From: a virus
Length of the DNA stretch: 64,000 nt
Virus record (IMG/VR): IMGVR_UViG_3300050343_000147
Location: 1 to 64,000 of that record
Direction: 5' to 3' (one strand)
The notes under the pieces were generated by a model. It was not told the DNA's origin. It searched no databases and saw only the letters and a list, made by a program, of their open reading frames with translations. The position numbers were made by a program, and so were the translations under genes. Positions 1 to 64,000 of this stretch are shown one piece after another. The stretch's first letter is position 1; each line of letters opens with the position of its first letter.

Positions 1-324
1 TAGAAATACCAGACTATAATAAAACTCAAATGATGTTCAATAGAATTAGAACTTGGGCTCATGATAGAGGTTTGTATGAAAAAGGTAATACGATGGTTCA
101 ATATGTTAAACTACAAGAAGAGGCTGGTGAGTTAGCTAAGGCTTTACTAAAAGATGATCAGCCAGAGGTTATAGATGCTATAGGTGATATGGTTGTAGTA
201 TTAACTAACTTAGCTCATCAACGAGGTGTTTATATTGAAGACATGTATACAATCAGCATATGATGTTATAAACGAGAGAACAGGTAAAATGATTAACGGA
301 ACATTTGTAAAAGATGAAGATTAA
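1..324 (+). CDS. mazG: MazG-like nucleotide pyrophosphohydrolase, 5'-truncated, one frameshift
   Basis: The reading frame is open to the left edge, so the start may lie outside the window; the first internal ATG is at 30. The motif EEAGELAKALL followed by IDAIGDMVVVLTNLA is the paired-helix metal-binding signature (ExxE...D) of the all-alpha NTP pyrophosphohydrolase (MazG) family, which hydrolyses NTPs/dNTPs to NMPs. After VYIED (about 245) the frame breaks. A one-base shift restores a typical MazG tail (SAYDVINERTGKM) ending at 324, which overlaps the next gene. I take this as an indel. Phage MazG is thought to clean the nucleotide pool or alter host starvation signalling; that role is inferred. 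Confidence 0.8.
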
Positions 325-643
325 AACAAAAGATAAAATAGTTCAACAAGTCTTAAAAAAGATGGACGAACGAAGCCTTATAGGCCAGAAAAAATACGGA
401 GCTACAATGATGCAAGAGATTGAAGGTCAAGAAAAAGATCTTAATCGTTTCTTAGTTGATGTGCAAGAGGAGTTGATGGATGCGTTATTGTATATTGAAG
501 CAGCTAAACGTTGCTTACAAGATGAAATAGAAGAGTCAATGTTAAAAAGAATAAATATAATAGCTCAAAACGGTAACACAGGTGAGCATTATGACTTTGA
601 GTCTTCTTACAATATAGACGTAAACAATGAAGAAATCTTATAA
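314..643 (+). CDS. Small MazG-like/dATP-pyrophosphohydrolase-type helical protein
   Basis: This 109-residue protein starts inside the end of the mazG gene (ATG at 314) and its end overlaps the next start. It contains GQKKYGATM and a helix with QEELMDALLYIE. This pattern, a KYG motif followed by a QEE-x-MDA-x-LYIE helix, recurs in small phage proteins related to the MazG fold. The EE/D residues could bind metal. The C-terminal ~35 residues are acidic and look unstructured. Function is inferred from helix pattern and neighbours (mazG, nuclease, RNR) only. Confidence 0.6.
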   Translation: MKIKTKDKIVQQVLKKMDERSLIGQKKYGATMMQEIEGQEKDLNRFLVDVQEELMDALLYIEAAKRCLQDEIEESMLKRINIIAQNGNTGEHYDFESSYNIDVNNEEIL

Positions 644-1115
644 ACGAAAGAAACGCGGTCCTGTTAGAGCAAAGAAAGCCATGTATGATGGCATTCAATT
701 TGCATCTGGATTAGAAGTATACATGTATAAAGCTTTGAAAGAAGCTAGAATCGTAGCTGAGTATGAGCCTACAAGCTATACTCTGCTTAACGGTTTTGAC
801 TTAGAAGGTGTATGCTTTGAAAAACAAGCTAATGGCAAAGGTGAATATAAAGATAGAGGTTGTAAAAAGATTTTACCTATAAAATACAAACCAGATTTTG
901 TAGGTAGAGATTTTGTAATCGAATGTAAAGGTAGAGCTAACGAATCATTTCCACTTAGATGGAAATTATTTAAAGCATGGATCACACAACATTCACCTGG
1001 TATTGCGTTATTTAAACCTCAGAATCAAAAAGACTGTGATGAAACAATTGCACAAATAGAGATTATGAGGAAAAACCTTAGAACAAATGCAAAGAAAAAA
1101 CAAACTAGCCTCTAA
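627..1115 (+). CDS. PD-(D/E)XK endonuclease (T7 endonuclease I / Holliday-resolvase-like)
   Basis: The 162-residue protein has a very basic N-terminus (KKSYKRKKRGPVRAKKA). Its nuclease core reads YKPDFVG then FVIECKGR, the D...ExK metal site of the PD-(D/E)XK fold as seen in T7 endonuclease I and related phage nucleases. A preceding acidic residue in the helix around YMYKALKEA would complete the site. The size suits endonuclease I (about 150 residues). It overlaps the upstream gene by 17 bp, so it is part of the same operon. Likely roles are resolving branched DNA before packaging or degrading host DNA; which one cannot be told from sequence. Confidence 0.72.
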   Translation: MKKSYKRKKRGPVRAKKAMYDGIQFASGLEVYMYKALKEARIVAEYEPTSYTLLNGFDLEGVCFEKQANGKGEYKDRGCKKILPIKYKPDFVGRDFVIECKGRANESFPLRWKLFKAWITQHSPGIALFKPQNQKDCDETIAQIEIMRKNLRTNAKKKQTSL

Positions 1116-1251
1116 ACATATAGCTAGAACTAAATATAAGGAACGTAAGATCGATACTTATATTAAATGGACAGTTAATAAAAGAGGTTATCTAAAATGG
1201 AAGGATCTGATTGCGATCCACGATAAATATAATATAAAATGCTATGGGTAA
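1087..1251 (+). CDS. Small basic hypothetical protein
   Basis: This 54-residue protein starts within the 3' end of the nuclease gene (ATG 1087) and ends overlapping the next gene by 8 bp. It is rich in Lys and Arg (RTKYKERKIDTYIKWTVNK). The tight overlaps on both sides support a real gene. No family is recognised. Confidence 0.5.
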   Translation: MQRKNKLASKHIARTKYKERKIDTYIKWTVNKRGYLKWKDLIAIHDKYNIKCYG

Positions 1252-1396
1252 ATCAAAACAATGGGAGTTATCAGCTGGAATGTTTCCAGGATTACTCTTT
1301 GGAATGAGAAGTTATGAAGACGGAGATTTTCAAGTAGATCACGTCTTATATTTAGGAATATTTGATATATGTTTAACTCTATACTATGAAGAATAA
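1244..1396 (+). CDS. Small hypothetical protein upstream of nrdB
   Basis: This 50-residue protein starts at ATG 1244, overlaps the preceding gene, and its stop at 1396 falls just inside the nrdB start region. It contains MFPGLLFGMRSYEDGDFQVDH. It is more hydrophobic than its neighbours but has no clear membrane helix. No family is recognised; operon position suggests a role linked to replication or nucleotide supply. Confidence 0.45.
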   Translation: MGKSKQWELSAGMFPGLLFGMRSYEDGDFQVDHVLYLGIFDICLTLYYEE

Positions 1397-2375
1397 TATG
1401 AACGTACCACTATTTACAGAAAGAATACCTTACAAACCTTTTGAATACCCTGAGTATTATACAGAAGGTTGGTTAAAACAAGCACAAGCATTTTGGTTAC
1501 ATACTGAAATACCTATGTCAGGTGATTTAAAAGACTGGAACGAAAAGTTAAACGATAAAGAGAAAAACTTAGTAGGAAATATCTTACTAGGTTTTGCTCA
1601 AACAGAATGTGCTGTGTCAGATTACTGGACACAAAAAGTTGTTGGTTGGTTTCCTAAACATGAGATACAACAAATGTCTATGATGTTCGGTAGTCAAGAA
1701 ACTATACACGCTGTAGCTTACAGCTACTTAAACGAAACTTTAGGTCTTGAAGACTATGAAGCTTTTTTACACGAACCTGCAACAGCTCAAAGGTTTGATA
1801 ACTTAGTTGCTTACGATGGTAATGATCCTGTAGGTATAGGTAAATCATTAGCTACGTTTTCTGCGTTTGCAGAGGGTGTTAGTTTATATTCAGCGTTTGC
1901 TGTGTTGTATAGTTTTCAAATGAGAAACCTATTGAAAGGTATTGGCCAACAAATGAAATGGTCTGTAAGAGATGAATCATTACATAGTAAAATGGGTTGT
2001 CAATTATTTAGACACATGTGTTCTCAAATACCAGGATTAAAAGAAGAATGTAAAGAGCATATATATGATGCAGCTTTAACTATGCATAATGCTGAAATGA
2101 CTTACATAAGTAAGTTATTTGAAATGGGTGATATTGAAGGAATAACAGAATATGACCTTAAACATTTTATTAAAAAACGTACAGGTGATAAAATTAAAGA
2201 ATTGGGCTATAAAGCAGAAGGAAAATTTAAGTTCGAATATGACCAAAAGTCAATTGACAAAATGGCTTGGTTCGATCATCTTACTGGGGGTCACACTCAC
2301 ACTGATTTTTTCGCTATTAGGCCGACTGACTATAGTAAAGCAAATGAAGGCGAAGATTTTGAAGATGTTTGGTAA
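1386..2375 (+). CDS. nrdB: Ribonucleotide reductase class I small subunit
   Basis: The 329-residue protein is the radical-generating beta subunit of class I ribonucleotide reductase, which works with NrdA to make dNDPs. Visible iron ligands are E in QTECAVSDYW, the E-x-x-H of QETIHAVAY 31 residues later, E in AEGVSLY, and the E-x-x-H of RDESLHSKMG. The spacing matches class Ia/b enzymes. A Tyr four residues after the first His (ETIHAVAY) sits at the radical Tyr position. The first ligand is Glu rather than the Asp of E. coli NrdB. A second possible start is 1398 (MNVPLF). The gene is followed by a 75-residue protein and nrdA in one operon. Confidence 0.95.
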   Translation: MKNNMNVPLFTERIPYKPFEYPEYYTEGWLKQAQAFWLHTEIPMSGDLKDWNEKLNDKEKNLVGNILLGFAQTECAVSDYWTQKVVGWFPKHEIQQMSMMFGSQETIHAVAYSYLNETLGLEDYEAFLHEPATAQRFDNLVAYDGNDPVGIGKSLATFSAFAEGVSLYSAFAVLYSFQMRNLLKGIGQQMKWSVRDESLHSKMGCQLFRHMCSQIPGLKEECKEHIYDAALTMHNAEMTYISKLFEMGDIEGITEYDLKHFIKKRTGDKIKELGYKAEGKFKFEYDQKSIDKMAWFDHLTGGHTHTDFFAIRPTDYSKANEGEDFEDVW

Positions 2376-2392
2376 AAATAAAATTAAATAAT

Positions 2393-2620
2393 ATGAAAGA
2401 AAATGAATTAATATTAATGAAGAAAAAGATTGAGCAGTTAACTAATGTAGTTAATGGTTTAATACAAAAGCTTCAACAAGTAGATTCAATGGCTAAAGGT
2501 ACGTTAACATCTTTTCAATTACATATTGGTGAAGACACGTGGAAAGAGTTAGTTGATAAACTACAAGAGATACAAAAACCTAAAGAACAAGAAAAAAAGT
2601 TTGAAACTGATGTGGAATAA
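2393..2620 (+). CDS. Small coiled-coil hypothetical protein between nrdB and nrdA
   Basis: This 75-residue protein has heptad-like leucines in KKKIEQLTNVVNGLIQKLQQV and a charged helical C-terminus. The ATG at 2393 has the A/T leader AAATAAT and lies clear of the nrdB stop, so it is preferred over the in-gene ATG at 2369. The stop at 2618-2620 lies 8-10 bases after the nrdA start at 2610, so the two genes overlap. No known family; it may bind or regulate the reductase, but that is only position-based. Confidence 0.55.
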   Translation: MKENELILMKKKIEQLTNVVNGLIQKLQQVDSMAKGTLTSFQLHIGEDTWKELVDKLQEIQKPKEQEKKFETDVE

Positions 2621-4337
2621 TGAATGGAAAAAAGGTGTTGATTACCCTGCGTGGGGAGACACTGATGTGTATAAAAAAACAATTGGCGGAGGCTATTTGT
2701 TAAAAGGTGAAACACCTTGGGATGCATATCAAAGAGTTTGTAAAACTGTAGCTAGACGTTTAGAACGTCCTGAGATGGCTGATAAATTTTTTGAATACAT
2801 TTGGTCAGGTTGGCTGTGTCTTGCATCTCCTGTGTTATCTAACACGGGTACAGACAGAGGTTTACCGATCAGTTGTTTTGGTATAGATGTTGCTGACAGT
2901 ATATACGATATAGGTAGTAAAAACCTAGAGATGATGCTACTCGCAAAGCACGGCGGTGGAGTAGGTATTGGAATAAATCAAATCAGACCCGCTAGTGCAA
3001 AAATTAAAGGAAATGGAACAAGTGACGGCGTTGTGCCTTTTTGTAAGATATACGATTCAACAATACTTGCCACTAATCAAGGGTCTGTCCGAAGAGGAGC
3101 TGCATCAGTTAATCTTAATATTGAACACCCCGACTTTGAAGAATGGCTTGAAATTAGAGAACCTAAAGGAGACGTTAATCGTCAGTCGCTCAACCTCCAC
3201 CAGTGTGCTGTGGTCGGCGACAAGTTTATGCGAAGAGTTGAAAGCGGAGATACTGCAGCTAGAAAACTATGGGGAAAGTTATTACAGAAGCGTAAAGCAA
3301 CTGGAGAGCCTTATATATTATTTAAGGGAAATACAAACAAAAATAACCCAACAGCTTACAAAAAGCACGGTTTAAAAGTTCATATGACTAACATATGTAG
3401 TGAAATTACATTACATACAGACGAGTCACATAGTTTTGTTTGTTGTTTATCTAGTTTAAACTTAGCTAGATATGATGAATGGAAAGGAACTAATTTAATA
3501 CATGACTCTATATGGTTTTTAGATGGTGTATTAGAAGAGTTTATACAGAGATCTAAAGGTAAAGTTGGATTTCATAATTCTGTAAGATCTGCTGAAAAAG
3601 GTAGAGCTTTAGGATTAGGCGTTTTAGGTTGGCACACGTACTTACAAGAAAAGGGCCTACCATTTGAAGGATTATTATCACAATATGAAACTAGAAAAAT
3701 ATTTTCACAAATTAAAATTGAATCTGAACGAGCCTCTATGGCCCTTGCTGAAGAGTTTGGCGAACCTTTGTGGTGTGTCGGTACTGGCATGCGGAATACT
3801 CATCTTAGGGCTATTGCTCCTACCGTTAGTAACAGTAAGCTTAGCGGTAATGTATCTCCTGGTATCGAGCCTTGGGCTGCTAATGTATTTACTGAGCAAA
3901 GTGCTAAAGGTACTTTCATTCGTAAAAATCCCACATTGGTTAAGCTCCTTCGCAAGCTTAAAATCAATAATGAAACTACTTGGTCTAAAATCTTAAAAGA
4001 CGGAGGATCAGTACAAGGGCTAAAAGAACTTAATAAAGTTATGGTTGGTCCTTATAATGATATACCAGCTAAAGATGTATTTAAAACATTTAAAGAAATT
4101 AATCAATTAGAATTAATTAATCAAGCGGGTATCAGGCAGCAGTATATAGATCAAAGTGTAAGTTTAAACTTAGCTTTTCCTAGTATTGCTACACCTAAGT
4201 GGATAAATAAAGTACATTTTGAAGCTTGGAAGAAAGGTATTAAAACCTTATACTATACTCGGACTGAGTCAGTGTTACGTGGAGATATTGCTGAGCAAGC
4301 AATGGACGAATCGTGTCTTAGTTGTGACGGATCATAA
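2610..4337 (+). CDS. nrdA: Ribonucleotide reductase class I large subunit
   Basis: The catalytic alpha subunit, 575 residues from the chosen start MWNNEWKKG; a longer frame from 2553 would overlap the previous gene further. Diagnostic residues are visible: the Cys in LPISCFG (substrate-side redox Cys), NICSEITLH with the N-x-C-x-E radical/active-site motif, AKHGGGVGIG, and the C-terminal CLSC pair that shuttles electrons from thioredoxin or glutaredoxin. It lacks a long N-terminal ATP-cone (allosteric activity site); the protein begins almost directly with the catalytic core, as in many phage enzymes. A terminator lies 4 bp after the stop. Confidence 0.95.
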   Translation: MWNNEWKKGVDYPAWGDTDVYKKTIGGGYLLKGETPWDAYQRVCKTVARRLERPEMADKFFEYIWSGWLCLASPVLSNTGTDRGLPISCFGIDVADSIYDIGSKNLEMMLLAKHGGGVGIGINQIRPASAKIKGNGTSDGVVPFCKIYDSTILATNQGSVRRGAASVNLNIEHPDFEEWLEIREPKGDVNRQSLNLHQCAVVGDKFMRRVESGDTAARKLWGKLLQKRKATGEPYILFKGNTNKNNPTAYKKHGLKVHMTNICSEITLHTDESHSFVCCLSSLNLARYDEWKGTNLIHDSIWFLDGVLEEFIQRSKGKVGFHNSVRSAEKGRALGLGVLGWHTYLQEKGLPFEGLLSQYETRKIFSQIKIESERASMALAEEFGEPLWCVGTGMRNTHLRAIAPTVSNSKLSGNVSPGIEPWAANVFTEQSAKGTFIRKNPTLVKLLRKLKINNETTWSKILKDGGSVQGLKELNKVMVGPYNDIPAKDVFKTFKEINQLELINQAGIRQQYIDQSVSLNLAFPSIATPKWINKVHFEAWKKGIKTLYYTRTESVLRGDIAEQAMDESCLSCDGS

Positions 4338-4340
4338 TAT

Positions 4341-4376
4341 AAAAAAAGGGGGCTATTTTCATAGCTCCCTTTCTTG
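4341..4376. terminator. Bidirectional rho-independent terminator between convergent operons
   Basis: A 9-bp stem (GGGGGCTAT / ATAGCTCCC with one G-U pair) closes a TTTC loop. It is followed on the + strand by TTTCTTG and preceded by a run of seven A, which becomes a T tract on the - strand. It sits between the nrdA stop and the 3' end of the leftward late region, so it can end both. Confidence 0.8.
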
Positions 4377-4417
4377 TTACAGGAATGTTTGGGTATGGTG
4401 CCCATTTTATTATTCCT

Positions 4418-4747
4418 TTACTGTGTGGCAATCATTATTAGCTCAGCTCGAGCATAATAACTTCCACTTTTCTTTGCCCAATCCATAGCATTATAGCCTT
4501 CATCGCACATATCTACATAAGGCTGTGCTCCTCTTAAACATAATAAGTAAACAATATTAGCTTTATCCGCTATAATAGCATGGATTAGCAATGGTTTACC
4601 ATCAATCATTTCAGTCGCATGGATTCGATTTACTATCAACATTGAATTTACTTTGTTGTAATTTCCTTCATTAATAGCATTTAACAGTTCTGTTTCAATA
4701 TCGTTTGACATATTGAAAAATAACAAGAAAGATAAAATTAAGTTCAT
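4418..4747 (-). CDS. Ankyrin-repeat protein
   Basis: A 109-residue protein and the last gene of the leftward late region. It contains one clear ankyrin repeat (DGKPLLIHAI, then NIVYLLCLRGAQP) and a partial second (DEGYNAMDWAKKSG). The first 12 residues (MNLILSFLLFF) are hydrophobic and could be a secretion or membrane signal; a second possible start is M13 (MSNDIETELL), which would give a cytoplasmic protein. Ankyrin repeats bind proteins, so a host-protein target is plausible but not shown. Its neighbours are secreted-type proteins. Confidence 0.7.
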   Translation of the reverse strand: MNLILSFLLFFNMSNDIETELLNAINEGNYNKVNSMLIVNRIHATEMIDGKPLLIHAIIADKANIVYLLCLRGAQPYVDMCDEGYNAMDWAKKSGSYYARAELIMIATQ

Positions 4748-4828
4748 TTATAATAATTAAAGTGTTACATTATTATAATCACTTGATTCCCTGTTATTTA
4801 CACCCTTAAAATCACTTTTGCAGATGTC

Positions 4829-5182
4829 TTAATTTGTTGATCTTCTTCTTGAAGGGTTGGCAGCTTCTTGGGCTATTAATTTATCAATATGATCTTGAAC
4901 GTCTTGTTTTGTTATCTTTAATTTTAATGCAATACCTCCATTCCAAAGACCTTTAGTCTTTTTATTCTTATCTAAAACTAGTATAGTTGGCACAGACTTA
5001 ATTTGCTGTTTAAAAGATGGTGGTTGATCTTCTAAAAATACATATTTTACGTTAGCATGTTTAAGCCCACCTAAATCTAAATTATGTCTAGAGTTCCACG
5101 CGCTATTGATGTGTAATACTTCATATTGTGCGCTTGAAAAATAACCACACATTAAAGTAAATATAATTAAAAGCTTTTTCAT
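4829..5182 (-). CDS. Exported thioredoxin-fold protein lacking CXXC
   Basis: The 117-residue protein has a clear N-terminal signal peptide (KKLLIIFTLMCGYFSSAQ) of the Bacteroidota type, with cleavage probably before Gln. The mature part resembles a small thioredoxin fold: KYVFLEDQPP, then SVPTILVLDK with the cis-Pro position, then a C-terminal helix. Where CXXC would be expected there is HINSAWN, so it is unlikely to be a disulfide enzyme. It may act in the periplasm, but its role is unknown. It is 1 bp downstream of the next gene in the operon. Confidence 0.65.
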   Translation of the reverse strand: MKKLLIIFTLMCGYFSSAQYEVLHINSAWNSRHNLDLGGLKHANVKYVFLEDQPPSFKQQIKSVPTILVLDKNKKTKGLWNGGIALKLKITKQDVQDHIDKLIAQEAANPSRRRSTN

Positions 5183-5183
5183 T

Positions 5184-5465
5184 TTATTTATTTATAATTT
5201 CAAACAGTTTATCATCTATTTTATCTAGTTTATCACTATTGTCTTGAACTTTTTCATCGATGTCCATGATAGTGGATCTTACTAGCTCATCTTTAAGATC
5301 GTATTCTGTTCTACTTACCTCTGGTTTAGGTAGTTCTTTTGCTAAGTCTATATCCTTTTGCAAAGTAAAGTACATAGCCGCTAAACTTACGGCTCCTGCT
5401 ACTAGCATACCAATTGTTTTTAAGTCTAGTTGTACCTCTGTGTTCTCTGAAATTTTTTGAGCCAT
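5184..5465 (-). CDS. Small membrane-anchored coiled-coil protein
   Basis: In this 93-residue protein a single transmembrane helix (IGMLVAGAVSLAAMYFTLQ) around residues 17-36 is followed by a charged region with heptads (DEKVQDNSDKLDKIDDKLFEI). This architecture is seen in inner-membrane spanins, but also in many unrelated phage membrane proteins. It sits between a lipoprotein gene and an exported protein gene, which makes a lysis-accessory (i-spanin-like) role possible; this is inference. Confidence 0.6.
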   Translation of the reverse strand: MAQKISENTEVQLDLKTIGMLVAGAVSLAAMYFTLQKDIDLAKELPKPEVSRTEYDLKDELVRSTIMDIDEKVQDNSDKLDKIDDKLFEIINK

Positions 5466-5843
5466 TTAATTTTTCATTTTTACATTAGTAGCATTAACAT
5501 TTAGTCTTGATATGTCTTTAGATTCAACTGAACCTTTACTACTACTACTACTGTTATTGTTATTGTTATTAAAACTGTTATTGCTAGGTACATAGATAGG
5601 TTCACTCCTATGTCTGTAGTAGCCTTCATTGTACCAGTTGCTATAATATCTAGGATAACTGGGATACGATACAATATTATAATAAACATTTGGTTTAATC
5701 ATGTTTATAGGTAATCTCAAGGTATCACCTTGCTCTGTTACAGCTAACACGTGGGTTATCTGTATTTTAGGTTTTTTAGTATGTGTTCCACAACTACTTA
5801 CAATAGCAGCTAGAACAAAAAGGGCAATTTTCCATATTTTCAT
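5466..5843 (-). CDS. Predicted lipoprotein with Tyr-rich and Asn/Ser-rich segments
   Basis: The 125-residue protein has a signal peptide ending in a lipobox (IVSSC, Cys at about residue 18), so it should be a lipidated envelope protein. The middle is rich in Tyr (YYNIVSYPSYPRYY) and is followed by low-complexity Asn and Ser runs near residues 86-102. With the upstream membrane/coiled-coil protein it could form an o-spanin/i-spanin-like pair or mediate superinfection exclusion; neither is proven. Its start overlaps the stop of the preceding 55-residue gene (TAATG). Confidence 0.6.
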   Translation of the reverse strand: MKIWKIALFVLAAIVSSCGTHTKKPKIQITHVLAVTEQGDTLRLPINMIKPNVYYNIVSYPSYPRYYSNWYNEGYYRHRSEPIYVPSNNSFNNNNNNSSSSSKGSVESKDISRLNVNATNVKMKN

Positions 5844-6010
5844 TATTTAATTTTTTCACAATCGTTTACAGTTTCTCCAGTTCCACTAGGTGATTTCTTT
5901 GTACCTACTTTTCTGTAACCTTTCCAGCAGCTAGAGTTTTTAGAGTTCGCTCCTTTAAACGCAGGTCCTTTTGATCCGCAGTACTTTTTTAATAATGGTG
6001 ATTTTAACAT
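5843..6010 (-). CDS. Small Lys/Gly/Cys protein, possible minor virion component
   Basis: A 55-residue protein, MLKSPLLKKYCGSKG then GANSKNSSCWKGYRKVG, with three Cys and many Lys/Gly. It lies 2 bp after the giant virion protein gene and its stop overlaps the next start as TAATG. Small Lys-rich peptides of this kind are common near internal virion genes of marine podoviruses. No function is assigned. Confidence 0.6.
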   Translation of the reverse strand: MLKSPLLKKYCGSKGPAFKGANSKNSSCWKGYRKVGTKKSPSGTGETVNDCEKIK

Positions 6011-6012
6011 AA

Positions 6013-9000
6013 TTATCTTTTTTTAGTTCTTGATTTAGTTCTTGATGAAGATCTTGACGACGATCTTGTTCTTGCTTTAGTTTTCTTTTTCTTTTTAGGT
6101 TTATCTTTTTGCCACTCTAACTCCCATTTAGCCCAACCTAAAGCGTTTGCAACTCTTATCCACTCTTCGTTTTCAGCATCAGACGCGTCTTTTAAGTTTT
6201 GTAGTTTTCTTATACCTCTATCGAGTGGTACGTTAGTAGCAGCACTAATAACTTGGCCAGCAGCTAAATAAGCTGGGTTATCTAATGAAAAACCTTTTTC
6301 CATTATTTCTTTTTTATTCCAGTCCCACGTTCTACCTGCAGATTTTAGTTTACCTATTTTAGAAGATATAGGAGGTGAAATATCTAATAATTCTATAGCC
6401 GCATCTTGAGCTTCTTTGCCTTCAGCTAATTTCATTATTGCGTTTTTAAGTGTAGATATAGCTGCACCATGAAAACCAAGTCCTCTTAATAATGAATCAG
6501 CCATACCATTAACAATACCTGTGTATTTTTTGTTTTTAGCTTCTTCGTCAGGTTCTTCATCTCCAAACGCCATAGCAAATAAAGCTTGTTGTAAAGCGTT
6601 GAATATCACATTTTGTATCGCTCCGTAGTATAATATCTTAGATATATTAGTTTTATCATCCCCTCGGCGATTCTTAAGATCACTAGCGGCTTTTTGCATT
6701 AACCTAGCATATTGAGCTGGGGTGTTGGCAAAAGCTAATATAACACGTCCCATTGGTCCAGCTTGTTGAGCACTAATTCTATCAGGTCTACTTGACTGTT
6801 GCGACTCTTCTGCTATTTCTCTAAAATCTTGAAATGCTTGAGCTTCAGCCTCTTTCTGTGACATACCATCTTTAATTAAAGACTTAAGTCTGTTTCTATA
6901 AAATGTAGCTCCACCTGATGCAATAGCAAAACTATCTGCTATTTGTGTAGGTAAAAAACCTAACTTAAGTAGTTTACTTATAAAAGCTTTAGCTTTGTTT
7001 TTTGATTCAGCAGCAATTTCTGCAATATCAGCTTCATTAACGTTTATTTTTAAACCATTACGTCTTTCAACTAAATAATCAGAGTTCATTAGTTTAATTA
7101 CATCACTCCAATATTGTGGTTGATTACCAAATGCAGCAGCTGCTTTTAACGGGTTATTGTCAGACCAATTTACAAAGTTAACAGCTGATATAGTCTGTAG
7201 CACAGCTGATCTCATGTTAAAAAACATAATAGCTCCAATTGAACCGTTAAGCCAATCAACAAATCTACCGGTAAGACTATCACCCATTGCTCCTCTGTTG
7301 CTACCGCTTTTCATACGACCTAGTATATTTTCTAAAGCTTCTCTATAGCTTTTTCCATAAGCAGCCTCAAGTTTGTTTAAATTAGTTTCGTTAAAAACTT
7401 CATTAACATTACCTTGCCATTGTTTTAGATATTTAGCCCTTACAACAGTATTTAAACCTGAAAGTAAATCTGTAGTAATAGTTCCAGCCAACCAACTGTC
7501 TTGCGGTTTAGGATAACCATTATCTTTGTTTATGGCTATAAGCTCATTAGCAAATGTAACTAAGTTTTCATTTGCAGTAACATAGTCTTCTAGTATTTTT
7601 TGATCAGCTTTAGACAAACCTGGTATAGTCATACCTTGTTGTATCCATGTGTAAACCCTAACAGCATTACCTACAGTGTAAGGTTCACCTGTGATTTTTT
7701 TATTTAAATCTTTAGGACTAACACCTAATAGCTTTTTTAAAGCTTTAAAGTCATTGGCTAAAGCAACTCTAGCGTTTGATATATCTATGTTAGCTCTAGC
7801 AAATGGATCTAAAAAGTTTTCTTTTATCCAAGCTATAGTTTCATCACCTTTTTTACCTTTACCAGCAAAATATCTAGTTAAACCTACAAAATCTTGAGCA
7901 GATGGTGGTATGCCTAGTAAATTAAATTTACCTTTATCTGCGCCTACAGCTCTAGCTTTAGTTTGGCCATATCTTTTTTCTGTGCCAATACCTGTAGCTC
8001 TTTCTATTATATCATTAAAATCTTTATTAAGATCTTTTGATTTACTAAATTTAATTCTAGCATTTTGAGCTTCAGTATCTAAACGTTGCATTTCATTAAG
8101 AACGTTTTGATTACTACTTGTTTTAGAAAATTTTGTTTGTATTTTAGACGGTAAAGAATTTATGTTTTTAGCTTTAGCTGCTTGAACTTCTTTATAAGCT
8201 TGTGGTGCAAAAGCTCCTAAAACTTTTGTTTTATAATTTCCATTATTTTGTTTTTCATAAACAGTCATTGAAAAAGGAAATCTACCAAAAGTAAAAGAAT
8301 TATAATATCTTGAACCTACTAAAGGACTAGAATCTTTATATCTTTCGTTTATAACATCATCCATTTGTTTAGGTATAATAGAAACAGTATAGCTATCAAA
8401 ACCTTTTTTTAATTCTTCTAAAGTCATTTGACCATTAACATACTTAGCCATATTAACTAACATTGTTCTAGCTGGTGGATTATGTTCGTATCTGTAATCT
8501 TTTTTGTTTTTAGAGTTTGACTTTGCAAAGCTATCAACTCTAGCGGCTGCTCTAACTAAAGCTGTCATATCGCCATTTGATGCCGCAAAAAACATAGCTA
8601 AATCATTAACAGTTATTTCGCTTTCTTTATTTAACCCTTTATAAAAATCTAATATATCAATTATAGCATCTTGATTTTTCTTTGCATAATTAGCAGAATC
8701 GTCTAACATGTTTTTTGAAATACCTCCGGTTTTATTTAAAGACGTAACATAAGTGTCTACTTTTTGAGCAACTTTAGTTTTTAACAACGGTTTACTGTTA
8801 TATTGAGGAGCGTTTCCTTTGTAAGTAAGTAATTCAGGTTTTTTTAAAAAAGGTTTAATTAAAACTTCACTCATTTCTTTTTGATTACCAAAAATACTAG
8901 TTCTTAAACTATCACTTCTTTCTAATGTACTTGGAACTAAATGTAACAAATCTGTTTCTTTGTTCAATTCCCACATAAAATTATTTCCTCCAACCTTTGC

Positions 9001-12000
9001 ACCAGCACTGAGAGTAGGACCTAAAATATTTACAACATAATCAGCTATTTTTAAATCATCACCTTTAAATTCTTGCATTTTAGAACCAACAAGTTCATTC
9101 ATAAAGTTGACATAACCCATTATTTGTTTATCATCTCTAAAATTTACACCACCTTTAGCTACACCTAATATATTTCTTACAACTTCTGTTTCTGTTTGCT
9201 CTTCAAAAGCCTGTATTAAATAATCGTTTATATTTATTTTTTTTGGTTTTCCAGTTTTAAAATCTTTTTGATTTTTAATAATACTTTTTCTAACTTTTTT
9301 CCATTCACTTATTATTTCTTCTCTTTTTCTACTAGGTGTTCCATCGCTTTTGTTTAGAAAATTTCCAAAAACACTTTGAAAAGCAGCATCAACATTATAG
9401 TTATCAATTGCAATTGAACTTATAAATTCAGGCAATAAGCCTCTGTATACAGTTTGATCTTCTGGTTTTAAACTTCTTAAACTTTTGTTTAAATTTTGAT
9501 TATTACTAGCGGTTTTGCTAAACTTTAAATCAATAGGTCTTTTAATTGCTTTCGAAACTTTTTCAGTGGTTTGTGTTTTATCTACAAACTCTCTTTTCTC
9601 TGTAATTTCTGGTTTCTGTATAGTTTCCATTGTAGCATCAAAAGCAAACTCTTCTGCTAATGCTTCAGCTAATGCATCTTTTCTAGTACCTTTAGTTGAT
9701 GTACCAACATCTCTACCTAAAAAGTAATTAATAAATTCAGCTTTAGTAATATCTTTTTTCTTAAATATTTTTTTACCTTCTTTAGTTTTTTCTCTTTTAC
9801 CAGTGTCTTCTGCAAACGGTCTAAATCTTTTATTTATAATTTCTTGAGGTATAGCTTCATAAATATTTTCAAAGTTATCTCTTAAAAAAGTTTCGTAAGC
9901 AGCTCTTGACCCTAAAACATCTTTAGCTATAGTAGTTTTAAGTTCTGTTCTAAAACCTTTTTGTAAAGCTTTTTTAAACTGTGGTGAATCTACAGGTGGT
10001 AGTTTAGTGCCAAAAGTTTTTGTAACAGCATCAATTACTTTTTGTGTGGTAGCTTTATCTAGTTTAATTTTCTTCCTTAAACTTTCTTTTGCTTTTGTAG
10101 GTTTTTCCGCAACACGCTCTGTAACCTCTTCAGTGGTTGTATCTGTAACTCCTTTAGCCTCTGTGACATCTAGTTTAAACTCAGTGTCTAAAACTCTATT
10201 AGAAGCTTCTATAGCTCTTGCTGGTAAAAACTTATTTATATAAGCAGCTAACGGGACACCTTTGCTAGCATCGTATTCATTTATTAAATCTATAATACCA
10301 CGCTTACCAGTTTCTATTTCGTCGGTTAATAGTTGTCTATCAAAACCAGGCGCTTCACTTCTTCTTTGTACAATTCTATTTGTAATAGGTTTAAACTTCT
10401 CTATTATTTCAAACGCACCTTCTTTACCTTTTTGTTCAAATATAGTTTGAACAGCATCAGACTCAGATTTAGATTCTTTTATAATATTTTCAACATCTTG
10501 CTCCTGTTGCTTAGGTATAACTAATTCACCTTTAACACCTTTAGCAGCTGCTTTTACTTGACCTAAGTTTAATGTACCTTTTTCTACACTATTGCTATAA
10601 TCTTTTATAAAATTATATACATCTCTACCATTATTAAATTTAACGTTTAATCCAAAGCGTTGCAATACTCTTCTTACACTATCACCAATCCTTGTAAAAA
10701 TATTTTCTTCAAACTTAATATCACCACTGGCTAAAGCATCTGAAAATAGGGTTAAGGCTTCTTCCATTTGAACTTCTTCAGATTTGTCAGCATATTGCTC
10801 CATTCGTTTTTTAAAGTTACTATCTTTAATTTGAGCAGAATCTATTTTGTTTAGTTCTTTTAAAAGTTCATTACCTAAATTAATTGCGGTTTCAGGATTG
10901 TCTTTAACTGTTTTATATAATATAGCATGGCCTATTTCGTGAGTACCAACATTAAAAGCTTTTTCTTTACTAGCAATATCTCTATTTATAACAATAGTTT
11001 GCTCGCCTGTGTTAGGATTTTGAACTATAAAACCTTGATCTGTAGAAGACTTAATATTTAAATCTTTTTCATTTTTTAAAAAATCATCAATTTCTTTTTT
11101 ATTAGCAAAATCTCTTACATCAACACCACTAATAAATTTAGAAGCTTGTTTAGCTTTAGTTATATTGTTTACTAATTTTTCTCCTTCAGATCTTATTTCA
11201 TATATTTCTTGACTAGCGTTGTTTCTAGCTTTTTCTATATTATTTATAAGAATATTTTTAGTATCAGAATCTAATTCTGTTGAAGATTTAATCTTGTTAA
11301 TTTTACTACCTGATTCTGTTAAAAAATCAGAATTTTTACTTATAATATTTAATTGTTTTTCATTAAGAGAAGAAACTATATTATCATTACTATCAAATTG
11401 GTTTTTTAAATCTTGTTTTATTTGAGCTTGAACAGTGTTAATAGTTTTTATTTGTTCTTCTGATATATTTTTTTTAAATTTAGAATTTTCTAAATCATTT
11501 AATTGTTTTATAGAATTTTTAATTTTTTGTTGCTCTTCACTTGTTCTTATTGCTCTTCCAGCTCTTAAAGCTTTTCCGCCAACAGCAAGTCCAACACCTC
11601 CAAACATACCCTTAAGCGCTTGATCTAAGGCATCTGGTGACGTCATAGAATTACCAGCTTCTAAACTTGCTTTTTTTAAGCTCATTCCTTTTGCTAAATT
11701 AGTGTTTAGTTCACCGGTACCGTATTGAAACCACTCTTGAAGAAAGTTTTTACCACCAACATTTATTAAAGAAAATAATTCTTTTCTAGAACTAGTAGGC
11801 ATAGAATTTATCCATTTACCTATATTTCCAATTTGTGCTTTTTCAGAAACATATTCTACAATACCTAAAAAACCAGGAACAATAACTTCTGCTTTACCAG
11901 AATTAACAAGTTCTTCACTTGTAACACCAAGTTCATTTGCCTTTGTTTCGTTGTAGTTTTTTATGGAGCCAGAGGTTATAGTTGTAAAAAGACCAACCGG

Positions 12001-12918
12001 CGTTGATGCAACTGAAGTTACTATAGATGCAACCCCATCTAACGCAGCGGCAATACCACCTGAAAAATAATTATCTTTATTTAAATTAGGAAAAGATTGT
12101 GTAGGTAGATTTTGACTCTGCAATTTATCTATTCTAGATTTAGCCCTACCCATGCCCTCTATACTTTCTTTATAAAGTTTTTCAGCTGCTTCTACTCCAT
12201 ATATATTAGCTGTTAAATCAAAGCCTTGAGTGCCCATAAAATGATACATGTAACTAAATTGATCATCTAAACCTGATAATTGCCTCATATTATTAGTTAA
12301 TGTCCCATACATATCCTCTAAAAAAGGTAAGTCAATTTTACCACTAGAAACGTCTTGCATTTTTTTCTGTCTTCTGTCTCTAGCTTCTTTTTCAACTTTA
12401 GATATTCTTTGTGATTCTTCAAATGGAGTTATAGATGTTAATTCTCCTTGAGCTTGTTTTTGTTTTTTTATATCTTCTTCTGTTAATTCTGGTAAATTAG
12501 CAGCTGCCATCATTATATTTCTAGCTGCATCGTTTTGTTCTTGTTGAATTTTTTCGTTATATTGTTTAGCCGTTACTTCAACTTCTTCTAATCCAACTGG
12601 GATAAATTGACCGTCACTAACCCCTCTTAATTTAATTTCACCTTCATCTGTAAAACCAGATCCAGCACCAATGAAATATCTGTTTCTTTTGTTTTTAGGA
12701 TCTGTAGAAACCGAAGAACCAGGATCCAATGTGGATGCCGTATTTGGTTCTGGTGTTACAGACGCATCCGTCTCCGCAACACCGTTTGTCTTTACTGAAT
12801 TATCTTCATCTGTTTCAATACCAACTTTAACAATATAATCATCTAAACTAAGGTTTGAATCTTCCGCAGCTAATTGCACATCTTCTAAAGAATATGTTTT
12901 GTCTTTAAATTTAAACAT
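6013..12918 (-). CDS. Giant polyvalent internal virion protein with zinc-metallopeptidase motif
   Basis: This 2301-residue protein is probably packaged and injected with the DNA. The N-terminus (SLEDVQLAAEDSNLSLDDYI) is typical of phage polyvalent proteins. A hydrophobic stretch lies near residues 280-310. H660-E-I-G-H664 is an HExxH zinc site, with a possible third ligand in EEALTLFSDAL about 60 residues later. Three K-F-S-K linkers lie near residues 1129, 1595 and 1622. The C-terminal part (AFANTPAQYARLMQKAASDL) matches the region often called a large polyvalent protein domain. The last ~25 residues are a Lys/Arg/Ser tail. No RNA-polymerase DxDxD motif was found. Likely roles are a protease plus DNA-delivery functions; only the motif is certain. 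Confidence 0.8.
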   Translation of the reverse strand: MFKFKDKTYSLEDVQLAAEDSNLSLDDYIVKVGIETDEDNSVKTNGVAETDASVTPEPNTASTLDPGSSVSTDPKNKRNRYFIGAGSGFTDEGEIKLRGVSDGQFIPVGLEEVEVTAKQYNEKIQQEQNDAARNIMMAAANLPELTEEDIKKQKQAQGELTSITPFEESQRISKVEKEARDRRQKKMQDVSSGKIDLPFLEDMYGTLTNNMRQLSGLDDQFSYMYHFMGTQGFDLTANIYGVEAAEKLYKESIEGMGRAKSRIDKLQSQNLPTQSFPNLNKDNYFSGGIAAALDGVASIVTSVASTPVGLFTTITSGSIKNYNETKANELGVTSEELVNSGKAEVIVPGFLGIVEYVSEKAQIGNIGKWINSMPTSSRKELFSLINVGGKNFLQEWFQYGTGELNTNLAKGMSLKKASLEAGNSMTSPDALDQALKGMFGGVGLAVGGKALRAGRAIRTSEEQQKIKNSIKQLNDLENSKFKKNISEEQIKTINTVQAQIKQDLKNQFDSNDNIVSSLNEKQLNIISKNSDFLTESGSKINKIKSSTELDSDTKNILINNIEKARNNASQEIYEIRSEGEKLVNNITKAKQASKFISGVDVRDFANKKEIDDFLKNEKDLNIKSSTDQGFIVQNPNTGEQTIVINRDIASKEKAFNVGTHEIGHAILYKTVKDNPETAINLGNELLKELNKIDSAQIKDSNFKKRMEQYADKSEEVQMEEALTLFSDALASGDIKFEENIFTRIGDSVRRVLQRFGLNVKFNNGRDVYNFIKDYSNSVEKGTLNLGQVKAAAKGVKGELVIPKQQEQDVENIIKESKSESDAVQTIFEQKGKEGAFEIIEKFKPITNRIVQRRSEAPGFDRQLLTDEIETGKRGIIDLINEYDASKGVPLAAYINKFLPARAIEASNRVLDTEFKLDVTEAKGVTDTTTEEVTERVAEKPTKAKESLRKKIKLDKATTQKVIDAVTKTFGTKLPPVDSPQFKKALQKGFRTELKTTIAKDVLGSRAAYETFLRDNFENIYEAIPQEIINKRFRPFAEDTGKREKTKEGKKIFKKKDITKAEFINYFLGRDVGTSTKGTRKDALAEALAEEFAFDATMETIQKPEITEKREFVDKTQTTEKVSKAIKRPIDLKFSKTASNNQNLNKSLRSLKPEDQTVYRGLLPEFISSIAIDNYNVDAAFQSVFGNFLNKSDGTPSRKREEIISEWKKVRKSIIKNQKDFKTGKPKKININDYLIQAFEEQTETEVVRNILGVAKGGVNFRDDKQIMGYVNFMNELVGSKMQEFKGDDLKIADYVVNILGPTLSAGAKVGGNNFMWELNKETDLLHLVPSTLERSDSLRTSIFGNQKEMSEVLIKPFLKKPELLTYKGNAPQYNSKPLLKTKVAQKVDTYVTSLNKTGGISKNMLDDSANYAKKNQDAIIDILDFYKGLNKESEITVNDLAMFFAASNGDMTALVRAAARVDSFAKSNSKNKKDYRYEHNPPARTMLVNMAKYVNGQMTLEELKKGFDSYTVSIIPKQMDDVINERYKDSSPLVGSRYYNSFTFGRFPFSMTVYEKQNNGNYKTKVLGAFAPQAYKEVQAAKAKNINSLPSKIQTKFSKTSSNQNVLNEMQRLDTEAQNARIKFSKSKDLNKDFNDIIERATGIGTEKRYGQTKARAVGADKGKFNLLGIPPSAQDFVGLTRYFAGKGKKGDETIAWIKENFLDPFARANIDISNARVALANDFKALKKLLGVSPKDLNKKITGEPYTVGNAVRVYTWIQQGMTIPGLSKADQKILEDYVTANENLVTFANELIAINKDNGYPKPQDSWLAGTITTDLLSGLNTVVRAKYLKQWQGNVNEVFNETNLNKLEAAYGKSYREALENILGRMKSGSNRGAMGDSLTGRFVDWLNGSIGAIMFFNMRSAVLQTISAVNFVNWSDNNPLKAAAAFGNQPQYWSDVIKLMNSDYLVERRNGLKINVNEADIAEIAAESKNKAKAFISKLLKLGFLPTQIADSFAIASGGATFYRNRLKSLIKDGMSQKEAEAQAFQDFREIAEESQQSSRPDRISAQQAGPMGRVILAFANTPAQYARLMQKAASDLKNRRGDDKTNISKILYYGAIQNVIFNALQQALFAMAFGDEEPDEEAKNKKYTGIVNGMADSLLRGLGFHGAAISTLKNAIMKLAEGKEAQDAAIELLDISPPISSKIGKLKSAGRTWDWNKKEIMEKGFSLDNPAYLAAGQVISAATNVPLDRGIRKLQNLKDASDAENEEWIRVANALGWAKWELEWQKDKPKKKKKTKARTRSSSRSSSRTKSRTKKR

Positions 12919-12927
12919 AATTATAAT

Positions 12928-14550
12928 TTAATTTTTTATAAGAGACATAGGATCAAAAACTATAGGCAAACCTTGTACTTTACCTTCTTTTTCAGCTTCT
13001 TTTTGTAATTTTAAATATGCTTGGTCATAAGTATTACCTCCATCTAAAATATACATAGTCATTTTAAGTTTAGCATCACTTAAACCTTTTGAAGGAATTT
13101 CTGCTACTTTACCTGTAGCCACTGATTTTAACTCTAAATAATCACCTTCTTCGTCACCCTCCACGTTTTTAAAACTAAACTCTGGTAAAAGTTGTTTTTG
13201 AAATTCTGAATCAAATATTATATCTTGTTTTTTAGTACCTTTAAGCGTAGGTCTTTTTGTGTTTAATTTTTCAAGTTTACTAGTTAAAGATTTTAATCTT
13301 TTAGAAGTTCCAGCTCTTTTTATTTCACTCTCTGTTAATTTTTCATCTACGCCAACTTCTTTCAGTCTAGGCATAGTATCTTGCAGTTCTTTATGTTTTT
13401 TATCTAGTATCGCATCTGTAAGTTTTGCAAATGATCCTGGTGTTAAACCGTGGTCTGTTTCAGCAGATGGTTCAAGATCTATATCCGCACCTAAAACATC
13501 ATCTGTCCAGCTTTGCATAGCGACTAAACCAGAGCCCATGTCACCACCAGAAGCTCTACCTTGTTTTATAACACCAGTTATCTGAGCTTTTAATCCAGGT
13601 AACATTGTATTTTTAAACTTAGTAATATCTAAATTATCAACTTCATATTCTTTTACAACATTATTTTTATCAACAGATTTTATAACACTTGTTCCGTTAA
13701 GCATTCCTTTTACAATTTCAGAATTAAGATCTATAGCTCCGTTTAATGTTATTTTTTCATTTTCTAAATTTTCACTAACACCTTTGTTTATAACAGGATT
13801 CATTACTAAGCTTTGTGGTGTGAAATCACTATTAAGATTGTAAGTTCTTTTATTTTTTTCAGCTAAATCTAAAATTTTATTGTCTTTACCTTTACTTAAA
13901 ACACTTTCAACCTTACCTCTATATGGTAACTCTCTGCCGTCTTGAGTTCTTGCAGATGGTTTATTTAAAAAAGTCATTGAAACATTTAAAGCACCTGAAC
14001 TATCTCTTATTATATTAAAATCATAATCAGCTTTTGGACTACCACTAAAAGTATCGTTTATATCATTTAAAACTTGAGGATTTGTGGCAGATGCTGATAA
14101 GCCTCCTTCTTGACCAAGATTTACTTGTTTTGCAGATATTTCATCTCTTTCTCCTTTTAAATTTTCTAAAGCATTAGGTAAACCTACATCAAAAAAAGTT
14201 TCTAAAGCGTTTAATTCATTTTGTTTACTTAAACGATCGTTTCCTGTTAAATTAACATTAGCAAGTTGTTGTCTTAATTGTGCAGCTTTATTTACTTCAC
14301 CATCTAATATTTTTCTAAACTGAGGTGTTATATTAAAATCTTTTAAAGACTTGTTTACGTCTTTTAAATAATCCGAACTAAACTTAATAAGATCAGCTTG
14401 ACCTTTTAAATTTGATTTTTTTATCGCTTGGGCTTTAGCAAATCTAGTGTTTAAAGCTTTAACCGTGCTTTGTCCTATACTAGAGATAGCTTGTGCATAA
14501 TATTTTGCAGATTCTGTATCAATTACTGTTTGTGGATTTCTATATGACAT
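12928..14550 (-). CDS. Internal virion protein
   Basis: The 540-residue protein is mostly helical and charged, with long alpha segments (KKSNLKGQADLIKFSSDYLK) and no signal peptide or membrane helix. It lies between the gp14-like protein and the giant polyvalent protein with 1-9 bp spacing, which in T7-like gene order is the place of the middle ejection protein (gp15-like). Sequence alone gives no specific domain. Function is inferred from order. Confidence 0.65.
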   Translation of the reverse strand: MSYRNPQTVIDTESAKYYAQAISSIGQSTVKALNTRFAKAQAIKKSNLKGQADLIKFSSDYLKDVNKSLKDFNITPQFRKILDGEVNKAAQLRQQLANVNLTGNDRLSKQNELNALETFFDVGLPNALENLKGERDEISAKQVNLGQEGGLSASATNPQVLNDINDTFSGSPKADYDFNIIRDSSGALNVSMTFLNKPSARTQDGRELPYRGKVESVLSKGKDNKILDLAEKNKRTYNLNSDFTPQSLVMNPVINKGVSENLENEKITLNGAIDLNSEIVKGMLNGTSVIKSVDKNNVVKEYEVDNLDITKFKNTMLPGLKAQITGVIKQGRASGGDMGSGLVAMQSWTDDVLGADIDLEPSAETDHGLTPGSFAKLTDAILDKKHKELQDTMPRLKEVGVDEKLTESEIKRAGTSKRLKSLTSKLEKLNTKRPTLKGTKKQDIIFDSEFQKQLLPEFSFKNVEGDEEGDYLELKSVATGKVAEIPSKGLSDAKLKMTMYILDGGNTYDQAYLKLQKEAEKEGKVQGLPIVFDPMSLIKN

Positions 14551-14551
14551 A

Positions 14552-15349
14552 TTAACCGTTGTTTCCTGCGTAGGCCGCAGCTATATTACCGATAGAAGAA
14601 AGACCAGCTGAATACATTGCTGATGCACCTTGTGATGCAGCAACAGCTGCTTGAGCTTGACCTGTTATTTGAGCTTGTTTTCTATCTAATTGTTCCATTT
14701 CTCTTCTTTCTTTTTGACTAAATACAAATTGTTTACCGGCAACATCAGCTTGTTGTAATCTTTGTGCTTCAGTCATTTGTATGCCTTGAACTCTTTGAGC
14801 TTCTTGCATTTTTAACTGCTCTAGTTGAGATTGACCTTGAGCTTTTAATTTTTCGTTAGCAGCCTCTTGTTGTTCTATATTTGCACTAACACCTTTTTTA
14901 CTTTGTAATGCAGCTTGTGCTAAAGCAGTTGCGCCACCAGCACTAGCTCCAGTAGCTCTTAACATATCTAATGTATTTGCCAAAGCTATATCCGCTTCTT
15001 CAATCTGCATGTTTGCCGCTTGAGTAGCCACACCTAAGTTAGCATAAGGATTGGAAACCATACCGCTTAAGTCTTTTGCCATACTAGAAATATCTGTTAC
15101 TCCTGCATAAGGATTTATTATAGCTTGTCTGTTTTTTTCTAAAACACTAAGTTCTCCTTTTAATCTATCACGCTCTACTCTAGCTCTATAAGCTTCACGT
15201 TTTTTTGCACCACCACCAAACAAAGCTCCAAGCCCAGATATTACGGCTCCGCCTATAGCTATACCAGTGCTAACAGGATCTAAAGCCATTGTAACCCCAT
15301 ATGGATTACCAAAAAACCACTCGTATATTTGTATTAAAATTTCTTCCAT
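14552..15349 (-). CDS. T7 gp14-like internal/ejection protein
   Basis: In this 265-residue protein an N-terminal glycine-rich hydrophobic helix (TGIAIGGAVISGLGALFGGG, about residues 28-47) is followed by a long Ala/Gln-rich amphipathic helix region (EQLKMQEAQRVQGIQMTEAQ) and a hydrophobic C-terminus. This layout matches the small inner-core ejection proteins of podoviruses that enter the outer membrane. A later start at residue 21 (MALDPVSTG) is possible and would fit the usual N-terminus better. Confidence 0.75.
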   Translation of the reverse strand: MEEILIQIYEWFFGNPYGVTMALDPVSTGIAIGGAVISGLGALFGGGAKKREAYRARVERDRLKGELSVLEKNRQAIINPYAGVTDISSMAKDLSGMVSNPYANLGVATQAANMQIEEADIALANTLDMLRATGASAGGATALAQAALQSKKGVSANIEQQEAANEKLKAQGQSQLEQLKMQEAQRVQGIQMTEAQRLQQADVAGKQFVFSQKERREMEQLDRKQAQITGQAQAAVAASQGASAMYSAGLSSIGNIAAAYAGNNG

Positions 15350-15354
15350 ATTAT

Positions 15355-16704
15355 TTAGTATGATGATTCTACAATATCAGATGATACTGCAAATAATTCT
15401 TTTTTAGTTGTTGGGTAATCATTGTTTATTAATTTAAACTTAACTGTTGACCAAAATCCTTTTATACCAGAAGAGCTGGCACCCCAAAGTATTTCACCAC
15501 CTGTTGATGTTGAAACATTTATCAAGTTAGCAAAAAATTTATTTTCTTTTCTTTTAAAATTATTAGCAAACATATCTGACTCTAAGGAGCTTAAATTAGT
15601 TTGTAATGTAAATTTACCTACTGGAGAAGCAATGTCACTAGAACTAGCTACCATGCTTTCTAATTGCCACCCGTCAACACCTTCGTAATTTATTGTTTTA
15701 AAATTTTTAACTAATGATGGTTCTTTATTTAAAATAACTGTGACAGTAGAGTCAGCAGCGGTGTTATTATAAAACTTACCGTATTGACCAGAGTTATGTA
15801 ACCAAATTTTTCCATCATAAAAACTATAGAAATTATTAATTAAACTAGTTAAAAAACTAGGTTTATAAGTAAAAAAACTAGTCCAACCTAAAACACCTTC
15901 ATCAAAAGATAATGTTTTATATGTTTCATAACTTACAGGATCTGTCGGCAAAGGCCCTACGTTAGAACCCTGTAAAGATAGAATGTAATTTTTATTATGA
16001 ATATCCCATCCACCGACAATTTTAGTTGCAGAAGCTAATTCATCTCTAAAAAAGTCATGCATACCATATGATGATATTTCTGTAATACCATCTGCAGACA
16101 ACCTTAAAACACATCCTTTTTTTCTATCTGTAAAATATTTTCTATAACCATATACAGCAAAACTAAATGGATCTGTAGCAATACCGTATTCACCTGCATA
16201 AGCTACTATTTGTCCTATTACTAAATTACTAGAAGTTACAGTTCCATTACCCTCTGCTGAGTATATAGCATCTTTATCTATTAAAGCTCTACTTACTTTA
16301 TCTTCTTGAAATATAATTAAGTTTGTATCCTCAGCATAAAGTTTTTGTATTGAACCATTTGCTGGGTCTGTAGATCTAGTTATGTCTTCGCCTACAGAAA
16401 ACTGATTAGTGTTATTTACACCTGTTCTTGAATTAAATATACCTGAGTATATCAAAGTGTTAAACCTGTGTTGTTGTTTAGTATTTTCTTCATCTAAATA
16501 AGCTTTAACACCAAAATCAACTGTCGTGTTGTTGTAACCTCCTCTGATTCTAGACTCTTCTACATACCAATCATCAGCAGCAACCGACGTGTAACTTCCA
16601 GGTACGTTAGCATAAGGCGCTATTGGTTGCGGACTAGCCGTGACAATATCTTTAATTTTTTTAATTAAGAAAGTATTAAAATATTTTACTTCTACTATTG
16701 CCAT
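15355..16704 (-). CDS. crAss/P22-type tail stabilisation protein, C-terminal-type segment
   Basis: The 449-residue protein carries VEESRIRGGYNNTTVDFG, SVGEDITRSTDPANG and IQKLYAEDTNLIIFQEDKVSR. I recognise these as the beta-rich segment found in the second part of long stabilisation (gp10-like) proteins of crAss-like podoviruses. Here it is a separate gene placed 18 bp after the preceding 1263-residue stabilisation protein. It probably forms part of the tail hub below the portal/adaptor. Confidence 0.7.
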   Translation of the reverse strand: MAIVEVKYFNTFLIKKIKDIVTASPQPIAPYANVPGSYTSVAADDWYVEESRIRGGYNNTTVDFGVKAYLDEENTKQQHRFNTLIYSGIFNSRTGVNNTNQFSVGEDITRSTDPANGSIQKLYAEDTNLIIFQEDKVSRALIDKDAIYSAEGNGTVTSSNLVIGQIVAYAGEYGIATDPFSFAVYGYRKYFTDRKKGCVLRLSADGITEISSYGMHDFFRDELASATKIVGGWDIHNKNYILSLQGSNVGPLPTDPVSYETYKTLSFDEGVLGWTSFFTYKPSFLTSLINNFYSFYDGKIWLHNSGQYGKFYNNTAADSTVTVILNKEPSLVKNFKTINYEGVDGWQLESMVASSSDIASPVGKFTLQTNLSSLESDMFANNFKRKENKFFANLINVSTSTGGEILWGASSSGIKGFWSTVKFKLINNDYPTTKKELFAVSSDIVESSY

Positions 16705-16722
16705 AATTTATTATCACTTAAT

Positions 16723-19700
16723 TTAACATGTACTTACAATATCTACGACACCATTACTGTTATTAATATCAAAATATCTTCTATTACCAAAACCAGTTTG
16801 AGCACAGTTATAAGAATATACTCCTGACGCCGCTAAAGGAGAGCTAGATCCATTTGGTCCTTGTCTTATAACATCACCAACTTGTGGTGTGCCACTATTT
16901 GTCGTATTGTTATAATATAAATTAGAACCACAATCTGGATTTTGTTGACCATTGAAATGACAAGATGCACTAAATACACTAGGAGGTGATGCATAAAACG
17001 GAAAACCTATAGCCGCTGAAACAACGTTAACTTCTTGTGTTGCTGTTTGGTTTAAAGAACCACTAGCTAAAGCAGAACCATTGTAGGCATCTTCTAATTT
17101 TATGGTTAATGTGCATGTGCCAGGATTTGTTCCTGTACCTGTTTTAGTTATAACTCCTGTTGTTTCGTTTATAGAAAAAACACCATTATAAACAGAAGGG
17201 CTAACACCTGAAATACTCCATTTTAATTGTTGTAACTTTAAAGTAGAGTTAACAGCTCCATTGTCACCTGTTATTGTTGCTATAGTTCCTTCAAAATTTT
17301 GATTAATATTGTTTACAGCTGGCAAAGCAACGCCTCCGTTAATAACAGGTGGAGAGTTTTGTAAACTAACCTGTATGTTTAATGTAGATGACACTACAGG
17401 TGTAGCTGGTGCATTATTAGTTATAACCATTGATATAGTGTAGGATCTCACGTTTGGATCATAGTTGAAAACAAAAGCATCACCAACTTTAGCAAAATTA
17501 TACAAATGTGGATCACCTGAAGTACCAGCACCTGTTTTAGTAATGCTAAATTGACTAGAAACATCAGTTCCGTTAACATCAAGAACAGTTATAGTAGAAG
17601 ACTCTGTGTTAATAAGGTCGTTACCAGATTGATCAACTGGCGACAAATTTGTTAAAAAACTTCCAGTCATAGCCTCTGTAAAAGCACTAGAACTATAAGT
17701 TGACCAACCAACAGCACCTTCATAATCGGATTTTATAGCGTCATTTAATGTAGATATTAAACCTACCGTTGGTGTTTCCCAAAATATATCTAATAAAGAA
17801 TCTTGAGGTTCTGTTTCATATATAGCTAAATACGGTTGCATATTAGCACTTTGATTACTATCGTCTAAAACACCAGGTATAATTGTATAGTTATTTGAAA
17901 AAGTAATTCTAGCAATACTAGGATTTGTTGATGTTTGATAAATATTTTGATGCCCTCTAGCGTCTAAATCAGCGTAAGCCATATTTAAATCGTTAGAGTT
18001 AGTAGCGATTGTTGAAGCTGTGTCTGTAAGAACACCTGGAAAGTATTGAACATTATTTAAAGAAGAACCTCCAATAAGCCTGTTTGTAACTCTTAAAGAA
18101 AGCTGTACAGAACTTTTATATTGTTTTTGATCTGGACCTACTTGAGATAAATCTCTAGGTATTTTATTTATATTATCATTTAATAAAACTATATGACCAG
18201 TAGAACTATTTTCGTTAGTTGGAAAAGGATTTGTTCCAGCGCCGCCATGGGTTGGGTAGCCTCTTAATATACCAGGTAAGTAAGTATTATAGTAATCTTG
18301 CTCTTGCTGTTTTACAACTATTTTGTAAGAGTACCAACCTTTAGAATTTATACTATACTTATATTTTACATCAGGATTGCTAGGTGATTGTTGTAAGTAA
18401 ATAGAACTTGCTTGGCCATCGGTTGCAATAGTGTATTTACCTGAACTAGGTGTGTTGTTTTTAATATTAATTACCTTAACGTAATCTGTAAATTGACCTT
18501 CTAAAAAAGAACCTATTGTTGGTATTTCGCTTTGAACAGTACCTAGTTTAAATATATAAACACTACTATATGCTAATTCTGAGTTTTCAAGAATATTTTG
18601 AGCTGAGTTTAACACAAAATTGTTAGCGTTAGTTACTGTATCAATGACAACACCAGCTGGTAAACCACCACCTGTTACAACCATTCCTACGGTTATATTT
18701 GGATTTGCTGTTGTTAAGACTAAACTTGTTGTAGTACCACCTGCTGTATTGTCAGAACTAGTAGTACTCTCTATAATAACAGGTTGATCACCTGGTGTTG
18801 CTTGATAAGTATTGTAACCCGTGTCTGTGTTTGCGTACAAACCAGGTGTTCCAAGTGTGTCGTTTTCAGCTACCGTAATAGGTGTTTTTATATTTACTTT
18901 TAAAGCATCTCCAAACCAATTATTTAAATCACTTGTTGCAGAGTTAAAAGCATTATATATTGTATCACCGCCATAAACATTTCCATCGCCAGCTATTGTA
19001 GAGGTTAACTTTATACCAGATAATATAACGTCTGATTGTCTTCCAAATTTATCTGCTAAAATAAAACCAACTTGATAGTTTCTATTTTGCTTAACAGAAT
19101 GATTAGGGTATTCTACCCAGTTGTTATAATTGTTAGCTAAAGATTTTGGGCCAACACCTACTATATAATCTAAAAATTCAGGAGATGTATATTTATCTTT
19201 AAAATTACCATATATAATTCTATTTCCAGCTGTTTCTTGAGCTAAAGCTTTAACAGGAACTTTATCATAAACTCTAATTGTTTGATTTGTTGGTAACGTT
19301 CTAAAAGGTTTTCTTGATTGATAGTTGTATATGAAAATATTACTATTAGTTATAGAAGTCCACTTATTACGACTATCATTTAAAAATGGCTCATTGTAAT
19401 CTATTGAATCAATTACTTTAACTACAGTTTGATCAGACTCTTTGTAAAGTATATCTATAGATTTTATTTTATAAGTAGCATCGTCACCTGGTTGGCAATT
19501 ACTTAAAACATCTGGAAAAGGAATTAATAAATCTATATTTTGCACTCCATTTTCCATAAATTCTAATATAGTACTTCTATACGCTTCATCTTCATTGTTT
19601 TCTAAAAAATAACCTTTTTGTTTAGGTATAAAACATATTTGAGTAAAAGGTGCCATTAAAGAATACTCACCATCATCGAACTCAAATCTATAACTTAATC

Positions 19701-20514
19701 TAATAAATCTACTTTCTAAATAATCTGGGTCTCCTGGCCAATCATAACCTTGATTAAAATCAAATGTAATATTTTCACCAGTCATTGTTGTTGCTAAAAA
19801 AGTAATATCACCAGCGTTAACAGTGGTTGGTGCAGCGTTTAAAACAACAGAAGTGTTAGTATTTACAGCTGTAACATAAAAATAATCTTCAGCGCCAAAA
19901 CTAGCATTATTATATTGTACAGCTAGCATGCCTTTTTGTATACCTGCTGTATTAGCAATAAGCAAAGTGGCTGTTGAAGAATTAGTTGTTGTAGGTGTTA
20001 CAACTTTTTGTAATAAACCTATAGGTTGGTAAGGATTGTATTTTGCTACAGATATATGATTTTCTTCTGTATAGTAAACACCATTGGCTACTAAGTCTAA
20101 ATTTATTTTTCTAGGTTGATTTCTATTGTCAGTCCAGAATAAAAGATTTTCTATAACACTAACGCCTGTTATAGGGTTAGATGTTGAAAAATTTAAAAAT
20201 GAACCAGTAACTAAAAGAGCAGGGGCAACATTAGGTGTGTAACTATATATATAATGATTAGTATTATTTGTTAAAAACACAATAATAACATTTCTACTAT
20301 TTATTGCTTTATAACCTATTATTTCAAACCCACTTAAACCAAAATTACTAACTAAAGTATTACCTAAAACAGTTTCTAAAGCACCTATATCATCATCTTC
20401 AGATTTACCTACAGATATGTTCTGCGCATCTCTATATTCACCGTTAGGTATTAATCTATCATCCAAGTCTTTATTCATCTTGGATCTTAGAAAACTGTTT
20501 TTAATTTCTGCCAT
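16723..20514 (-). CDS. Long tail stabilisation/ring protein (crAss/P22 gp10-like)
   Basis: The 1263-residue N-terminus KNSFLRSKMNKDLDDRLIPN with YRDAQNISVG is characteristic of stabilisation proteins of crAss-like phages. A VGMVVTGGGLPAG...VLNSAQNI module lies in the middle and is shared with two other structural proteins of this phage. Residues from about 980 onward look like cadherin/Ig-type beta repeats (INETTGVITKTGTGTNPG, LTIKLEDAYNG) and the end is Cys-containing. This suggests an added carbohydrate-binding or adhesive region. It sits between the adaptor and a second stabilisation gene. Confidence 0.75.
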   Translation of the reverse strand: MAEIKNSFLRSKMNKDLDDRLIPNGEYRDAQNISVGKSEDDDIGALETVLGNTLVSNFGLSGFEIIGYKAINSRNVIIVFLTNNTNHYIYSYTPNVAPALLVTGSFLNFSTSNPITGVSVIENLLFWTDNRNQPRKINLDLVANGVYYTEENHISVAKYNPYQPIGLLQKVVTPTTTNSSTATLLIANTAGIQKGMLAVQYNNASFGAEDYFYVTAVNTNTSVVLNAAPTTVNAGDITFLATTMTGENITFDFNQGYDWPGDPDYLESRFIRLSYRFEFDDGEYSLMAPFTQICFIPKQKGYFLENNEDEAYRSTILEFMENGVQNIDLLIPFPDVLSNCQPGDDATYKIKSIDILYKESDQTVVKVIDSIDYNEPFLNDSRNKWTSITNSNIFIYNYQSRKPFRTLPTNQTIRVYDKVPVKALAQETAGNRIIYGNFKDKYTSPEFLDYIVGVGPKSLANNYNNWVEYPNHSVKQNRNYQVGFILADKFGRQSDVILSGIKLTSTIAGDGNVYGGDTIYNAFNSATSDLNNWFGDALKVNIKTPITVAENDTLGTPGLYANTDTGYNTYQATPGDQPVIIESTTSSDNTAGGTTTSLVLTTANPNITVGMVVTGGGLPAGVVIDTVTNANNFVLNSAQNILENSELAYSSVYIFKLGTVQSEIPTIGSFLEGQFTDYVKVINIKNNTPSSGKYTIATDGQASSIYLQQSPSNPDVKYKYSINSKGWYSYKIVVKQQEQDYYNTYLPGILRGYPTHGGAGTNPFPTNENSSTGHIVLLNDNINKIPRDLSQVGPDQKQYKSSVQLSLRVTNRLIGGSSLNNVQYFPGVLTDTASTIATNSNDLNMAYADLDARGHQNIYQTSTNPSIARITFSNNYTIIPGVLDDSNQSANMQPYLAIYETEPQDSLLDIFWETPTVGLISTLNDAIKSDYEGAVGWSTYSSSAFTEAMTGSFLTNLSPVDQSGNDLINTESSTITVLDVNGTDVSSQFSITKTGAGTSGDPHLYNFAKVGDAFVFNYDPNVRSYTISMVITNNAPATPVVSSTLNIQVSLQNSPPVINGGVALPAVNNINQNFEGTIATITGDNGAVNSTLKLQQLKWSISGVSPSVYNGVFSINETTGVITKTGTGTNPGTCTLTIKLEDAYNGSALASGSLNQTATQEVNVVSAAIGFPFYASPPSVFSASCHFNGQQNPDCGSNLYYNNTTNSGTPQVGDVIRQGPNGSSSPLAASGVYSYNCAQTGFGNRRYFDINNSNGVVDIVSTC

Positions 20515-20519
20515 GTTAG

Positions 20520-21928
20520 TTATTTAATCCATTTAGATTTACCTCTCATAACTTGAACTATTTGATCAAGCTTAAGATTAGATAATCTTATTTTAGCATT
20601 TCTTAGTTTAGCACTTCTTTCTTGTTTAAACCTTCTTACAACATATTCTTGAACTCCAGATGATACAGATAGTATAGAGTGAATTATATGTGCATATAAA
20701 GCTTCTTCAGCTAGTTTAGGTATTCTAGCATCTAGATCATAAGCATTGCCATCAGAAACATACTGAAGTATTATTAATTTATTAGCTAAGTTGCTAGTAA
20801 AACTAAACTCACCTTTTCTTTCATCTATTTTAAACCATCCGTTTTTTTGACTAGTCTGTGGTTCTAATCCATATCTTTGACCTAACGCACCATCTGTATA
20901 ATTACGATCTAAAACGTTGGCATTGTTTAAATCATTGTTAAAACCTCCACTTATATACCTAGGATTTGTTTTATTCCAGGTTGCGTCTGTTTGAGACGTA
21001 ACTTCTGTGTTGCTATCAAAGTTATCTTGAATAGGTTTACCATCATCATCTTGTGTAAAAGTATAATAAGGGCTTTGATTAATTATTAGTTGGATATATA
21101 GTATGCAAAACACCTAACTCATCTACCCATGAAGCTTTTACGTAATTAACGTAGTCTTGTGGTATAGCTAAACTTAAAGCTTGGTGGAACATTTAATTCA
21201 GTTGATTTTACACTTTTTAAAGTATCATAACTAAACTCTTGTAAACCACGTCTAGCGTGAAATATAACGTCAGTTCTTTTTACACTAGGTATTAATTTAC
21301 CAGCGCCTACATAAGCTATTAAAAAATTATCAATAACATCCGTAAGTTTAGTGTAAGAATATTCACCGTGATTATCTTCTATAGCAGACTCTACTAATTG
21401 TATTTTAATATAGGAATTAGCTGATAAATAAGAATTTACAGTTATTATATTGCCAGCTTCAGTATAAGGTTCTGCAAGTTTAAATACTAATGCTACTTGA
21501 GCAGGAGGTATTTGAACAGTTATTGTACATGTAAATGTTGTAGTTGTTAATATTTGTTTTACAGTACCATATGTGGTTGTTCCAGCTGCATTCTGTATTA
21601 ACATGCCTACAGATATATTTATATTAGCAACATTGATAGTCAAGGTGCTTTCACCTACAGGAACGACAGTTCCATTACTTGTACCTGTTGTTTTAGTATT
21701 ATTAGGTGTTAGCTCTGTCCAAGTTAACGCATCAGGGCTAGAATATAAATGAAAATTATTTAAACCATATTGACCATTAGCATTATCAGAGCTTCCAAAT
21801 ATTAAATCAGTGTTAAAAGTGCTAGTAAATGTTTTGCCTGCACCAGCAGCCTCTACGTAAAACTGCTGAGCTCCAGCGTAATATTGTCTGTTTGTTTCGG
21901 TTATTAAACCACCATTAGGTATAGGCAT
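20520..21928 (-). CDS. Head-tail adaptor (P22 gp4/tail-tubular-like), two frameshifts
   Basis: Two pieces (start 21928; end 20520) join into about 468 residues if one base is removed near 21180 and another near 21090. The bridge reads LAIPQDYVNYVKASWVDELG in a third frame, which is typical of this family. The N-terminal ~150 residues carry a beta module (VGMLIQNAAG) not usual in adaptors. The C-terminal part (KLTDVIDNFLIAYVGAGKLI, EALYAHIIHSILS, RFKQERSAKLRNAKIRLSNLK) is the helical adaptor core that binds the portal. Interruption of an essential gene at two single bases suggests sequencing error. Confidence 0.7.
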
Positions 21929-21934
21929 ATTTTA

Positions 21935-22874
21935 TTATCTTTGTTGATTAACATTTTCTTGAGCAACCTGTTGAGCCGCAACCTGTACTATTTCAGGGCT
22001 TTTTACCACAACACCAGCATACAATAATATTTTTAATATTAATTCAGTTTGCTCAGCAGGATGTAATTCAAAATTAAATGAAGTTGAAGAATTAAAAATG
22101 TATTGATTGTTTAAACCAGTTGTAAAATTCCATATAGGAGGTAAAGGTTTTCTTATGTACGAAGTAGTAATACCATTAACTATTGTTGTTGGATATATAG
22201 TTATTTTGTTATTCTATAAGTATACACAGGATATGTTGTTGTAGGTGCTGTTAGTTTAGAACTTAATAAGTGATATAACTCACTTTACCGACTCTTTCTA
22301 GCTCTTGCGTAGGTATAGCACCAGTGGTGTAAAAAAATCTCCTAGTCTATAAAATTCTTTTGGGTAAACGTTTACAATTAATGTTTGACCAGTTGTTGGT
22401 TGTGAAAAGAAATTTATTGTTGTTCCAGATATACTGTAAGAAGTTCGGAAATCAATATACCATTAGCAAATAATCTCTACAACCATTAGCTACTTGATCA
22501 GCTGTAGCCGTTTGAATAACATAAGCCGTTGTCCCTCCTGTTGTTGCCACGGGTAAAGTAGTTGTTGCTATTGAACCTGAACCAGAAAATTGTTGTGGTA
22601 AATTAAAAACGTTACTTGAAGATATTGATGTAGCGTTTCCAAATTCTTTAAATATAGAGATTTTTTCATCAAGATTACTTACTCTATCTGCGTAATCTGT
22701 ATCTGTTTGTGGAATACGTATCTGCTGATTTAAGCTATCAAAATATGTTTCAAATATTTCTAATTGAGCCTGAGTACCTGTTTTATTAAACTCAACAGGT
22801 GTCATATAACCTCTCTGTTCTTTATTTAGTATTAATAAAACGGTTTGATATACAGTATTTACGTTTATTGCCAT
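21935..22874 (-). CDS. Structural protein between capsid and adaptor, several frameshifts
   Basis: The N-terminal 140 residues are intact (start 22874, MAINVNTVYQTVLLILNKEQ). Translation of the rest in shifting frames gives a continuous sequence (INFFSQPTTGQTLIVNVYPK, then TTSYIRKPLPPIWNFTTG, ending QVAQENVNQQR at 21935). The total is about 312 residues with at least three single-base indels. Position next to the adaptor suggests a connector or head-completion role. No fold is recognised. Confidence 0.6.
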
Positions 22875-22890
22875 TTTAGTATTTTAGTTA

Positions 22891-22926
22891 ATAGTGATAA
22901 GGGCCACGGAAGTGACCCTTCACTAT
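22891..22926 (-). terminator. Long hairpin downstream of the 254-residue structural gene
   Basis: On the + strand ATAGTG...AAGGGCCAC, a GGAA loop, then GTGACCCTT and CACTAT form a 15-bp stem with a 2-base bulge and one mismatch. There is no U tract after it on the - strand, so it may be an attenuator, RNA-stability element or processing site rather than a full terminator. Confidence 0.55.
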
Positions 22927-22941
22927 AATTATAGTCACATA

Positions 22942-23706
22942 TTATTGTAACTTTTTCTTAATTGTTTTAAAAACTTCAACACCTTCATCAGTTTTAAACC
23001 AAGCGGCTAACGCTGAATAAGGGTTTTCATCAAAAGGTATAGTCATTAGTTTTCTATCATTAGATCCCCAATGGAACGTTCTTTGATCTTGAGCTAATTT
23101 TATTATATGTTGCTCAGTAGCTCTTATACCTATATTTCTTAAACCTACGTTCTCATCACTTGCTACAGATAAAAATGCTGATGGATTTCTTCTTGCCATA
23201 AGTAGTAAATCTCTTCTTAGCTCTTTAGAACTTAATGTAGAGACTTTAGACCCTAGTTCAACTCTTAACACAGCTTCAGCGTGATCTATATCCATTTCTT
23301 TTGCTGCAATCATTGCATCTAGTTCTACATTAATATCTTCAAGTTCATCTTCAGCAACTACCTCAGCTTCCCATTCAGAATATATAATACCTTTTTTAGG
23401 GTGATATAGTGATAATAGTTTTTGTAAGTTTTGTTTTTGTTTTGGAACAGCTAAAACACCATCTTCAAATATAATGTGCCCTAGCGTTACCTCTCCTTTT
23501 TGTTCTTGTAAAAAAGGTGAGTTCTGATTCGTAGCATATCTTAATTCTTTTTGTTCCCCTGTTTTTTCATCAAACCATAGTAATGGATGTCTTCCAGTGT
23601 TTTTAGAATTTAAAGTATATGTTAACGGTTCTTTATCGTGTAATAGAAAATATCTTCTATCTTTAATCTCCCATTTAGGGGCTATTGTTTCTTTTGTTTT
23701 TGACAT
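22942..23706 (-). CDS. Hypothetical structural-module protein
   Basis: The 254-residue protein is directly downstream of the major capsid gene. It has a beta-rich N-terminus (RRYFLLHDKEPLTYTLNSK), a central acidic helix (EWEAEVVAEDELEDINVELD) and a C-terminal helical part. It has A/T leader and no signal sequence. Its conserved place after the capsid protein suggests a head-associated role; no domain is recognised. Confidence 0.6.
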   Translation of the reverse strand: MSKTKETIAPKWEIKDRRYFLLHDKEPLTYTLNSKNTGRHPLLWFDEKTGEQKELRYATNQNSPFLQEQKGEVTLGHIIFEDGVLAVPKQKQNLQKLLSLYHPKKGIIYSEWEAEVVAEDELEDINVELDAMIAAKEMDIDHAEAVLRVELGSKVSTLSSKELRRDLLLMARRNPSAFLSVASDENVGLRNIGIRATEQHIIKLAQDQRTFHWGSNDRKLMTIPFDENPYSALAAWFKTDEGVEVFKTIKKKLQ

Positions 23707-23727
23707 GATATAATATAATATAATTAA

Positions 23728-23758
23728 TAAAATAAAGGGCTGGGTGCCGAAGCACCCA
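23728..23758 (-). terminator. UUCG-loop terminator/attenuator after the major capsid gene
   Basis: On the - strand TGGGTGC, TTCG, GCACCCA forms a 7-bp stem with a very stable UUCG tetraloop, followed by CCTTTATTTTATT. It lies 17 bp after the capsid stop. This is expected where the capsid mRNA must be more abundant than the genes after it. Confidence 0.8.
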
Positions 23759-23774
23759 ACTCTTTAAAGCAATC

Positions 23775-25253
23775 TTATTGTTGGAATAATACGAAATTAT
23801 TCGCAGCTTGAGTAACCAAACATCTTTCAGATAACCAGTTAACTTGCATCGCATCAATGTTAGTAGTGTAAGCACCACCAGCAGATCCTGTGATCCAGTT
23901 TTTGTATCTTCTGTCTTCTGTTTGTGAAGCTCTATATCTAACGTGTAAGAATGGTCTTCTTATGTTAGTACCTAATTGTTGGTCATACACAGTTGATGTT
24001 CCAGCAGGTATTAATACACCTTCTATTCCACTTACTGCAACTCCACCTCTTGTAGAAGCATCGTTTAAGTATTTCCAGCTAGTTTTGTAGAAGTCATAAG
24101 AACCTCTTCTGAAACCAGAGAAACCTAAATTAAGTGCCATGTCTTCAGAGTTTTCAAATAAACCGTAAGCAGTTCCACCTACAGCTCCACCTGAAATTTG
24201 TCCTAACATGTCATCAAAATCTAAATCAAGTCCTCTGTTTAAGAAAAGCATGTTTTCTTCAATAGCTCCTTGAGTATCTAGATTTTTAAGTACTTGATCA
24301 AAGTCAGAAATTCCAGTACCAGCTGAGAATCCAGACATTACATTACCTCTTGCTTGGATAGCAGAGAAAAGACCTTGAGATCCATAAGCGTTGATACCGC
24401 CTCCAAATCCTTGGACATTAGCTTGTTGTGCAGCAAAGCTTACACCTCCAGCTCCAGTTGATAATTCACCTTCAACCATTGCCATTTCTAAGTAATCGTC
24501 AAAACGTAATCTTGTTTCAGACTCAGACTTTAAATACCATAAGTATCCTGATGTTCCATCTTCTGTAGCAACTTCTACCCATCCAATTTGAGCCATATCA
24601 GAACCATTGATTTGGAATGAATCTTTTATGATAATTGGGTTGTTAGAATATTGTGTGAATGAAGGTTGAATAGACTTGTAAGATCCAGCACCTAAGCCAT
24701 TATCTACAGGTCCAACAGTTCCTTTAGCAAAAATAGAACCGTATACAAATAGTTTAAGATTTGTAGCTCCAACTCCTAAAGCATCCCAGTTAGCAGCTGT
24801 AAAAGGGTAAGCAATAACTTGCTGTCCTAAACCACCTGGTAAACTTGTTTTTACCACACCTTTTAATGTAACACCTGTAGCAGGGTTCATTACAACGATA
24901 GTATCGTTTGGAAAAATAGCATTTGATACAGCTGGGTTTCCACCTAGAGCGAACTCTAATGTAGCAGAACCTGCACCACCTGTTTGTGCTACGTTTACAT
25001 AAGAAACGTGTAATCTGTTTTGTTCAGACCAAATTACTTGATCAGATGTCATTGGCATTTCAGCGCCAACCATTCTTAAGAAACCAGATAATGTTCTGTT
25101 TCCATATCTTTCTACTTCAGCTTCGTAAACTTCAGGTAGGTATTGCTGAGCAAAGTCATTAGCTCCAGCGTTAAACGCTAGATAATTGTTTTGCAAAGCT
25201 AATTGTTGTTGAGAAGGTACAATACTTCCAAACACAGGATTAATTTGTCCCAT
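23775..25253 (-). CDS. Major capsid protein (HK97-fold type)
   Basis: A 492-residue protein. Recognisable blocks are FAQQYLPEVYEAEVERYGNR near the N-terminus, GSYDFYKTSWKYLND, and the C-terminal FLHVRYRASQTEDRRYKNW with INVNWLSER-like DAMQVNWLSERC. This set is typical of major capsid proteins of marine tailed phages. It is preceded by a scaffold-like gene and followed by a UUCG terminator, both expected for this gene. The start ATG at 25253 has an A/T leader (AATTAATT). Confidence 0.85.
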   Translation of the reverse strand: MGQINPVFGSIVPSQQQLALQNNYLAFNAGANDFAQQYLPEVYEAEVERYGNRTLSGFLRMVGAEMPMTSDQVIWSEQNRLHVSYVNVAQTGGAGSATLEFALGGNPAVSNAIFPNDTIVVMNPATGVTLKGVVKTSLPGGLGQQVIAYPFTAANWDALGVGATNLKLFVYGSIFAKGTVGPVDNGLGAGSYKSIQPSFTQYSNNPIIIKDSFQINGSDMAQIGWVEVATEDGTSGYLWYLKSESETRLRFDDYLEMAMVEGELSTGAGGVSFAAQQANVQGFGGGINAYGSQGLFSAIQARGNVMSGFSAGTGISDFDQVLKNLDTQGAIEENMLFLNRGLDLDFDDMLGQISGGAVGGTAYGLFENSEDMALNLGFSGFRRGSYDFYKTSWKYLNDASTRGGVAVSGIEGVLIPAGTSTVYDQQLGTNIRRPFLHVRYRASQTEDRRYKNWITGSAGGAYTTNIDAMQVNWLSERCLVTQAANNFVLFQQ

Positions 25254-25270
25254 AATAATTAATTTTGTTT

Positions 25271-26429
25271 TTAGTTAAATTTTCTTGTTTTAATCTTCAG
25301 TTTTGAAGAATCAAGACCGCTTATAGCTTTAACTTTTAATCCACCAACAAATACGTCTCCGGTAGGCGCTGGCCTAACATCTTCGGATATGTTTTTAGAC
25401 TTAGCAACAAGATCTTTAGTAGCATCGGATTTACCTTGCTCATAAAAATGTTGTGCTATTTTGTCAACGTTTTCAGCGGCATACATAGCTTTGTGATAAC
25501 CTTTAACATCTTTACATTACCTTTATCATCTAAGAACTTCTTAATTGTGTTTGTAATATTCGATTGTTTAGTTGCAACTTCACTAGGATTTTTAACACCG
25601 TATCTAAATTTTTTTCACCAACACTGAAATCAAAACCTTTGAAATCATTAGTAAAATAATCTTTAGTATTAGATTTAAAATCCTCATGTTGTTGTTGAGC
25701 TGTGTTTTGCTCTTCATTATAGCGATTGAAAAAGTCCATAGCTTTTTGTTGGTCTTGTGTCGTACCAGGTCTCAACTTGATTTCCTCGTAATATTGACTT
25801 TTTAAACCATCTAAATGCTTTCGGGCTTTAGCAACCTCTTCTTTATACGCAAGTTTCTTTTTACGAATCTCACGCTCCTCGTCCACTTCTTCATCAAATG
25901 AAAAATTATCTTCAATCATAAAGTTAATTTCGCTTGAATCTAAGTGTGATTTGGCTTGTTTGTAATACTCTCTTAATAAAGTATCATTATCTACATTAGT
26001 ATAGTCAGCATTTAATCTAACATAATCTTCTAATGTTCCACCTGTTTCTTTCATAAAGTCTACGACTTTTTCGATGTTTTCAGGTAATTTAGCTACCTCT
26101 CTTGCCTCTTCAGGTGTAGGAGCAATAACTTTTTCTTCAATCTTTTCACCTAGTTGTACTATTTCTTCTTCAACAACTTCTTCAATAGGTTTTACTTCTT
26201 CTTCTTTAATTTCAGAAACTGGGCTGGGCTCTGGTACTTGTTCGTCCACTTTAGGGCTATCTCCGGTTTGTTCTTCCACAACCACCTTCTTTGTTTCTCC
26301 GACTTGAATGGCATCTGTTTCTTCTGTTTTAGGTTTTGATAAATCGACTTTAATAATATCGTCTTTTACCAATTGTTTAGGCTTCTTTTTTATTTTAAAA
26401 GAGCCTTCTTCTTTTACTTGTTCTGACAT
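25271..26429 (-). CDS. Scaffold/head-assembly protein, two frameshifts
   Basis: Two pieces join into about 385 residues: the N-terminal Glu/Lys/Val-rich region (start 26429) and the C-terminal MYAAENVDKIAQHFYEQGKS piece ending at 25271. The frame shifts at a run of seven T (25612-25618) and again near 25510. The bridging sequence VKNPSEVATKQSNITNTIKK is in another frame. Very acidic, low-complexity, coiled-coil rich and just upstream of the capsid gene: this is the usual scaffold profile. Confidence 0.7.
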
Positions 26430-26458
26430 AATATAATATAATAAAAATTAATAAAAGT

Positions 26459-26689
26459 TTATTGCGGTGTAAACTGCTCTAAACCAAATCCGCCTAAGTT
26501 ATCATTACCAGCTGATTCAAAATCTGTAGGTAATAAATCATTTTGACGTTGTTCAATCATTTTTGATTGTTGTGTTGCTTGTATTTTAGTTCTTTTATCT
26601 TTACGATCTTCTATAAATTGTTCTTTTTGTTTGTCTCTACCAATTTGAGCTTGAGCTAGTTGCAAACTGTATTCAAACTCTTGAGCCAT
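26459..26689 (-). CDS. Small Gln-rich protein between portal and scaffold
   Basis: This 76-residue protein (AQEFEYSLQLAQAQIGRDKQ, ending GGFGLEQFTPQ) is helical, charged and Gln-rich. It starts 15 bp after the portal stop. It may be a head-assembly helper or a continuation of the portal's Gln-rich tail. The frame itself is intact. No family is recognised. Confidence 0.55.
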   Translation of the reverse strand: MAQEFEYSLQLAQAQIGRDKQKEQFIEDRKDKRTKIQATQQSKMIEQRQNDLLPTDFESAGNDNLGGFGLEQFTPQ

Positions 26690-26703
26690 TAATTGTTTTT
26701 TAA

Positions 26704-28865
26704 TTAAGCTTCTGTTTGCATTCTTTGTATTTCAAACTGAGACTTAGCTTGTTCAATTTGTATTTCTGTTTGAGCTAAAGCTTCTTGTTTTTGAACTTCA
26801 TCCATAGCAGCTTGCTTCAGAGGCTTTTGCATTTGCTTGAGCTTGAGCTTCAATCATTTGCTTGTTGTTGAGCTTGATCTTTTTTTTTTCTGTTTTCTTT
26901 TGTATTTTAATATTTGATTAGCTAGCTTTAGATTTTTAATTTGTCTAATATCTATAGCATCTTCTAAATATATTTGACCGTTGATTGTAAAGCTATTTGT
27001 ATGTTTTGCTCTAACATAGCTTTTTCTTCTTCATCAGGTTCTAAGTTCTAAATAAATACCAAAATCATGTAAATTTAATTAGATATTTCTTCTAAATTTT
27101 ACATTGTAAAGTAGATATACTTTCATTAAAGCGTTTGCTTAGTTAAAGGGAAATCTAAAGCATCTGCTATTTTTAAAGATATGTTTTCACAATTCTTAAG
27201 AGTTAAATATAAACTAGCTTGTATTAATATGTTTAGTTGCTATATTAGATGCGTTAGCAGCCATTTTTTGTAACCTACTAAAGCGTTCTTTATCTGGTAT
27301 ACTACCATCTCTAGCTTCATTTAATCCGGTTACATCTCGTATCATTTGTAAATAATATTGATAAGTTGTATTAAGACTTTGTATTTTACCTTGACCAGCT
27401 TGATGCTGTTAATTCTTGAATAGGTACTTTACCTCTATTTAAGGATCACCATCTTGTGTAAGTGATCTACCAACAATACTACCAGTTTGGAAATACATAT
27501 TTAATGCTTCTGCTGGATTATAATTTGTTCCATTACCTAAATCAACTTCTGCTAAACCATCCATATCTAAAATACACCATCTGGTACCATTCTAGACAAT
27601 AACTTGTTGTAGTTTTAAATGATGTTAATTGAATCATATCAGCAAAACCAGTTACATTTACTAACTAAAGATTCTATACGACCTTTATACATTCTAGGTG
27701 CACATATAGCATAATTCATTTTAACTTTAGTTAGTATCTGCTATTAGGTCTTGTCATGTTTTCAGCAAGCTCCCACTTTAACATATTAACACCTAAAACT
27801 TTAGCACCGCTGTATAAACTTCTATAGACTTCTTGAAACTCTATCAAAGTTATCATTTTCTGGTGGATTAAATGTATCAGGTTTTTCTAATGCTTTTTCT
27901 AAACCTTGATCTGTTTTTTTATTTTAAATACTTGATTATATATGTTTTATATTCAAAATATAATACTTGAACAGTGTTTTCATCATAATTACCCCAACCA
28001 GTTATATACCATCTGTTACCAGGCATTTTTTGTATTTTTCTAATTCTTCTTGTAAGATATGGAAATTCTTTTTTAAGTTCAGGTAAAGTTATAGATTTTA
28101 CTTCACCAACATAATATATATCTTCAAAGTTAGGATCTTCTGTATATGAATAAACTAAATAAGCAGGATCAACATAATCAATTGTAACTCCTTCAGATTT
28201 ATTAAAATTTGTTTTACACAGCACCAATACCTATTGTAACTATATCATATTAATTCTTTTTTAGTTAATTCATATTTATTTTGAGCTAATACATTATTGA
28301 TATAGCTTCTTCTTCAGCTATTTCAACAGATTGCTTATAACTTAATTGCATGTGTAATTCTAACTCTTCTTTGTTTCTGGTAGTTATCTTTAGGATTTGT
28401 ATTGATATAAATCAATACCTAATGTTTGTTTTTTTGTTCTAAATATTTCTTTAGCAACATATCTCTCATATATAGCTTGAAGCATAATCTGTTCTTTTTT
28501 TAATAGAAAATGGATCTTGAGCGTAAGCTTTTATATCATAATTTTTTTGATATACCATTTACAACTATATCTACAAACTTAGATATAATAGGTACTGGTT
28601 TCCAGTCTAAATTTAAATAAGACAAATCACCATTAATAGATAATTCATCTTTATATTTTTGTACAGGTTGTTCACCTCTAGCGTATAATCTTAAACTATG
28701 AAATTGATTCCAATTAGTTAAATATCTATTACCGTTAGTTCTACCCTTGTCAAACCATTCATATTCAATAGCTTGAGCAACTTGCAAACCATATTCTAAA
28801 GAAGCTTTTTCAGCGTCACTTACTACTTGACTAGGAAAAGCACTATTGTGTTAGTATATATATCT
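26704..28865 (-). CDS. Portal protein, many frameshifts (start approximate)
   Basis: Fragments in three frames read as one portal protein of about 720 residues. The N-terminal part has FPSQVVSDAEKASLEYGLQV, then LRLYARGEQPVQKYKDEL, then INGDLSYLNLDWKPVPII and KFVDIVVNGI, a pattern I know from portals of marine/crAss-type phages. The middle (27919-28227) has VDPAYLVYSYTEDPNFED. The C-terminus is a Gln/Ala coiled coil (QTEIQIEQAKSQFEIQRMQ). I count a frame change roughly every 100-200 bp. The true start is hidden by an indel near 28865. Confidence 0.75.
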
Positions 28866-28921
28866 ATTTAATTATTATTTTTGATGTGTACCTTTGTTGT
28901 TATATTTTTTAATTACCTAAA

Positions 28922-31066
28922 TTATAACTTTTCTTTGAATTTAGCAACTGGGTCTATATTTATTTTTATTGCAAGCCATTAATAGCTAAACCAGAACTAA
29001 TAGAAGCATCATGTTTTGTTCTATTGTTTATATTAAATTTAGCCCAATCTTCTAATGTTCTTTGAAAATACATATCACCATATTGCCTGTTTCTTTTAAA
29101 CCTACAAAATCTTCTATATAAGTTTCAATAGCAGCAGCGTGAGCTTGTTTTATATCTTCACTTGAATTAGGTATTCCACCTATTTCTCTTTCTGTTACAG
29201 ATAATTTATTGCATTTTTTATCTGGTCTGTTCATAGAATAACCTCTATAACCTCTTCTTTTAAAATGATATAATAATCTAGGTTTGTTATTTTCTGCTAA
29301 GTATTGGCATACCATAAAATACACAAGCCATAAGTACATCTTCAAAAAATATTTCAGCAGTTTGTGGTCTAGCTATATATTCTAAAAAAAAATGATTAGG
29401 TGGACGTCTTCCATACTAAACTTAGTTAAACCATGTAAAGAACCATTAGAACCTCTACCATCTACAGTACCTGATATATCATAACTATCACAACCAAAAG
29501 CACCCATATGTTCATTACCAGGATATTTTAATACCATTTTTTATTATAACTCTATTTTGTAAGATTTAATAGGTGGAACCCAAGAAATTAAAAATCTACC
29601 TTTTTATTTGGTACAAAAATACTTGTATCTTTAACACCATTTTCCCATTGAAAATTACCTTGAGTTATTATTGAGTTTTTAAATCTTCATTGTAATCTAT
29701 TTGTTCATATATTTTAGTTAAGATTAAATAAAGATTGTTTAGTTTCATCTCTAAACGCGTGTTTAGTTGTACTTGGAAACTGTCTATAAAATTCATTTAA
29801 ACCATCTTGATCTTCCTTTAAGACCTTCTACTTCATTTTCCCAGTATTCTATTACACCTATTTTAATTGGGTCTCCGTGAGGTCCTTCAACTTTTTTTTT
29901 GGTGTGTTCGAAGACAGGTAAGCCATAAGAATCAATGTATCCTTCGTAGTTCCATTCCATAGGTATGAACAAAGAATATAGTCCCGAGCGAGTCTGTCCA
30001 TTGGCGTTTCTTTTTGTAACGTCTGAGTCATCATATAATTTTTTAAAATTTCTACCACCTTTATCTAAAGCGTTTGATGTTGATCCCATCATACACTTAC
30101 CTATAATTCTACTACCTAATCGTAAACAAGTTTTTGTAACACTCCAGTTGTTTAATATATTGTCAGGTCTTTCCCACTTACCTGATTCATCGTGTACTAG
30201 TAGTTTTAGTTTTTCACCATCATAAGAGTTGTCTCCTGTATTTTTCCAGTCGATAGTTGTATCTAGACCTGTAATTTCTTCTAGCTTTTCGTTGCTATCA
30301 AGTTTTCTTCTTGTGAATTTGAGCTGGAACTCTGTATGCAAGTTCGGTTTTGGCCTGTCCATACCGTCTTGAATTGGCTTGAAAAAGAACGGGTAGTTAA
30401 CGGATATTGGTACAACTTTATCGGTAAACATTTTCTTAGCATCAGGACCAGATTTTGATAATACACCAAATCTGCATCTGTTGATATTGTAGCAAGGTTA
30501 ACTGTTTCGCCTGATGCCATAAATGAAAAACCAGATCGTCTGTTTTTAAGATAGCACATTCCGTAACATCTTGTATCTGCTTTGCAAGCTTCCCAGAATA
30601 TAAAGAATAATCTGTTTGCTTCCCTAAAGTCTGGCTTGCCCAACATCAATCTTGGACCACTGCAAGTACATATAATGAGTACCAGTAATATAAGTAGCTT
30701 TACCTTTATTATAAACCAAAACCTTCTCTTCTAGCCTTTAAATTCTTCTATCAATATAATCATACCATTTTTCTTTAAAATCATCTGGATATTCTTTCCA
30801 GTCAAATATTGATTTTATTTTTTTTAATTCTTTTAGGATATTCGTGTGTTTGTCCATTTTCAAACTTATGAACATTCGTTTTCTTTTGGTAATGCTATTT
30901 TAAGATTTTGTATTTCATAAACCTCACCTATCTCACCAGTTTTAGATATAACAACAACATCATGTTCTTTGTTATAACCATACTCCCATTTTTTAGATTT
31001 GTTTATTCTTTTATAAGTTTTAGGTTAATATGGATTTAATACTTTATATAAAGTTTGCTCGTACAT
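28922..31066 (-). CDS. terL: Terminase large subunit, many frameshifts
   Basis: The joined reading gives about 715 residues. The N-terminus (ATG 31066, overlapping the previous stop as TAATG) reads WEYGYNKEHDVVVISKTGEI. The ATPase has a deviant Walker A around YLKNRRSGFSF and Walker B LLVHDESGKWE, then the coupling-type GSTSNALDKGG. The nuclease domain begins GAFGCDSYDISGTVDG and continues FFLEYIARPQTAEIFFEDVL and YRGYSMNRPDKK. This is the packaging motor. Frame changes occur at least eight times and mostly in A/T runs. The stop at 28922 is the best end in frame. Confidence 0.82.
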
Positions 31067-31338
31067 TACTTAGATCTTCCTTCTGCAAAACCTCCAAAAG
31101 CTTTTTTCTTTTTTCTTCTTTAGGTTTTTCATTTAACATATCTTCTTCTTCTTGTATTCTATTAAGTATTTCAAAAGCATCAAATATAGCTAGCTTTTTT
31201 GTAGCAGCAGCGTTTTTAATCTATCAGCTGATATATCATCATCAGAATCTACAATAGCTTCTTTAGCTACTTTAATTAATTCCTCAACTGCTATGTGCCC
31301 AGCTTGGATTATATTCTTCTTCGTTTCCTTGACGTTCA
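31066..31338 (-). CDS. Small protein preceding TerL, candidate small terminase subunit, frameshifted
   Basis: About 90 residues: AGHIAVEELIKVAKEAIVDS, then DRLK(N)AAATKKLAIFDAFEIL, an acidic coiled coil, and a basic end GRSK. It is directly upstream of terL with a TAATG junction and overlaps the end of the GroES-like gene. One-base corrections are needed near 31212 and 31105. Position and helical content suit a small terminase, but there is no sequence hallmark of TerS, so the call is tentative. Confidence 0.45.
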
Positions 31339-31884
31339 TACTTAATTACAATATCATTTGATTTCATACAATATAGACGCTTTGCCATCAACAATAAACT
31401 CATATTCACCGTTAGGTGTATAACCTACAAGGTCTCCCTCGTTGATTCCTAGCGCTTCTAACGAGCTATTACCATATTTTAATATACCAATAAGACTTTG
31501 CTCTTTATCAACGTTAGTATTGTCATTACTTTTATAGGTTTTATAAAACATCTATTGCCAATAGCTTTCCATTTATCCTTTATTTTTATATAAATACATT
31601 TGATCTATTTGAACAAAAATATAAACCATCTTTAAAATAAGATCTACTTTTTTTTCTTCACCTTTCATATATAAAAGTTCTAAAAACATTATGATGTATA
31701 ATTATTAAATCACCTTTTTTAATATCAGTTTTAAAGCTAAAGGTGTTTCTATAACTTTAGCTAATTATTTACAAATTTAAAACTTTCTATTTTAGTGTTT
31801 AATTATAAGGCTTTTGTCACCTACTTTTATTTCATTATGTATATCTCCTAAAGGCTCAACGATAAAGTCATATAAACTTTTCAT
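31284..31884 (-). CDS. Two-domain GroES-like co-chaperonin, frameshifted
   Basis: Start 31884 (MKSLYDFIVEPLGDIHNEIK). Joined frames give about 198 residues with two GroES-type barrels in tandem. The first has AKVIETPLA then DIKKGDLIIIHHN. The second has AIGNRCFIKPIK, LIGILKYGNSSLEALGINEG, DLVGYTPNGEYEF and a tail IVIKYERQGNEEEYNPSW. That tail is familiar from marine-phage genes called GroES/gp31-like. It would cap GroEL during capsid folding. Several single-base indels interrupt it. The annotation rests on pattern recognition of the repeated GD-x-(I/V) barrels. Confidence 0.6.
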
Positions 31885-32153
31885 TAATATTCTAAATCAT
31901 ACTCAACTGATATTGCCATGTTAGAATTAAACTTTTTCCATGGCAATACCTCGTTGTTTTTTTTGATGTAAATATTATAAGAATTATCTTCTTTATCAAA
32001 AGTATATGTGATATTGTATGACCACCATATACTTGTTGCCCTAACGAGTAATGCATAGCATCATTTTTATAGTCAGAACCAATACTTATCTTTCTAATTA
32101 AAGTCTTTTTGAAAGCCTTGGATTTTTTCTAATTGGTCTTTTTTAATTTCCAT
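31884..32153 (-). CDS. Hypothetical protein upstream of the GroES-like gene, frameshifted
   Basis: Start 32153 (MEIKKDQLEKIQGFQKD); after one shift it continues IRKISIGSDYKNDAMHYSLG, QQVYGGH, HILFDKEDNSYNIYIKK and NSNMAISVEYDLEY, about 89 residues. Its stop overlaps the next start as TAATG. The sequence is clearly coding because the same beta-strand pattern is kept across the shift. Function unknown. Confidence 0.55.
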
Positions 32154-32169
32154 TTTTAATTTAATTTAA

Positions 32170-32622
32170 TTATTTGCCTATTGATTTAAATTTCTCTGCA
32201 CCACGTGAACCGAAATAGGCAACATAAACGGTTATAAGTAGTGATTTTAAAAGGTCTATCCAACCGGTATCTATACCAAATGATATATCAAACCCGTCTA
32301 ATAGAATAAAAATTACAAGTGATATTGTTAAGAATATCAATGTCATTGGCCTAGTGTTTTTTGAGAGCCATGAATCCGATTTCATATCGCTTTCCCAGCG
32401 TTTAGATACCTCTTGTAATTCTATAGTGTCTTGCTCTAGTAATTTAAGAGCTGTTTCTTTGTCTTGTGGTGGTAAGTCTGGATCTTTGTCTATAAGATTT
32501 TTAACCATACCTAGCGCGCCTTGATCAGGCAGTATATCTCCTATCACATTTATAATACCTGATTTACCTAGTAGAAATTTTCCTACCTTAGTATCTTTAA
32601 ATTTCTTTTTTGGTTGTGACAT
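32170..32622 (-). CDS. Holin-like membrane protein
   Basis: About 150 residues from the preferred start at 32622 (MSQPKKKFKDTKVGKFLLGK); an upstream in-frame ATG at 32730 would read through the preceding gene. After a charged helical region come WLSKNTRPMTLIFLTISLVI and a second hydrophobic stretch (WIDLLKSLLITVYVAYFG), ending in a basic tail. WLSKN(T)RP before the membrane helices is typical of the 3-TM holin family in marine and GTA-like phages. It lies 1 bp after a zinc-peptidase gene; the M15 endolysin is 2 kb upstream. Confidence 0.68.
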   Translation of the reverse strand: MSQPKKKFKDTKVGKFLLGKSGIINVIGDILPDQGALGMVKNLIDKDPDLPPQDKETALKLLEQDTIELQEVSKRWESDMKSDSWLSKNTRPMTLIFLTISLVIFILLDGFDISFGIDTGWIDLLKSLLITVYVAYFGSRGAEKFKSIGK

Positions 32623-32623
32623 A

Positions 32624-32932
32624 TTATCCTGCTTTGTATGCGGGTATTTCCCACGGTAAATTTTTATTAGCTTCGTTAAAACTAGATCTAGGATACTTTT
32701 TTCCCTTCCAGTAAACGTTACTTTCATCATAATCTAAATCACCAGAAGCCATTTGTTCTATGTGAACATTCTCATGATTAATAGTATCTTGAATTTGTTT
32801 TGGATCTTTTAAATCTTTGTTAATTAAAATATTGCCTCTTTTATCAGCTCTACCCATTACGTTTTGTTCCATAGGTACATTAACTATAGGTGTTGCATGT
32901 TTTTTGAAAGGTGATGTAAGTTTAAAAGACAT
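32624..32932 (-). CDS. Minimal zincin-like metallopeptidase
   Basis: The 102-residue protein contains H-E-N-V-H in TINHENVHIEQM, an HExxH zinc motif. A conserved acidic residue in PWEIPAYKAG at the C-terminus could be the third ligand, as in gluzincins. There is no signal peptide. Tiny proteins of this type are common in phage structural regions; the substrate is unknown. Confidence 0.6.
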   Translation of the reverse strand: MSFKLTSPFKKHATPIVNVPMEQNVMGRADKRGNILINKDLKDPKQIQDTINHENVHIEQMASGDLDYDESNVYWKGKKYPRSSFNEANKNLPWEIPAYKAG

Positions 32933-32935
32933 ATT

Positions 32936-32966
32936 ATAATAAAAGCCGTAGGGCGTTAACCCTACG
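32936..32966 (-). terminator. Rho-independent terminator after the 95-residue structural protein
   Basis: On the - strand CGTAGGG, a 6-base TTAACG loop, CCCTACG, then GCTTTTATTATAAT. The 7-bp perfect stem and U-rich tail start 19 bp after the stop of the 95-residue gene, suggesting that gene is strongly expressed on its own. Confidence 0.75.
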
Positions 32967-32984
32967 ACATATTATTAATTGTTG

Positions 32985-33272
32985 TTACGAGAACGCTACT
33001 GCTGAAACAGTTATTCCTGATGGAAGCTTAACTTTAGCTTTAATACCACCTGGGTTAGCTGTTAATGCATAGATAACTGCATCTCTCACAGAAGGAATAG
33101 TTCCTGTTGATCCGTGAGTAATAGTTGCTAAGTCTCCTGCAGTACCACCTTTTAAGTAGATAACAGTTTCTGTTGCTGAATTAGCTACAACTCCTGTTGC
33201 TTCTCCACTTACTAGAATGTCTCCACCAGCAAGCCCTGCTCCTGATGAATAAATTGAGATAAATTTTGCCAT
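32985..33272 (-). CDS. Small virion decoration-type protein
   Basis: A 95-residue all-beta protein with Gly/Ala/Thr/Val composition (AKFISIYSSGAGLAGGDILV, IYLKGGTAGDLATITHG). It is probably abundant because it has its own strong terminator and a long A/T leader. Small beta proteins like this coat or decorate capsids in marine phages. The role is inferred from composition, position and expression signals. Confidence 0.6.
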   Translation of the reverse strand: MAKFISIYSSGAGLAGGDILVSGEATGVVANSATETVIYLKGGTAGDLATITHGSTGTIPSVRDAVIYALTANPGGIKAKVKLPSGITVSAVAFS

Positions 33273-33317
33273 AATTTTGATTTTTGTTTGTTGTTAATGA
33301 TTGTTGATTGTTGTTGA

Positions 33318-33785
33318 TTATTTTTTACCTTTTTTCTTTATATCGTCAAAATGAATATCTTTTTTTAATCTTGATATTTCACTTCTGTCGTAAGCCATTT
33401 TATGATCCTGAGATTCTTTATGTGGACCTTTTTTATCCCCGTATTTTCCTGGAGCAGCTTCGATTTTATCTTTTAATTCTTGTGGTAATTTATCTTGATT
33501 ACCTACTAATTCTTTTTCAGGTCCTTTATGACCGTACTTACTAGCGCCACACTTGTATTTAGGTGTTGACATAAACTTTCCTTTTGAATGACCTCCAGAA
33601 ATCATTTTAGCTGATCCCATAGAGTCATTTTCCATTTTAGTTTCTTTACCAGATAAAACGTCATCTTGTGATTGACTTATTTTACCCATACCTTTTTCTA
33701 TTTTAACACCGCCTCCATGAGCTTTACCACCCATTTTTGGTCCTAAAGACGAAAGACCATTTACTGTTTTACCACCGTATCCCAT
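33318..33785 (-). CDS. Gly/Lys-rich hypothetical protein
   Basis: The 155-residue protein has low-complexity Gly-, Lys- and His-rich segments (GGKAHGGGVKIEKGMGKISQ) and a charged C-terminus ending KKKGKK. It is probably disordered and DNA- or envelope-binding. No signal peptide. Located between two beta-structural proteins, so possibly a virion component. Confidence 0.6.
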   Translation of the reverse strand: MGYGGKTVNGLSSLGPKMGGKAHGGGVKIEKGMGKISQSQDDVLSGKETKMENDSMGSAKMISGGHSKGKFMSTPKYKCGASKYGHKGPEKELVGNQDKLPQELKDKIEAAPGKYGDKKGPHKESQDHKMAYDRSEISRLKKDIHFDDIKKKGKK

Positions 33786-33821
33786 AATAATAATTTTTAA
33801 ATTGTTTTTTTTTATTTATTT

Positions 33822-34340
33822 TTAACTTAATGCTACTAAATTTGAAATACCACCTTCAGTATCTGTAGCGTATACCTGAACAACACTAACTGGTAATACA
33901 AAACCTTGAGCAGGTTTTACAAACTCTATTACTTCGTTATTTATTGTGTGTACTTTTATTTTAGCTTCTGAATCGTAGCTATAAGTAAGAGTTGAATTAG
34001 CAGCTATACTTTGTGCCGATGCTAAGACGTAGTTACTACTATTAGTAACTGATGCTATTAAAACACCAGCCGCAGGCAAAGTACCACCTGTTACTCTCAT
34101 ACCAGCTTTCACCTGTGCGTTTGGTGACGCTAAACCTACGTTAGTAGAGTTTGAGACAATACTGTTATCACCAGTTGTTGTAACTGGTAAAGCGCTTGGT
34201 GAATTACCTATATATATATTATATTCTTTCCATGCTCCTTGTGGAGTTGTTGATTTTGTTCTACCATCTAATAATAATGTATCACTTGGTGTTACAGCTA
34301 TTCCAGACTTGTAAGAGTCAGTGTAATAATTTCTAATCAT
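33822..34340 (-). CDS. Structural beta protein with shared VTGG-x-P module
   Basis: The 172-residue protein contains AGMRVTGGTLPAAGVLIASV and NYVLASAQSIAANSTLTYSY, the same module as in the long stabilisation protein. The N-terminus (MIRNYYTDSYKSGIAVTPSD) and C-terminus are beta rich. Probably a head-fibre, spike or decoration protein. The module is repeated across at least two structural proteins of this phage, supporting a virion location. Confidence 0.6.
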   Translation of the reverse strand: MIRNYYTDSYKSGIAVTPSDTLLLDGRTKSTTPQGAWKEYNIYIGNSPSALPVTTTGDNSIVSNSTNVGLASPNAQVKAGMRVTGGTLPAAGVLIASVTNSSNYVLASAQSIAANSTLTYSYDSEAKIKVHTINNEVIEFVKPAQGFVLPVSVVQVYATDTEGGISNLVALS

Positions 34341-34363
34341 AATGTTTTATTTTTTTTTTTTAT

Positions 34364-34615
34364 TTAACATTTCCATCTACGTCTAGCAGCTTTACCTCTT
34401 TCACCAGTCCAACCTTTTGATCTAGCGCAGAATGATTTTCTTCTTTTAGCAGCTTTACTTCCAGGTTTAACATTACCTGTAACTGCTGTTTTTAATTTAC
34501 TACCAGGGTTTTGTTTTCTATATTCTTTAACACCTTTAGCTTTAGTCATACCTGCACCTTCTTTAGTGCTTCTAAAAGTTCTTCCTTTACCTTTAGTAGT
34601 TTTTCTAATTTAATG
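34364..34615 (-). CDS. Basic small phage protein with C-terminal RRRWKC
   Basis: The clear part starts at 34549 (MTKAKGVKEYRKQNPGSKLK) and ends KSFCARSKGWTG...ARRRWKC. This Cys-containing basic pattern, with CAR near the middle and RRW-x-C at the end, is a common family in marine phages. Upstream codons also look coding (KTTKGKGRTFRSTKEGAG) back to 34597, and a further ATG lies in frame but behind an in-frame TAA at about 34619. I therefore give the region with the upstream extension; the real start may be 34549. Confidence 0.6.
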
Positions 34616-34650
34616 GCGAAAGGGAGCCATTATTTTTTCTTTTACCTATT

Positions 34651-35151
34651 TTAACACAGTTGAGTACCATAAGCAGCATTCATCATTTTTTTAATTTTGT
34701 ATTTAGTTTTACCATTTTCTTTATATGCTTGTAAACATCTTCTTCTGTTAATATCCTCAGATACGTAACTTACATGTACCCAGTCTGGGTTATCTTCTGT
34801 TCCAAACTCCCAAATAATCTGATCATAATCTAAGTTATTCTTAATATAATCATACATCTCTGCATTTGTTTTATAACCGTAGTTATCGTCTATGTCAATT
34901 GCACAGCCAATACAATGTTGTGAGGTTGTACTTCCGCCAATAGCAGAATTTAATTTGGGTGAGCGATAGAAACTATTAATAGCTATTGGACCACCTACCC
35001 ATTTACGTAGAGGTTCAAACACTTCTTCTGCAATAGTTTTCATGTTTATTAAATCTAATTCTCTAGGTATATTGTCAATATTTAACCTAGTAGCTGTGTG
35101 AGATTTAATACCTTCTTTAAGAGATATGTGTTCACTTATTCTATCACTCAT
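34651..35151 (-). CDS. Endolysin, peptidase M15 (D-Ala-D-Ala carboxypeptidase type)
   Basis: The 166-residue protein is a peptidoglycan peptidase. INSFYRSPKLNSAIGG and SQHCIGCAIDID carry the H-x6-D part of the M15 zinc site, and WVHVSY supplies the C-terminal His. The substrate-handling SxxR-type SFYRSP motif is also present. It has no signal peptide, so release through the holin is expected. It is intact although its neighbours are frame-broken. Confidence 0.85.
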   Translation of the reverse strand: MSDRISEHISLKEGIKSHTATRLNIDNIPRELDLINMKTIAEEVFEPLRKWVGGPIAINSFYRSPKLNSAIGGSTTSQHCIGCAIDIDDNYGYKTNAEMYDYIKNNLDYDQIIWEFGTEDNPDWVHVSYVSEDINRRRCLQAYKENGKTKYKIKKMMNAAYGTQLC

Positions 35152-35163
35152 TTTAGTGAGTTT

Positions 35164-35334
35164 TTACTTTGCCAACGAGCTTATTGGTCCTGCTTTGTAA
35201 GGCACGTCTGCTTTCATAACTTGAATACAGCTATCGCCACATCTTGAGTTACCTTGCCTAGTGTTCTACCTTCTTTAGGTAAACCTGATACCCATATTCG
35301 CATTTTGCCCGTATTGTCCTGGTTGTTTTGCCAT
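35164..35334 (-). CDS. Small Cys-containing hypothetical protein, frameshifted
   Basis: Start 35334 (MAKQPGQYGQNANM); frames change about 35280 and 35240. The joined reading has SGLPKEGRTLGKVT then GNSRCGDSCIQVMKADVPYK and ends ISSLAK, about 56 residues. The CGDSC pair is striking. The gene ends 13 bp before the endolysin start. No family is recognised. Confidence 0.45.
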
Positions 35335-35457
35335 AATATTTATGTAAGATTGTTATTGTATTTCTACTTTAGGAGTAAAGTTTTCTTTTTTTCAACTGAA
35401 GGGTTTTCCATGATTATCTATTTTTATCTTTGGTGGATCTATTTGTTTTTTATTTAA

Positions 35458-35586
35458 CTATAGATTGTCAATTTTTTTACAATAATACCTTGCTCTTCCA
35501 CTATTTTTAGAGATTGAGTTTAGTAATCTTGTAGTTTACAATTTTTTTATCCATATAGGTTTTTGCACTTTACCTTTTTTTCCCAT
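35458..35586 (-). CDS. Possible very small basic protein
   Basis: ATG 35586 gives MGKKGKVQKPIWIKK, then an in-frame TAA, and beyond it the same frame reads SISKNSGRARYYCKKIDNL to 35458. This is either one protein with an indel pair or two fragments. The basic composition and position between broken genes suggest coding. Very uncertain. Confidence 0.25.
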
Positions 35587-35588
35587 GA

Positions 35589-36054
35589 TTATCTGTTTTT
35601 ATCTTTGTTAACATTGTTTATAGACGTAATCATAACTTTATCTATATAGGTTTTACCCTTCATTATTTTATGTAGATGTAGGTATATCTTCAGTCGCCTA
35701 GCATAATACGGTACATTCGACTTATTAGTTGTTTACACTTGAAGGAAACTTTATAGATATTATACTTTTGAGTTGTGCGGTTATGTTTTCTCCAAACCGT
35801 TATCCAACCTTCTTTAAGTAATCTGTTCCAGCGTCTGTTGTCCCAACTATAAGAATATGTACCGATTTTAAAATCTTCTCTTGTAAAAAGATCCATGCAA
35901 TCGAAGTATATAAGTAATTCTAAATCTGCATCGTTTAAATCATAATTTTTGCAAGCCCATTTTCTAATAATACTGATAATGTTTTAAAAGATTTAGATTT
36001 CTAATGTCATCTTTTGGCTTCTAGTCTCATAACACAACTACAACGTTGATCCAT
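35589..36054 (-). CDS. Winged-helix-like hypothetical protein, frameshifted
   Basis: Start 36054 (MDQRCSCVMRL). Joined frames read DLNDADLELLIYFDCMDLFT, REDFKIGTYSYSWDNRRWNR, LLKEGWITVWRKHNRTTQKY and NIYKVSFKCKQLISRMYRIM, ending at 35589. Helix - helix - basic wing-like hairpin resembles a winged helix-turn-helix DNA-binding domain. The intact stretch is 68 residues. At least four indels are needed for the full gene. It may be a late regulator, but it sits in a structural/chaperone context. Confidence 0.5.
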
Positions 36055-36272
36055 ATTTAACTACTTGTATAATTCTTGTTTATTAATTTCTATTTGATGT
36101 GAATTATTTTTATCAAAATAAATAACATCATTTTCATTAATACCTACAACATTGATCCAGCTGATAATACAGTTCCTTCAGCATATCTTATATCTTCTCT
36201 TTGTTTTTCTGCTAAGTAGTAAACCTCCTTTTGTTTCAGAGACTCCTACAGCTTGTCATATTAACTATTAAA
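36038..36272 (-). CDS. GroES-like co-chaperonin beside GroEL, frameshifted
   Basis: The gene lies 2 bp after groEL. The readable blocks are SETKGGLLL, DIRYAEGTVLSAG and VVGINENDVIYFDKNNSHQI. They match in order the GroES pattern K(T)xGGxxLP, EG-x-V-x-AVG and (V/I)KxGDxVxF. That is a groEL-groES order reversed from most bacteria. Frames change at least three times and the N-terminus is unclear. The 3' end may overlap the next gene. I regard the GroES call as probable but the boundaries as approximate. Confidence 0.5.
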
Positions 36273-36274
36273 TT

Positions 36275-37811
36275 TTACCTATTGCCTTCATTAATTCTAA
36301 GATTATTAATTACACAATCGGTTGATAAAATAGTTGTGCTACAGAAGCTGCATTTTTTAATGCACTTTTTGTGACAAGTAAAGGATCAATAATCCCTGAC
36401 TCAATCATATTTACCATATTTCCTGTAACCACATCTATTCCTTCTCCTTCTGTTAAAGATGCTTTGTATTGTCTATACCTGCATTGCTTAAAATAGTCTT
36501 AAAAGGCGCCTTAATAGCTCTATAAAACTTTTTCATAACTATTAGAAGTTTTATATTTGTGCAGCATTTAACAAGCTATACCACCTCCTGGAACAATACC
36601 TTCTTTAATAGCAGCTTTAGTTGCACATATTGCATCTTCAACTCTATCTTTTTTTCTTGTAATTCAACTTCTGAATTAGCACCTACTTTTACAATAGCAA
36701 CTTTACCAGATAACCTAGCTAATCTTTTTTCATTTTTAACTTAATAGCAGGATTTTGCTGTTTTAATTTATCTTTTAAATCTTTTATTAAATCTTTAACT
36801 TCTTCAGTTACTTCATTAACATGTATAATTGTTTCCATTTCACTTAGATACACTTTTTTTAAACATCACCTAAATGTTCTGGTTGTATTAAATCAATATC
36901 ATCTCCTAGATCTTCATTTATAATTGTAGCTCCTGTAATAAAGAAAGATCTTCTAATGTTTCTTTTTTATTAATACCATAAACAGGTGCATCAATTAATT
37001 AACTTTTATATTACCTTTAATTTATTCATAGCTAAAGCAGACAAACTTGTTGGTCTACATCAGCTATAATAATAAAGATCTATTATTTTTAATAACATAT
37101 TCTAAAACACTTTGTATTTTTCTAATATTTTCAACCTGTGATTCAACTAATAAAACTAAAGGTTTATCTAGTTCAGCTGTTTTAGTTTCTTTGTTTGTTA
37201 CAAAATGTATATTTTTTAATCCTCTATCGTACTGTATACCATCAATAACTTCAAATTGTTTCTGGTAATTTCTGTTGTTTCCATCATAACAACACCATGT
37301 TTCACCAACAGATCTAAATGCATCAGCTATAATTTTACCAAGTTCTGGATCGTTGTTAGTAGATATAGTAGCTACTTGATCAATCATATCTCCTTTACAG
37401 GTATAGCTATTGTTTCTAAATATTCAACACTTTATCAGTTGCTGTTTATACCTTTTTTAAATCTCTTGAGTTTTATTTATCTTAACTTTATAAGCTTCTT
37501 CTAAAATAGCATGAGCTAACACTGTAGCAGTTGTTGTACCATCACCAGCTTCTTTAACTGTTTTTCTAGCTGCTTCTTTTAATAATGTTGCTCCCATATT
37601 TTCTACAGGATCTAATAGTGTTATAGCTTCAGCTACTGTTACACCATCTTTTGTAATAATAGGTTTGCCGGTTAGTATCTTCTAACATAACACACTTACC
37701 ACTAGCCCCAAGAGTGGAGCTAACGGCTTGTGTAAGTTTTGTAATACCAGCAAACACATTGTCTTTAGCATCAGAACCAAAGTTCAGATTCTTTACAATT
37801 GCATTTGACAT
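36275..37811 (-). CDS. groL: Phage-encoded chaperonin GroEL, several frameshifts
   Basis: Start 37811 ([20 protein letters not shown]). Joined frames give about 512 residues. Motifs in order are [47 protein letters not shown], the ATP-site [18 protein letters not shown], and near the C-terminus [10 protein letters not shown]. It ends [14 protein letters not shown] without the GGM-rich tail of bacterial GroEL. Phage GroELs are rare; this one likely folds capsid or other virion proteins. Each domain is recognisable, so the indels look like sequence errors, but real decay cannot be excluded. Confidence 0.85.
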
Positions 37812-37843
37812 AATTTAATTTAATTTGATTTGATTGATTGATA

Positions 37844-38143
37844 TTATTTAAACGTCTTAACTACTTTAGGTCCTTTTAAGAAATCTACTTTCTTTGCATA
37901 GTGATCAACACTACCATCAATTGCAGTTTCTGCGGCTTCCATAGTTTCACGTCTTGTTACATCGTACCATTTGTCTTTTTCTACAAGGTCACGGTGTTCG
38001 GTTTGAAAATAACCATTAGGTAACTGTACTATTCTCCAATGTTTCTTTTTGGATAAATGTTTCCAGATTTTAATAGTTTCTTCGGTAATCTGCGGTGTTT
38101 GTGGTTGGCCCATACTTGAGCTCAACGAATAAAAATAAGTCAT
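37844..38143 (-). CDS. Hypothetical protein upstream of groL
   Basis: In this 99-residue protein the core KKHWRIVQLPNGYFQTEHRD is a compact alpha/beta pattern I have seen in uncharacterised phage proteins, followed by ETMEAAETAIDGSV and a basic end. The first 10 residues (MTYFYSLSSS) may be leader if M11 (MGQPQTPQ) is the real start. Function unknown. Confidence 0.55.
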   Translation of the reverse strand: MTYFYSLSSSMGQPQTPQITEETIKIWKHLSKKKHWRIVQLPNGYFQTEHRDLVEKDKWYDVTRRETMEAAETAIDGSVDHYAKKVDFLKGPKVVKTFK

Positions 38144-38244
38144 CGTGTTTTGGTTTTAAGGGTTAAACTTTATTTTTGGTTAATATTGCCTCGCTAGCAA
38201 TATAGGTTTAGTTATACTATCACTTGTTTTTTACAAAACTTACA

Positions 38245-38603
38245 CTACTCAACTGGTGGTATAGGTGGGTTTTGCCATGTGAAGTATAAATCTTCATTTA
38301 CAGGTGTTATTTGTTTAGCTATTTGAGCTTCAATATTAGCTGCCATAGAAGGTACATCTAATGCTCTTCAAGCCAACCAATCACTATGTTTTCAAAAGCT
38401 TCAGTGTCTGCATAAGGTGTAAAAGGTTCTCCAGCTACATAAGTAAAGCTTTGAGCACCTATTTGACTTGCTTGATATTGTTGTCCTCCAGATTCTTCAG
38501 AACCTGAATAAGTCCAATGAACAGTGAAGATTACATTATCTTCACCTTCAGCTTGGATATGAGCGTTCATTTGGTTAATTGTCCATTTGTAAGTAATTGC
38601 CAT
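38245..38603 (-). CDS. Uncharacterised phage protein beginning MAITYKWTINQM, one frameshift
   Basis: The N-terminal 81 residues (DNVIFTVHWTYSGSEESGGQ) belong to a widespread marine-phage family with a beta-sandwich-like pattern (DUF7936-type, from memory). A missing base at about 38360 cuts it; the other frame continues PSMAANIEAQIAKQITPVNE and ends WQNPPIPPVE at 38245. Total about 119 residues. It lies between the fibre genes and groL, so a tail-associated role is possible. Confidence 0.6.
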
Positions 38604-38621
38604 TTTTATTGTTTTAATTTA

Positions 38622-39288
38622 TTAATTTAATCCTAGAGTATATATTTTTCCCCAAACCACACTTCCATCAGAAATTTTAAATTTCATTATAACAGCTTTA
38701 ACTTGTCTATATGAAGTTGCACTAGGGTTTGATCTTCTTGTTTCTGCTGGATTATTGTTTGGTGCATTATATGTAAATTGACCTCCAGCTCCTGGATCAT
38801 TTTCTTGATTTTGAGTTGCAACATATATATAATCATCATTCATTTCAATAAACTGCCAAACTCCTGGACCAACATTTGGAGCATTATTAACAAAAACAGT
38901 ATACAACGCTATTGCTTTAAACCATTTAACAGAAGTTAGATTTCCAGCTTCAGTATTGTAACATACTAAAAAAGTAAGAGGATTGTACCAATCATTTATA
39001 TCTGGCTGAATAGGTGAAACAGTTGTAATTCCATTACCTATTGTTGTTCCCCCCGCACGCCGCTACGTTTTCATTGTTACTAGCTATACCTTGAAAACAA
39101 GCATTAAAATTTCTATCAGGACCGCTTGATGTCGTGGCTTGCATATACGTATCATAATAAGTTTCAAAATTTAAATCCGTATCAAACTTAACTATGTGAC
39201 CTACACTAAACTTTTGAGGAGCTATAGGATTGCTCAAAGGTATGGGTGGAAAACATGTTCCAGCTGCGTATATTTTTATCTCACTCAT
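38622..39288 (-). CDS. Appendage beta protein with one-base slip in a C6/G6 run
   Basis: Start 39288 (MSEIKIYAAGTCFPPIPLSN). At 39051-39056 six C (+ strand) break the frame; with five, the reading continues TTIGNGITTVSPIQPDINDW to the stop at 38622, giving 222 residues. Beta-rich with WFKAIALYTVFVNNAP and GDGSVVWGKIYTLG-like ends, resembling blades of a beta-propeller. The gene begins 10 bp after the propeller-like 379-residue gene and may form one appendage with it. The homopolymer could be a sequencing slip or a true phase-variable run. Confidence 0.6.
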
Positions 39289-39298
39289 ATTATTTTAT

Positions 39299-40438
39299 TT
39301 AACGTGAATCAAATGCTCCAAAACAAGTAATATCATTAAATCCAGTTGTATTAGAGTTTGGCATATTTGATCCAGTGCCAGTTCCAACACCACGGTTTAT
39401 TTGCCAAACTTTAAATGTTGGTGTAGTAAGAGCAACTGAGGTTCCTGTACTAGTTGTTTTGTCGTATTTCATTTTTGTAATACCACCATTCCATTCTCTG
39501 TCATTAGCTAAATTTTCGTTTTTAATTTGATTAACAACATATATATTTATTATATCTTCGTCTAAAACAGAAGTATTATCCCATTGATTTATAAACTCGT
39601 TAGATAAAGACGCTGCTCTAGGTTGAGAATAATGATAACCTTGTTGGTGCGTACTATCATTAATTTGTCTAGTCCAACCAGTATATTGCCAAAGTTTAGG
39701 ATATGTATCGCCATTATATGTAGACGTGTTTATAGAAAAGATGCCATATCTTCTTATATCAACAGCACCGTCGTCGCCAGTTGTTGCAAACTCTTGATCT
39801 AACCAAAAAATCTTAGTTTCATCACCTTGTAAATAAATAGCATCAGCCGCTACGTGGTTAATTGAACCAGGATAATCTATAAAGTGACCGTTGTCAGACA
39901 TTCCTCTAAAAGAATTAGTAATTGAACTAGTGTAAAAAGATCTTAAATATTGTTGCCAAACAGGATAGTATCTATTGGTGGATGTGGAATAAGATCCACC
40001 AACTATTATCATATCTTCATCTGAATTTATTGTTAAAATACCACAAGCATTCCATTGACCATTTGATTGAGAAACGCCTGGAGCTAATGGACCTAATATT
40101 ACCGATGTGGATAAGGGATCACTATTATTGGGAACTACGTTGCTTCCGCTAGTTGTATATTTTTTACCATTTAATCCAGGTGCATAAGTAGTGTTTATTA
40201 TCCACCAAGGGCTTGTTGCAGCAACAAATGTTCTACCATAAAAATCAGAATACTTATAAGAAGGCGTAACATTCATTGGTGGAAATACTGGCGTTGAATT
40301 AGCATACAAACCTACAAACGAAACAGCTGTAGGTGTGGTTCCAACTGTTCCAGCTAAAGGTCCAGTTGTAGATCCAACTCTTGATGCTTCAAGGTTTATT
40401 GCTGTAGCGGATATTGGTCCACTTGTTGGTAATGCCAT
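39299..40438 (-). CDS. Beta-propeller-like appendage protein
   Basis: The 379-residue N-terminus MALPTSGPISATAINLEASR is a common virion-anchoring start in marine phages. The rest repeats strand/Trp patterns (PWWIINTTYAPG, KLWQYTGWTRQIND, FKVWQINRGVG) like WD/Kelch propeller blades. It ends CFGAFDSR. It starts exactly at the stop of the large fibre gene. Probably receptor- or glycan-binding. Confidence 0.6.
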   Translation of the reverse strand: MALPTSGPISATAINLEASRVGSTTGPLAGTVGTTPTAVSFVGLYANSTPVFPPMNVTPSYKYSDFYGRTFVAATSPWWIINTTYAPGLNGKKYTTSGSNVVPNNSDPLSTSVILGPLAPGVSQSNGQWNACGILTINSDEDMIIVGGSYSTSTNRYYPVWQQYLRSFYTSSITNSFRGMSDNGHFIDYPGSINHVAADAIYLQGDETKIFWLDQEFATTGDDGAVDIRRYGIFSINTSTYNGDTYPKLWQYTGWTRQINDSTHQQGYHYSQPRAASLSNEFINQWDNTSVLDEDIINIYVVNQIKNENLANDREWNGGITKMKYDKTTSTGTSVALTTPTFKVWQINRGVGTGTGSNMPNSNTTGFNDITCFGAFDSR

Positions 40439-43400
40439 TACTTATTACAATTACAGTTATTTGACTTTAATTCCTCTATTTCAGCTTTTAGTTCTTTTAT
40501 AGCTTCTAGTAATATTGGTGTTATACCTTGATGTCTCATTGATAGCATACCGTTATCATTTTCTCTAACAAGTTCTGGTAAAACTTTCTGAACGTCTTGA
40601 GCTATAAATCCTATATCTTCTTTTATATCAAGTATATCTTCTGATTTATTTTTCCAATCAAATGTTACACCTTGTAGTTTACTTACTTTATCTAAAGCTG
40701 ATTCAATTGGTTTAATATTTTCTTTTAATCTAATATCTGATGGTGAACCATAAGCTACAATATCTCCAGAAACTGTAAAAGTACCACTTGAATTTAATTT
40801 ACCTGTTTGAGCTGGTGTTGATCCTGTTCTTAAACAAACTGCAAAACCAGATATTGTAGGTCCTTCATTTGCTTGATCATAAAAAGTTGCTGTACTAGTT
40901 GTAGGATTTGAGTGATTAGCTCTAAACCTATATGAATCAGCAACAACATCTCCAGTAACTGTAAAATCTCCAGTGTAAGCACCTGACATAGTTAATGTTC
41001 CTGAAGTAGTAATAGTACCACCAGATAAACCATTTCCAGTTGCAACACTTGTAACAGTTCCAGTAGTTGGTGGAGCTGTCCATACCAAATTTATAGAACC
41101 TGAAGCTTTTGATAAATAATAACCCGAGCCTGGCGCTGCTACTTTTGGCATTCTCCAAAATGTATTACCTATAGTTGAAGTTGCTGTTGGACCAGTTAAT
41201 TCTAAATTACCATTACCATAAAGTTTTAATGTTGTGTTATCAACCGGTGTGCCTGATGTATTAAATCTATTTATAAAAGCAAAATAAGCATTATCGTTTT
41301 CAGATTGTGTAGCTCCAGACCCTGTAGCATAATATATTTCATTTTCTCTAGAACCACCTGAATTATTCCACACCATAGCCATACCAGTATCATAAGTAGT
41401 AGGTGGAGCGGTTGATTGTGCATTTCCACTTACATAAAAATAAGCCCCAGCATTAGTGCCATTAACAGTTAAACTACCAGTAAAATTAGTTGCTATAGAA
41501 GACGAAGCGCCTCTTGCTGTAACTGATTGTAAAGTATCAGTTTCAGTATATGAAGTTAAATATCTACCATCTAAATTAATAGTAGCTCCAACAGCAGCAT
41601 TATTACCAGTTATACTTAAATCACCGTTAGAATCATTAAAAGTTCCACCTGTTACAAAATAGTTTGAACCTGCACTTGGTGTTGCCCAAGATCCATCACC
41701 TCTTAAAAAAGTTGTAGCACTTCCTCCAGTTGGTACATATCCAACATTAGTGGTTCCAGCATAATACTTTGAAGTTAATGTAAGAACTCTACCGTTTATA
41801 CCTTGACCTAAAGGAGCACCAGTAGATGCTGCAACAGCTAAAGTAACACTTGTTATTCCAGTATCAGCTACGGTATAATTAGGTATATTTAAAACGCCTG
41901 CGTTACTAAGTGTTGAAGCTCCTGAAGTTCCTGTAGTTGTTAATGATTGAAAAGTTTCTGTCGCTTCTGAAACTAAAGTTGAACTTGCACCGGCTGGTAA
42001 TAACATTGTATTAGTGACACCTGCACTATGAGGTTGTGATTTTAATATTTGACCATGTGTTCCATCATAACACATTAGTTTAATACCACCATCAACAGTG
42101 CCCGCACCATCAACTTGTAATAAACCAGCAGAAGGTGAAATTTGATCAATTACAGGTGTAGTTAATGTTTTATTGGTTAACGTTTGAGTACCTGTTAATG
42201 TAACCACAGTACTGTCTATAGAAAATTCATCTGTAGCTGACAAGAGTAAACCTGTTCCATTTGTATACGTTGTGTCGTCTGAATCTATTGTTATAGCTGT
42301 ATTTCCAGTTCTAGTAATTGTTGTTCCACCTGAACCTGTTAAAATAACATCATTATTACTTCCAGTTAAAGGATCTAATCTTAAAGCTGGATTAGTATTT
42401 GAACCTCCTGTTGTTACAGCTAAAAAAGAATAAGTAGTATTATTAATATAACTAGGTACTTGCCATTTATTACCTTCAGTTAAAAATTTAGTTGTAATTG
42501 TAGAGGTTCCAGTAGCAGCGGCACTTAAATCGGCTGTAACTGTTATTGATCCTGTACTAGCTGAATTAGGTGTTAAATTAATATAAGTTCCATCAGTTGT
42601 ATCCACACTGTTAACCCCAGAAGCTGTTGCTGGTACCCTAGTCCATGACCCACTACTAGATGATCCACTCCAGATAACCGTATCGCCTATACTCCAGCTG
42701 TTTGGTGTTGTATTAGCTCCATTAGGCGTTGCATTACCGGCAACACTACATATGTAAAAATCACCATTACTATAAGGACTAGGTCCAATTGGCGGAGGTA
42801 TTAGGTATGGCATACCACCACTACCACTTGAGGCATCCCATGTTCCTTGAAATTGCGAACCTATACTTGACCAGGTTCCATCCCCTCTTAAATAAGTAGA
42901 GTTTGTTCCACCATCAGGCACATAACCAACTAAACTCCCACCTTTATATTTTTTAGATGATAAAGTTAAAGATCTTAAGTTAGAATTAATAACAGCTGTT
43001 AATGGTGTGTTGTTAACCGTTGCATCCGCTACACCAACAGACTCACTAATTATACCTTGCCCAGGCGGTATACTCCAGGTTTCATCACTAGTTAAATAAT
43101 ATTTATCTGTGTTTGGCCAAGTTGAAGCAGGTGGTGCTGGAACCAACCCTTTTGTACCTATAACTCCAGTAGGTGGATTACCTGTTCCTACAGCTGCTTC
43201 AAAAACAGTATTTGGTGCGGCTGTACTAGCAATTTCTATTTCACCTGCTCCTACTCTAGTTACTGTTATAAGATCCCCTCCTGAAATTTGTATAGAATCA
43301 TCAGTTGTAGAGCTAGCATCAAGTGTTATTAACGGGTCATTATTATCACCTTGAGATGATTGGTCTACGTCTAAAGTATATCTTGGGACATTCGGTATGT

Positions 43401-46212
43401 TTAAAACCCCTGCAGCACTCAGTGTAGCTACGCTCATATAAGGTGAAGTTGGAATAGCAGTTGTTGTTAAGCTTTCAACAACACCGTCACCAGTTCCAGC
43501 ACCGATTTGTGTTCTAACCATAGTCGCTGTAACATTACCAGCAAAAGACAAACTTGGAATGGCTGCACCATCAGATATAACGGCTGGTATACCTGTATCA
43601 GGTGAATCATTTGTTATTGTTATTGTGTTATTTGATGCGCTAGATATAGATATATCGGAACCATCTACAAAAGTAATAGTTCCAGCAGCTGCACCAGTAC
43701 TTGTATCGTTCAATGTTATTATCTTTGCAGCACTTGTTAAAGTATATGTATTGTTGTCTCCAGTTGAATCAACTCGCCAAGCTGGATTACCATTAGTATC
43801 TGTTTTCCAAACTAAATTAGCATCAGTAGCGGCGGGAGCGGCTACATAACCAGCCACTGTAACAGCATTAGCAACCCAAGTGTTTGTTGCGTTTATAGTT
43901 AATAAATCATCTGCTCTTGTAAAAGTAACATTTGAACCTTGTTTAAACACCATCGTATCTTGAGCCGTAGAATCTGCCGATAAAACTAAATTATATTCTC
44001 CAGCTGTAACACTTGCTGTACCTGCTAAATCATACAACGTATTATCATTAGCAGCAGCTATAGTTAAAGAATTTGCCGCTCTTGTAAATGTAATATTGGA
44101 ACCTTTTGTAAACACCATCGTGTCTTGAGCTGTTCCATCGGCTGATAAAACTAAATTATAATTAGCAGCAGTAGTACCATCTGCAGCTCCAGCTAAAGCA
44201 TATAGTGTGTCATCATTATCATTAGGTGATGTCAATGTCATTACAAAATTACCATCACTATTAGGATCTGTTAATACAGTTGATAAAGCGCCTGTTGCTC
44301 CAACAAATTGAACTGTTTTACCACTAGCAACATCACCAGTGCTAGGAGTTCCTTGATTATCTTTTATTTCCCAATCATATGATGTATCTGTCCAAGGCAC
44401 ATTAACAACTAGGTTTTCGCTTTGATCGTCTAGTTGAATCTTATATGTTTGATTAGCTGTTGTTGAAAGACTTTCTGGCACAGCTGAAGCAGTTGAATCT
44501 ACATTAACATCAAACTCTAGTGTATTTAACGTTAAACCTATCCCCGCTGTATATGTTGTATTTGTTGCGGCTATATCTATTGTGCTCGCGTCTGTTCTTG
44601 ATAATGTAACATTATTTCCACCCGTTAATACAATAGCATCGTCTGTACCATCACTACCTTTTAAATTTATACTTGTTGTGGCTGAAGGTACGTCGACAGT
44701 ATAAGTTGTGTTGTTATCTGTTGTATAAGCGGGTACCGCCCAAGTGTTGTTTTTTGTTAAGAATCTTTGTGATGTGCCAGTGTTGTTTCCATCAGCAGCA
44801 CTTAGATCAGCTGTAACAGTCACAGCACCAGTTGTAGCTGTATTAGGCGTTAAATCAATAAAAGTACCGTCAGTTGTTGTTAAACTGGTTACACCTGAAT
44901 TTGTAGCAGGTACTCTAGTCCAAGCAGTTCCATCATAAACACACCAATCTCCTAAAGCCCAAGTACTAGGTTCGTTAGTTCCTCCGTTTGGATAAGCAGT
45001 TCCCGCGACATCACATATCCATAAAAACCCTGCACCTTTGTTAGCTGCTAAAGTTAAATCTGGACTTCCACCGCTACCACCTGAAGCATCCCAAGTTCCT
45101 TTAAATATTAAACCTGTAGGTATTGCTTCCCAAGTACCATCACCTTTTAAGTAAGTAGATGATGTTCCACCTTCAGGTACATAACCTACATTAGCACCAC
45201 CAATATATTTAGCTGATGTTAGAGTTAACTCTCTGTTAGCTATACTCTCAACTAAAGGTGCACCTGCTGAATCTGCTGTAGCCAAAGTAACACCAGTTAT
45301 ACCAGTATCTGTACCAGTTAAAGTTATTGTGTTTCCTGTTTGTGCAGCTGTAACACTACCATCGCCTAATATTAAAACAGTTCCACCACTATCGCTTAAC
45401 AATACACCAGAATCAGTGTTGTCTGTTCCAGTACCTGCTATTGTTTGTATCGTATCGCTCCAAGGAACTGTAACCAACATTTTTTCACTAGCTAATGTAA
45501 CTGGATAATCTCTAGTTGATGTTTGTGTATAACCTATTTGTACACCACCTCTTATACCATCTGCCGCTAGAGGCAATGTATATATTGTGTCTGTCCAAGG
45601 GACATTTACATAAGCTCTTTCATTATCTAATTCTAATGGATAGTTTTTACCAGCCTCTGTGTAGCCTATTTTTACACCACCTAATGCTACAGTTGTTGCA
45701 ACTGGTAAAACATATTGAGTTGGTATTGTTGGAAAAGTAACTAAGTTACCTAAACCATTTATGTATTGAGCAGCTGTCCCCGCGCCTGTAACCGTTAGTA
45801 TACCAGCTTGAGTTATAGGTGAGTTAGTGACTGTAAATGCTGCTGGCATTGATAAACCAACGCTAGTTACACCTTGAGCAGCAACATTAACCCATTGCGT
45901 TCCTGTAGCTGTAGAACTAAGTAATTGCCCTGCTGTTCCTGGTTGGTTACTTGAATCGTAATAACCACCTGAAACTTTTAAACTATTAGAAATAATAATA
46001 GAATTAGTTGTTGTATTACCTATATTAGTAACCTGTTGTAAATTTTGCGCTGCACCTTGACTAGCGATTAAATCAAGTAAAGATCCTACGGTAAAACTAA
46101 CAGTTGGATTACCATGCACTGGGTTTACAGCATCCTCGTCATAAGTTATAGTACCTATAAGTAAATCATCTCTCTTTGGTGTGTTTAAAGGGTATGAATA
46201 TATTATCGCCAT
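40438..46212 (-). CDS. Giant tail fibre with C-terminal S74 intramolecular chaperone
   Basis: The 1924-residue protein has N-terminal anchor MAIIYSYPLNTPKRDDLLIG shared with two other fibres here. It has many Thr/Asn/Gly beta repeats. A module FKGTWDAS(S/G)GSGG...W(A/S)LGD occurs twice, near residues 370 and 1125. The C-terminal ~100 residues (SDIRLKENI, GFIAQDVQKVLPEL, ILLEAIKELKAEI) are the peptidase S74 chaperone, which trimerises the fibre and then cuts itself off at the Ser of the SD-x-R-x-KE motif. It is uninterrupted, unlike the region just left of it. Confidence 0.85.
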   Translation of the reverse strand: MAIIYSYPLNTPKRDDLLIGTITYDEDAVNPVHGNPTVSFTVGSLLDLIASQGAAQNLQQVTNIGNTTTNSIIISNSLKVSGGYYDSSNQPGTAGQLLSSTATGTQWVNVAAQGVTSVGLSMPAAFTVTNSPITQAGILTVTGAGTAAQYINGLGNLVTFPTIPTQYVLPVATTVALGGVKIGYTEAGKNYPLELDNERAYVNVPWTDTIYTLPLAADGIRGGVQIGYTQTSTRDYPVTLASEKMLVTVPWSDTIQTIAGTGTDNTDSGVLLSDSGGTVLILGDGSVTAAQTGNTITLTGTDTGITGVTLATADSAGAPLVESIANRELTLTSAKYIGGANVGYVPEGGTSSTYLKGDGTWEAIPTGLIFKGTWDASGGSGGSPDLTLAANKGAGFLWICDVAGTAYPNGGTNEPSTWALGDWCVYDGTAWTRVPATNSGVTSLTTTDGTFIDLTPNTATTGAVTVTADLSAADGNNTGTSQRFLTKNNTWAVPAYTTDNNTTYTVDVPSATTSINLKGSDGTDDAIVLTGGNNVTLSRTDASTIDIAATNTTYTAGIGLTLNTLEFDVNVDSTASAVPESLSTTANQTYKIQLDDQSENLVVNVPWTDTSYDWEIKDNQGTPSTGDVASGKTVQFVGATGALSTVLTDPNSDGNFVMTLTSPNDNDDTLYALAGAADGTTAANYNLVLSADGTAQDTMVFTKGSNITFTRAANSLTIAAANDNTLYDLAGTASVTAGEYNLVLSADSTAQDTMVFKQGSNVTFTRADDLLTINATNTWVANAVTVAGYVAAPAATDANLVWKTDTNGNPAWRVDSTGDNNTYTLTSAAKIITLNDTSTGAAAGTITFVDGSDISISSASNNTITITNDSPDTGIPAVISDGAAIPSLSFAGNVTATMVRTQIGAGTGDGVVESLTTTAIPTSPYMSVATLSAAGVLNIPNVPRYTLDVDQSSQGDNNDPLITLDASSTTDDSIQISGGDLITVTRVGAGEIEIASTAAPNTVFEAAVGTGNPPTGVIGTKGLVPAPPASTWPNTDKYYLTSDETWSIPPGQGIISESVGVADATVNNTPLTAVINSNLRSLTLSSKKYKGGSLVGYVPDGGTNSTYLRGDGTWSSIGSQFQGTWDASSGSGGMPYLIPPPIGPSPYSNGDFYICSVAGNATPNGANTTPNSWSIGDTVIWSGSSSSGSWTRVPATASGVNSVDTTDGTYINLTPNSASTGSITVTADLSAAATGTSTITTKFLTEGNKWQVPSYINNTTYSFLAVTTGGSNTNPALRLDPLTGSNNDVILTGSGGTTITRTGNTAITIDSDDTTYTNGTGLLLSATDEFSIDSTVVTLTGTQTLTNKTLTTPVIDQISPSAGLLQVDGAGTVDGGIKLMCYDGTHGQILKSQPHSAGVTNTMLLPAGASSTLVSEATETFQSLTTTGTSGASTLSNAGVLNIPNYTVADTGITSVTLAVAASTGAPLGQGINGRVLTLTSKYYAGTTNVGYVPTGGSATTFLRGDGSWATPSAGSNYFVTGGTFNDSNGDLSITGNNAAVGATINLDGRYLTSYTETDTLQSVTARGASSSIATNFTGSLTVNGTNAGAYFYVSGNAQSTAPPTTYDTGMAMVWNNSGGSRENEIYYATGSGATQSENDNAYFAFINRFNTSGTPVDNTTLKLYGNGNLELTGPTATSTIGNTFWRMPKVAAPGSGYYLSKASGSINLVWTAPPTTGTVTSVATGNGLSGGTITTSGTLTMSGAYTGDFTVTGDVVADSYRFRANHSNPTTSTATFYDQANEGPTISGFAVCLRTGSTPAQTGKLNSSGTFTVSGDIVAYGSPSDIRLKENIKPIESALDKVSKLQGVTFDWKNKSEDILDIKEDIGFIAQDVQKVLPELVRENDNGMLSMRHQGITPILLEAIKELKAEIEELKSNNCNCNK

Positions 46213-46215
46213 TTA

Positions 46216-48582
46216 TTATTTATTTTTTAATATTTCTATTTCAGCTTTTAGTTCTTGTATTGCTTTAACTAATAAAGTAACTATTTTAGAGTAATCAACA
46301 CCTTGCATTTCTTCTGCATCTTTTTCTCCCACAACTGCATCTGGTAATACTTCTTGTAATTCATGAGCCATAACTCCATAACTTCTGCTTTCATTTGTTT
46401 TCCATTTAAAGTCATAAACAGGTATTTTAGAAACCATATCTAAACCTGCAAAGTCTTGTAAATCTTCTTTTAACCTATAATCAGAAGATGTGCTATAGGT
46501 AGTTGAAGAAGTTGTAAGATTTATTGAACCAACTGCTGTACTTCCATTTGCAAACCTTACAGCTTGATTACTTCCTGAAGCAGTTTTTATGCCTAAATTT
46601 TGACTAGTAGCGTCAATAACTAATTTATGTCCACCAACACCACCAACAGTAGTACTTTCAGTTCCTATTCCGACGTTTCCTTTAATATAGGTTTTACCAT
46701 CTGCTTGTATCGTAAAAACGTCGCCGCTTGCAGCATATCCTCCCGAATATAAATCTGTGACTACAAACTTACCTTGCGATCCAGTATATGTAACACCAAT
46801 TCTTCCCACTGTATTAGTTGCTGTTATACTGTCAGTAAAGTTAATAGCTGCCAAACCCCCTATGTTTCCACTCCATCCACCGTTAAAAGATAATTGTAAA
46901 AAATCAAAATCTGTTCCCCCGGATAACATGCTTTTAATAACCTTAACATTTCCATCATTAACAGTTAGTTTAGCTGTAGGATTAGTCGTCCCAATCCCGA
47001 CTTTTCCGGGAATACTAACATAAGTAGCCGCCCTGTCTCCAAACATAACTAATGATCCAGCGGCATTGTTATTGTGGCCCCACATTCCCCATTGACCATT
47101 GCCAATTTGTGTTAATCCAGTCCAAGTATTTCCGCTTGATCCAACAATAGAAGTGCCACCTCCTCTATAACCTAATGACATGCCATATTTATCCATAGCA
47201 GCTGTGCTTGAATTATGCTCTGTGAAAAATATTCTACTTGAACCTTCGCCACTACTATCAGTATTTCCTTCAATAGATATAAATCTACCAGATGTGTTTG
47301 TGCCATTTCCTGGTAAACCAAAAGTTTGGTTACCCATTATAGTTAGCTTAGCTGATGCAGCAGGTGAAGCCGTTCCGATCCCGACGTTTTCTGAACTATC
47401 TAATGTTATTCCTCTGTTAGTTATTCCTGAACCACCACCATTTTGTATTTGTAATTTATTTGTTGCATTATCTAAAATAATCTGTGCATAGTTATCATCA
47501 TCTGCATCTCCTAATGCAAGAAACGATAAACCATTAGTAGTGTTAGATTTTATGTTTATTGCAGTTGATGTAGTACCATCTATAGTAAGTTTTCTTGAGG
47601 GCGAAACCGTTCCAATTCCTAATCCAGTTGAGTTCCATCTACCTAAGGTTCCACCACTTCGTTTAAAATCAATATAATTCGTACAGTCTAGTGTTAAAGG
47701 ATAGCCTGTGTCAATATGAAAACCGGTTGATGCACGGGTGTCATAATCAATCCCTATTTTATTATAAACTGTATCATCACTATTAAACGTCCAGTTTATA
47801 AATCCACTTGTGCCAGTTGCTCCAGATTTTATCCACATACTAGCGTTTGACGCATCAAGTTGTAAATCACCAACAACTTCTAATTTTTTATATGGCGAAG
47901 CCGTTCCGATTCCTACGTTTCCTGAACTATTTACAACTAAAGCATTGCTATTAAAGTTTGTTACTGCAACTTTAAATACATCTGCGGAATCATCATAACC
48001 TACTCTAAATGTTCTTGATGGATTTTTAAAATCTATAAATGAATCTGCTTCTGAAGTATTCTCTAATTGAATTGCTGCAACAGAATCACTTTCAACGTGT
48101 AAAATTCTTTCAGGCGAAGTCGTCCCGATACCTAAATTACAATCATTGAAATAACTAGTACCAGATCTTACATCTAAAACAGCAGTACCTGTATTGGCAC
48201 CATAAGAACCATATGCAAATCTAGCTATTGCTGCATCACCAAAAACCCCCAAAGAGTTTTGACAATACAAAGGGTAAGATCCATTACTATTATTTCTAGT
48301 TAATAAATTATAACTAGAATTTGTTGATCCTGTTCTAAAACCACCACTACTATAAATTATACCTGAAAAAGTTGCACTAGTTCCAGATAAAGGTCCAGTT
48401 AATGTTCCACCTGTTAAAGGTAAATATGGTCCACCAATAACAGTTGAAGCTGCTACCCAAGTTGGGGCTGCATTACCATTTGATCTTAATATCTGCCCAG
48501 AAGTTCCATGAGTATTACTAAAAAGTATAGCCCCAGTGGAATGGACGTCAAATAATCCGTTTATATTAGATAATGATGCCAT
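46216..48582 (-). CDS. Tail fibre with MASLSNIN anchor and S74 chaperone
   Basis: The 788-residue N-terminus MASLSNINGLFDVHSTGAIL shares the (S/N)LSNIN anchor with the next two fibres. The shaft has repeated SSGNVGIGT-x-SP units. The C-terminal ~90 residues (SSDYRLKEDL, YGVMAHELQEVLPDA, LLVKAIQELKAEI) are the S74 self-cleaving chaperone. It starts at the stop of the next fibre. Confidence 0.85.
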   Translation of the reverse strand: MASLSNINGLFDVHSTGAILFSNTHGTSGQILRSNGNAAPTWVAASTVIGGPYLPLTGGTLTGPLSGTSATFSGIIYSSGGFRTGSTNSSYNLLTRNNSNGSYPLYCQNSLGVFGDAAIARFAYGSYGANTGTAVLDVRSGTSYFNDCNLGIGTTSPERILHVESDSVAAIQLENTSEADSFIDFKNPSRTFRVGYDDSADVFKVAVTNFNSNALVVNSSGNVGIGTASPYKKLEVVGDLQLDASNASMWIKSGATGTSGFINWTFNSDDTVYNKIGIDYDTRASTGFHIDTGYPLTLDCTNYIDFKRSGGTLGRWNSTGLGIGTVSPSRKLTIDGTTSTAINIKSNTTNGLSFLALGDADDDNYAQIILDNATNKLQIQNGGGSGITNRGITLDSSENVGIGTASPAASAKLTIMGNQTFGLPGNGTNTSGRFISIEGNTDSSGEGSSRIFFTEHNSSTAAMDKYGMSLGYRGGGTSIVGSSGNTWTGLTQIGNGQWGMWGHNNNAAGSLVMFGDRAATYVSIPGKVGIGTTNPTAKLTVNDGNVKVIKSMLSGGTDFDFLQLSFNGGWSGNIGGLAAINFTDSITATNTVGRIGVTYTGSQGKFVVTDLYSGGYAASGDVFTIQADGKTYIKGNVGIGTESTTVGGVGGHKLVIDATSQNLGIKTASGSNQAVRFANGSTAVGSINLTTSSTTYSTSSDYRLKEDLQDFAGLDMVSKIPVYDFKWKTNESRSYGVMAHELQEVLPDAVVGEKDAEEMQGVDYSKIVTLLVKAIQELKAEIEILKNK

Positions 48583-51284
48583 TAATTATTTTCTAATGTT
48601 TCTATTCTAGCTTTTAAGCTATCGTTATCTGCTTTTAATTCTTGTATTGATTGAATCAAATGAGGCACAAGTTTTGAGTAATCAACAGACTGATATTCTT
48701 CTTCACCTTTTTTATTTATTTCATCTTTTTCACCAGCTACAACTTCAGGTATTAACTCTTGTAATTCGTGAGCTAACACACCGTAATTAACATTATACCC
48801 TTCTATATCTTTCCACTTATAATTATAAACATTTATTTTACAAATAGTATCTAAAGCTTTAAAAGGTTTTAAATCTTCTTTTAATCTATAATCAGAAGTT
48901 GTAAGATATTGAACTGAATTAGAATTGTATCCTTTTTGAATAGTTCCACATAAAGTAGTGTTATGATAAAATCTAATAAACTTAGTGGTTATTTGTGAGC
49001 TACTTGATGTAGAAACCATACCTATAAAAGGATTACTGTTTCCAGAACTGTCTCCATTTATTGCTACACCCGGATTATTTAAACCAGAGTTTAATGGTAT
49101 TGTTACTAATGCTTGGTCTAAGTTTCCAGCAGTTACACTACTATTATAATAATTAGGTTGTAATACAATTCTTGGTATAAAAGATTGATTGGATTGTTCT
49201 GTGATTCCTATGAACTTGTCGGTTCCTTTATATAAAACTAAACTTGGGTTACTATCTGCAAATTGATTATTATCACGGTTTAAATATTTAAATTCAAAAT
49301 TAGCACTATTATATGAATTAGTATTTGAAGCAAAAGTTAAAGTTGCATAATCTTGATTTGGAAAAACTGAAGGAGCCGTAAATATTGTTATACCTGCGTC
49401 AGCAGTTCCAGACCCAGAGTTAACACCTGATCCAACCACTAATGTATTACGATTTGAAGGGTGAGAAGATGGTGTTGTATTTTGTATTCCAACATTTCCA
49501 GCGTAATCAACTCTAAATCTTTCTGCTAAACCAGTAGGCGTTCCAGGGCCAACACCTGTAGCATTATTTGTATATACAACAAAAGCACCTGAACCTTCTT
49601 TTTCTTGCGTATTTGCATCCCCATTTTGCCCAACCTCTGCACCTATTCTAACCTGTGGATATTCATTGGCATTGTCATCTTGAAACACAAAATCTATAAA
49701 TGTTTTTTGTTGATTTAAATCTGAACCTACATAATTCCATAACCTTTGTAACGTAGTTCCTGTGGCAGAGCTGGTTGTTCCTGTAGATTTATAAAGATCT
49801 AATAAGTAATCAGGACTAGTTGTTCCGATACCAACGTTACCAGAATTGTTATTATAAATATCATTACCAGTTGTTGTCCAAGGTGATGATCCACCTGCAG
49901 CTTGCCAACTTGGAGCAGCATTTCCATTTGATGTCAACACTTCTCCTGCAGCTCCGTAATTAGCACCACCAATACCTATAGCACCATTTGATGATATACG
50001 CATTTTTTCAGAAGTATTTGTACCACTTGCACCCGTATTTGTAATGAAAACTAAATCACTTTTATAATTAGAACCACTGTTTGTTCTATCTGCGTAAATA
50101 GCTGCATTTACTGAATTTGCATCATTAAAAGAAATACCGTGTGCCCTATCGCTTCCACTCCCGGTTGACCAAGTTCTTCTTAATTTTAATACATCTATAT
50201 CATTAAAAGTGTCATCAGAAACATTAACTTCAAGTTTTGAACCAGGCGTAGCCGTCCCGATTCCTACGTTGCCGCCGTTTGGATTTAATACTAAAAGTGA
50301 AGTAGTCTCCATTGCGCCAGCACCACTAACTTGAATCCAAGCCCCATACGGGCTTGCATTATAAATGCCCATATCCATAACTTGGCTATTACCTGTTGTA
50401 GTAGCAAGCCTAAAACCAACATTAGTAGTGGATGTACCAGAAGTAGCTGGAGCACCTGGAGTATTGTGTACCGTAAGTTTTCCTTTATTATAACTATTTG
50501 AAGTCGTCCCGATCACGACGTCACCAGAACTATCTATACGCATTCTTTCTGTAATTGTTGAACCTGTTAAAAATGTTATATAACCAGTTCCACCTGTGAT
50601 AAGCGTTGCATTGCCCCCTTGTCCTGTGTATTCATTTCCGTATAACTGTAATTGGGCTCCCCTTGAAGGACTTGCTTCTCCACCACCTGCTAAAATCATT
50701 CTTTGATTATCAGCAGCATCAGAAGTATTAGTTCCTATAAAGTTATAAGTTGACCTATTTAATAAGATTTTCCCAGAACTGTCTATAACCATTCTTTGAC
50801 TACCATTTGTCTGAAATCTCATTTCATTGTCAGTGTGATTATATGTAATCATTCCACCATCTGTATTTCCAGCAGTTGAACTTTTTGTATCTGTAAACAC
50901 TAATCTACCATTTCCAGTGCTTGTAGACTTTATTGTTATTCCACCATTACCAGATGTATCTATGACTATATTATTTGCTTGTCCCCAATAGCCTGAAGGG
51001 TCTGTTTCGCTGATGCCGACATTACCTGAAGTGTCTATTGTTAATCTAGCAGAAGCAGCATCACTATCCCAAAAAACCAATGAACCATTTCCACTTGAAT
51101 ACATTACATATTTTTTACCACTAGCAGCTGTAGTATCTAAAGTTATTGAAGCAACATTCGAATTTGTTATAGATATTCCGCTTTCAGTACCTGATATATT
51201 ATTAATAGGCGCTAAATCACCTATTTTAAGAAAATCTCCATCCGTGAATAGGAATTTATTATTTATATTTGATAAATTTGCCAT
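48582..51284 (-). CDS. Tail fibre with MANLSNIN anchor and S74 chaperone
   Basis: The 900-residue protein has anchor MANLSNINNKFLFTDGDFL, GNVGIGT-type shaft repeats, a beta-rich middle (QVRIGAEVGQNGDANTQ) and a C-terminal S74 domain (TSDYRLKEDLKPF, GVLAHELQELIPEV). It abuts both neighbours by 1 bp overlaps. Likely an alternative or heteromeric receptor-binding fibre. Confidence 0.85.
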   Translation of the reverse strand: MANLSNINNKFLFTDGDFLKIGDLAPINNISGTESGISITNSNVASITLDTTAASGKKYVMYSSGNGSLVFWDSDAASARLTIDTSGNVGISETDPSGYWGQANNIVIDTSGNGGITIKSTSTGNGRLVFTDTKSSTAGNTDGGMITYNHTDNEMRFQTNGSQRMVIDSSGKILLNRSTYNFIGTNTSDAADNQRMILAGGGEASPSRGAQLQLYGNEYTGQGGNATLITGGTGYITFLTGSTITERMRIDSSGDVVIGTTSNSYNKGKLTVHNTPGAPATSGTSTTNVGFRLATTTGNSQVMDMGIYNASPYGAWIQVSGAGAMETTSLLVLNPNGGNVGIGTATPGSKLEVNVSDDTFNDIDVLKLRRTWSTGSGSDRAHGISFNDANSVNAAIYADRTNSGSNYKSDLVFITNTGASGTNTSEKMRISSNGAIGIGGANYGAAGEVLTSNGNAAPSWQAAGGSSPWTTTGNDIYNNNSGNVGIGTTSPDYLLDLYKSTGTTSSATGTTLQRLWNYVGSDLNQQKTFIDFVFQDDNANEYPQVRIGAEVGQNGDANTQEKEGSGAFVVYTNNATGVGPGTPTGLAERFRVDYAGNVGIQNTTPSSHPSNRNTLVVGSGVNSGSGTADAGITIFTAPSVFPNQDYATLTFASNTNSYNSANFEFKYLNRDNNQFADSNPSLVLYKGTDKFIGITEQSNQSFIPRIVLQPNYYNSSVTAGNLDQALVTIPLNSGLNNPGVAINGDSSGNSNPFIGMVSTSSSSQITTKFIRFYHNTTLCGTIQKGYNSNSVQYLTTSDYRLKEDLKPFKALDTICKINVYNYKWKDIEGYNVNYGVLAHELQELIPEVVAGEKDEINKKGEEEYQSVDYSKLVPHLIQSIQELKADNDSLKARIETLENN

Positions 51285-53848
51285 TATTTGCTTTTAAGTA
51301 ATTCTATTTCAGCTTTTAGTTCTTGTATTGCTGCAACTAATAGTGGTACTAATTTTGATTGGTCAATTCCTTGATATTCTGGATTACCTTTTTCATCTAC
51401 ACCGTCTTTAATTCCTGTGATTGCTTCCGGAACTATCTCTTGCACTTCGTGGGCTAAGAATCCATCTACTGTTTTATCTGCATCTGCTATAAAGTTAAAT
51501 CGACTTGGTTTTAATTGACTTACTCTGTCTAAAGCTCCAGTTATTTCTACTACATTTTCTTTTAATCTATAATCAGAAGATGTGTTAAATTGTGTATTAG
51601 AACCATCTGTTACAACTGAACCTACAACACCATTTGGATTAGTAAAATACATAGATACTGTTCCAGTTGTAGTTGCTGAACCAATCTTCACTAAACCTTG
51701 ATTAAGACTAATATTATTTGCACCATCACTATAAGATGCACCTGAAATTACAACTTCACCATCTGTGTATGATAGTCTACCCGCTGTTCTTTGCCACATA
51801 TAATCAGACCCAAATATTTCAGGAGCCGTGTTAGCTTGATTTGAATTTGTTGTTTCAACTCTATACAAAACACCATACGAACTTGGATGATCATTGTAAA
51901 TACGAGCCTCGGTTCCACTTACGGTAAGTTCAGGATGATTACTTGTTGTTCCTCTTCTAGAAACTTCTCTAACCACCCAAGCTGTATTATTACTATTAGC
52001 ATATACTATATAGACAGAACTATTATATGTTCCAGTTCCAGTGGTTGTTAAAAAAAACTTATACTGATGTTTAGATGTTAAAGTAGTTCCTTGAAGTTGA
52101 TTTAATGTTGCGACAAGATAATTACTAGGTCCTATACCTGCGGGTACAGTTCCTCCACTTGAATAAAATGTTTTATACCCTAATCCAACTCCGTAATTAC
52201 CAGGTATTGTAAGTTTTTCACTAGGCGAATCCGTCCCAATCCCGACGTTTCCGTTTAAATTTACTCTTAAATGCTCTGTTGTTACATTACCTGTTATTCC
52301 TCCACCAATACCAACTGTAAAAACTGAGTTTGTTGCATAATAACCAGATGGTGTTCCATTCCCATCTGTAGTTACTAATAATATTGGTTTAGTTGGAACA
52401 TATGAAGTACCTCCATCAGTACCAGAATTAGTACACAAAGTACTTTCCATTACCGTTAGTTTACTAGGAGGTCCTTGCGTTCCGATCCCGACGTTGCCGC
52501 TTCCTTTGATAGCCATTCTGATTTGAGGTGAAACAGCTGTTTTTGTTCTAAAATATATACTTCCATTATCATTATTAAATCTATTATCAATATAAGTATC
52601 ACCATAATAATGATCACCTGTAATGTCAGTACCAGTAGCTGTTGTATCAGAATTCCTTAAAAATAAACCAGTGCTTGCAAAATCTGGCGCTGCTATTTCT
52701 AATGCTTTACTACCAGCTCTAGTCCATCCGATAGGAAGATTACCTCCAATTGGTTCTGTTGCTGAAGGTGAATCCGTCCCGATCCCGACGTTGCCGCCAT
52801 CATCAATAGTGACACGAGTACTAGAATGTCTATAGTCTCGTATACCAAAATGTCCTTCTCCGCCTTCACGTAAAGTAAAGCCCCATCTATTGAGAGATGG
52901 ATTTAAGTTTGAAGGAGCAACAAAAGCTATAGGACTAGATGATACTACTTGTATAGCACCATCTGAAATATCATTGATATTATCTGAAGTCGCAACTTCA
53001 AGTTTAGATTGAGGATCATTTGTTCCAATCCCGACGTTTCCGTCTGAAGCAATACGCATTTTTTCTGACTTAACATCACCATGTTCTGTTACAAAAGCCA
53101 TATCAACAGATGCTGGACCTGAATCTAAAAATACAATACGAGCAATCCCTTGTCCTGATGTTCTACTGTCATACATTAATTGACCAAAAGTATTTATAGT
53201 AGCTGTTTGATTAGTAATATGAATTGTTGCTGTACCCGATCTTTGTCCTAAATCATCTGCAGGATTATAAATAACACTATTATTTTTTTCTACATCTAAC
53301 AAAGCTTGAGGTCCATTCGTACCGATCCCGACGTTGCCGTTATTAAAGTAAGAAGTTCCATTACCTCTAACAGAAAACAGTTCAGTTCCATCTTCCTTTC
53401 TTATAAGCAATGGTGCGTGACCTGAAGTACGACCTGCGGTAACTACAACACCACTGCTATCACCAGTATTTTCAAACCAACCTGCCCACCCTGCTGTAGA
53501 ACGTATGCTTCTAATTCCATCACCAGAAACATCTAGTTTAAAACTTGGCGAATCCGTTCCAATTCCTACGTTTCCTCCATCTTTAACTGTCAAACCAACA
53601 CCACTGTCATCAAATAAATTTATATTTTTATTATTTGAAGCCTGTATTGTAAATTGATTACCACCACCACCAACGTCTCCGTATTTAATATTATCTCTAT
53701 AAACTTGATAAGAAGTAAAACTTGCGCCATTATCAATTCTAATTGAACCACCTACTTCCAGTTTTTCATTTGGACCTGTGCTATTAATACCCACATTACC
53801 TCCAGTTGTTACTAGGAACTTATTATTTATATTAGATAAATTAGCCAT
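51284..53848 (-). CDS. Tail fibre with MANLSNIN anchor and S74 chaperone
   Basis: The 854-residue anchor MANLSNINNKFLVTTGGNVG is nearly identical to that of the previous fibre through NINNKFL. The shaft has at least seven GNVGIGT(D/N/Q)(S/D/G)P units coded by unusually GC-rich, near-identical DNA. The C-terminal S74 domain has SSDYRLKENV and GFLAHEVQEIVPEA. Shares domain plan with the two fibres downstream, indicating gene duplication. Confidence 0.85.
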   Translation of the reverse strand: MANLSNINNKFLVTTGGNVGINSTGPNEKLEVGGSIRIDNGASFTSYQVYRDNIKYGDVGGGGNQFTIQASNNKNINLFDDSGVGLTVKDGGNVGIGTDSPSFKLDVSGDGIRSIRSTAGWAGWFENTGDSSGVVVTAGRTSGHAPLLIRKEDGTELFSVRGNGTSYFNNGNVGIGTNGPQALLDVEKNNSVIYNPADDLGQRSGTATIHITNQTATINTFGQLMYDSRTSGQGIARIVFLDSGPASVDMAFVTEHGDVKSEKMRIASDGNVGIGTNDPQSKLEVATSDNINDISDGAIQVVSSSPIAFVAPSNLNPSLNRWGFTLREGGEGHFGIRDYRHSSTRVTIDDGGNVGIGTDSPSATEPIGGNLPIGWTRAGSKALEIAAPDFASTGLFLRNSDTTATGTDITGDHYYGDTYIDNRFNNDNGSIYFRTKTAVSPQIRMAIKGSGNVGIGTQGPPSKLTVMESTLCTNSGTDGGTSYVPTKPILLVTTDGNGTPSGYYATNSVFTVGIGGGITGNVTTEHLRVNLNGNVGIGTDSPSEKLTIPGNYGVGLGYKTFYSSGGTVPAGIGPSNYLVATLNQLQGTTLTSKHQYKFFLTTTGTGTYNSSVYIVYANSNNTAWVVREVSRRGTTSNHPELTVSGTEARIYNDHPSSYGVLYRVETTNSNQANTAPEIFGSDYMWQRTAGRLSYTDGEVVISGASYSDGANNISLNQGLVKIGSATTTGTVSMYFTNPNGVVGSVVTDGSNTQFNTSSDYRLKENVVEITGALDRVSQLKPSRFNFIADADKTVDGFLAHEVQEIVPEAITGIKDGVDEKGNPEYQGIDQSKLVPLLVAAIQELKAEIELLKSK

Positions 53849-53856
53849 ATATTATT

Positions 53857-56800
53857 TTATGATGTGTATCTAGTTACAGCAGTTGCTCCTTGACCTACTT
53901 GAATTGTGTAGTGTATATCTTGAGTTGTAGTTGCGGCAATTTCACACTTAACAGTATCACCACCTACACCTTGACCATCGTCAGTAAAAGTAACTACATA
54001 GTCACCATTTGTAGCGGCGCCACTATCTATTATTTTGTTATAATTTGGAGCTGTATTCAACCTGTGTGCTACAGTGTATTTTTTACAAGAATATCCAGAA
54101 GTTGCAGATGTTAAGTAAACATCAAAAATTAAAGCTCCAGTTGTTGTTCTTGTTAATCTAAATAATGTTGCAGCTGCAGCTCCACCAGTAAAACTTTTAC
54201 TTCCGTTAAATATACCAGATTTTCCACCACCATGTATTATATCACCATCAACAGTTAAGTTACCGTCGATTTCTACATCACCTGAAAAAGTTGCATTTTG
54301 TGATGAATCTAATGTAAGTGCTAATGTATCTGCTTGACCTGCACCTCCACCAGTTCTAAAATGTAAATTTCCACTTCCTGCAGTTGCACCATATGCTCTT
54401 ATTCTTAAACTATCTCCTGACCTATCTAATACACCTGCACTTGTTTTTGAAGTTGTTAAAGCACCCTTCCAAACTATTGCTCCATTTACTTCAAGTTTTT
54501 CGGTTAAAGAAGTTTCATTAATTCCTACATTACCAGAATTGTCTATTGTTAATCTTTTTGAACCACCTGTATAAAACTCTAAATTTTGACCATAAGGAGC
54601 AGTCGAAGCATCTTCCCCAGAATTTTTAATATAAGGAGCAGCACCTGCTGAATTTTGAAATCTTAATTGAGCACCAACTGTTTGTAGTTGAACATTTCCT
54701 GAACTATCTATTGTTAATTTTGTATTAGCGTTTGTCTTAAAAGTCATTTCTTTACCGACATTATCATATAAAATACCACCATTATCAAAGTCTGCTTGAT
54801 TACCAAAATCTAATATAGAAGTGCCTTCACTTGTGAATGAAGCCCTTGTATTTCCTGAAGCAGTTGATAATTTTAATACACTTCCTGTTGCCCCTTTCGG
54901 TGTACCACTACCTGCAATTAATACAGGTGCTGTTACATTTCCTGAAACAGTAAGTTCTGTACCTCCTGCATTTTGAGAAACCATTGAATCACCAAGACTA
55001 GTTGTTGTGCTCCAAACTGGTAAAGTATATTGTGTACCTGTACCTGGTTGAGCAGATCCTGTTATAGTTATTGTTCCAGCACTTTCAGCCACTGTTATAC
55101 CACTAGCACCTGTAAATGTTGCTGTATCAGTTGTACTTATGTTAGTTGTATTCGTTCCATCAGATAAAGTCCAGTATTGGTAATTATCTAAAGTTGGAAA
55201 TGCAACTAAATTTAATTCACCGTTTATATAATCTGTAGAAGCTCCAGCGCCTGCAATGTTAATATCACCACTACTTGTTATTGGTGAGTTTGTTATAGTA
55301 AGTGCGTCACCAGTTTCTGTTAAACCTACACTTGTAACTGTACCTGTTGTTGGTGTTGTCCATGTGTTAACTGAAGCAGAACCTCCACCTGATGTTAGTA
55401 CTTGTCCAGCTGTACCGTAAGTTGCAGCACCTAAACTAATCCCTTCGTTTATTCTTAATGTTTCTTCAAAAACAGCAGGACCTTTTACAGTTGTACTGTC
55501 TGTATCAGCATCACCAAGCGTTGTATTACCTTCAACTACAAAGTTACCAGAGTTACCAACAGTAACCGTAGTACCATCATCTGCTATAAGACCAGTTGCT
55601 AAAGTATTAGATCCAGTCCATTTAGCTATTTTATTTGCAGTACCACTTCCAAGTATAGCAGAAGTGTTATCTATTTTTTGCCAAGTATCAGTTGCCCCGA
55701 CTTCTACGAATATAGCCCAATCACCAACTTGCCAATCAGTTATACCATCTAAGTTTGTAGCACCTGCAACACTTACAATATAAAATTCACCAGTTACACC
55801 TGTGCCACTAGCAAGTGTTGGCGTATTAGTGCTAGCGTTCCACGTTCCTTTGTATACAAGACCTTGTGGTATACCTGTTATTTGACCTTGTAATTTTGCC
55901 ATTGCAGCAAGTATCGTGTCAGATGCAGCGATTGCAGCAGAAGTTGGAGTTGGTAAGTTTGTAAGAACTTTACCGGTTACAGTGGTATCGGCTATTGTAG
56001 TTGGTATTGTAACAGCGCCACCTGATGTATAAGTGTGAGGACCACCTGTTGATACGGCATCACCTGAAATTGCAATAGCTCCAGACGATGCTAAAGCTGT
56101 TGCTGTACTTGCATTACCAGTTAAAGCACCTACAAAATCTGTAGATGTAATACTTGTGTAACCTGTGTATGCACCAGCTGACCCAGTAAATGTACCGTCA
56201 GTTAATACGCCACCAACCTCTAGTTCACCAGCTATAGCTACTTTACCAGTTGCACCGCCTGCAAAAGTAAATCCTGCAGCACCTGTTAGTGTATCAGTGT
56301 CTGACCAGTATGTAACTTGATTAGCTGCACCAGATCCGTCTGGCACACCTGTTGTAGCTATTGTTAAATCAAAGTTAGCTGCATCCCAAGTTGTAGTTAT
56401 ATTAGTACCATCAGTTACCGTGACAGCAGTGCCACTAGGTATAGCTGTACCTTCTAAGCTCCAATTGTATAATGGAACTTCTGTAACCCAGTTAGTACCA
56501 GAACCTGTAGACGATAGTATTTGACCTGCAGTACCTATATCACCGCTTGAATCAGAGTATGATCCTGTATTTATTAAACTAGCAAACGTACCTGATGTTG
56601 TAGCTTCAAAAGCTCCAGTTACTTTAGCACCACCTACTAGTGTTTCTATTTTTTTAGAGCCTTCAAAGTTTAAATCAACCCCGGCTTTACCGTTTAAAAT
56701 TAATTTTTTAGCAGTTGCTGTAGCTGATATATCTATATCACCTGAACTGTTGGATATTGTAGTTTTACCTTCAGTATTTACAATTTTTAAATCAGTACCA

Positions 56801-57429
56801 TCATGTTCTATTATAGCATCTGATCCAGTACCAAGAATAACTTTTGATGTATCCGTGAAAGTAATGTCATCACCTGCTGAAACCACTATATCAGATCCAC
56901 TAGTTGTATTACCATTAGCTAATACTTCTTGTAACGTGTCGTATAACCCAACTTTAGTGTCAACATAAGTTTTTATTGCTAATGTACTTACTACATTGTC
57001 ATTTGCTGCTCCTGTTAAATTAGAATTGTTTATTAAGTTAGTACCAGATATTGGGCCATCAATAACTAAAGCAGTTAAACTACCTAAACTTGTAATATTA
57101 GGTTGAACTGGAGTAGCTATTGTACCTGTGAACGCCGTTGAGTTAACATTTGTAAAACCTGTTGCTGTAGTACCAGTGATACTAACACCTCCTGTTGTTA
57201 CAAAGTTTCCACCTCTAAAAGCATTGTTAGTTAAGTTTATATCTCTACCAGTTGCTACATTACCAAGATCTAATACTGTTTGTAAATCTCCAGTTGCTAT
57301 AGTTACAAGATCTATTACACTTTGTATAGTAAAATTCTTAGTGGCTTTATTGCTACTGCTTACATCTGTACCTAATATAAGGTCGGTTCTTTCTGGATTA
57401 ACCGTGGGATATGAATATATTATTGCCAT
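53857..57429 (-). CDS. Large tail fibre without S74, MAIIYSYP anchor
   Basis: The 1190-residue anchor MAIIYSYPTVNPERTDLILG is shared with the 1924-residue fibre. A GLVYKGTWNASTNTPTLASG module appears near residue 525, and GNVGIN/IGT-type repeats occur near 965-985. The C-terminus (YTVAHRLNTAPNYNKIID, TIQVGQGATAVTRYTS) is a beta domain without S74 chaperone, so it must fold differently from the four chaperone-bearing fibres or be the trunk to which they attach. Confidence 0.8.
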   Translation of the reverse strand: MAIIYSYPTVNPERTDLILGTDVSSSNKATKNFTIQSVIDLVTIATGDLQTVLDLGNVATGRDINLTNNAFRGGNFVTTGGVSITGTTATGFTNVNSTAFTGTIATPVQPNITSLGSLTALVIDGPISGTNLINNSNLTGAANDNVVSTLAIKTYVDTKVGLYDTLQEVLANGNTTSGSDIVVSAGDDITFTDTSKVILGTGSDAIIEHDGTDLKIVNTEGKTTISNSSGDIDISATATAKKLILNGKAGVDLNFEGSKKIETLVGGAKVTGAFEATTSGTFASLINTGSYSDSSGDIGTAGQILSSTGSGTNWVTEVPLYNWSLEGTAIPSGTAVTVTDGTNITTTWDAANFDLTIATTGVPDGSGAANQVTYWSDTDTLTGAAGFTFAGGATGKVAIAGELEVGGVLTDGTFTGSAGAYTGYTSITSTDFVGALTGNASTATALASSGAIAISGDAVSTGGPHTYTSGGAVTIPTTIADTTVTGKVLTNLPTPTSAAIAASDTILAAMAKLQGQITGIPQGLVYKGTWNASTNTPTLASGTGVTGEFYIVSVAGATNLDGITDWQVGDWAIFVEVGATDTWQKIDNTSAILGSGTANKIAKWTGSNTLATGLIADDGTTVTVGNSGNFVVEGNTTLGDADTDSTTVKGPAVFEETLRINEGISLGAATYGTAGQVLTSGGGSASVNTWTTPTTGTVTSVGLTETGDALTITNSPITSSGDINIAGAGASTDYINGELNLVAFPTLDNYQYWTLSDGTNTTNISTTDTATFTGASGITVAESAGTITITGSAQPGTGTQYTLPVWSTTTSLGDSMVSQNAGGTELTVSGNVTAPVLIAGSGTPKGATGSVLKLSTASGNTRASFTSEGTSILDFGNQADFDNGGILYDNVGKEMTFKTNANTKLTIDSSGNVQLQTVGAQLRFQNSAGAAPYIKNSGEDASTAPYGQNLEFYTGGSKRLTIDNSGNVGINETSLTEKLEVNGAIVWKGALTTSKTSAGVLDRSGDSLRIRAYGATAGSGNLHFRTGGGAGQADTLALTLDSSQNATFSGDVEIDGNLTVDGDIIHGGGKSGIFNGSKSFTGGAAAATLFRLTRTTTGALIFDVYLTSATSGYSCKKYTVAHRLNTAPNYNKIIDSGAATNGDYVVTFTDDGQGVGGDTVKCEIAATTTQDIHYTIQVGQGATAVTRYTS

Positions 57430-57430
57430 G

Positions 57431-58048
57431 TTATATTAGTTTATAAATTTTTAAAGATGCACTTGGCACTTGTGTAGCCCAGTTATTAGTTATAAGCTGA
57501 TATTCTAAAGTTGGTTGTGCACCTTGAGAATCCCATAAGCCTCTGAATAAATAATATGTACCTGCTACAGTTATATTAACGATGTTAGTGATAGATATTC
57601 TTTTTCTGTCTGAACTAGCATTTGCATACCATCGTTCTGCGACAGTTGGTCCTACTTGAGACAAACCATCTTGTTCTGTTTTAAATACCGGGAATAATTG
57701 ACCACCTGCTGTACCTGAAACCAGATACTCTTGTTCTATATAGTATGAACCCTTACTATTAAAGGTTATTTTTCCTGTAGCTGCTGTATAAGATACGTGT
57801 GTACCTGTAATATCATCTGCACCAAATATAATAACATCACCCGCTTGTGTTAAAGGGATAGATGCTGTAGTTTCTGTTTGTAATTGCTGAAAGAAGTTTT
57901 GATCAACTAACGATTTAATGCTTGAAAATGTGTATTGTACTGTGGGGTTTCCTAATACAGGAGCACCTACACTATCCACAGTATTGGATCCTAATACCTT
58001 GTCCGCTAGTTGCGGATCTAATATAGGATATGAAGAGATTTGAGCCAT
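57431..58048 (-). CDS. Short fibre/jelly-roll protein with MAxISSYP anchor
   Basis: The 205-residue protein has N-terminus MAQISSYPILDPQLADKVLG, the third member of the SYP-anchor family. After about 60 residues comes a jelly-roll-like domain (SYYIEQEYLVSGTAGGQLFP, YYLFRGLWDSQG, SASLKIYKLI), reminiscent of C1q/TNF-type or BclA-type trimeric tips. First gene of the leftward late region; its start faces the divergent control region. Confidence 0.7.
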   Translation of the reverse strand: MAQISSYPILDPQLADKVLGSNTVDSVGAPVLGNPTVQYTFSSIKSLVDQNFFQQLQTETTASIPLTQAGDVIIFGADDITGTHVSYTAATGKITFNSKGSYYIEQEYLVSGTAGGQLFPVFKTEQDGLSQVGPTVAERWYANASSDRKRISITNIVNITVAGTYYLFRGLWDSQGAQPTLEYQLITNNWATQVPSASLKIYKLI

Positions 58049-58314
58049 AGTTTTTTTTATTTATATTCTGTCTACGCTGTAAACATGTGAATTTATGTGA
58101 TTTCTCTAACGGACTTTTGGTAAAGCGCGCTATGATAGATAATATCACAGGTTTTTAACAAGGTTTACTAGTAGTATATAGAGAGTATTTGAATAGTGTG
58201 ACAATAGCCTGTTACTATACTACCTTAATAGCCTTATGTCACTGTTTTCATTCTGAAAAAGTGTTGGTTATATAGAATTATGGTGTTACCCCTATCCCTC
58301 TGGTTATCAACGTG

Positions 58315-58372
58315 TTACACAAAACGGTTTTCAAATGACGGCCCGGCCCCACTTTTTTTCACAATTGTGTAA
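58315..58372. repeat. 8-bp inverted repeat flanking a GC-rich core
   Basis: TTACACAA at 58315-58322 and TTGTGTAA at 58365-58372 are exact reverse complements around a 42-bp loop. The loop contains GGCCCGGCCCC followed by T7. The right arm is itself part of the palindrome CACAATTGTG (58360-58369). It could be an operator, origin element or stem-loop. Confidence 0.55.
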
Positions 58373-58443
58373 ATGTTTTACCTTTTTTGTTCAATATCGT
58401 GTACATGTTTACATATTCACTACAACTACTAACTATTTACTAT

Positions 58444-58482
58444 TACAAACTAAATACGAGTCTACTTGGATAATATAGATGT
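58444..58482 (+). promoter_or_regulatory. Bipartite element copy 1
   Basis: ACAAACTAAATACGA, spacer gtctactt, GGATAAT, then ATAG and ATG immediately followed by TAA. It lies in the intergenic control region, not at the end of any gene, so the element exists independently of coding sequence. The next gene starts 76 bp later. Confidence 0.75.
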
Positions 58483-58557
58483 AAGTAATTAATTAATACT
58501 AGTTACTTCACAAGAATGAGTGTGGGAGTAAGATAATTAACACTATAAAAATATACT

Positions 58558-58683
58558 ATGAATAAATTAATACAAGAATTAAAAATAAAGTTTCCATACA
58601 ATGAAACAATGTGTAAAGATAAGTACAATGAGACTATACTAGATTATCTATATGAAGAAATTGTAGTAGAACTTACAAACTAA
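58558..58683 (+). CDS. Small acidic hypothetical protein
   Basis: A 41-residue protein, MNKLIQELKIKFPYNETMCK then NETILDYLYEEIVVELTN. Its ATG has the A/T leader AAAATATACT and its stop TAA is supplied by the second copy of the bipartite element (ACAAACTAA). First early gene. No family. Confidence 0.5.
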   Translation: MNKLIQELKIKFPYNETMCKDKYNETILDYLYEEIVVELTN

Positions 58684-58712
58684 ATACGACACAAACTGGA
58701 TAATATAAATGT
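58673..58712 (+). promoter_or_regulatory. Bipartite element copy 2
   Basis: ACAAACTAAATACGA, spacer cacaaact, GGATAAT, ATAA, then ATGTAA. Overlaps the end of the 41-residue gene and precedes the 75-residue gene with a 40-bp A/T leader of AATA repeats. Confidence 0.75.
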
Positions 58713-58748
58713 AAAACAACTAATAAATAATAAATAAATAAATATAAT

Positions 58749-58976
58749 ATGAGTAATTTAAAATCAAAAAGATTTGTCATCAGACAGTCACTAATCGGAA
58801 AAAATGTAACAATAGAATTTACAAACAAGAAAGGTATTACATACACTTACAATCATGACATAGCGTTCAACATTATGAAAAGTAAGTTACAAAGTATGAA
58901 TTGCTTTCAAAAATACAAGTCTTACACTGCAACAAATAATATTCCAGTTGCACTAAGAAATGTAGAGTTAGTATAA
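58749..58976 (+). CDS. Small basic hypothetical protein
   Basis: The 75-residue protein has beta-hairpin-like N-terminal half (KRFVIRQSLIGKNVTIEFTN) and helix AFNIMKSKLQSM. Lys-rich. Leader is AAATAAATAAATATAAT. Downstream is a tRNA-like element. Function unknown. Confidence 0.55.
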   Translation: MSNLKSKRFVIRQSLIGKNVTIEFTNKKGITYTYNHDIAFNIMKSKLQSMNCFQKYKSYTATNNIPVALRNVELV

Positions 58977-59033
58977 TAATCTAACAAGTGTGCGTTCAGT
59001 ATTTTCTACACTATAAACACAGTTGAATACTTA

Positions 59034-59074
59034 TGACATAATGGTTTATGTGAGTTCGATTCTCACCATGTCAA
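59034..59074 (+). ncRNA. tRNA-like minihelix (acceptor + T-arm only)
   Basis: A standard T-arm GTGAG-TTCGATT-CTCAC (59050-59066) is followed by C and ATGTCA, which pairs with TGACAT at 59034-59039. Only AATGGTTTAT separates the 5' strand from the T-arm, so D and anticodon arms are absent. It is either a deleted tRNA or a tRNA-mimic used as an RNA-processing signal. Confidence 0.4.
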
Positions 59075-59093
59075 CTAATCTTAAAAATAATAT

Positions 59094-59186
59094 ATGACTA
59101 ATTTACAAAAATTCAATGTACTAATTGTACTTACACTAATCATCGTTTTAACTAACGTAATTAATAACGGCGGATTTTTACTATGA
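59094..59186 (+). CDS. Thirty-residue transmembrane microprotein
   Basis: MTNLQKFNVLIVLTLIIVLT then NVINNGGFLL: one membrane helix and almost nothing else. The leader AAAATAATAT precedes ATG, and its stop overlaps the next start (ATGA), suggesting translational coupling. Too short for homology-based assignment. Confidence 0.5.
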   Translation: MTNLQKFNVLIVLTLIIVLTNVINNGGFLL

Positions 59187-59341
59187 TTGCTGTAATGGAT
59201 AACTACGATTTCACTTGGGCTATACTTGCTCAAATGAAAGATGAACTAACAAGAGAAGATGTGTTAGGCATACTAGAAACTCACAAAAATTGTTTCACTG
59301 ATGCAACTAACTACAAACTAAACACGATCACTAATGGATAA
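59183..59341 (+). CDS. Small protein with repeat-derived C-terminal tail
   Basis: A 52-residue protein, MIAVMDNYDFTWAILAQMKD, helical middle (DELTREDVLGILETHKNCFT), ending NYKLNTITNG. The last 10 residues are encoded by bipartite element copy 3 and recur in three other proteins. ATGA overlap with the upstream microprotein. Confidence 0.55.
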   Translation: MIAVMDNYDFTWAILAQMKDELTREDVLGILETHKNCFTDATNYKLNTITNG

Positions 59342-59351
59342 TAATAATATG
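59311..59351 (+). promoter_or_regulatory. Bipartite element copy 3
   Basis: ACAAACTAAACACGA (one T-to-C change), spacer tcactaat, GGATAAT, AATAAT, then ATG of the next gene at 59349. The upstream gene stops at the TAA inside GGATAA. Confidence 0.75.
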
Positions 59352-59570
59352 AATAAACAATATATAGACTATCCCGCTTCAGAAATCAAAGCAAAGTTAC
59401 AACAATGTCTTGACTATGAAGCAAAATACGGTGAAATACCACAAGTAACTGCTGTCAAAAAATGGTGTCAAAGCTATGAGTATCGCAAGAATGAGTGGCA
59501 ATGGCGACAAAATGTAGCTAAATCAATTAACTTTAATACTAACTACACTAAACCTTATTACAATGGATAA
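59349..59570 (+). CDS. Small hypothetical protein
   Basis: A 73-residue protein from the ATG placed as in the other element-driven genes (an upstream ATG at 59334 lies inside the element). Helical, aromatic-rich (VKKWCQSYEYRKNEWQWRQN). Its end NYTKPYYNG looks like a degenerate version of the NYKLNT...NG tail, so an eroded element copy may lie at 59545-59570. Confidence 0.55.
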   Translation: MNKQYIDYPASEIKAKLQQCLDYEAKYGEIPQVTAVKKWCQSYEYRKNEWQWRQNVAKSINFNTNYTKPYYNG

Positions 59571-59671
59571 AACAAAAGAATTAGTTGTTCGAAGAAAAAT
59601 TTGGTGAAGGATCACTAGAGTTTGCAATAGAACAAGGTTTTGACAAAGAAGAATTACTAAACAATATATAA
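59563..59671 (+). CDS. Small acidic protein, one frameshift
   Basis: ATG 59563 overlaps the preceding end (ATGGATAA). MDKTKELVV is followed after a one-base shift near 59590 by EEKFGEGSLEFAIEQGFDKE and ELLNNI, stop at 59671, 1 bp before the next start. About 35 residues. The shift may be a sequence error. Confidence 0.4.
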
Positions 59672-59672
59672 T

Positions 59673-60092
59673 ATGGCATATCAAACATGGAAACTCGAAC
59701 AAGAATCGCTTGAAAATGCGTACGCTAGACGACTACTAGTCGAGTATAATATCAAAGAAGTCACAACACAGCGTCAAGCTAAGAATGGTACAAGAGAGTT
59801 TGAATTTCCTGTACCATCAAGAAAAAGATGGCCAAATGGTAACAGACTAAGACTAGCGGTGTATAAATCTGGTTATGTAAGAAACTGTAACAGTTGCTCA
59901 TCTAACTATCAACTAAATCCAGTTTACAAATCAGAGAGTAGACAAATGTTTCTAACTGACGAAGGTATACTTAAAACATATATCTATAATGGTTACACTA
60001 GAACTAAAATCTGGAATACTATGGCAAGAATGAAATTTATGCTTGACTTCTATATCAGAAATTACAAACTAAATACGAATAATAACGGATAA
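59673..60092 (+). CDS. Hypothetical basic protein with NYKLNT-type tail
   Basis: The 139-residue protein is basic and beta-rich (REFEFPVPSRKRWPNGNRLR), has a CNSCSSN Cys pair near residue 72, and ends RNYKLNTNNNG, encoded by element copy 4. Leader AATATATAAT. No known family; the composition would suit nucleic-acid binding. Confidence 0.6.
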   Translation: MAYQTWKLEQESLENAYARRLLVEYNIKEVTTQRQAKNGTREFEFPVPSRKRWPNGNRLRLAVYKSGYVRNCNSCSSNYQLNPVYKSESRQMFLTDEGILKTYIYNGYTRTKIWNTMARMKFMLDFYIRNYKLNTNNNG

Positions 60093-60104
60093 TATAAGTA
60101 TATG
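60062..60104 (+). promoter_or_regulatory. Bipartite element copy 4
   Basis: ACAAACTAAATACGA, spacer ataataac, GGATAAT, ATAAGTAT, then ATG 60102. The TAA in GGATAA ends the 139-residue gene. Confidence 0.75.
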
Positions 60105-60248
60105 AAACAAATTAAATTCAATCAAGAAACAGGTAATGTACTGTTAGAAACAGACAAAGGTTACCAAGTGCTTACTCCACTACATCAAAACATAGAGTAC
60201 ACAGACTACACATCGTTTTATCGCATAAATAATAGAATATATGTGTAA
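60102..60248 (+). CDS. Small hypothetical protein
   Basis: A 48-residue protein, MKQIKFNQETGNVLLETDKG with YTDYTSFYRINNRIYV, a small beta-rich fold. Starts right after element copy 4 and its end overlaps the next gene by 8 bp. Confidence 0.5.
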   Translation: MKQIKFNQETGNVLLETDKGYQVLTPLHQNIEYTDYTSFYRINNRIYV

Positions 60249-60489
60249 GAATATGCGTGAGTTACTAGAATACTCTAAAAATAGCAGACGTAAACGTGCA
60301 TTTCAGCACTACGAACTCAACAAAGTGCATGGTGAATGCAGTGGTTTGACTGATCGCGAATGGAATAATGTAAAAACACGCGGTAAAACATCGTATACTC
60401 AATCAAGTAAGTACACAATGCACAAAATGTGGCGTGATAATACACAGAAATACGACTTAAAACAATTAAAAATAATAAATAAAGCATGA
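60241..60489 (+). CDS. Small basic hypothetical protein
   Basis: The 82-residue protein is Lys/Arg-rich helical (ELLEYSKNSRRKRAFQHYEL), with TDREWNNVKTRGKTSYTQSS. Start may instead be M5 (60253). Its stop TGA overlaps the next start as ATGA. The composition suggests nucleic-acid binding; no family. Confidence 0.55.
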   Translation: MCKNMRELLEYSKNSRRKRAFQHYELNKVHGECSGLTDREWNNVKTRGKTSYTQSSKYTMHKMWRDNTQKYDLKQLKIINKA

Positions 60490-60686
60490 GTAAAATGAAA
60501 ATTATAGATGAAATAGCAGACGCACAAGTGTCTCACATCAAAGAAACACTGTATGAAGCAACAAATTGGGCAATGGATGGTGTTATGGAGTTTGAAGGAC
60601 TTGATAGCGACGATTATAACCATGTTCACAATGCTATAATGGTAGCAGTAATAGAAAAATTACATACAGGATTAGATGAAAACTAG
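60486..60686 (+). CDS. Small acidic helical protein
   Basis: The 66-residue protein (KIIDEIADAQVSHIKETLYE, MVAVIEKLHTGLDEN) is predominantly alpha-helical and acidic. ATGA overlap at the start and 11-bp overlap at the end link it to both neighbours in one translational unit. Confidence 0.55.
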   Translation: MSKMKIIDEIADAQVSHIKETLYEATNWAMDGVMEFEGLDSDDYNHVHNAIMVAVIEKLHTGLDEN

Positions 60687-60804
60687 AAAACTAAGACATA
60701 AGCACATTAAACTACTTAAAATAACTAAGTATGAAGCGGAAAGATTAGAAGTAGAATACTACAGACGGTTTAATTACAAACTAAATACGATTGTAAACGG
60801 ATAA
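60676..60804 (+). CDS. Small basic protein with NYKLNT-type tail
   Basis: A 42-residue protein, MKTRKLRHKHIKLLKITKYE then RLEVEYYRRF and tail NYKLNTIVNG. The tail comes from element copy 5. Highly basic N-terminus. Confidence 0.5.
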   Translation: MKTRKLRHKHIKLLKITKYEAERLEVEYYRRFNYKLNTIVNG

Positions 60805-60814
60805 TATAAATATG
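60774..60814 (+). promoter_or_regulatory. Bipartite element copy 5
   Basis: ACAAACTAAATACGA, spacer ttgtaaac, GGATAAT, ATAAAT, then ATG 60812 of the zinc-ribbon protein. The GGATAA TAA ends the upstream gene. Confidence 0.78.
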
Positions 60815-61000
60815 AGATGTAAATGTAATAACAAAATACCGGCAGGCAGAATAGCATTAGGTTATTCAAACTGTGTAAACTGTAGTTCAACAAAGCAATA
60901 TAGCTATGTACCTATTATTGCTAACAAACAAGTTCTAGAAATACAAATAGTAAGTCAAGAACTAAGTGATCAAGTACACAAAGCTTGGCGCAGGAAATAA
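60812..61000 (+). CDS. Small zinc-ribbon protein (DksA/TraR-type finger pattern)
   Basis: The 62-residue protein contains C-K-C in the first five residues and CVNC 18 residues later (SNCVNCSSTKQ), with IPAGRIALGY between. This four-Cys arrangement around (I/R)xxAR/RxxLGY is the small zinc finger of TraR/DksA-type proteins common in phages. Probably regulatory through RNA polymerase or DNA; not proven. Confidence 0.6.
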   Translation: MRCKCNNKIPAGRIALGYSNCVNCSSTKQYSYVPIIANKQVLEIQIVSQELSDQVHKAWRRK

Positions 61001-61039
61001 GGGAGTGATATGGTAAGTGAGACAGTATCTTAGCCGATT

Positions 61040-61090
61040 GTGGCAAGACAGTAACCCAAAGGTCGGCGGTTCGATTCCTTCCCACGCCAC
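61040..61090 (+). ncRNA. Second tRNA-like minihelix
   Basis: AAAGGTC then GGCGG-TTCGATT-CCTTC resembles the variable loop and T-arm of a Met-type tRNA, with one T-stem mismatch. GTGGC (61040-61044) pairs perfectly with GCCAC (61086-61090) around it. No D-arm or proper anticodon arm is found, and no 5' strand complementary to a 7-bp acceptor exists upstream. Degenerate tRNA or RNA-processing mimic. Confidence 0.32.
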
Positions 61091-61109
61091 TAACATTAAA
61101 TAATTAAAT

Positions 61110-61337
61110 ATGGCAAATATGAGTTATTGCAGGTTTGAAAATACTGCAAGAGATTTAGAAGACTGTGTTATTGCTCTTCAAAACAATGACTTAAATGAGT
61201 ACATGAGTGTTCATGAGGTTAATGGTTTAGCTGAACTACAACTGTTAGCGATGGATATTGTAGCAATGCAAGATCACATCGGTGATATAATAGAAAAAGA
61301 AAAACAAAGATTTGAAGCACACGAATTTACAAACTAA
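61110..61337 (+). CDS. Conserved small phage protein (NMSYCRFENT family)
   Basis: The 75-residue N-terminus ANMSYCRFENTARDLEDCVI is a recurring start in uncharacterised marine-phage proteins. The rest is helical and acidic. Its leader ATTAAATAATTAAAT follows the second tRNA-like element, and its stop TAA is the one in element copy 6 (tail EFTN). Confidence 0.65.
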   Translation: MANMSYCRFENTARDLEDCVIALQNNDLNEYMSVHEVNGLAELQLLAMDIVAMQDHIGDIIEKEKQRFEAHEFTN

Positions 61338-61367
61338 ATACGAATTAATACGGATAATATAAATATG
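61327..61367 (+). promoter_or_regulatory. Bipartite element copy 6
   Basis: ACAAACTAAATACGA, spacer attaatac, GGATAAT, ATAAAT, then ATG 61365. Upstream gene ends at the first TAA (ACAAACTAA). Confidence 0.78.
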
Positions 61368-61598
61368 AAGATCAAAACAATTTATGACAGACTAAAACCA
61401 GGTTTCAAGTCGTCACTGCAAAAAAACGCTAGAAAATATTCTAGTGCTAAAAGGCTTAAGTACACTCTTATGTCTCAAACGTCATGGTATGACTTAACGG
61501 TTAGTCAAGTATCTGATATATCAGTTTACTGTGACATACCAACTTACAAATTGTCTGCTCAAGACTTAATGTATGGTAACTCTATAATCAATAAATAA
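61365..61598 (+). CDS. Small basic hypothetical protein
   Basis: The 77-residue protein (KIKTIYDRLKPGFKSSLQKN, KRLKYTLMSQTSWYDLTVSQ) has a helical pattern that could form a helix-turn-helix (LTVSQVSDISVYCDI), but the match is weak. It ends 1 bp before the next gene. Confidence 0.5.
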   Translation: MKIKTIYDRLKPGFKSSLQKNARKYSSAKRLKYTLMSQTSWYDLTVSQVSDISVYCDIPTYKLSAQDLMYGNSIINK

Positions 61599-61599
61599 T

Positions 61600-61854
61600 A
61601 TGACTACAAGAGTAAAAAACTTAGCACATGACAAAGCATTCGCTAATGTATACAGTCTAGACACTGACATTAGCAGGCTAAAGCAAGAAATAAAAGATGA
61701 TAATACGCCTTTTATAACAATAGACCAACTAGAAGGTGTATTGAGACACACAAAACAACAACGTGAAGTGTGGGATTATATAGCAAAATTAATAGAAATA
61801 GATCACGAAAGAATAGATTACTTAGATTATGAAAAACAAAACAACATTACCTAA
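61600..61854 (+). CDS. Small coiled-coil hypothetical protein
   Basis: The 84-residue protein (DTDISRLKQEIKDDNTPFIT, LIEIDHERIDYLDYEKQ) is charged and helical. Its 3' end overlaps the next gene by 26 bp. No family. Confidence 0.5.
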   Translation: MTTRVKNLAHDKAFANVYSLDTDISRLKQEIKDDNTPFITIDQLEGVLRHTKQQREVWDYIAKLIEIDHERIDYLDYEKQNNIT

Positions 61855-62059
61855 ATGGTTCGACGGTACGATATACGACAAAGGCGAAACAGTGACAAAC
61901 CCTTTTTCAGGCGACACTTACGAACTAAACAACTTAGAATTAAGTATGTATGACTTAATTATGGGTTCTCAAATGGTACAAAAGTACGATTTAACAAGAA
62001 AAGGCTTAGATTGGTTTAGAAAAGCTAATCCTAAAGCTTACCAAGTGCTATTAGATTAG
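61829..62059 (+). CDS. Conserved phage protein (LPKWFDG...GETVTNPFSG family)
   Basis: The 76-residue protein TLPKWFDGTIYDKGETVTNP with SMYDLIMGSQM is a well-spread small protein of cyanophages and other marine phages with no known function. The tRNA-Gln gene begins 5 bp after its stop. Confidence 0.7.
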   Translation: MKNKTTLPKWFDGTIYDKGETVTNPFSGDTYELNNLELSMYDLIMGSQMVQKYDLTRKGLDWFRKANPKAYQVLLD

Positions 62060-62064
62060 CATAA

Positions 62065-62137
62065 TGACTCGTGGTGTAATTGGCAACACGTCTGGTTTTG
62101 GTCCAGAAGAGTCCAGGTTCGAGCCCTGGCGAGTCAA
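62065..62137 (+). tRNA. tRNA-Gln (UUG anticodon)
   Basis: A complete 73-nt cloverleaf: acceptor TGACTCG/CGAGTCA, D-stem GTGT/ACAC, anticodon stem TCTGG/CCAGA with loop TTTTGGT (anticodon TTG), variable AGAGT, T-stem CCAGG/CCTGG with TTCGAGC, discriminator A. The CCA is not encoded (ACT follows). It decodes CAA, the Gln codon favoured in this AT-rich genome. Confidence 0.95.
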
Positions 62138-62158
62138 CTAACATTAAATAATAATAAT

Positions 62159-62320
62159 ATGAGTAGATTTAAAAGTAAACTTACACCTCATTTCAAGGTG
62201 AGTTTAGCTAAGTCAGTGATTAGAGTCATGGGCTTTAGCATCCTATTGTCATCATTGCCAATAGGTGTAGCAGTATTAATAATCGCTGAAATAGTCAGCA
62301 TAGGTGAAGAGTTAGTATAA
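62159..62320 (+). CDS. Small membrane protein
   Basis: A 53-residue protein with N-terminal basic helix (SRFKSKLTPHFKVSLAKSVI) then a hydrophobic segment (VMGFSILLSSLPIGVAVLII) long enough for one or a hairpin of membrane helices, and an acidic end. Its stop overlaps the next start as TAATG. Leader ATTAAATAATAATAAT is shared with the gene after the other tRNA-like element. Confidence 0.55.
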   Translation: MSRFKSKLTPHFKVSLAKSVIRVMGFSILLSSLPIGVAVLIIAEIVSIGEELV

Positions 62321-62826
62321 TGAGTACAAGAAATATGACACTAGTGATCGATAGATCACACGCAGAAGATCATGAAGCAGGCTTTGCACTTAAACCTCAA
62401 TTGGTAAGTGATAAAGCTTATGTTCACATGTATATGCATCACGACGGTTACCCTGAGTGGAGAGGCGTAGAGCTTGCTAACTGGATTCAACACATGCAAG
62501 ACTACAGAGGTTTTACTAACTTCGGTGATGGTTCAAGAATAGCATCACATTTAGTACACGACTTTCACTACAATAGTCAATACTTATATCCTAACGTTGA
62601 TTCGTGTGACCATGAATATACGTGGATTATATGGACAGGTAAACCTGATGTATGGTTAAGTGCTTATAATCAGTACACTAACAGATGTGAATTTGTTGGC
62701 ACACCTGATAAACTTATAAATAAATATAAGCAGAAAAACATGGGCTATACTAACTGGACTGAAAAGTTTTTAGTAGACAGTCATGCAGAAGAAAATTACA
62801 AACTAAATACGAAACACAATGGATAA
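62320..62826 (+). CDS. Conserved phage hypothetical protein (STR...HHDGYPE family)
   Basis: The 168-residue protein has MSTRNMTLVIDRSHAEDHEA with VHMYMHHDGYPEWRGVELAN, a pattern common to uncharacterised phage proteins in which a (H/Y)HxDGYPE motif follows a beta-strand. Possible metal site from the His/Asp cluster. Ends EENYKLNTKHNG, the repeat-derived tail from element copy 7. Confidence 0.65.
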   Translation: MSTRNMTLVIDRSHAEDHEAGFALKPQLVSDKAYVHMYMHHDGYPEWRGVELANWIQHMQDYRGFTNFGDGSRIASHLVHDFHYNSQYLYPNVDSCDHEYTWIIWTGKPDVWLSAYNQYTNRCEFVGTPDKLINKYKQKNMGYTNWTEKFLVDSHAEENYKLNTKHNG

Positions 62827-62836
62827 TAATAGTATG
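62797..62836 (+). promoter_or_regulatory. Bipartite element copy 7
   Basis: ACAAACTAAATACGA, spacer aacacaat, GGATAAT, AATAGT, then ATG 62834. The upstream gene stops in GGATAA. Confidence 0.75.
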
Positions 62837-62947
62837 TTCAAACAAACCGAAGATCCAATCAAAGTAAAATCTCATCTTGACGGTGAGTCTTACACATTAA
62901 AACAATTGTTAGTACGTATTGAAGACTTAGAAGAACAAACAGTCTGA
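62834..62947 (+). CDS. Small acidic hypothetical protein
   Basis: A 37-residue protein, MFKQTEDPIKVKSHLDGESY then TLKQLLVRIEDLEEQTV, ending in a short coiled-coil helix. Starts 7 bp after the GGATAAT box of copy 7. No family. Confidence 0.45.
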   Translation: MFKQTEDPIKVKSHLDGESYTLKQLLVRIEDLEEQTV

Positions 62948-62989
62948 TATAAAGTACTTTTTAGCTAATCCTAAAAAACTAAATTATTA

Positions 62990-63259
62990 ATGACAGAAAA
63001 AGAATACGAAAAGCTACTAGATAGAATTAAATTCGATCTATATCAAGAGTTTATTAACCCTGACACTGCTACATATGGTATTAAATATGTAGACGAAGAG
63101 ATAACTCCTGAGTCATTAACTGACAGAGAAATATTGCAAGACGAATTAGGTAGGCTTTGTCTTATACAAAATAAGTATGTAGACGATGAAGAATACAGAA
63201 AAGCTGCAATAATACAAAATAAAATAACTAAAATTCAAAATAAAATAGATAAATTATGA
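62990..63259 (+). CDS. Small protein with UVR-like helical hairpin
   Basis: The 89-residue C-terminal half (DDEEYRKAAIIQNKITKIQN) resembles the UVR motif of UvrB/UvrC (a helix-turn-helix hairpin with EyerAaxxrdxI). Its stop overlaps the DNA ligase start as ATGA, which suggests a DNA-repair or ligase-associated role. The match is short, so tentative. Confidence 0.5.
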   Translation: MTEKEYEKLLDRIKFDLYQEFINPDTATYGIKYVDEEITPESLTDREILQDELGRLCLIQNKYVDDEEYRKAAIIQNKITKIQNKIDKL

Positions 63260-64000
63260 TTAAACCAATGCTCGCATACAAAGTAGACAAAAAACCTGTC
63301 GACTGGTCCGAGAAAGTATACATTCAACCTAAGCTTGACGGCGTAAGGTGTGTTATATACGTCGACGACAAAGAAAACATCAGATGTTTCTCACGTACAG
63401 GTAAAGAATTTCACAATCTTGAACACATTAAACTATCGTTAAACAAATTTTTCTTTGACTATGCTAATGTAGATGTTGTACTCGACGGTGAACTATACAA
63501 CCATGATCTTAAAGATGACTTCGAAAAGATTATATCATTAGTTAGAAAACAAAAACCAACTGATGCTGATAAAGCTGAAGCTGAAAGGCTAATACAGTTT
63601 CATTGCTATGACTATATAGAAACAGTTATGGACAAGCCTTACAGTTACAGATCTGATCAACTAGCTTGTTCTGATATGTATAACTACTGTATTAAATACG
63701 TAGAAACTACTCTAGTTAATTCTAAAGAGTCTGCAAAGTTAAGACATCAGTATAATCTAAATAACGGCTACGAAGGCTCTATATTGCGTCTAGACAAACC
63801 TTATCAGCAAAAACGATCTTACAACTTACAAAAGTTTAAAGACTTTAATGACACCGAAGCTACAATTGTAGGTTACGAAATCGGCAAAGGTAAACGTGAA
63901 GGTACTCTTGGCAAGTTTCTAATGCAAGATGATGATGGCATAGAGTTTGGTTGTCCTCCAGGTAAAGGCTACAACTACAAAGATCTAGCTAATATACTTA
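63256..64000 (+). CDS. ATP-dependent DNA ligase, 3'-truncated by window edge
   Basis: 248 codons are in view. Motif I QPKLDGVR has the adenylated Lys26; then FSRTGKEF (RxG), motif IIIa/III DGELYNHDL and FHCYDYIE, motif IV GYEGSILRLD, motif V SYNLQKFKDF, and the start of the OB domain (ATIVGYEIGKGKREGTLGKF). All nucleotidyl-transferase motifs are intact. The gene seals nicks during replication and recombination. Start at 63256 overlaps the previous stop. Confidence 0.92.
   Translation, partial: MIKPMLAYKVDKKPVDWSEKVYIQPKLDGVRCVIYVDDKENIRCFSRTGKEFHNLEHIKLSLNKFFFDYANVDVVLDGELYNHDLKDDFEKIISLVRKQKPTDADKAEAERLIQFHCYDYIETVMDKPYSYRSDQLACSDMYNYCIKYVETTLVNSKESAKLRHQYNLNNGYEGSILRLDKPYQQKRSYNLQKFKDFNDTEATIVGYEIGKGKREGTLGKFLMQDDDGIEFGCPPGKGYNYKDLANIL

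Follow-up and report, generated by a model that had tools for sequence, protein, structure and literature searches.

What is the function of a two-part repeat with fixed internal spacing at the point where the + strand arm of a viral genome begins, and what reads it? In the window (the whole 64,000-nucleotide, or 64-kb, stretch of viral DNA that was analysed), a scan for ACAAACTAAATACGA-N8-GGATAAT allowing up to three mismatches returned exactly seven matches, all on the + strand, with 0 expected from 100 shuffles. The whole 71,494-base record contains no copy besides these seven. These results confirmed the seven copies and the constant eight-base spacer of the preliminary description, as well as its count of one mismatch across all of the 15-mers, a T to C change in copy 3 (59313-59342). 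Its first base, given as 58444, was corrected to 58445, and the conserved block proved longer than it had reported, with a T before ACAAAC and an A after GGATAAT in 7/7 copies.

The source record is a podovirus of flavobacterial type. Its capsid-region protein shares 38-50% identity with those of Panino, ctfjg026, elemo and phi38:1-type phages; assignment to the crAss-type phages was rejected, the relatives being phi38:1, elemo and Panino phages. Virion genes lie on the − strand and the + strand arm begins at 58.4 kb, with a divergent intergenic region (58049..58444) between the late (−) and early (+) arms. The + arm runs from small genes through a ligase-like gene, a helix-turn-helix (HTH) protein and a sigma70-family factor to recombination and primase-like genes, and all seven elements fall within its first 4.4 kb. 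The block of small early genes that the elements would serve spans 58558..62947 (+) and includes a tRNA-Gln (62065-62138); the arm continues at 62990..64000 (+) with an ORF of 89 aa and, at 63256, a gene interpreted as DNA ligase. Beyond the window, the same record encodes the HTH protein (65111-65756) and the phage sigma70-family factor (65743-66503), with the recombination and primase-like genes after the sigma gene. The names ligase, recombination and primase come from sequence reading and from cluster-mates in annotated phages. The sigma and HTH genes of this record are frame-broken, as are portal-like and terminase-like genes in the window, which we take as an error of the contig sequence and not as biology.

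The seven copies differ in how they meet the genes that follow. Copy 1 (ACAAACTAAATACGA-GTCTACTT-GGATAAT, 58445..58474) has a predicted start at G 58481 and a long leader to the ORF at 58558, and copy 2 (58675..58704, spacer CACAAACT) a predicted start at G 58711 and a 38-nt leader to the ORF at 58749. Copy 1 is the first signal of the + strand arm and lies within the divergent intergenic region. The predicted start coincides with an ATG, which would make the mRNA leaderless, for copy 3 (59313..59342, ACAAACTAAACACGA, spacer TCACTAAT; ATG 59349), copy 5 (60776..60805, spacer TTGTAAAC; ATG 60812), copy 6 (61329..61358, spacer ATTAATAC; ATG 61365) and copy 7 (62798..62827, spacer AACACAAT; ATG 62834). 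For copy 4 (60064..60093, spacer ATAATAAC), the predicted start is A 60100 and the ATG is at 60102. A close gene start holds for five of the seven copies (copies 3-7), and not for six as first described; at copies 1 and 2 the ATG found 11-12 bases after GGA is immediately followed by a stop (ATGTAA). Several copies also overlap the 3′ ends of upstream ORFs; the overlap reads ...YKLNTxxxG-stop in four of them and, in a different frame, ...TN-stop in two. Nucleotides, and not a peptide, are therefore conserved, and a C-terminal peptide tag (YKLNTxxxG) was rejected since the reading frame is not the same among copies.

A search of related contigs, proposed at the outset, showed that the copies are meaningfully placed there too. 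An exact scan found the element in at least 118 IMG/VR stretches, and 32 related whole records carry 3-12 copies each on a single strand per genome, with 0 matches in these records to a backwards control. With up to three mismatches, a gap of eight bases occurred in 456 sites and gaps of 5, 6, 7, 9 and 10 in 0-4 sites each. A further 97 sites with a gap of 11 were not accepted as a real spacing and were attributed to self-overlap of GATAATAAT, which matches itself three bases on. The extended consensus is wT-ACAAACTAAATACGA-n7-[TCA]-[GA]-GATAATA. The 15-mer drifts coherently inside each phage lineage while GATAAT and the spacing stay unchanged; one lineage (L233) has its own version, CGAATTATAATACGA-N8-AGATAAT, and another (L254) carries nine copies of ATAAGGTTGACACGA-N8-TGATAAT. 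Around 80 sigma loci we counted 328 forward vs. 9 reverse sites, nearly all upstream of the sigma gene. The late strand is almost without copies; the element belongs to the early arm and precedes the sigma gene.

The bases that follow GATAAT suggest what the element does. In a set of 690 collapsed sites, in which related sites are counted as independent, an ATG lies exactly at the seventh base past GATAAT in 143 (4/7 in the window). In the 547 sites without an ATG there, the seventh base is a purine in 529 (97%; background 67%) and a G in 292 (53%; background 5%, and about 2% at either neighbouring base), and T or C stands immediately before it in 74%. Several of the 18 non-purine exceptions have one base fewer in between. 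The start signature does not depend on the ATG, and in genomes with a 15-mer unlike the consensus the start base is a purine in 62/63 sites. We infer from this purine and G peak that the seventh base marks the transcription start, which would be a pyrimidine/purine start at the usual distance from a −10 box. Hallmarks of sigma70-family promoters are present: A−11 and T−7 of the −10 box occur in >99% of sites, a purine follows about seven bases on, and an upstream box near −35, the 15-mer (−36 to −22), is held at 17-bp spacing, which does not vary in 450+ sites.

Numbered from this predicted +1, TTACAAACTAAATACGA would occupy −38 to −22, the eight-base spacer −21 to −14, the following base (G or A here) −13, and GATAAT, as the −10 box, −12 to −7, with transcription beginning at the purine seven bases past its last T. 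The mRNAs of the 143/690 sites with the predicted start on the ATG, about one fifth of copies, would then be leaderless and the others would have short A/T-rich leaders, and the array in the window would drive the small early genes where the + arm begins. The strand-consistent copies in relatives and the purine at the canonical start position of a −10 box (690 sites) support the original suggestion of a phage-specific promoter, and we consider it very likely that the element defines a new family of such promoters. By sequence evidence, the copies appear to be transcription start signals before early genes in a large group of uncultured marine phages.

Two other readings share some of these observations. 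The preliminary description had left the choice between a promoter and an RNA element. An element acting as a translation enhancer, processing site or protein-binding leader would suit its proximity to start codons and a leader composition that fits translation without a Shine-Dalgarno sequence. Yet RNA folding of all seven copies was no better than that of shuffles (z 0.3 to 1.6) and Rfam gave no match at the seven copies, so the promoter reading is preferred. Moreover, the distance from element to start codon ranges from 0 to >50 bases, the 15-mer often lies inside the coding end of the preceding gene, and a role in RNA would leave the start signature unexplained; we regard such a role as very improbable. 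The same holds for recognition by a single-subunit or virion RNA polymerase of the phage (T7, N4 or crAss type), despite the resemblance of AAATACGA to part of the T7 promoter and a high information content and fixed length that are typical of such promoters. PF00940 had no match at E ≤ 1 in the record itself or in 32 relatives, with T7 and N4 detected as positive controls, which, within the reach of this profile, excludes a single-subunit polymerase. The giant virion protein has no D.D.D motif, and the spacer is variable, whereas that region is the specificity region in T7. The start signature lies seven bases after GATAAT and not at GG, and a T7-like start at the GG of GGATAAT was therefore set aside. 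The best support for a GG start comes from eight sites with an ATG directly after GGATAAT, which would be lost from a transcript begun seven bases on. An ATG less than six bases away is otherwise nearly absent (these 8/404 sites excepted), and one such zero-distance site (L091) is genuine, since its alignment partner in a relative (L109) has a distance of 6.

Which polymerase, then, would use these promoters? The phage sigma factor is a constant companion of the element. Ten intact versions align over 250 residues and match sigma regions 2, 3 (RIPEH) and 4, with E-values of 5e-19 to 4e-20 against phrog_351 and 1e-10 against SigA chains; a low-confidence model (pLDDT 73) gave a fold match to SigA/RpoD with low whole-length TM-scores. 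The sigma is encoded in 499 IMG/VR contigs. Of the 48 sigma loci for which 8 kb or more of upstream sequence was available, 46 carry the element (up to four mismatches) and the other two have their own versions with identical geometry; several weakly matching loci likewise have coherent versions of their own. In the other direction, the sigma is encoded in 35 of the 39 records that bear the element. Two of the remaining four break off before the sigma region, one inside the ligase gene just before it (G032) and one among the early genes (G002); the others are G005 and G011. Every carrier of the element that was examined over sufficient sequence has the sigma gene a few kilobases downstream. 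Neither element nor sigma was found in cultured phi38:1, elemoA and Panino or in metagenomic ctfjg026. The sigma gene lies 1-9 kb downstream of the element on the same strand, and in two lineages (L222, L260) the element stands directly before it, which would make a positive loop.

The proposed reader is host core RNA polymerase together with the sigma70-family factor that the phage itself encodes, favoured because of this constant company, the sigma70-like −10 box and altered residues at the positions that read −12. In E. coli sigma70, Q437 and T440 read −12. The phage sigma, in the SigA alignment, has G and R at these positions, which would fit the G in place of T at −12 of the element. The motif with its strict geometry, strand and position, the start signature and the constant company of the sigma gene are observed; we infer transcription of the element, its reading by the sigma and the order of infection events, and hold the explanation as a whole, promoter and phage sigma together, to be probable. 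That the phage sigma on host core polymerase is the reader is somewhat likelier than the contrary, and slightly more so if the element is taken to be a promoter. The 15-mer complicates this assignment. Its divergence does not follow that of the sigma (r = 0.09, 60 genomes), and genomes whose 15-mers differ considerably have almost the same region-4 recognition helix; thus, reading of the 15-mer may take more than the sigma. In Mantel and mutual-information tests of which protein tracks the 15-mer, the best non-trivial protein (r 0.42) had the look of a thymidylate-synthase-type enzyme, a signal that probably reflects phylogeny.

Since the 15-mer is tracked neither by the sigma nor by the HTH protein and the region-4 helix hardly changes, there is room for a second factor, which may read the 15-mer. 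A separate phage activator could bind it, as MotA binds its box in T4, with host polymerase reading the promoter and the sigma left to the late genes or to the −10 box only. Such an activator would suit the length of the 15-mer, its near-invariance inside each genome and its drift from lineage to lineage, which does not depend on the sigma sequence. In most genomes, the gene immediately upstream of the sigma encodes a 206-aa HTH protein, and in two lineages that lack this protein (L233, L245) the 15-mer is altered to the type CGAAnnnTAATACGA. Those two lineages nonetheless keep the same promoter geometry, HTH-protein divergence tracks the 15-mer weakly (r = 0.15), and the fold of the HTH protein had no significant match, leaving the separate activator a possible but rather unlikely reader. 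The phage sigma might serve late genes instead; a search for late promoters returned an A/T-rich leader only. A host alternative sigma factor, exploited by the phage from the first minute, would solve a puzzle of timing, namely that the promoters to be served by the sigma stand upstream of its gene. A perfect copy of the element does occur upstream of a gene in a few flavobacterial chromosomes, but a scan of 400 Flavobacteriaceae genomes found an exact copy in two (G044, G045) and single weak matches with two mismatches in three others, and a general host regulon was rejected on this basis. The known flavobacterial promoter classes (sigmaA TAnnTTTG, SM5 TAnnTTGY, ECF CGT box and sigma54; PMC9723704) do not match the element, whose consensus at −12 to −5 is GATAATAW where Bacteroidota sigmaA promoters have TAnnTTTG (as defined in PMC9723704). 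Because no regulon emerged and the 15-mer changes with the phage lineage, we consider a host factor improbable.

If expression of the phage sigma comes from the very arm under its control, its production needs an initial trigger. Candidates for the source of the first sigma are leaky host transcription, packaged sigma and an unrecognised host promoter. On the + strand of 58049..58444 there is no exact sigmaA-type promoter (TTG-N17-23-TAnnTTTG), and near the divergence point such promoters were not above chance overall. A more speculative extension, which we offer tentatively, is a private two-part code in each lineage, with the conserved sigma reading GATAAT and a second factor the fast-drifting 15-mer; a few host chromosomes would have placed single genes under the phage code, to fire only on infection.

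The 499 contigs with the sigma make this group large, yet its cultured relatives have neither element nor sigma. The pattern points to a private promoter code with which these phages would take over host RNA polymerase. If so, the element provides a readable map of transcription starts in the genomes of hundreds of uncultured marine phages and predicts leaderless early mRNAs, and the diverging sigma/promoter pairs form a natural series in which to follow the evolution of promoter recognition. The sequence tag TACGA-N8-NGATAATA identifies the clade and also shows which way its early arm runs.

In the open-access papers searched, we found no description of the motif or of such phage promoters, and the nearest known systems each resemble it in part. 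Like T7-type promoters, the element is long, near-invariant and repeated on one strand before phage genes; unlike them, it comes with no single-subunit polymerase gene, has a variable spacer where T7 is specific and has another start position, and the AATACGA common to both reflects chance or convergence. T4 middle promoters combine a MotA box with a TATAAT-like −10 box at a fixed distance before pre-replicative genes. The element likewise has an upstream box and a −10 box at a fixed distance, with no MotA/AsiA homologue identified here and a full phage sigma instead. It shares with flavobacterial sigmaA promoters (PMC9723704) the host group and a box in the −10 region whose distance from the start is fixed, but has GATAAT in place of TAnnTTTG and is without the −33 TTG. 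Finally, in podovirus 7-11 the phage sigma SaPh711_gp47, on host core polymerase, reads late promoters that are bipartite (GTAAtg-16-aCTA) with a start 6-9 bp from the promoter element; the phiEco32 gp36 promoters belong to the same comparison, and relatives with a diverged sigma have a different consensus (PMC8948821). Here too, a podovirus with divergent arms has a bipartite putative promoter and a sigma70-family factor as its proposed reader. In 7-11 and phiEco32 such promoters serve middle and late genes, whereas the present element precedes not these but early-arm genes that lie before the sigma gene, and its unrelated sequence includes an upstream box of 15-17 bp. By analogy, the scheme would work like that of 7-11 and phiEco32, with a different location, a different sequence and a long upstream box.

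Among the 547 collapsed sites (of 690) that lack an ATG at the predicted start base (+1) of the phage promoter, 170 have GTAA at +1. This G-TAA start is very frequent among long-leader promoters, including copies 1 and 2 of the window and those of L006, L023, L055 and other relatives; because the start is G-TAA, the start region of these promoters reads ATGTAA, a start codon followed directly by a stop.

On the late strand, a leader, AATTATATTATATTATG, lies immediately 5' of late structural genes in the window (22942-23725 and 25530-26443) and in relatives. Allowing two or fewer mismatches, it directly preceded late structural genes in all of the element-bearing genomes examined (11/11) and in none of four relatives without the element, and it is possibly a late signal.

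The gene for the HTH protein is absent ahead of the sigma gene in two lineages, L233 and L245, which have in common an altered 15-mer type, CGAAnnnTAATACGA. Another relative, G010:C1, has two sigma matches (3695-4444, E = 7e-102; 64909-65658, E = 8e-99): either the gene is duplicated there or the two ends of the contig overlap. In the window's own record, the sigma and HTH genes (65111-66503, outside the window) are divided among frames, as are the portal- and terminase-like genes at 26600-32200 of the window. The sigma and HTH genes are unbroken in relatives, and the splits, within the window and beyond it, probably reflect sequencing error in this contig.

At 4700-4790 of L133, a contig from a flavobacterial MAG, a tRNA-Asp is followed by a perfect element, and the contig ends 41 bases past the tRNA; the assembly may have joined two sequences here across a tRNA common to host and phage.

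Perfect or near-perfect promoter copies were also observed on chromosome-size flavobacterial contigs of 195 kb to 1.4 Mb (L135/L139, at 1500-1530; L136/L142; L145; L137/L141). Downstream of these copies lie a TerB-like gene and a small secreted-protein gene, with an excisionase-like gene close to one copy. The genes behind them may belong to the host or to a satellite and be switched on when a phage infects.
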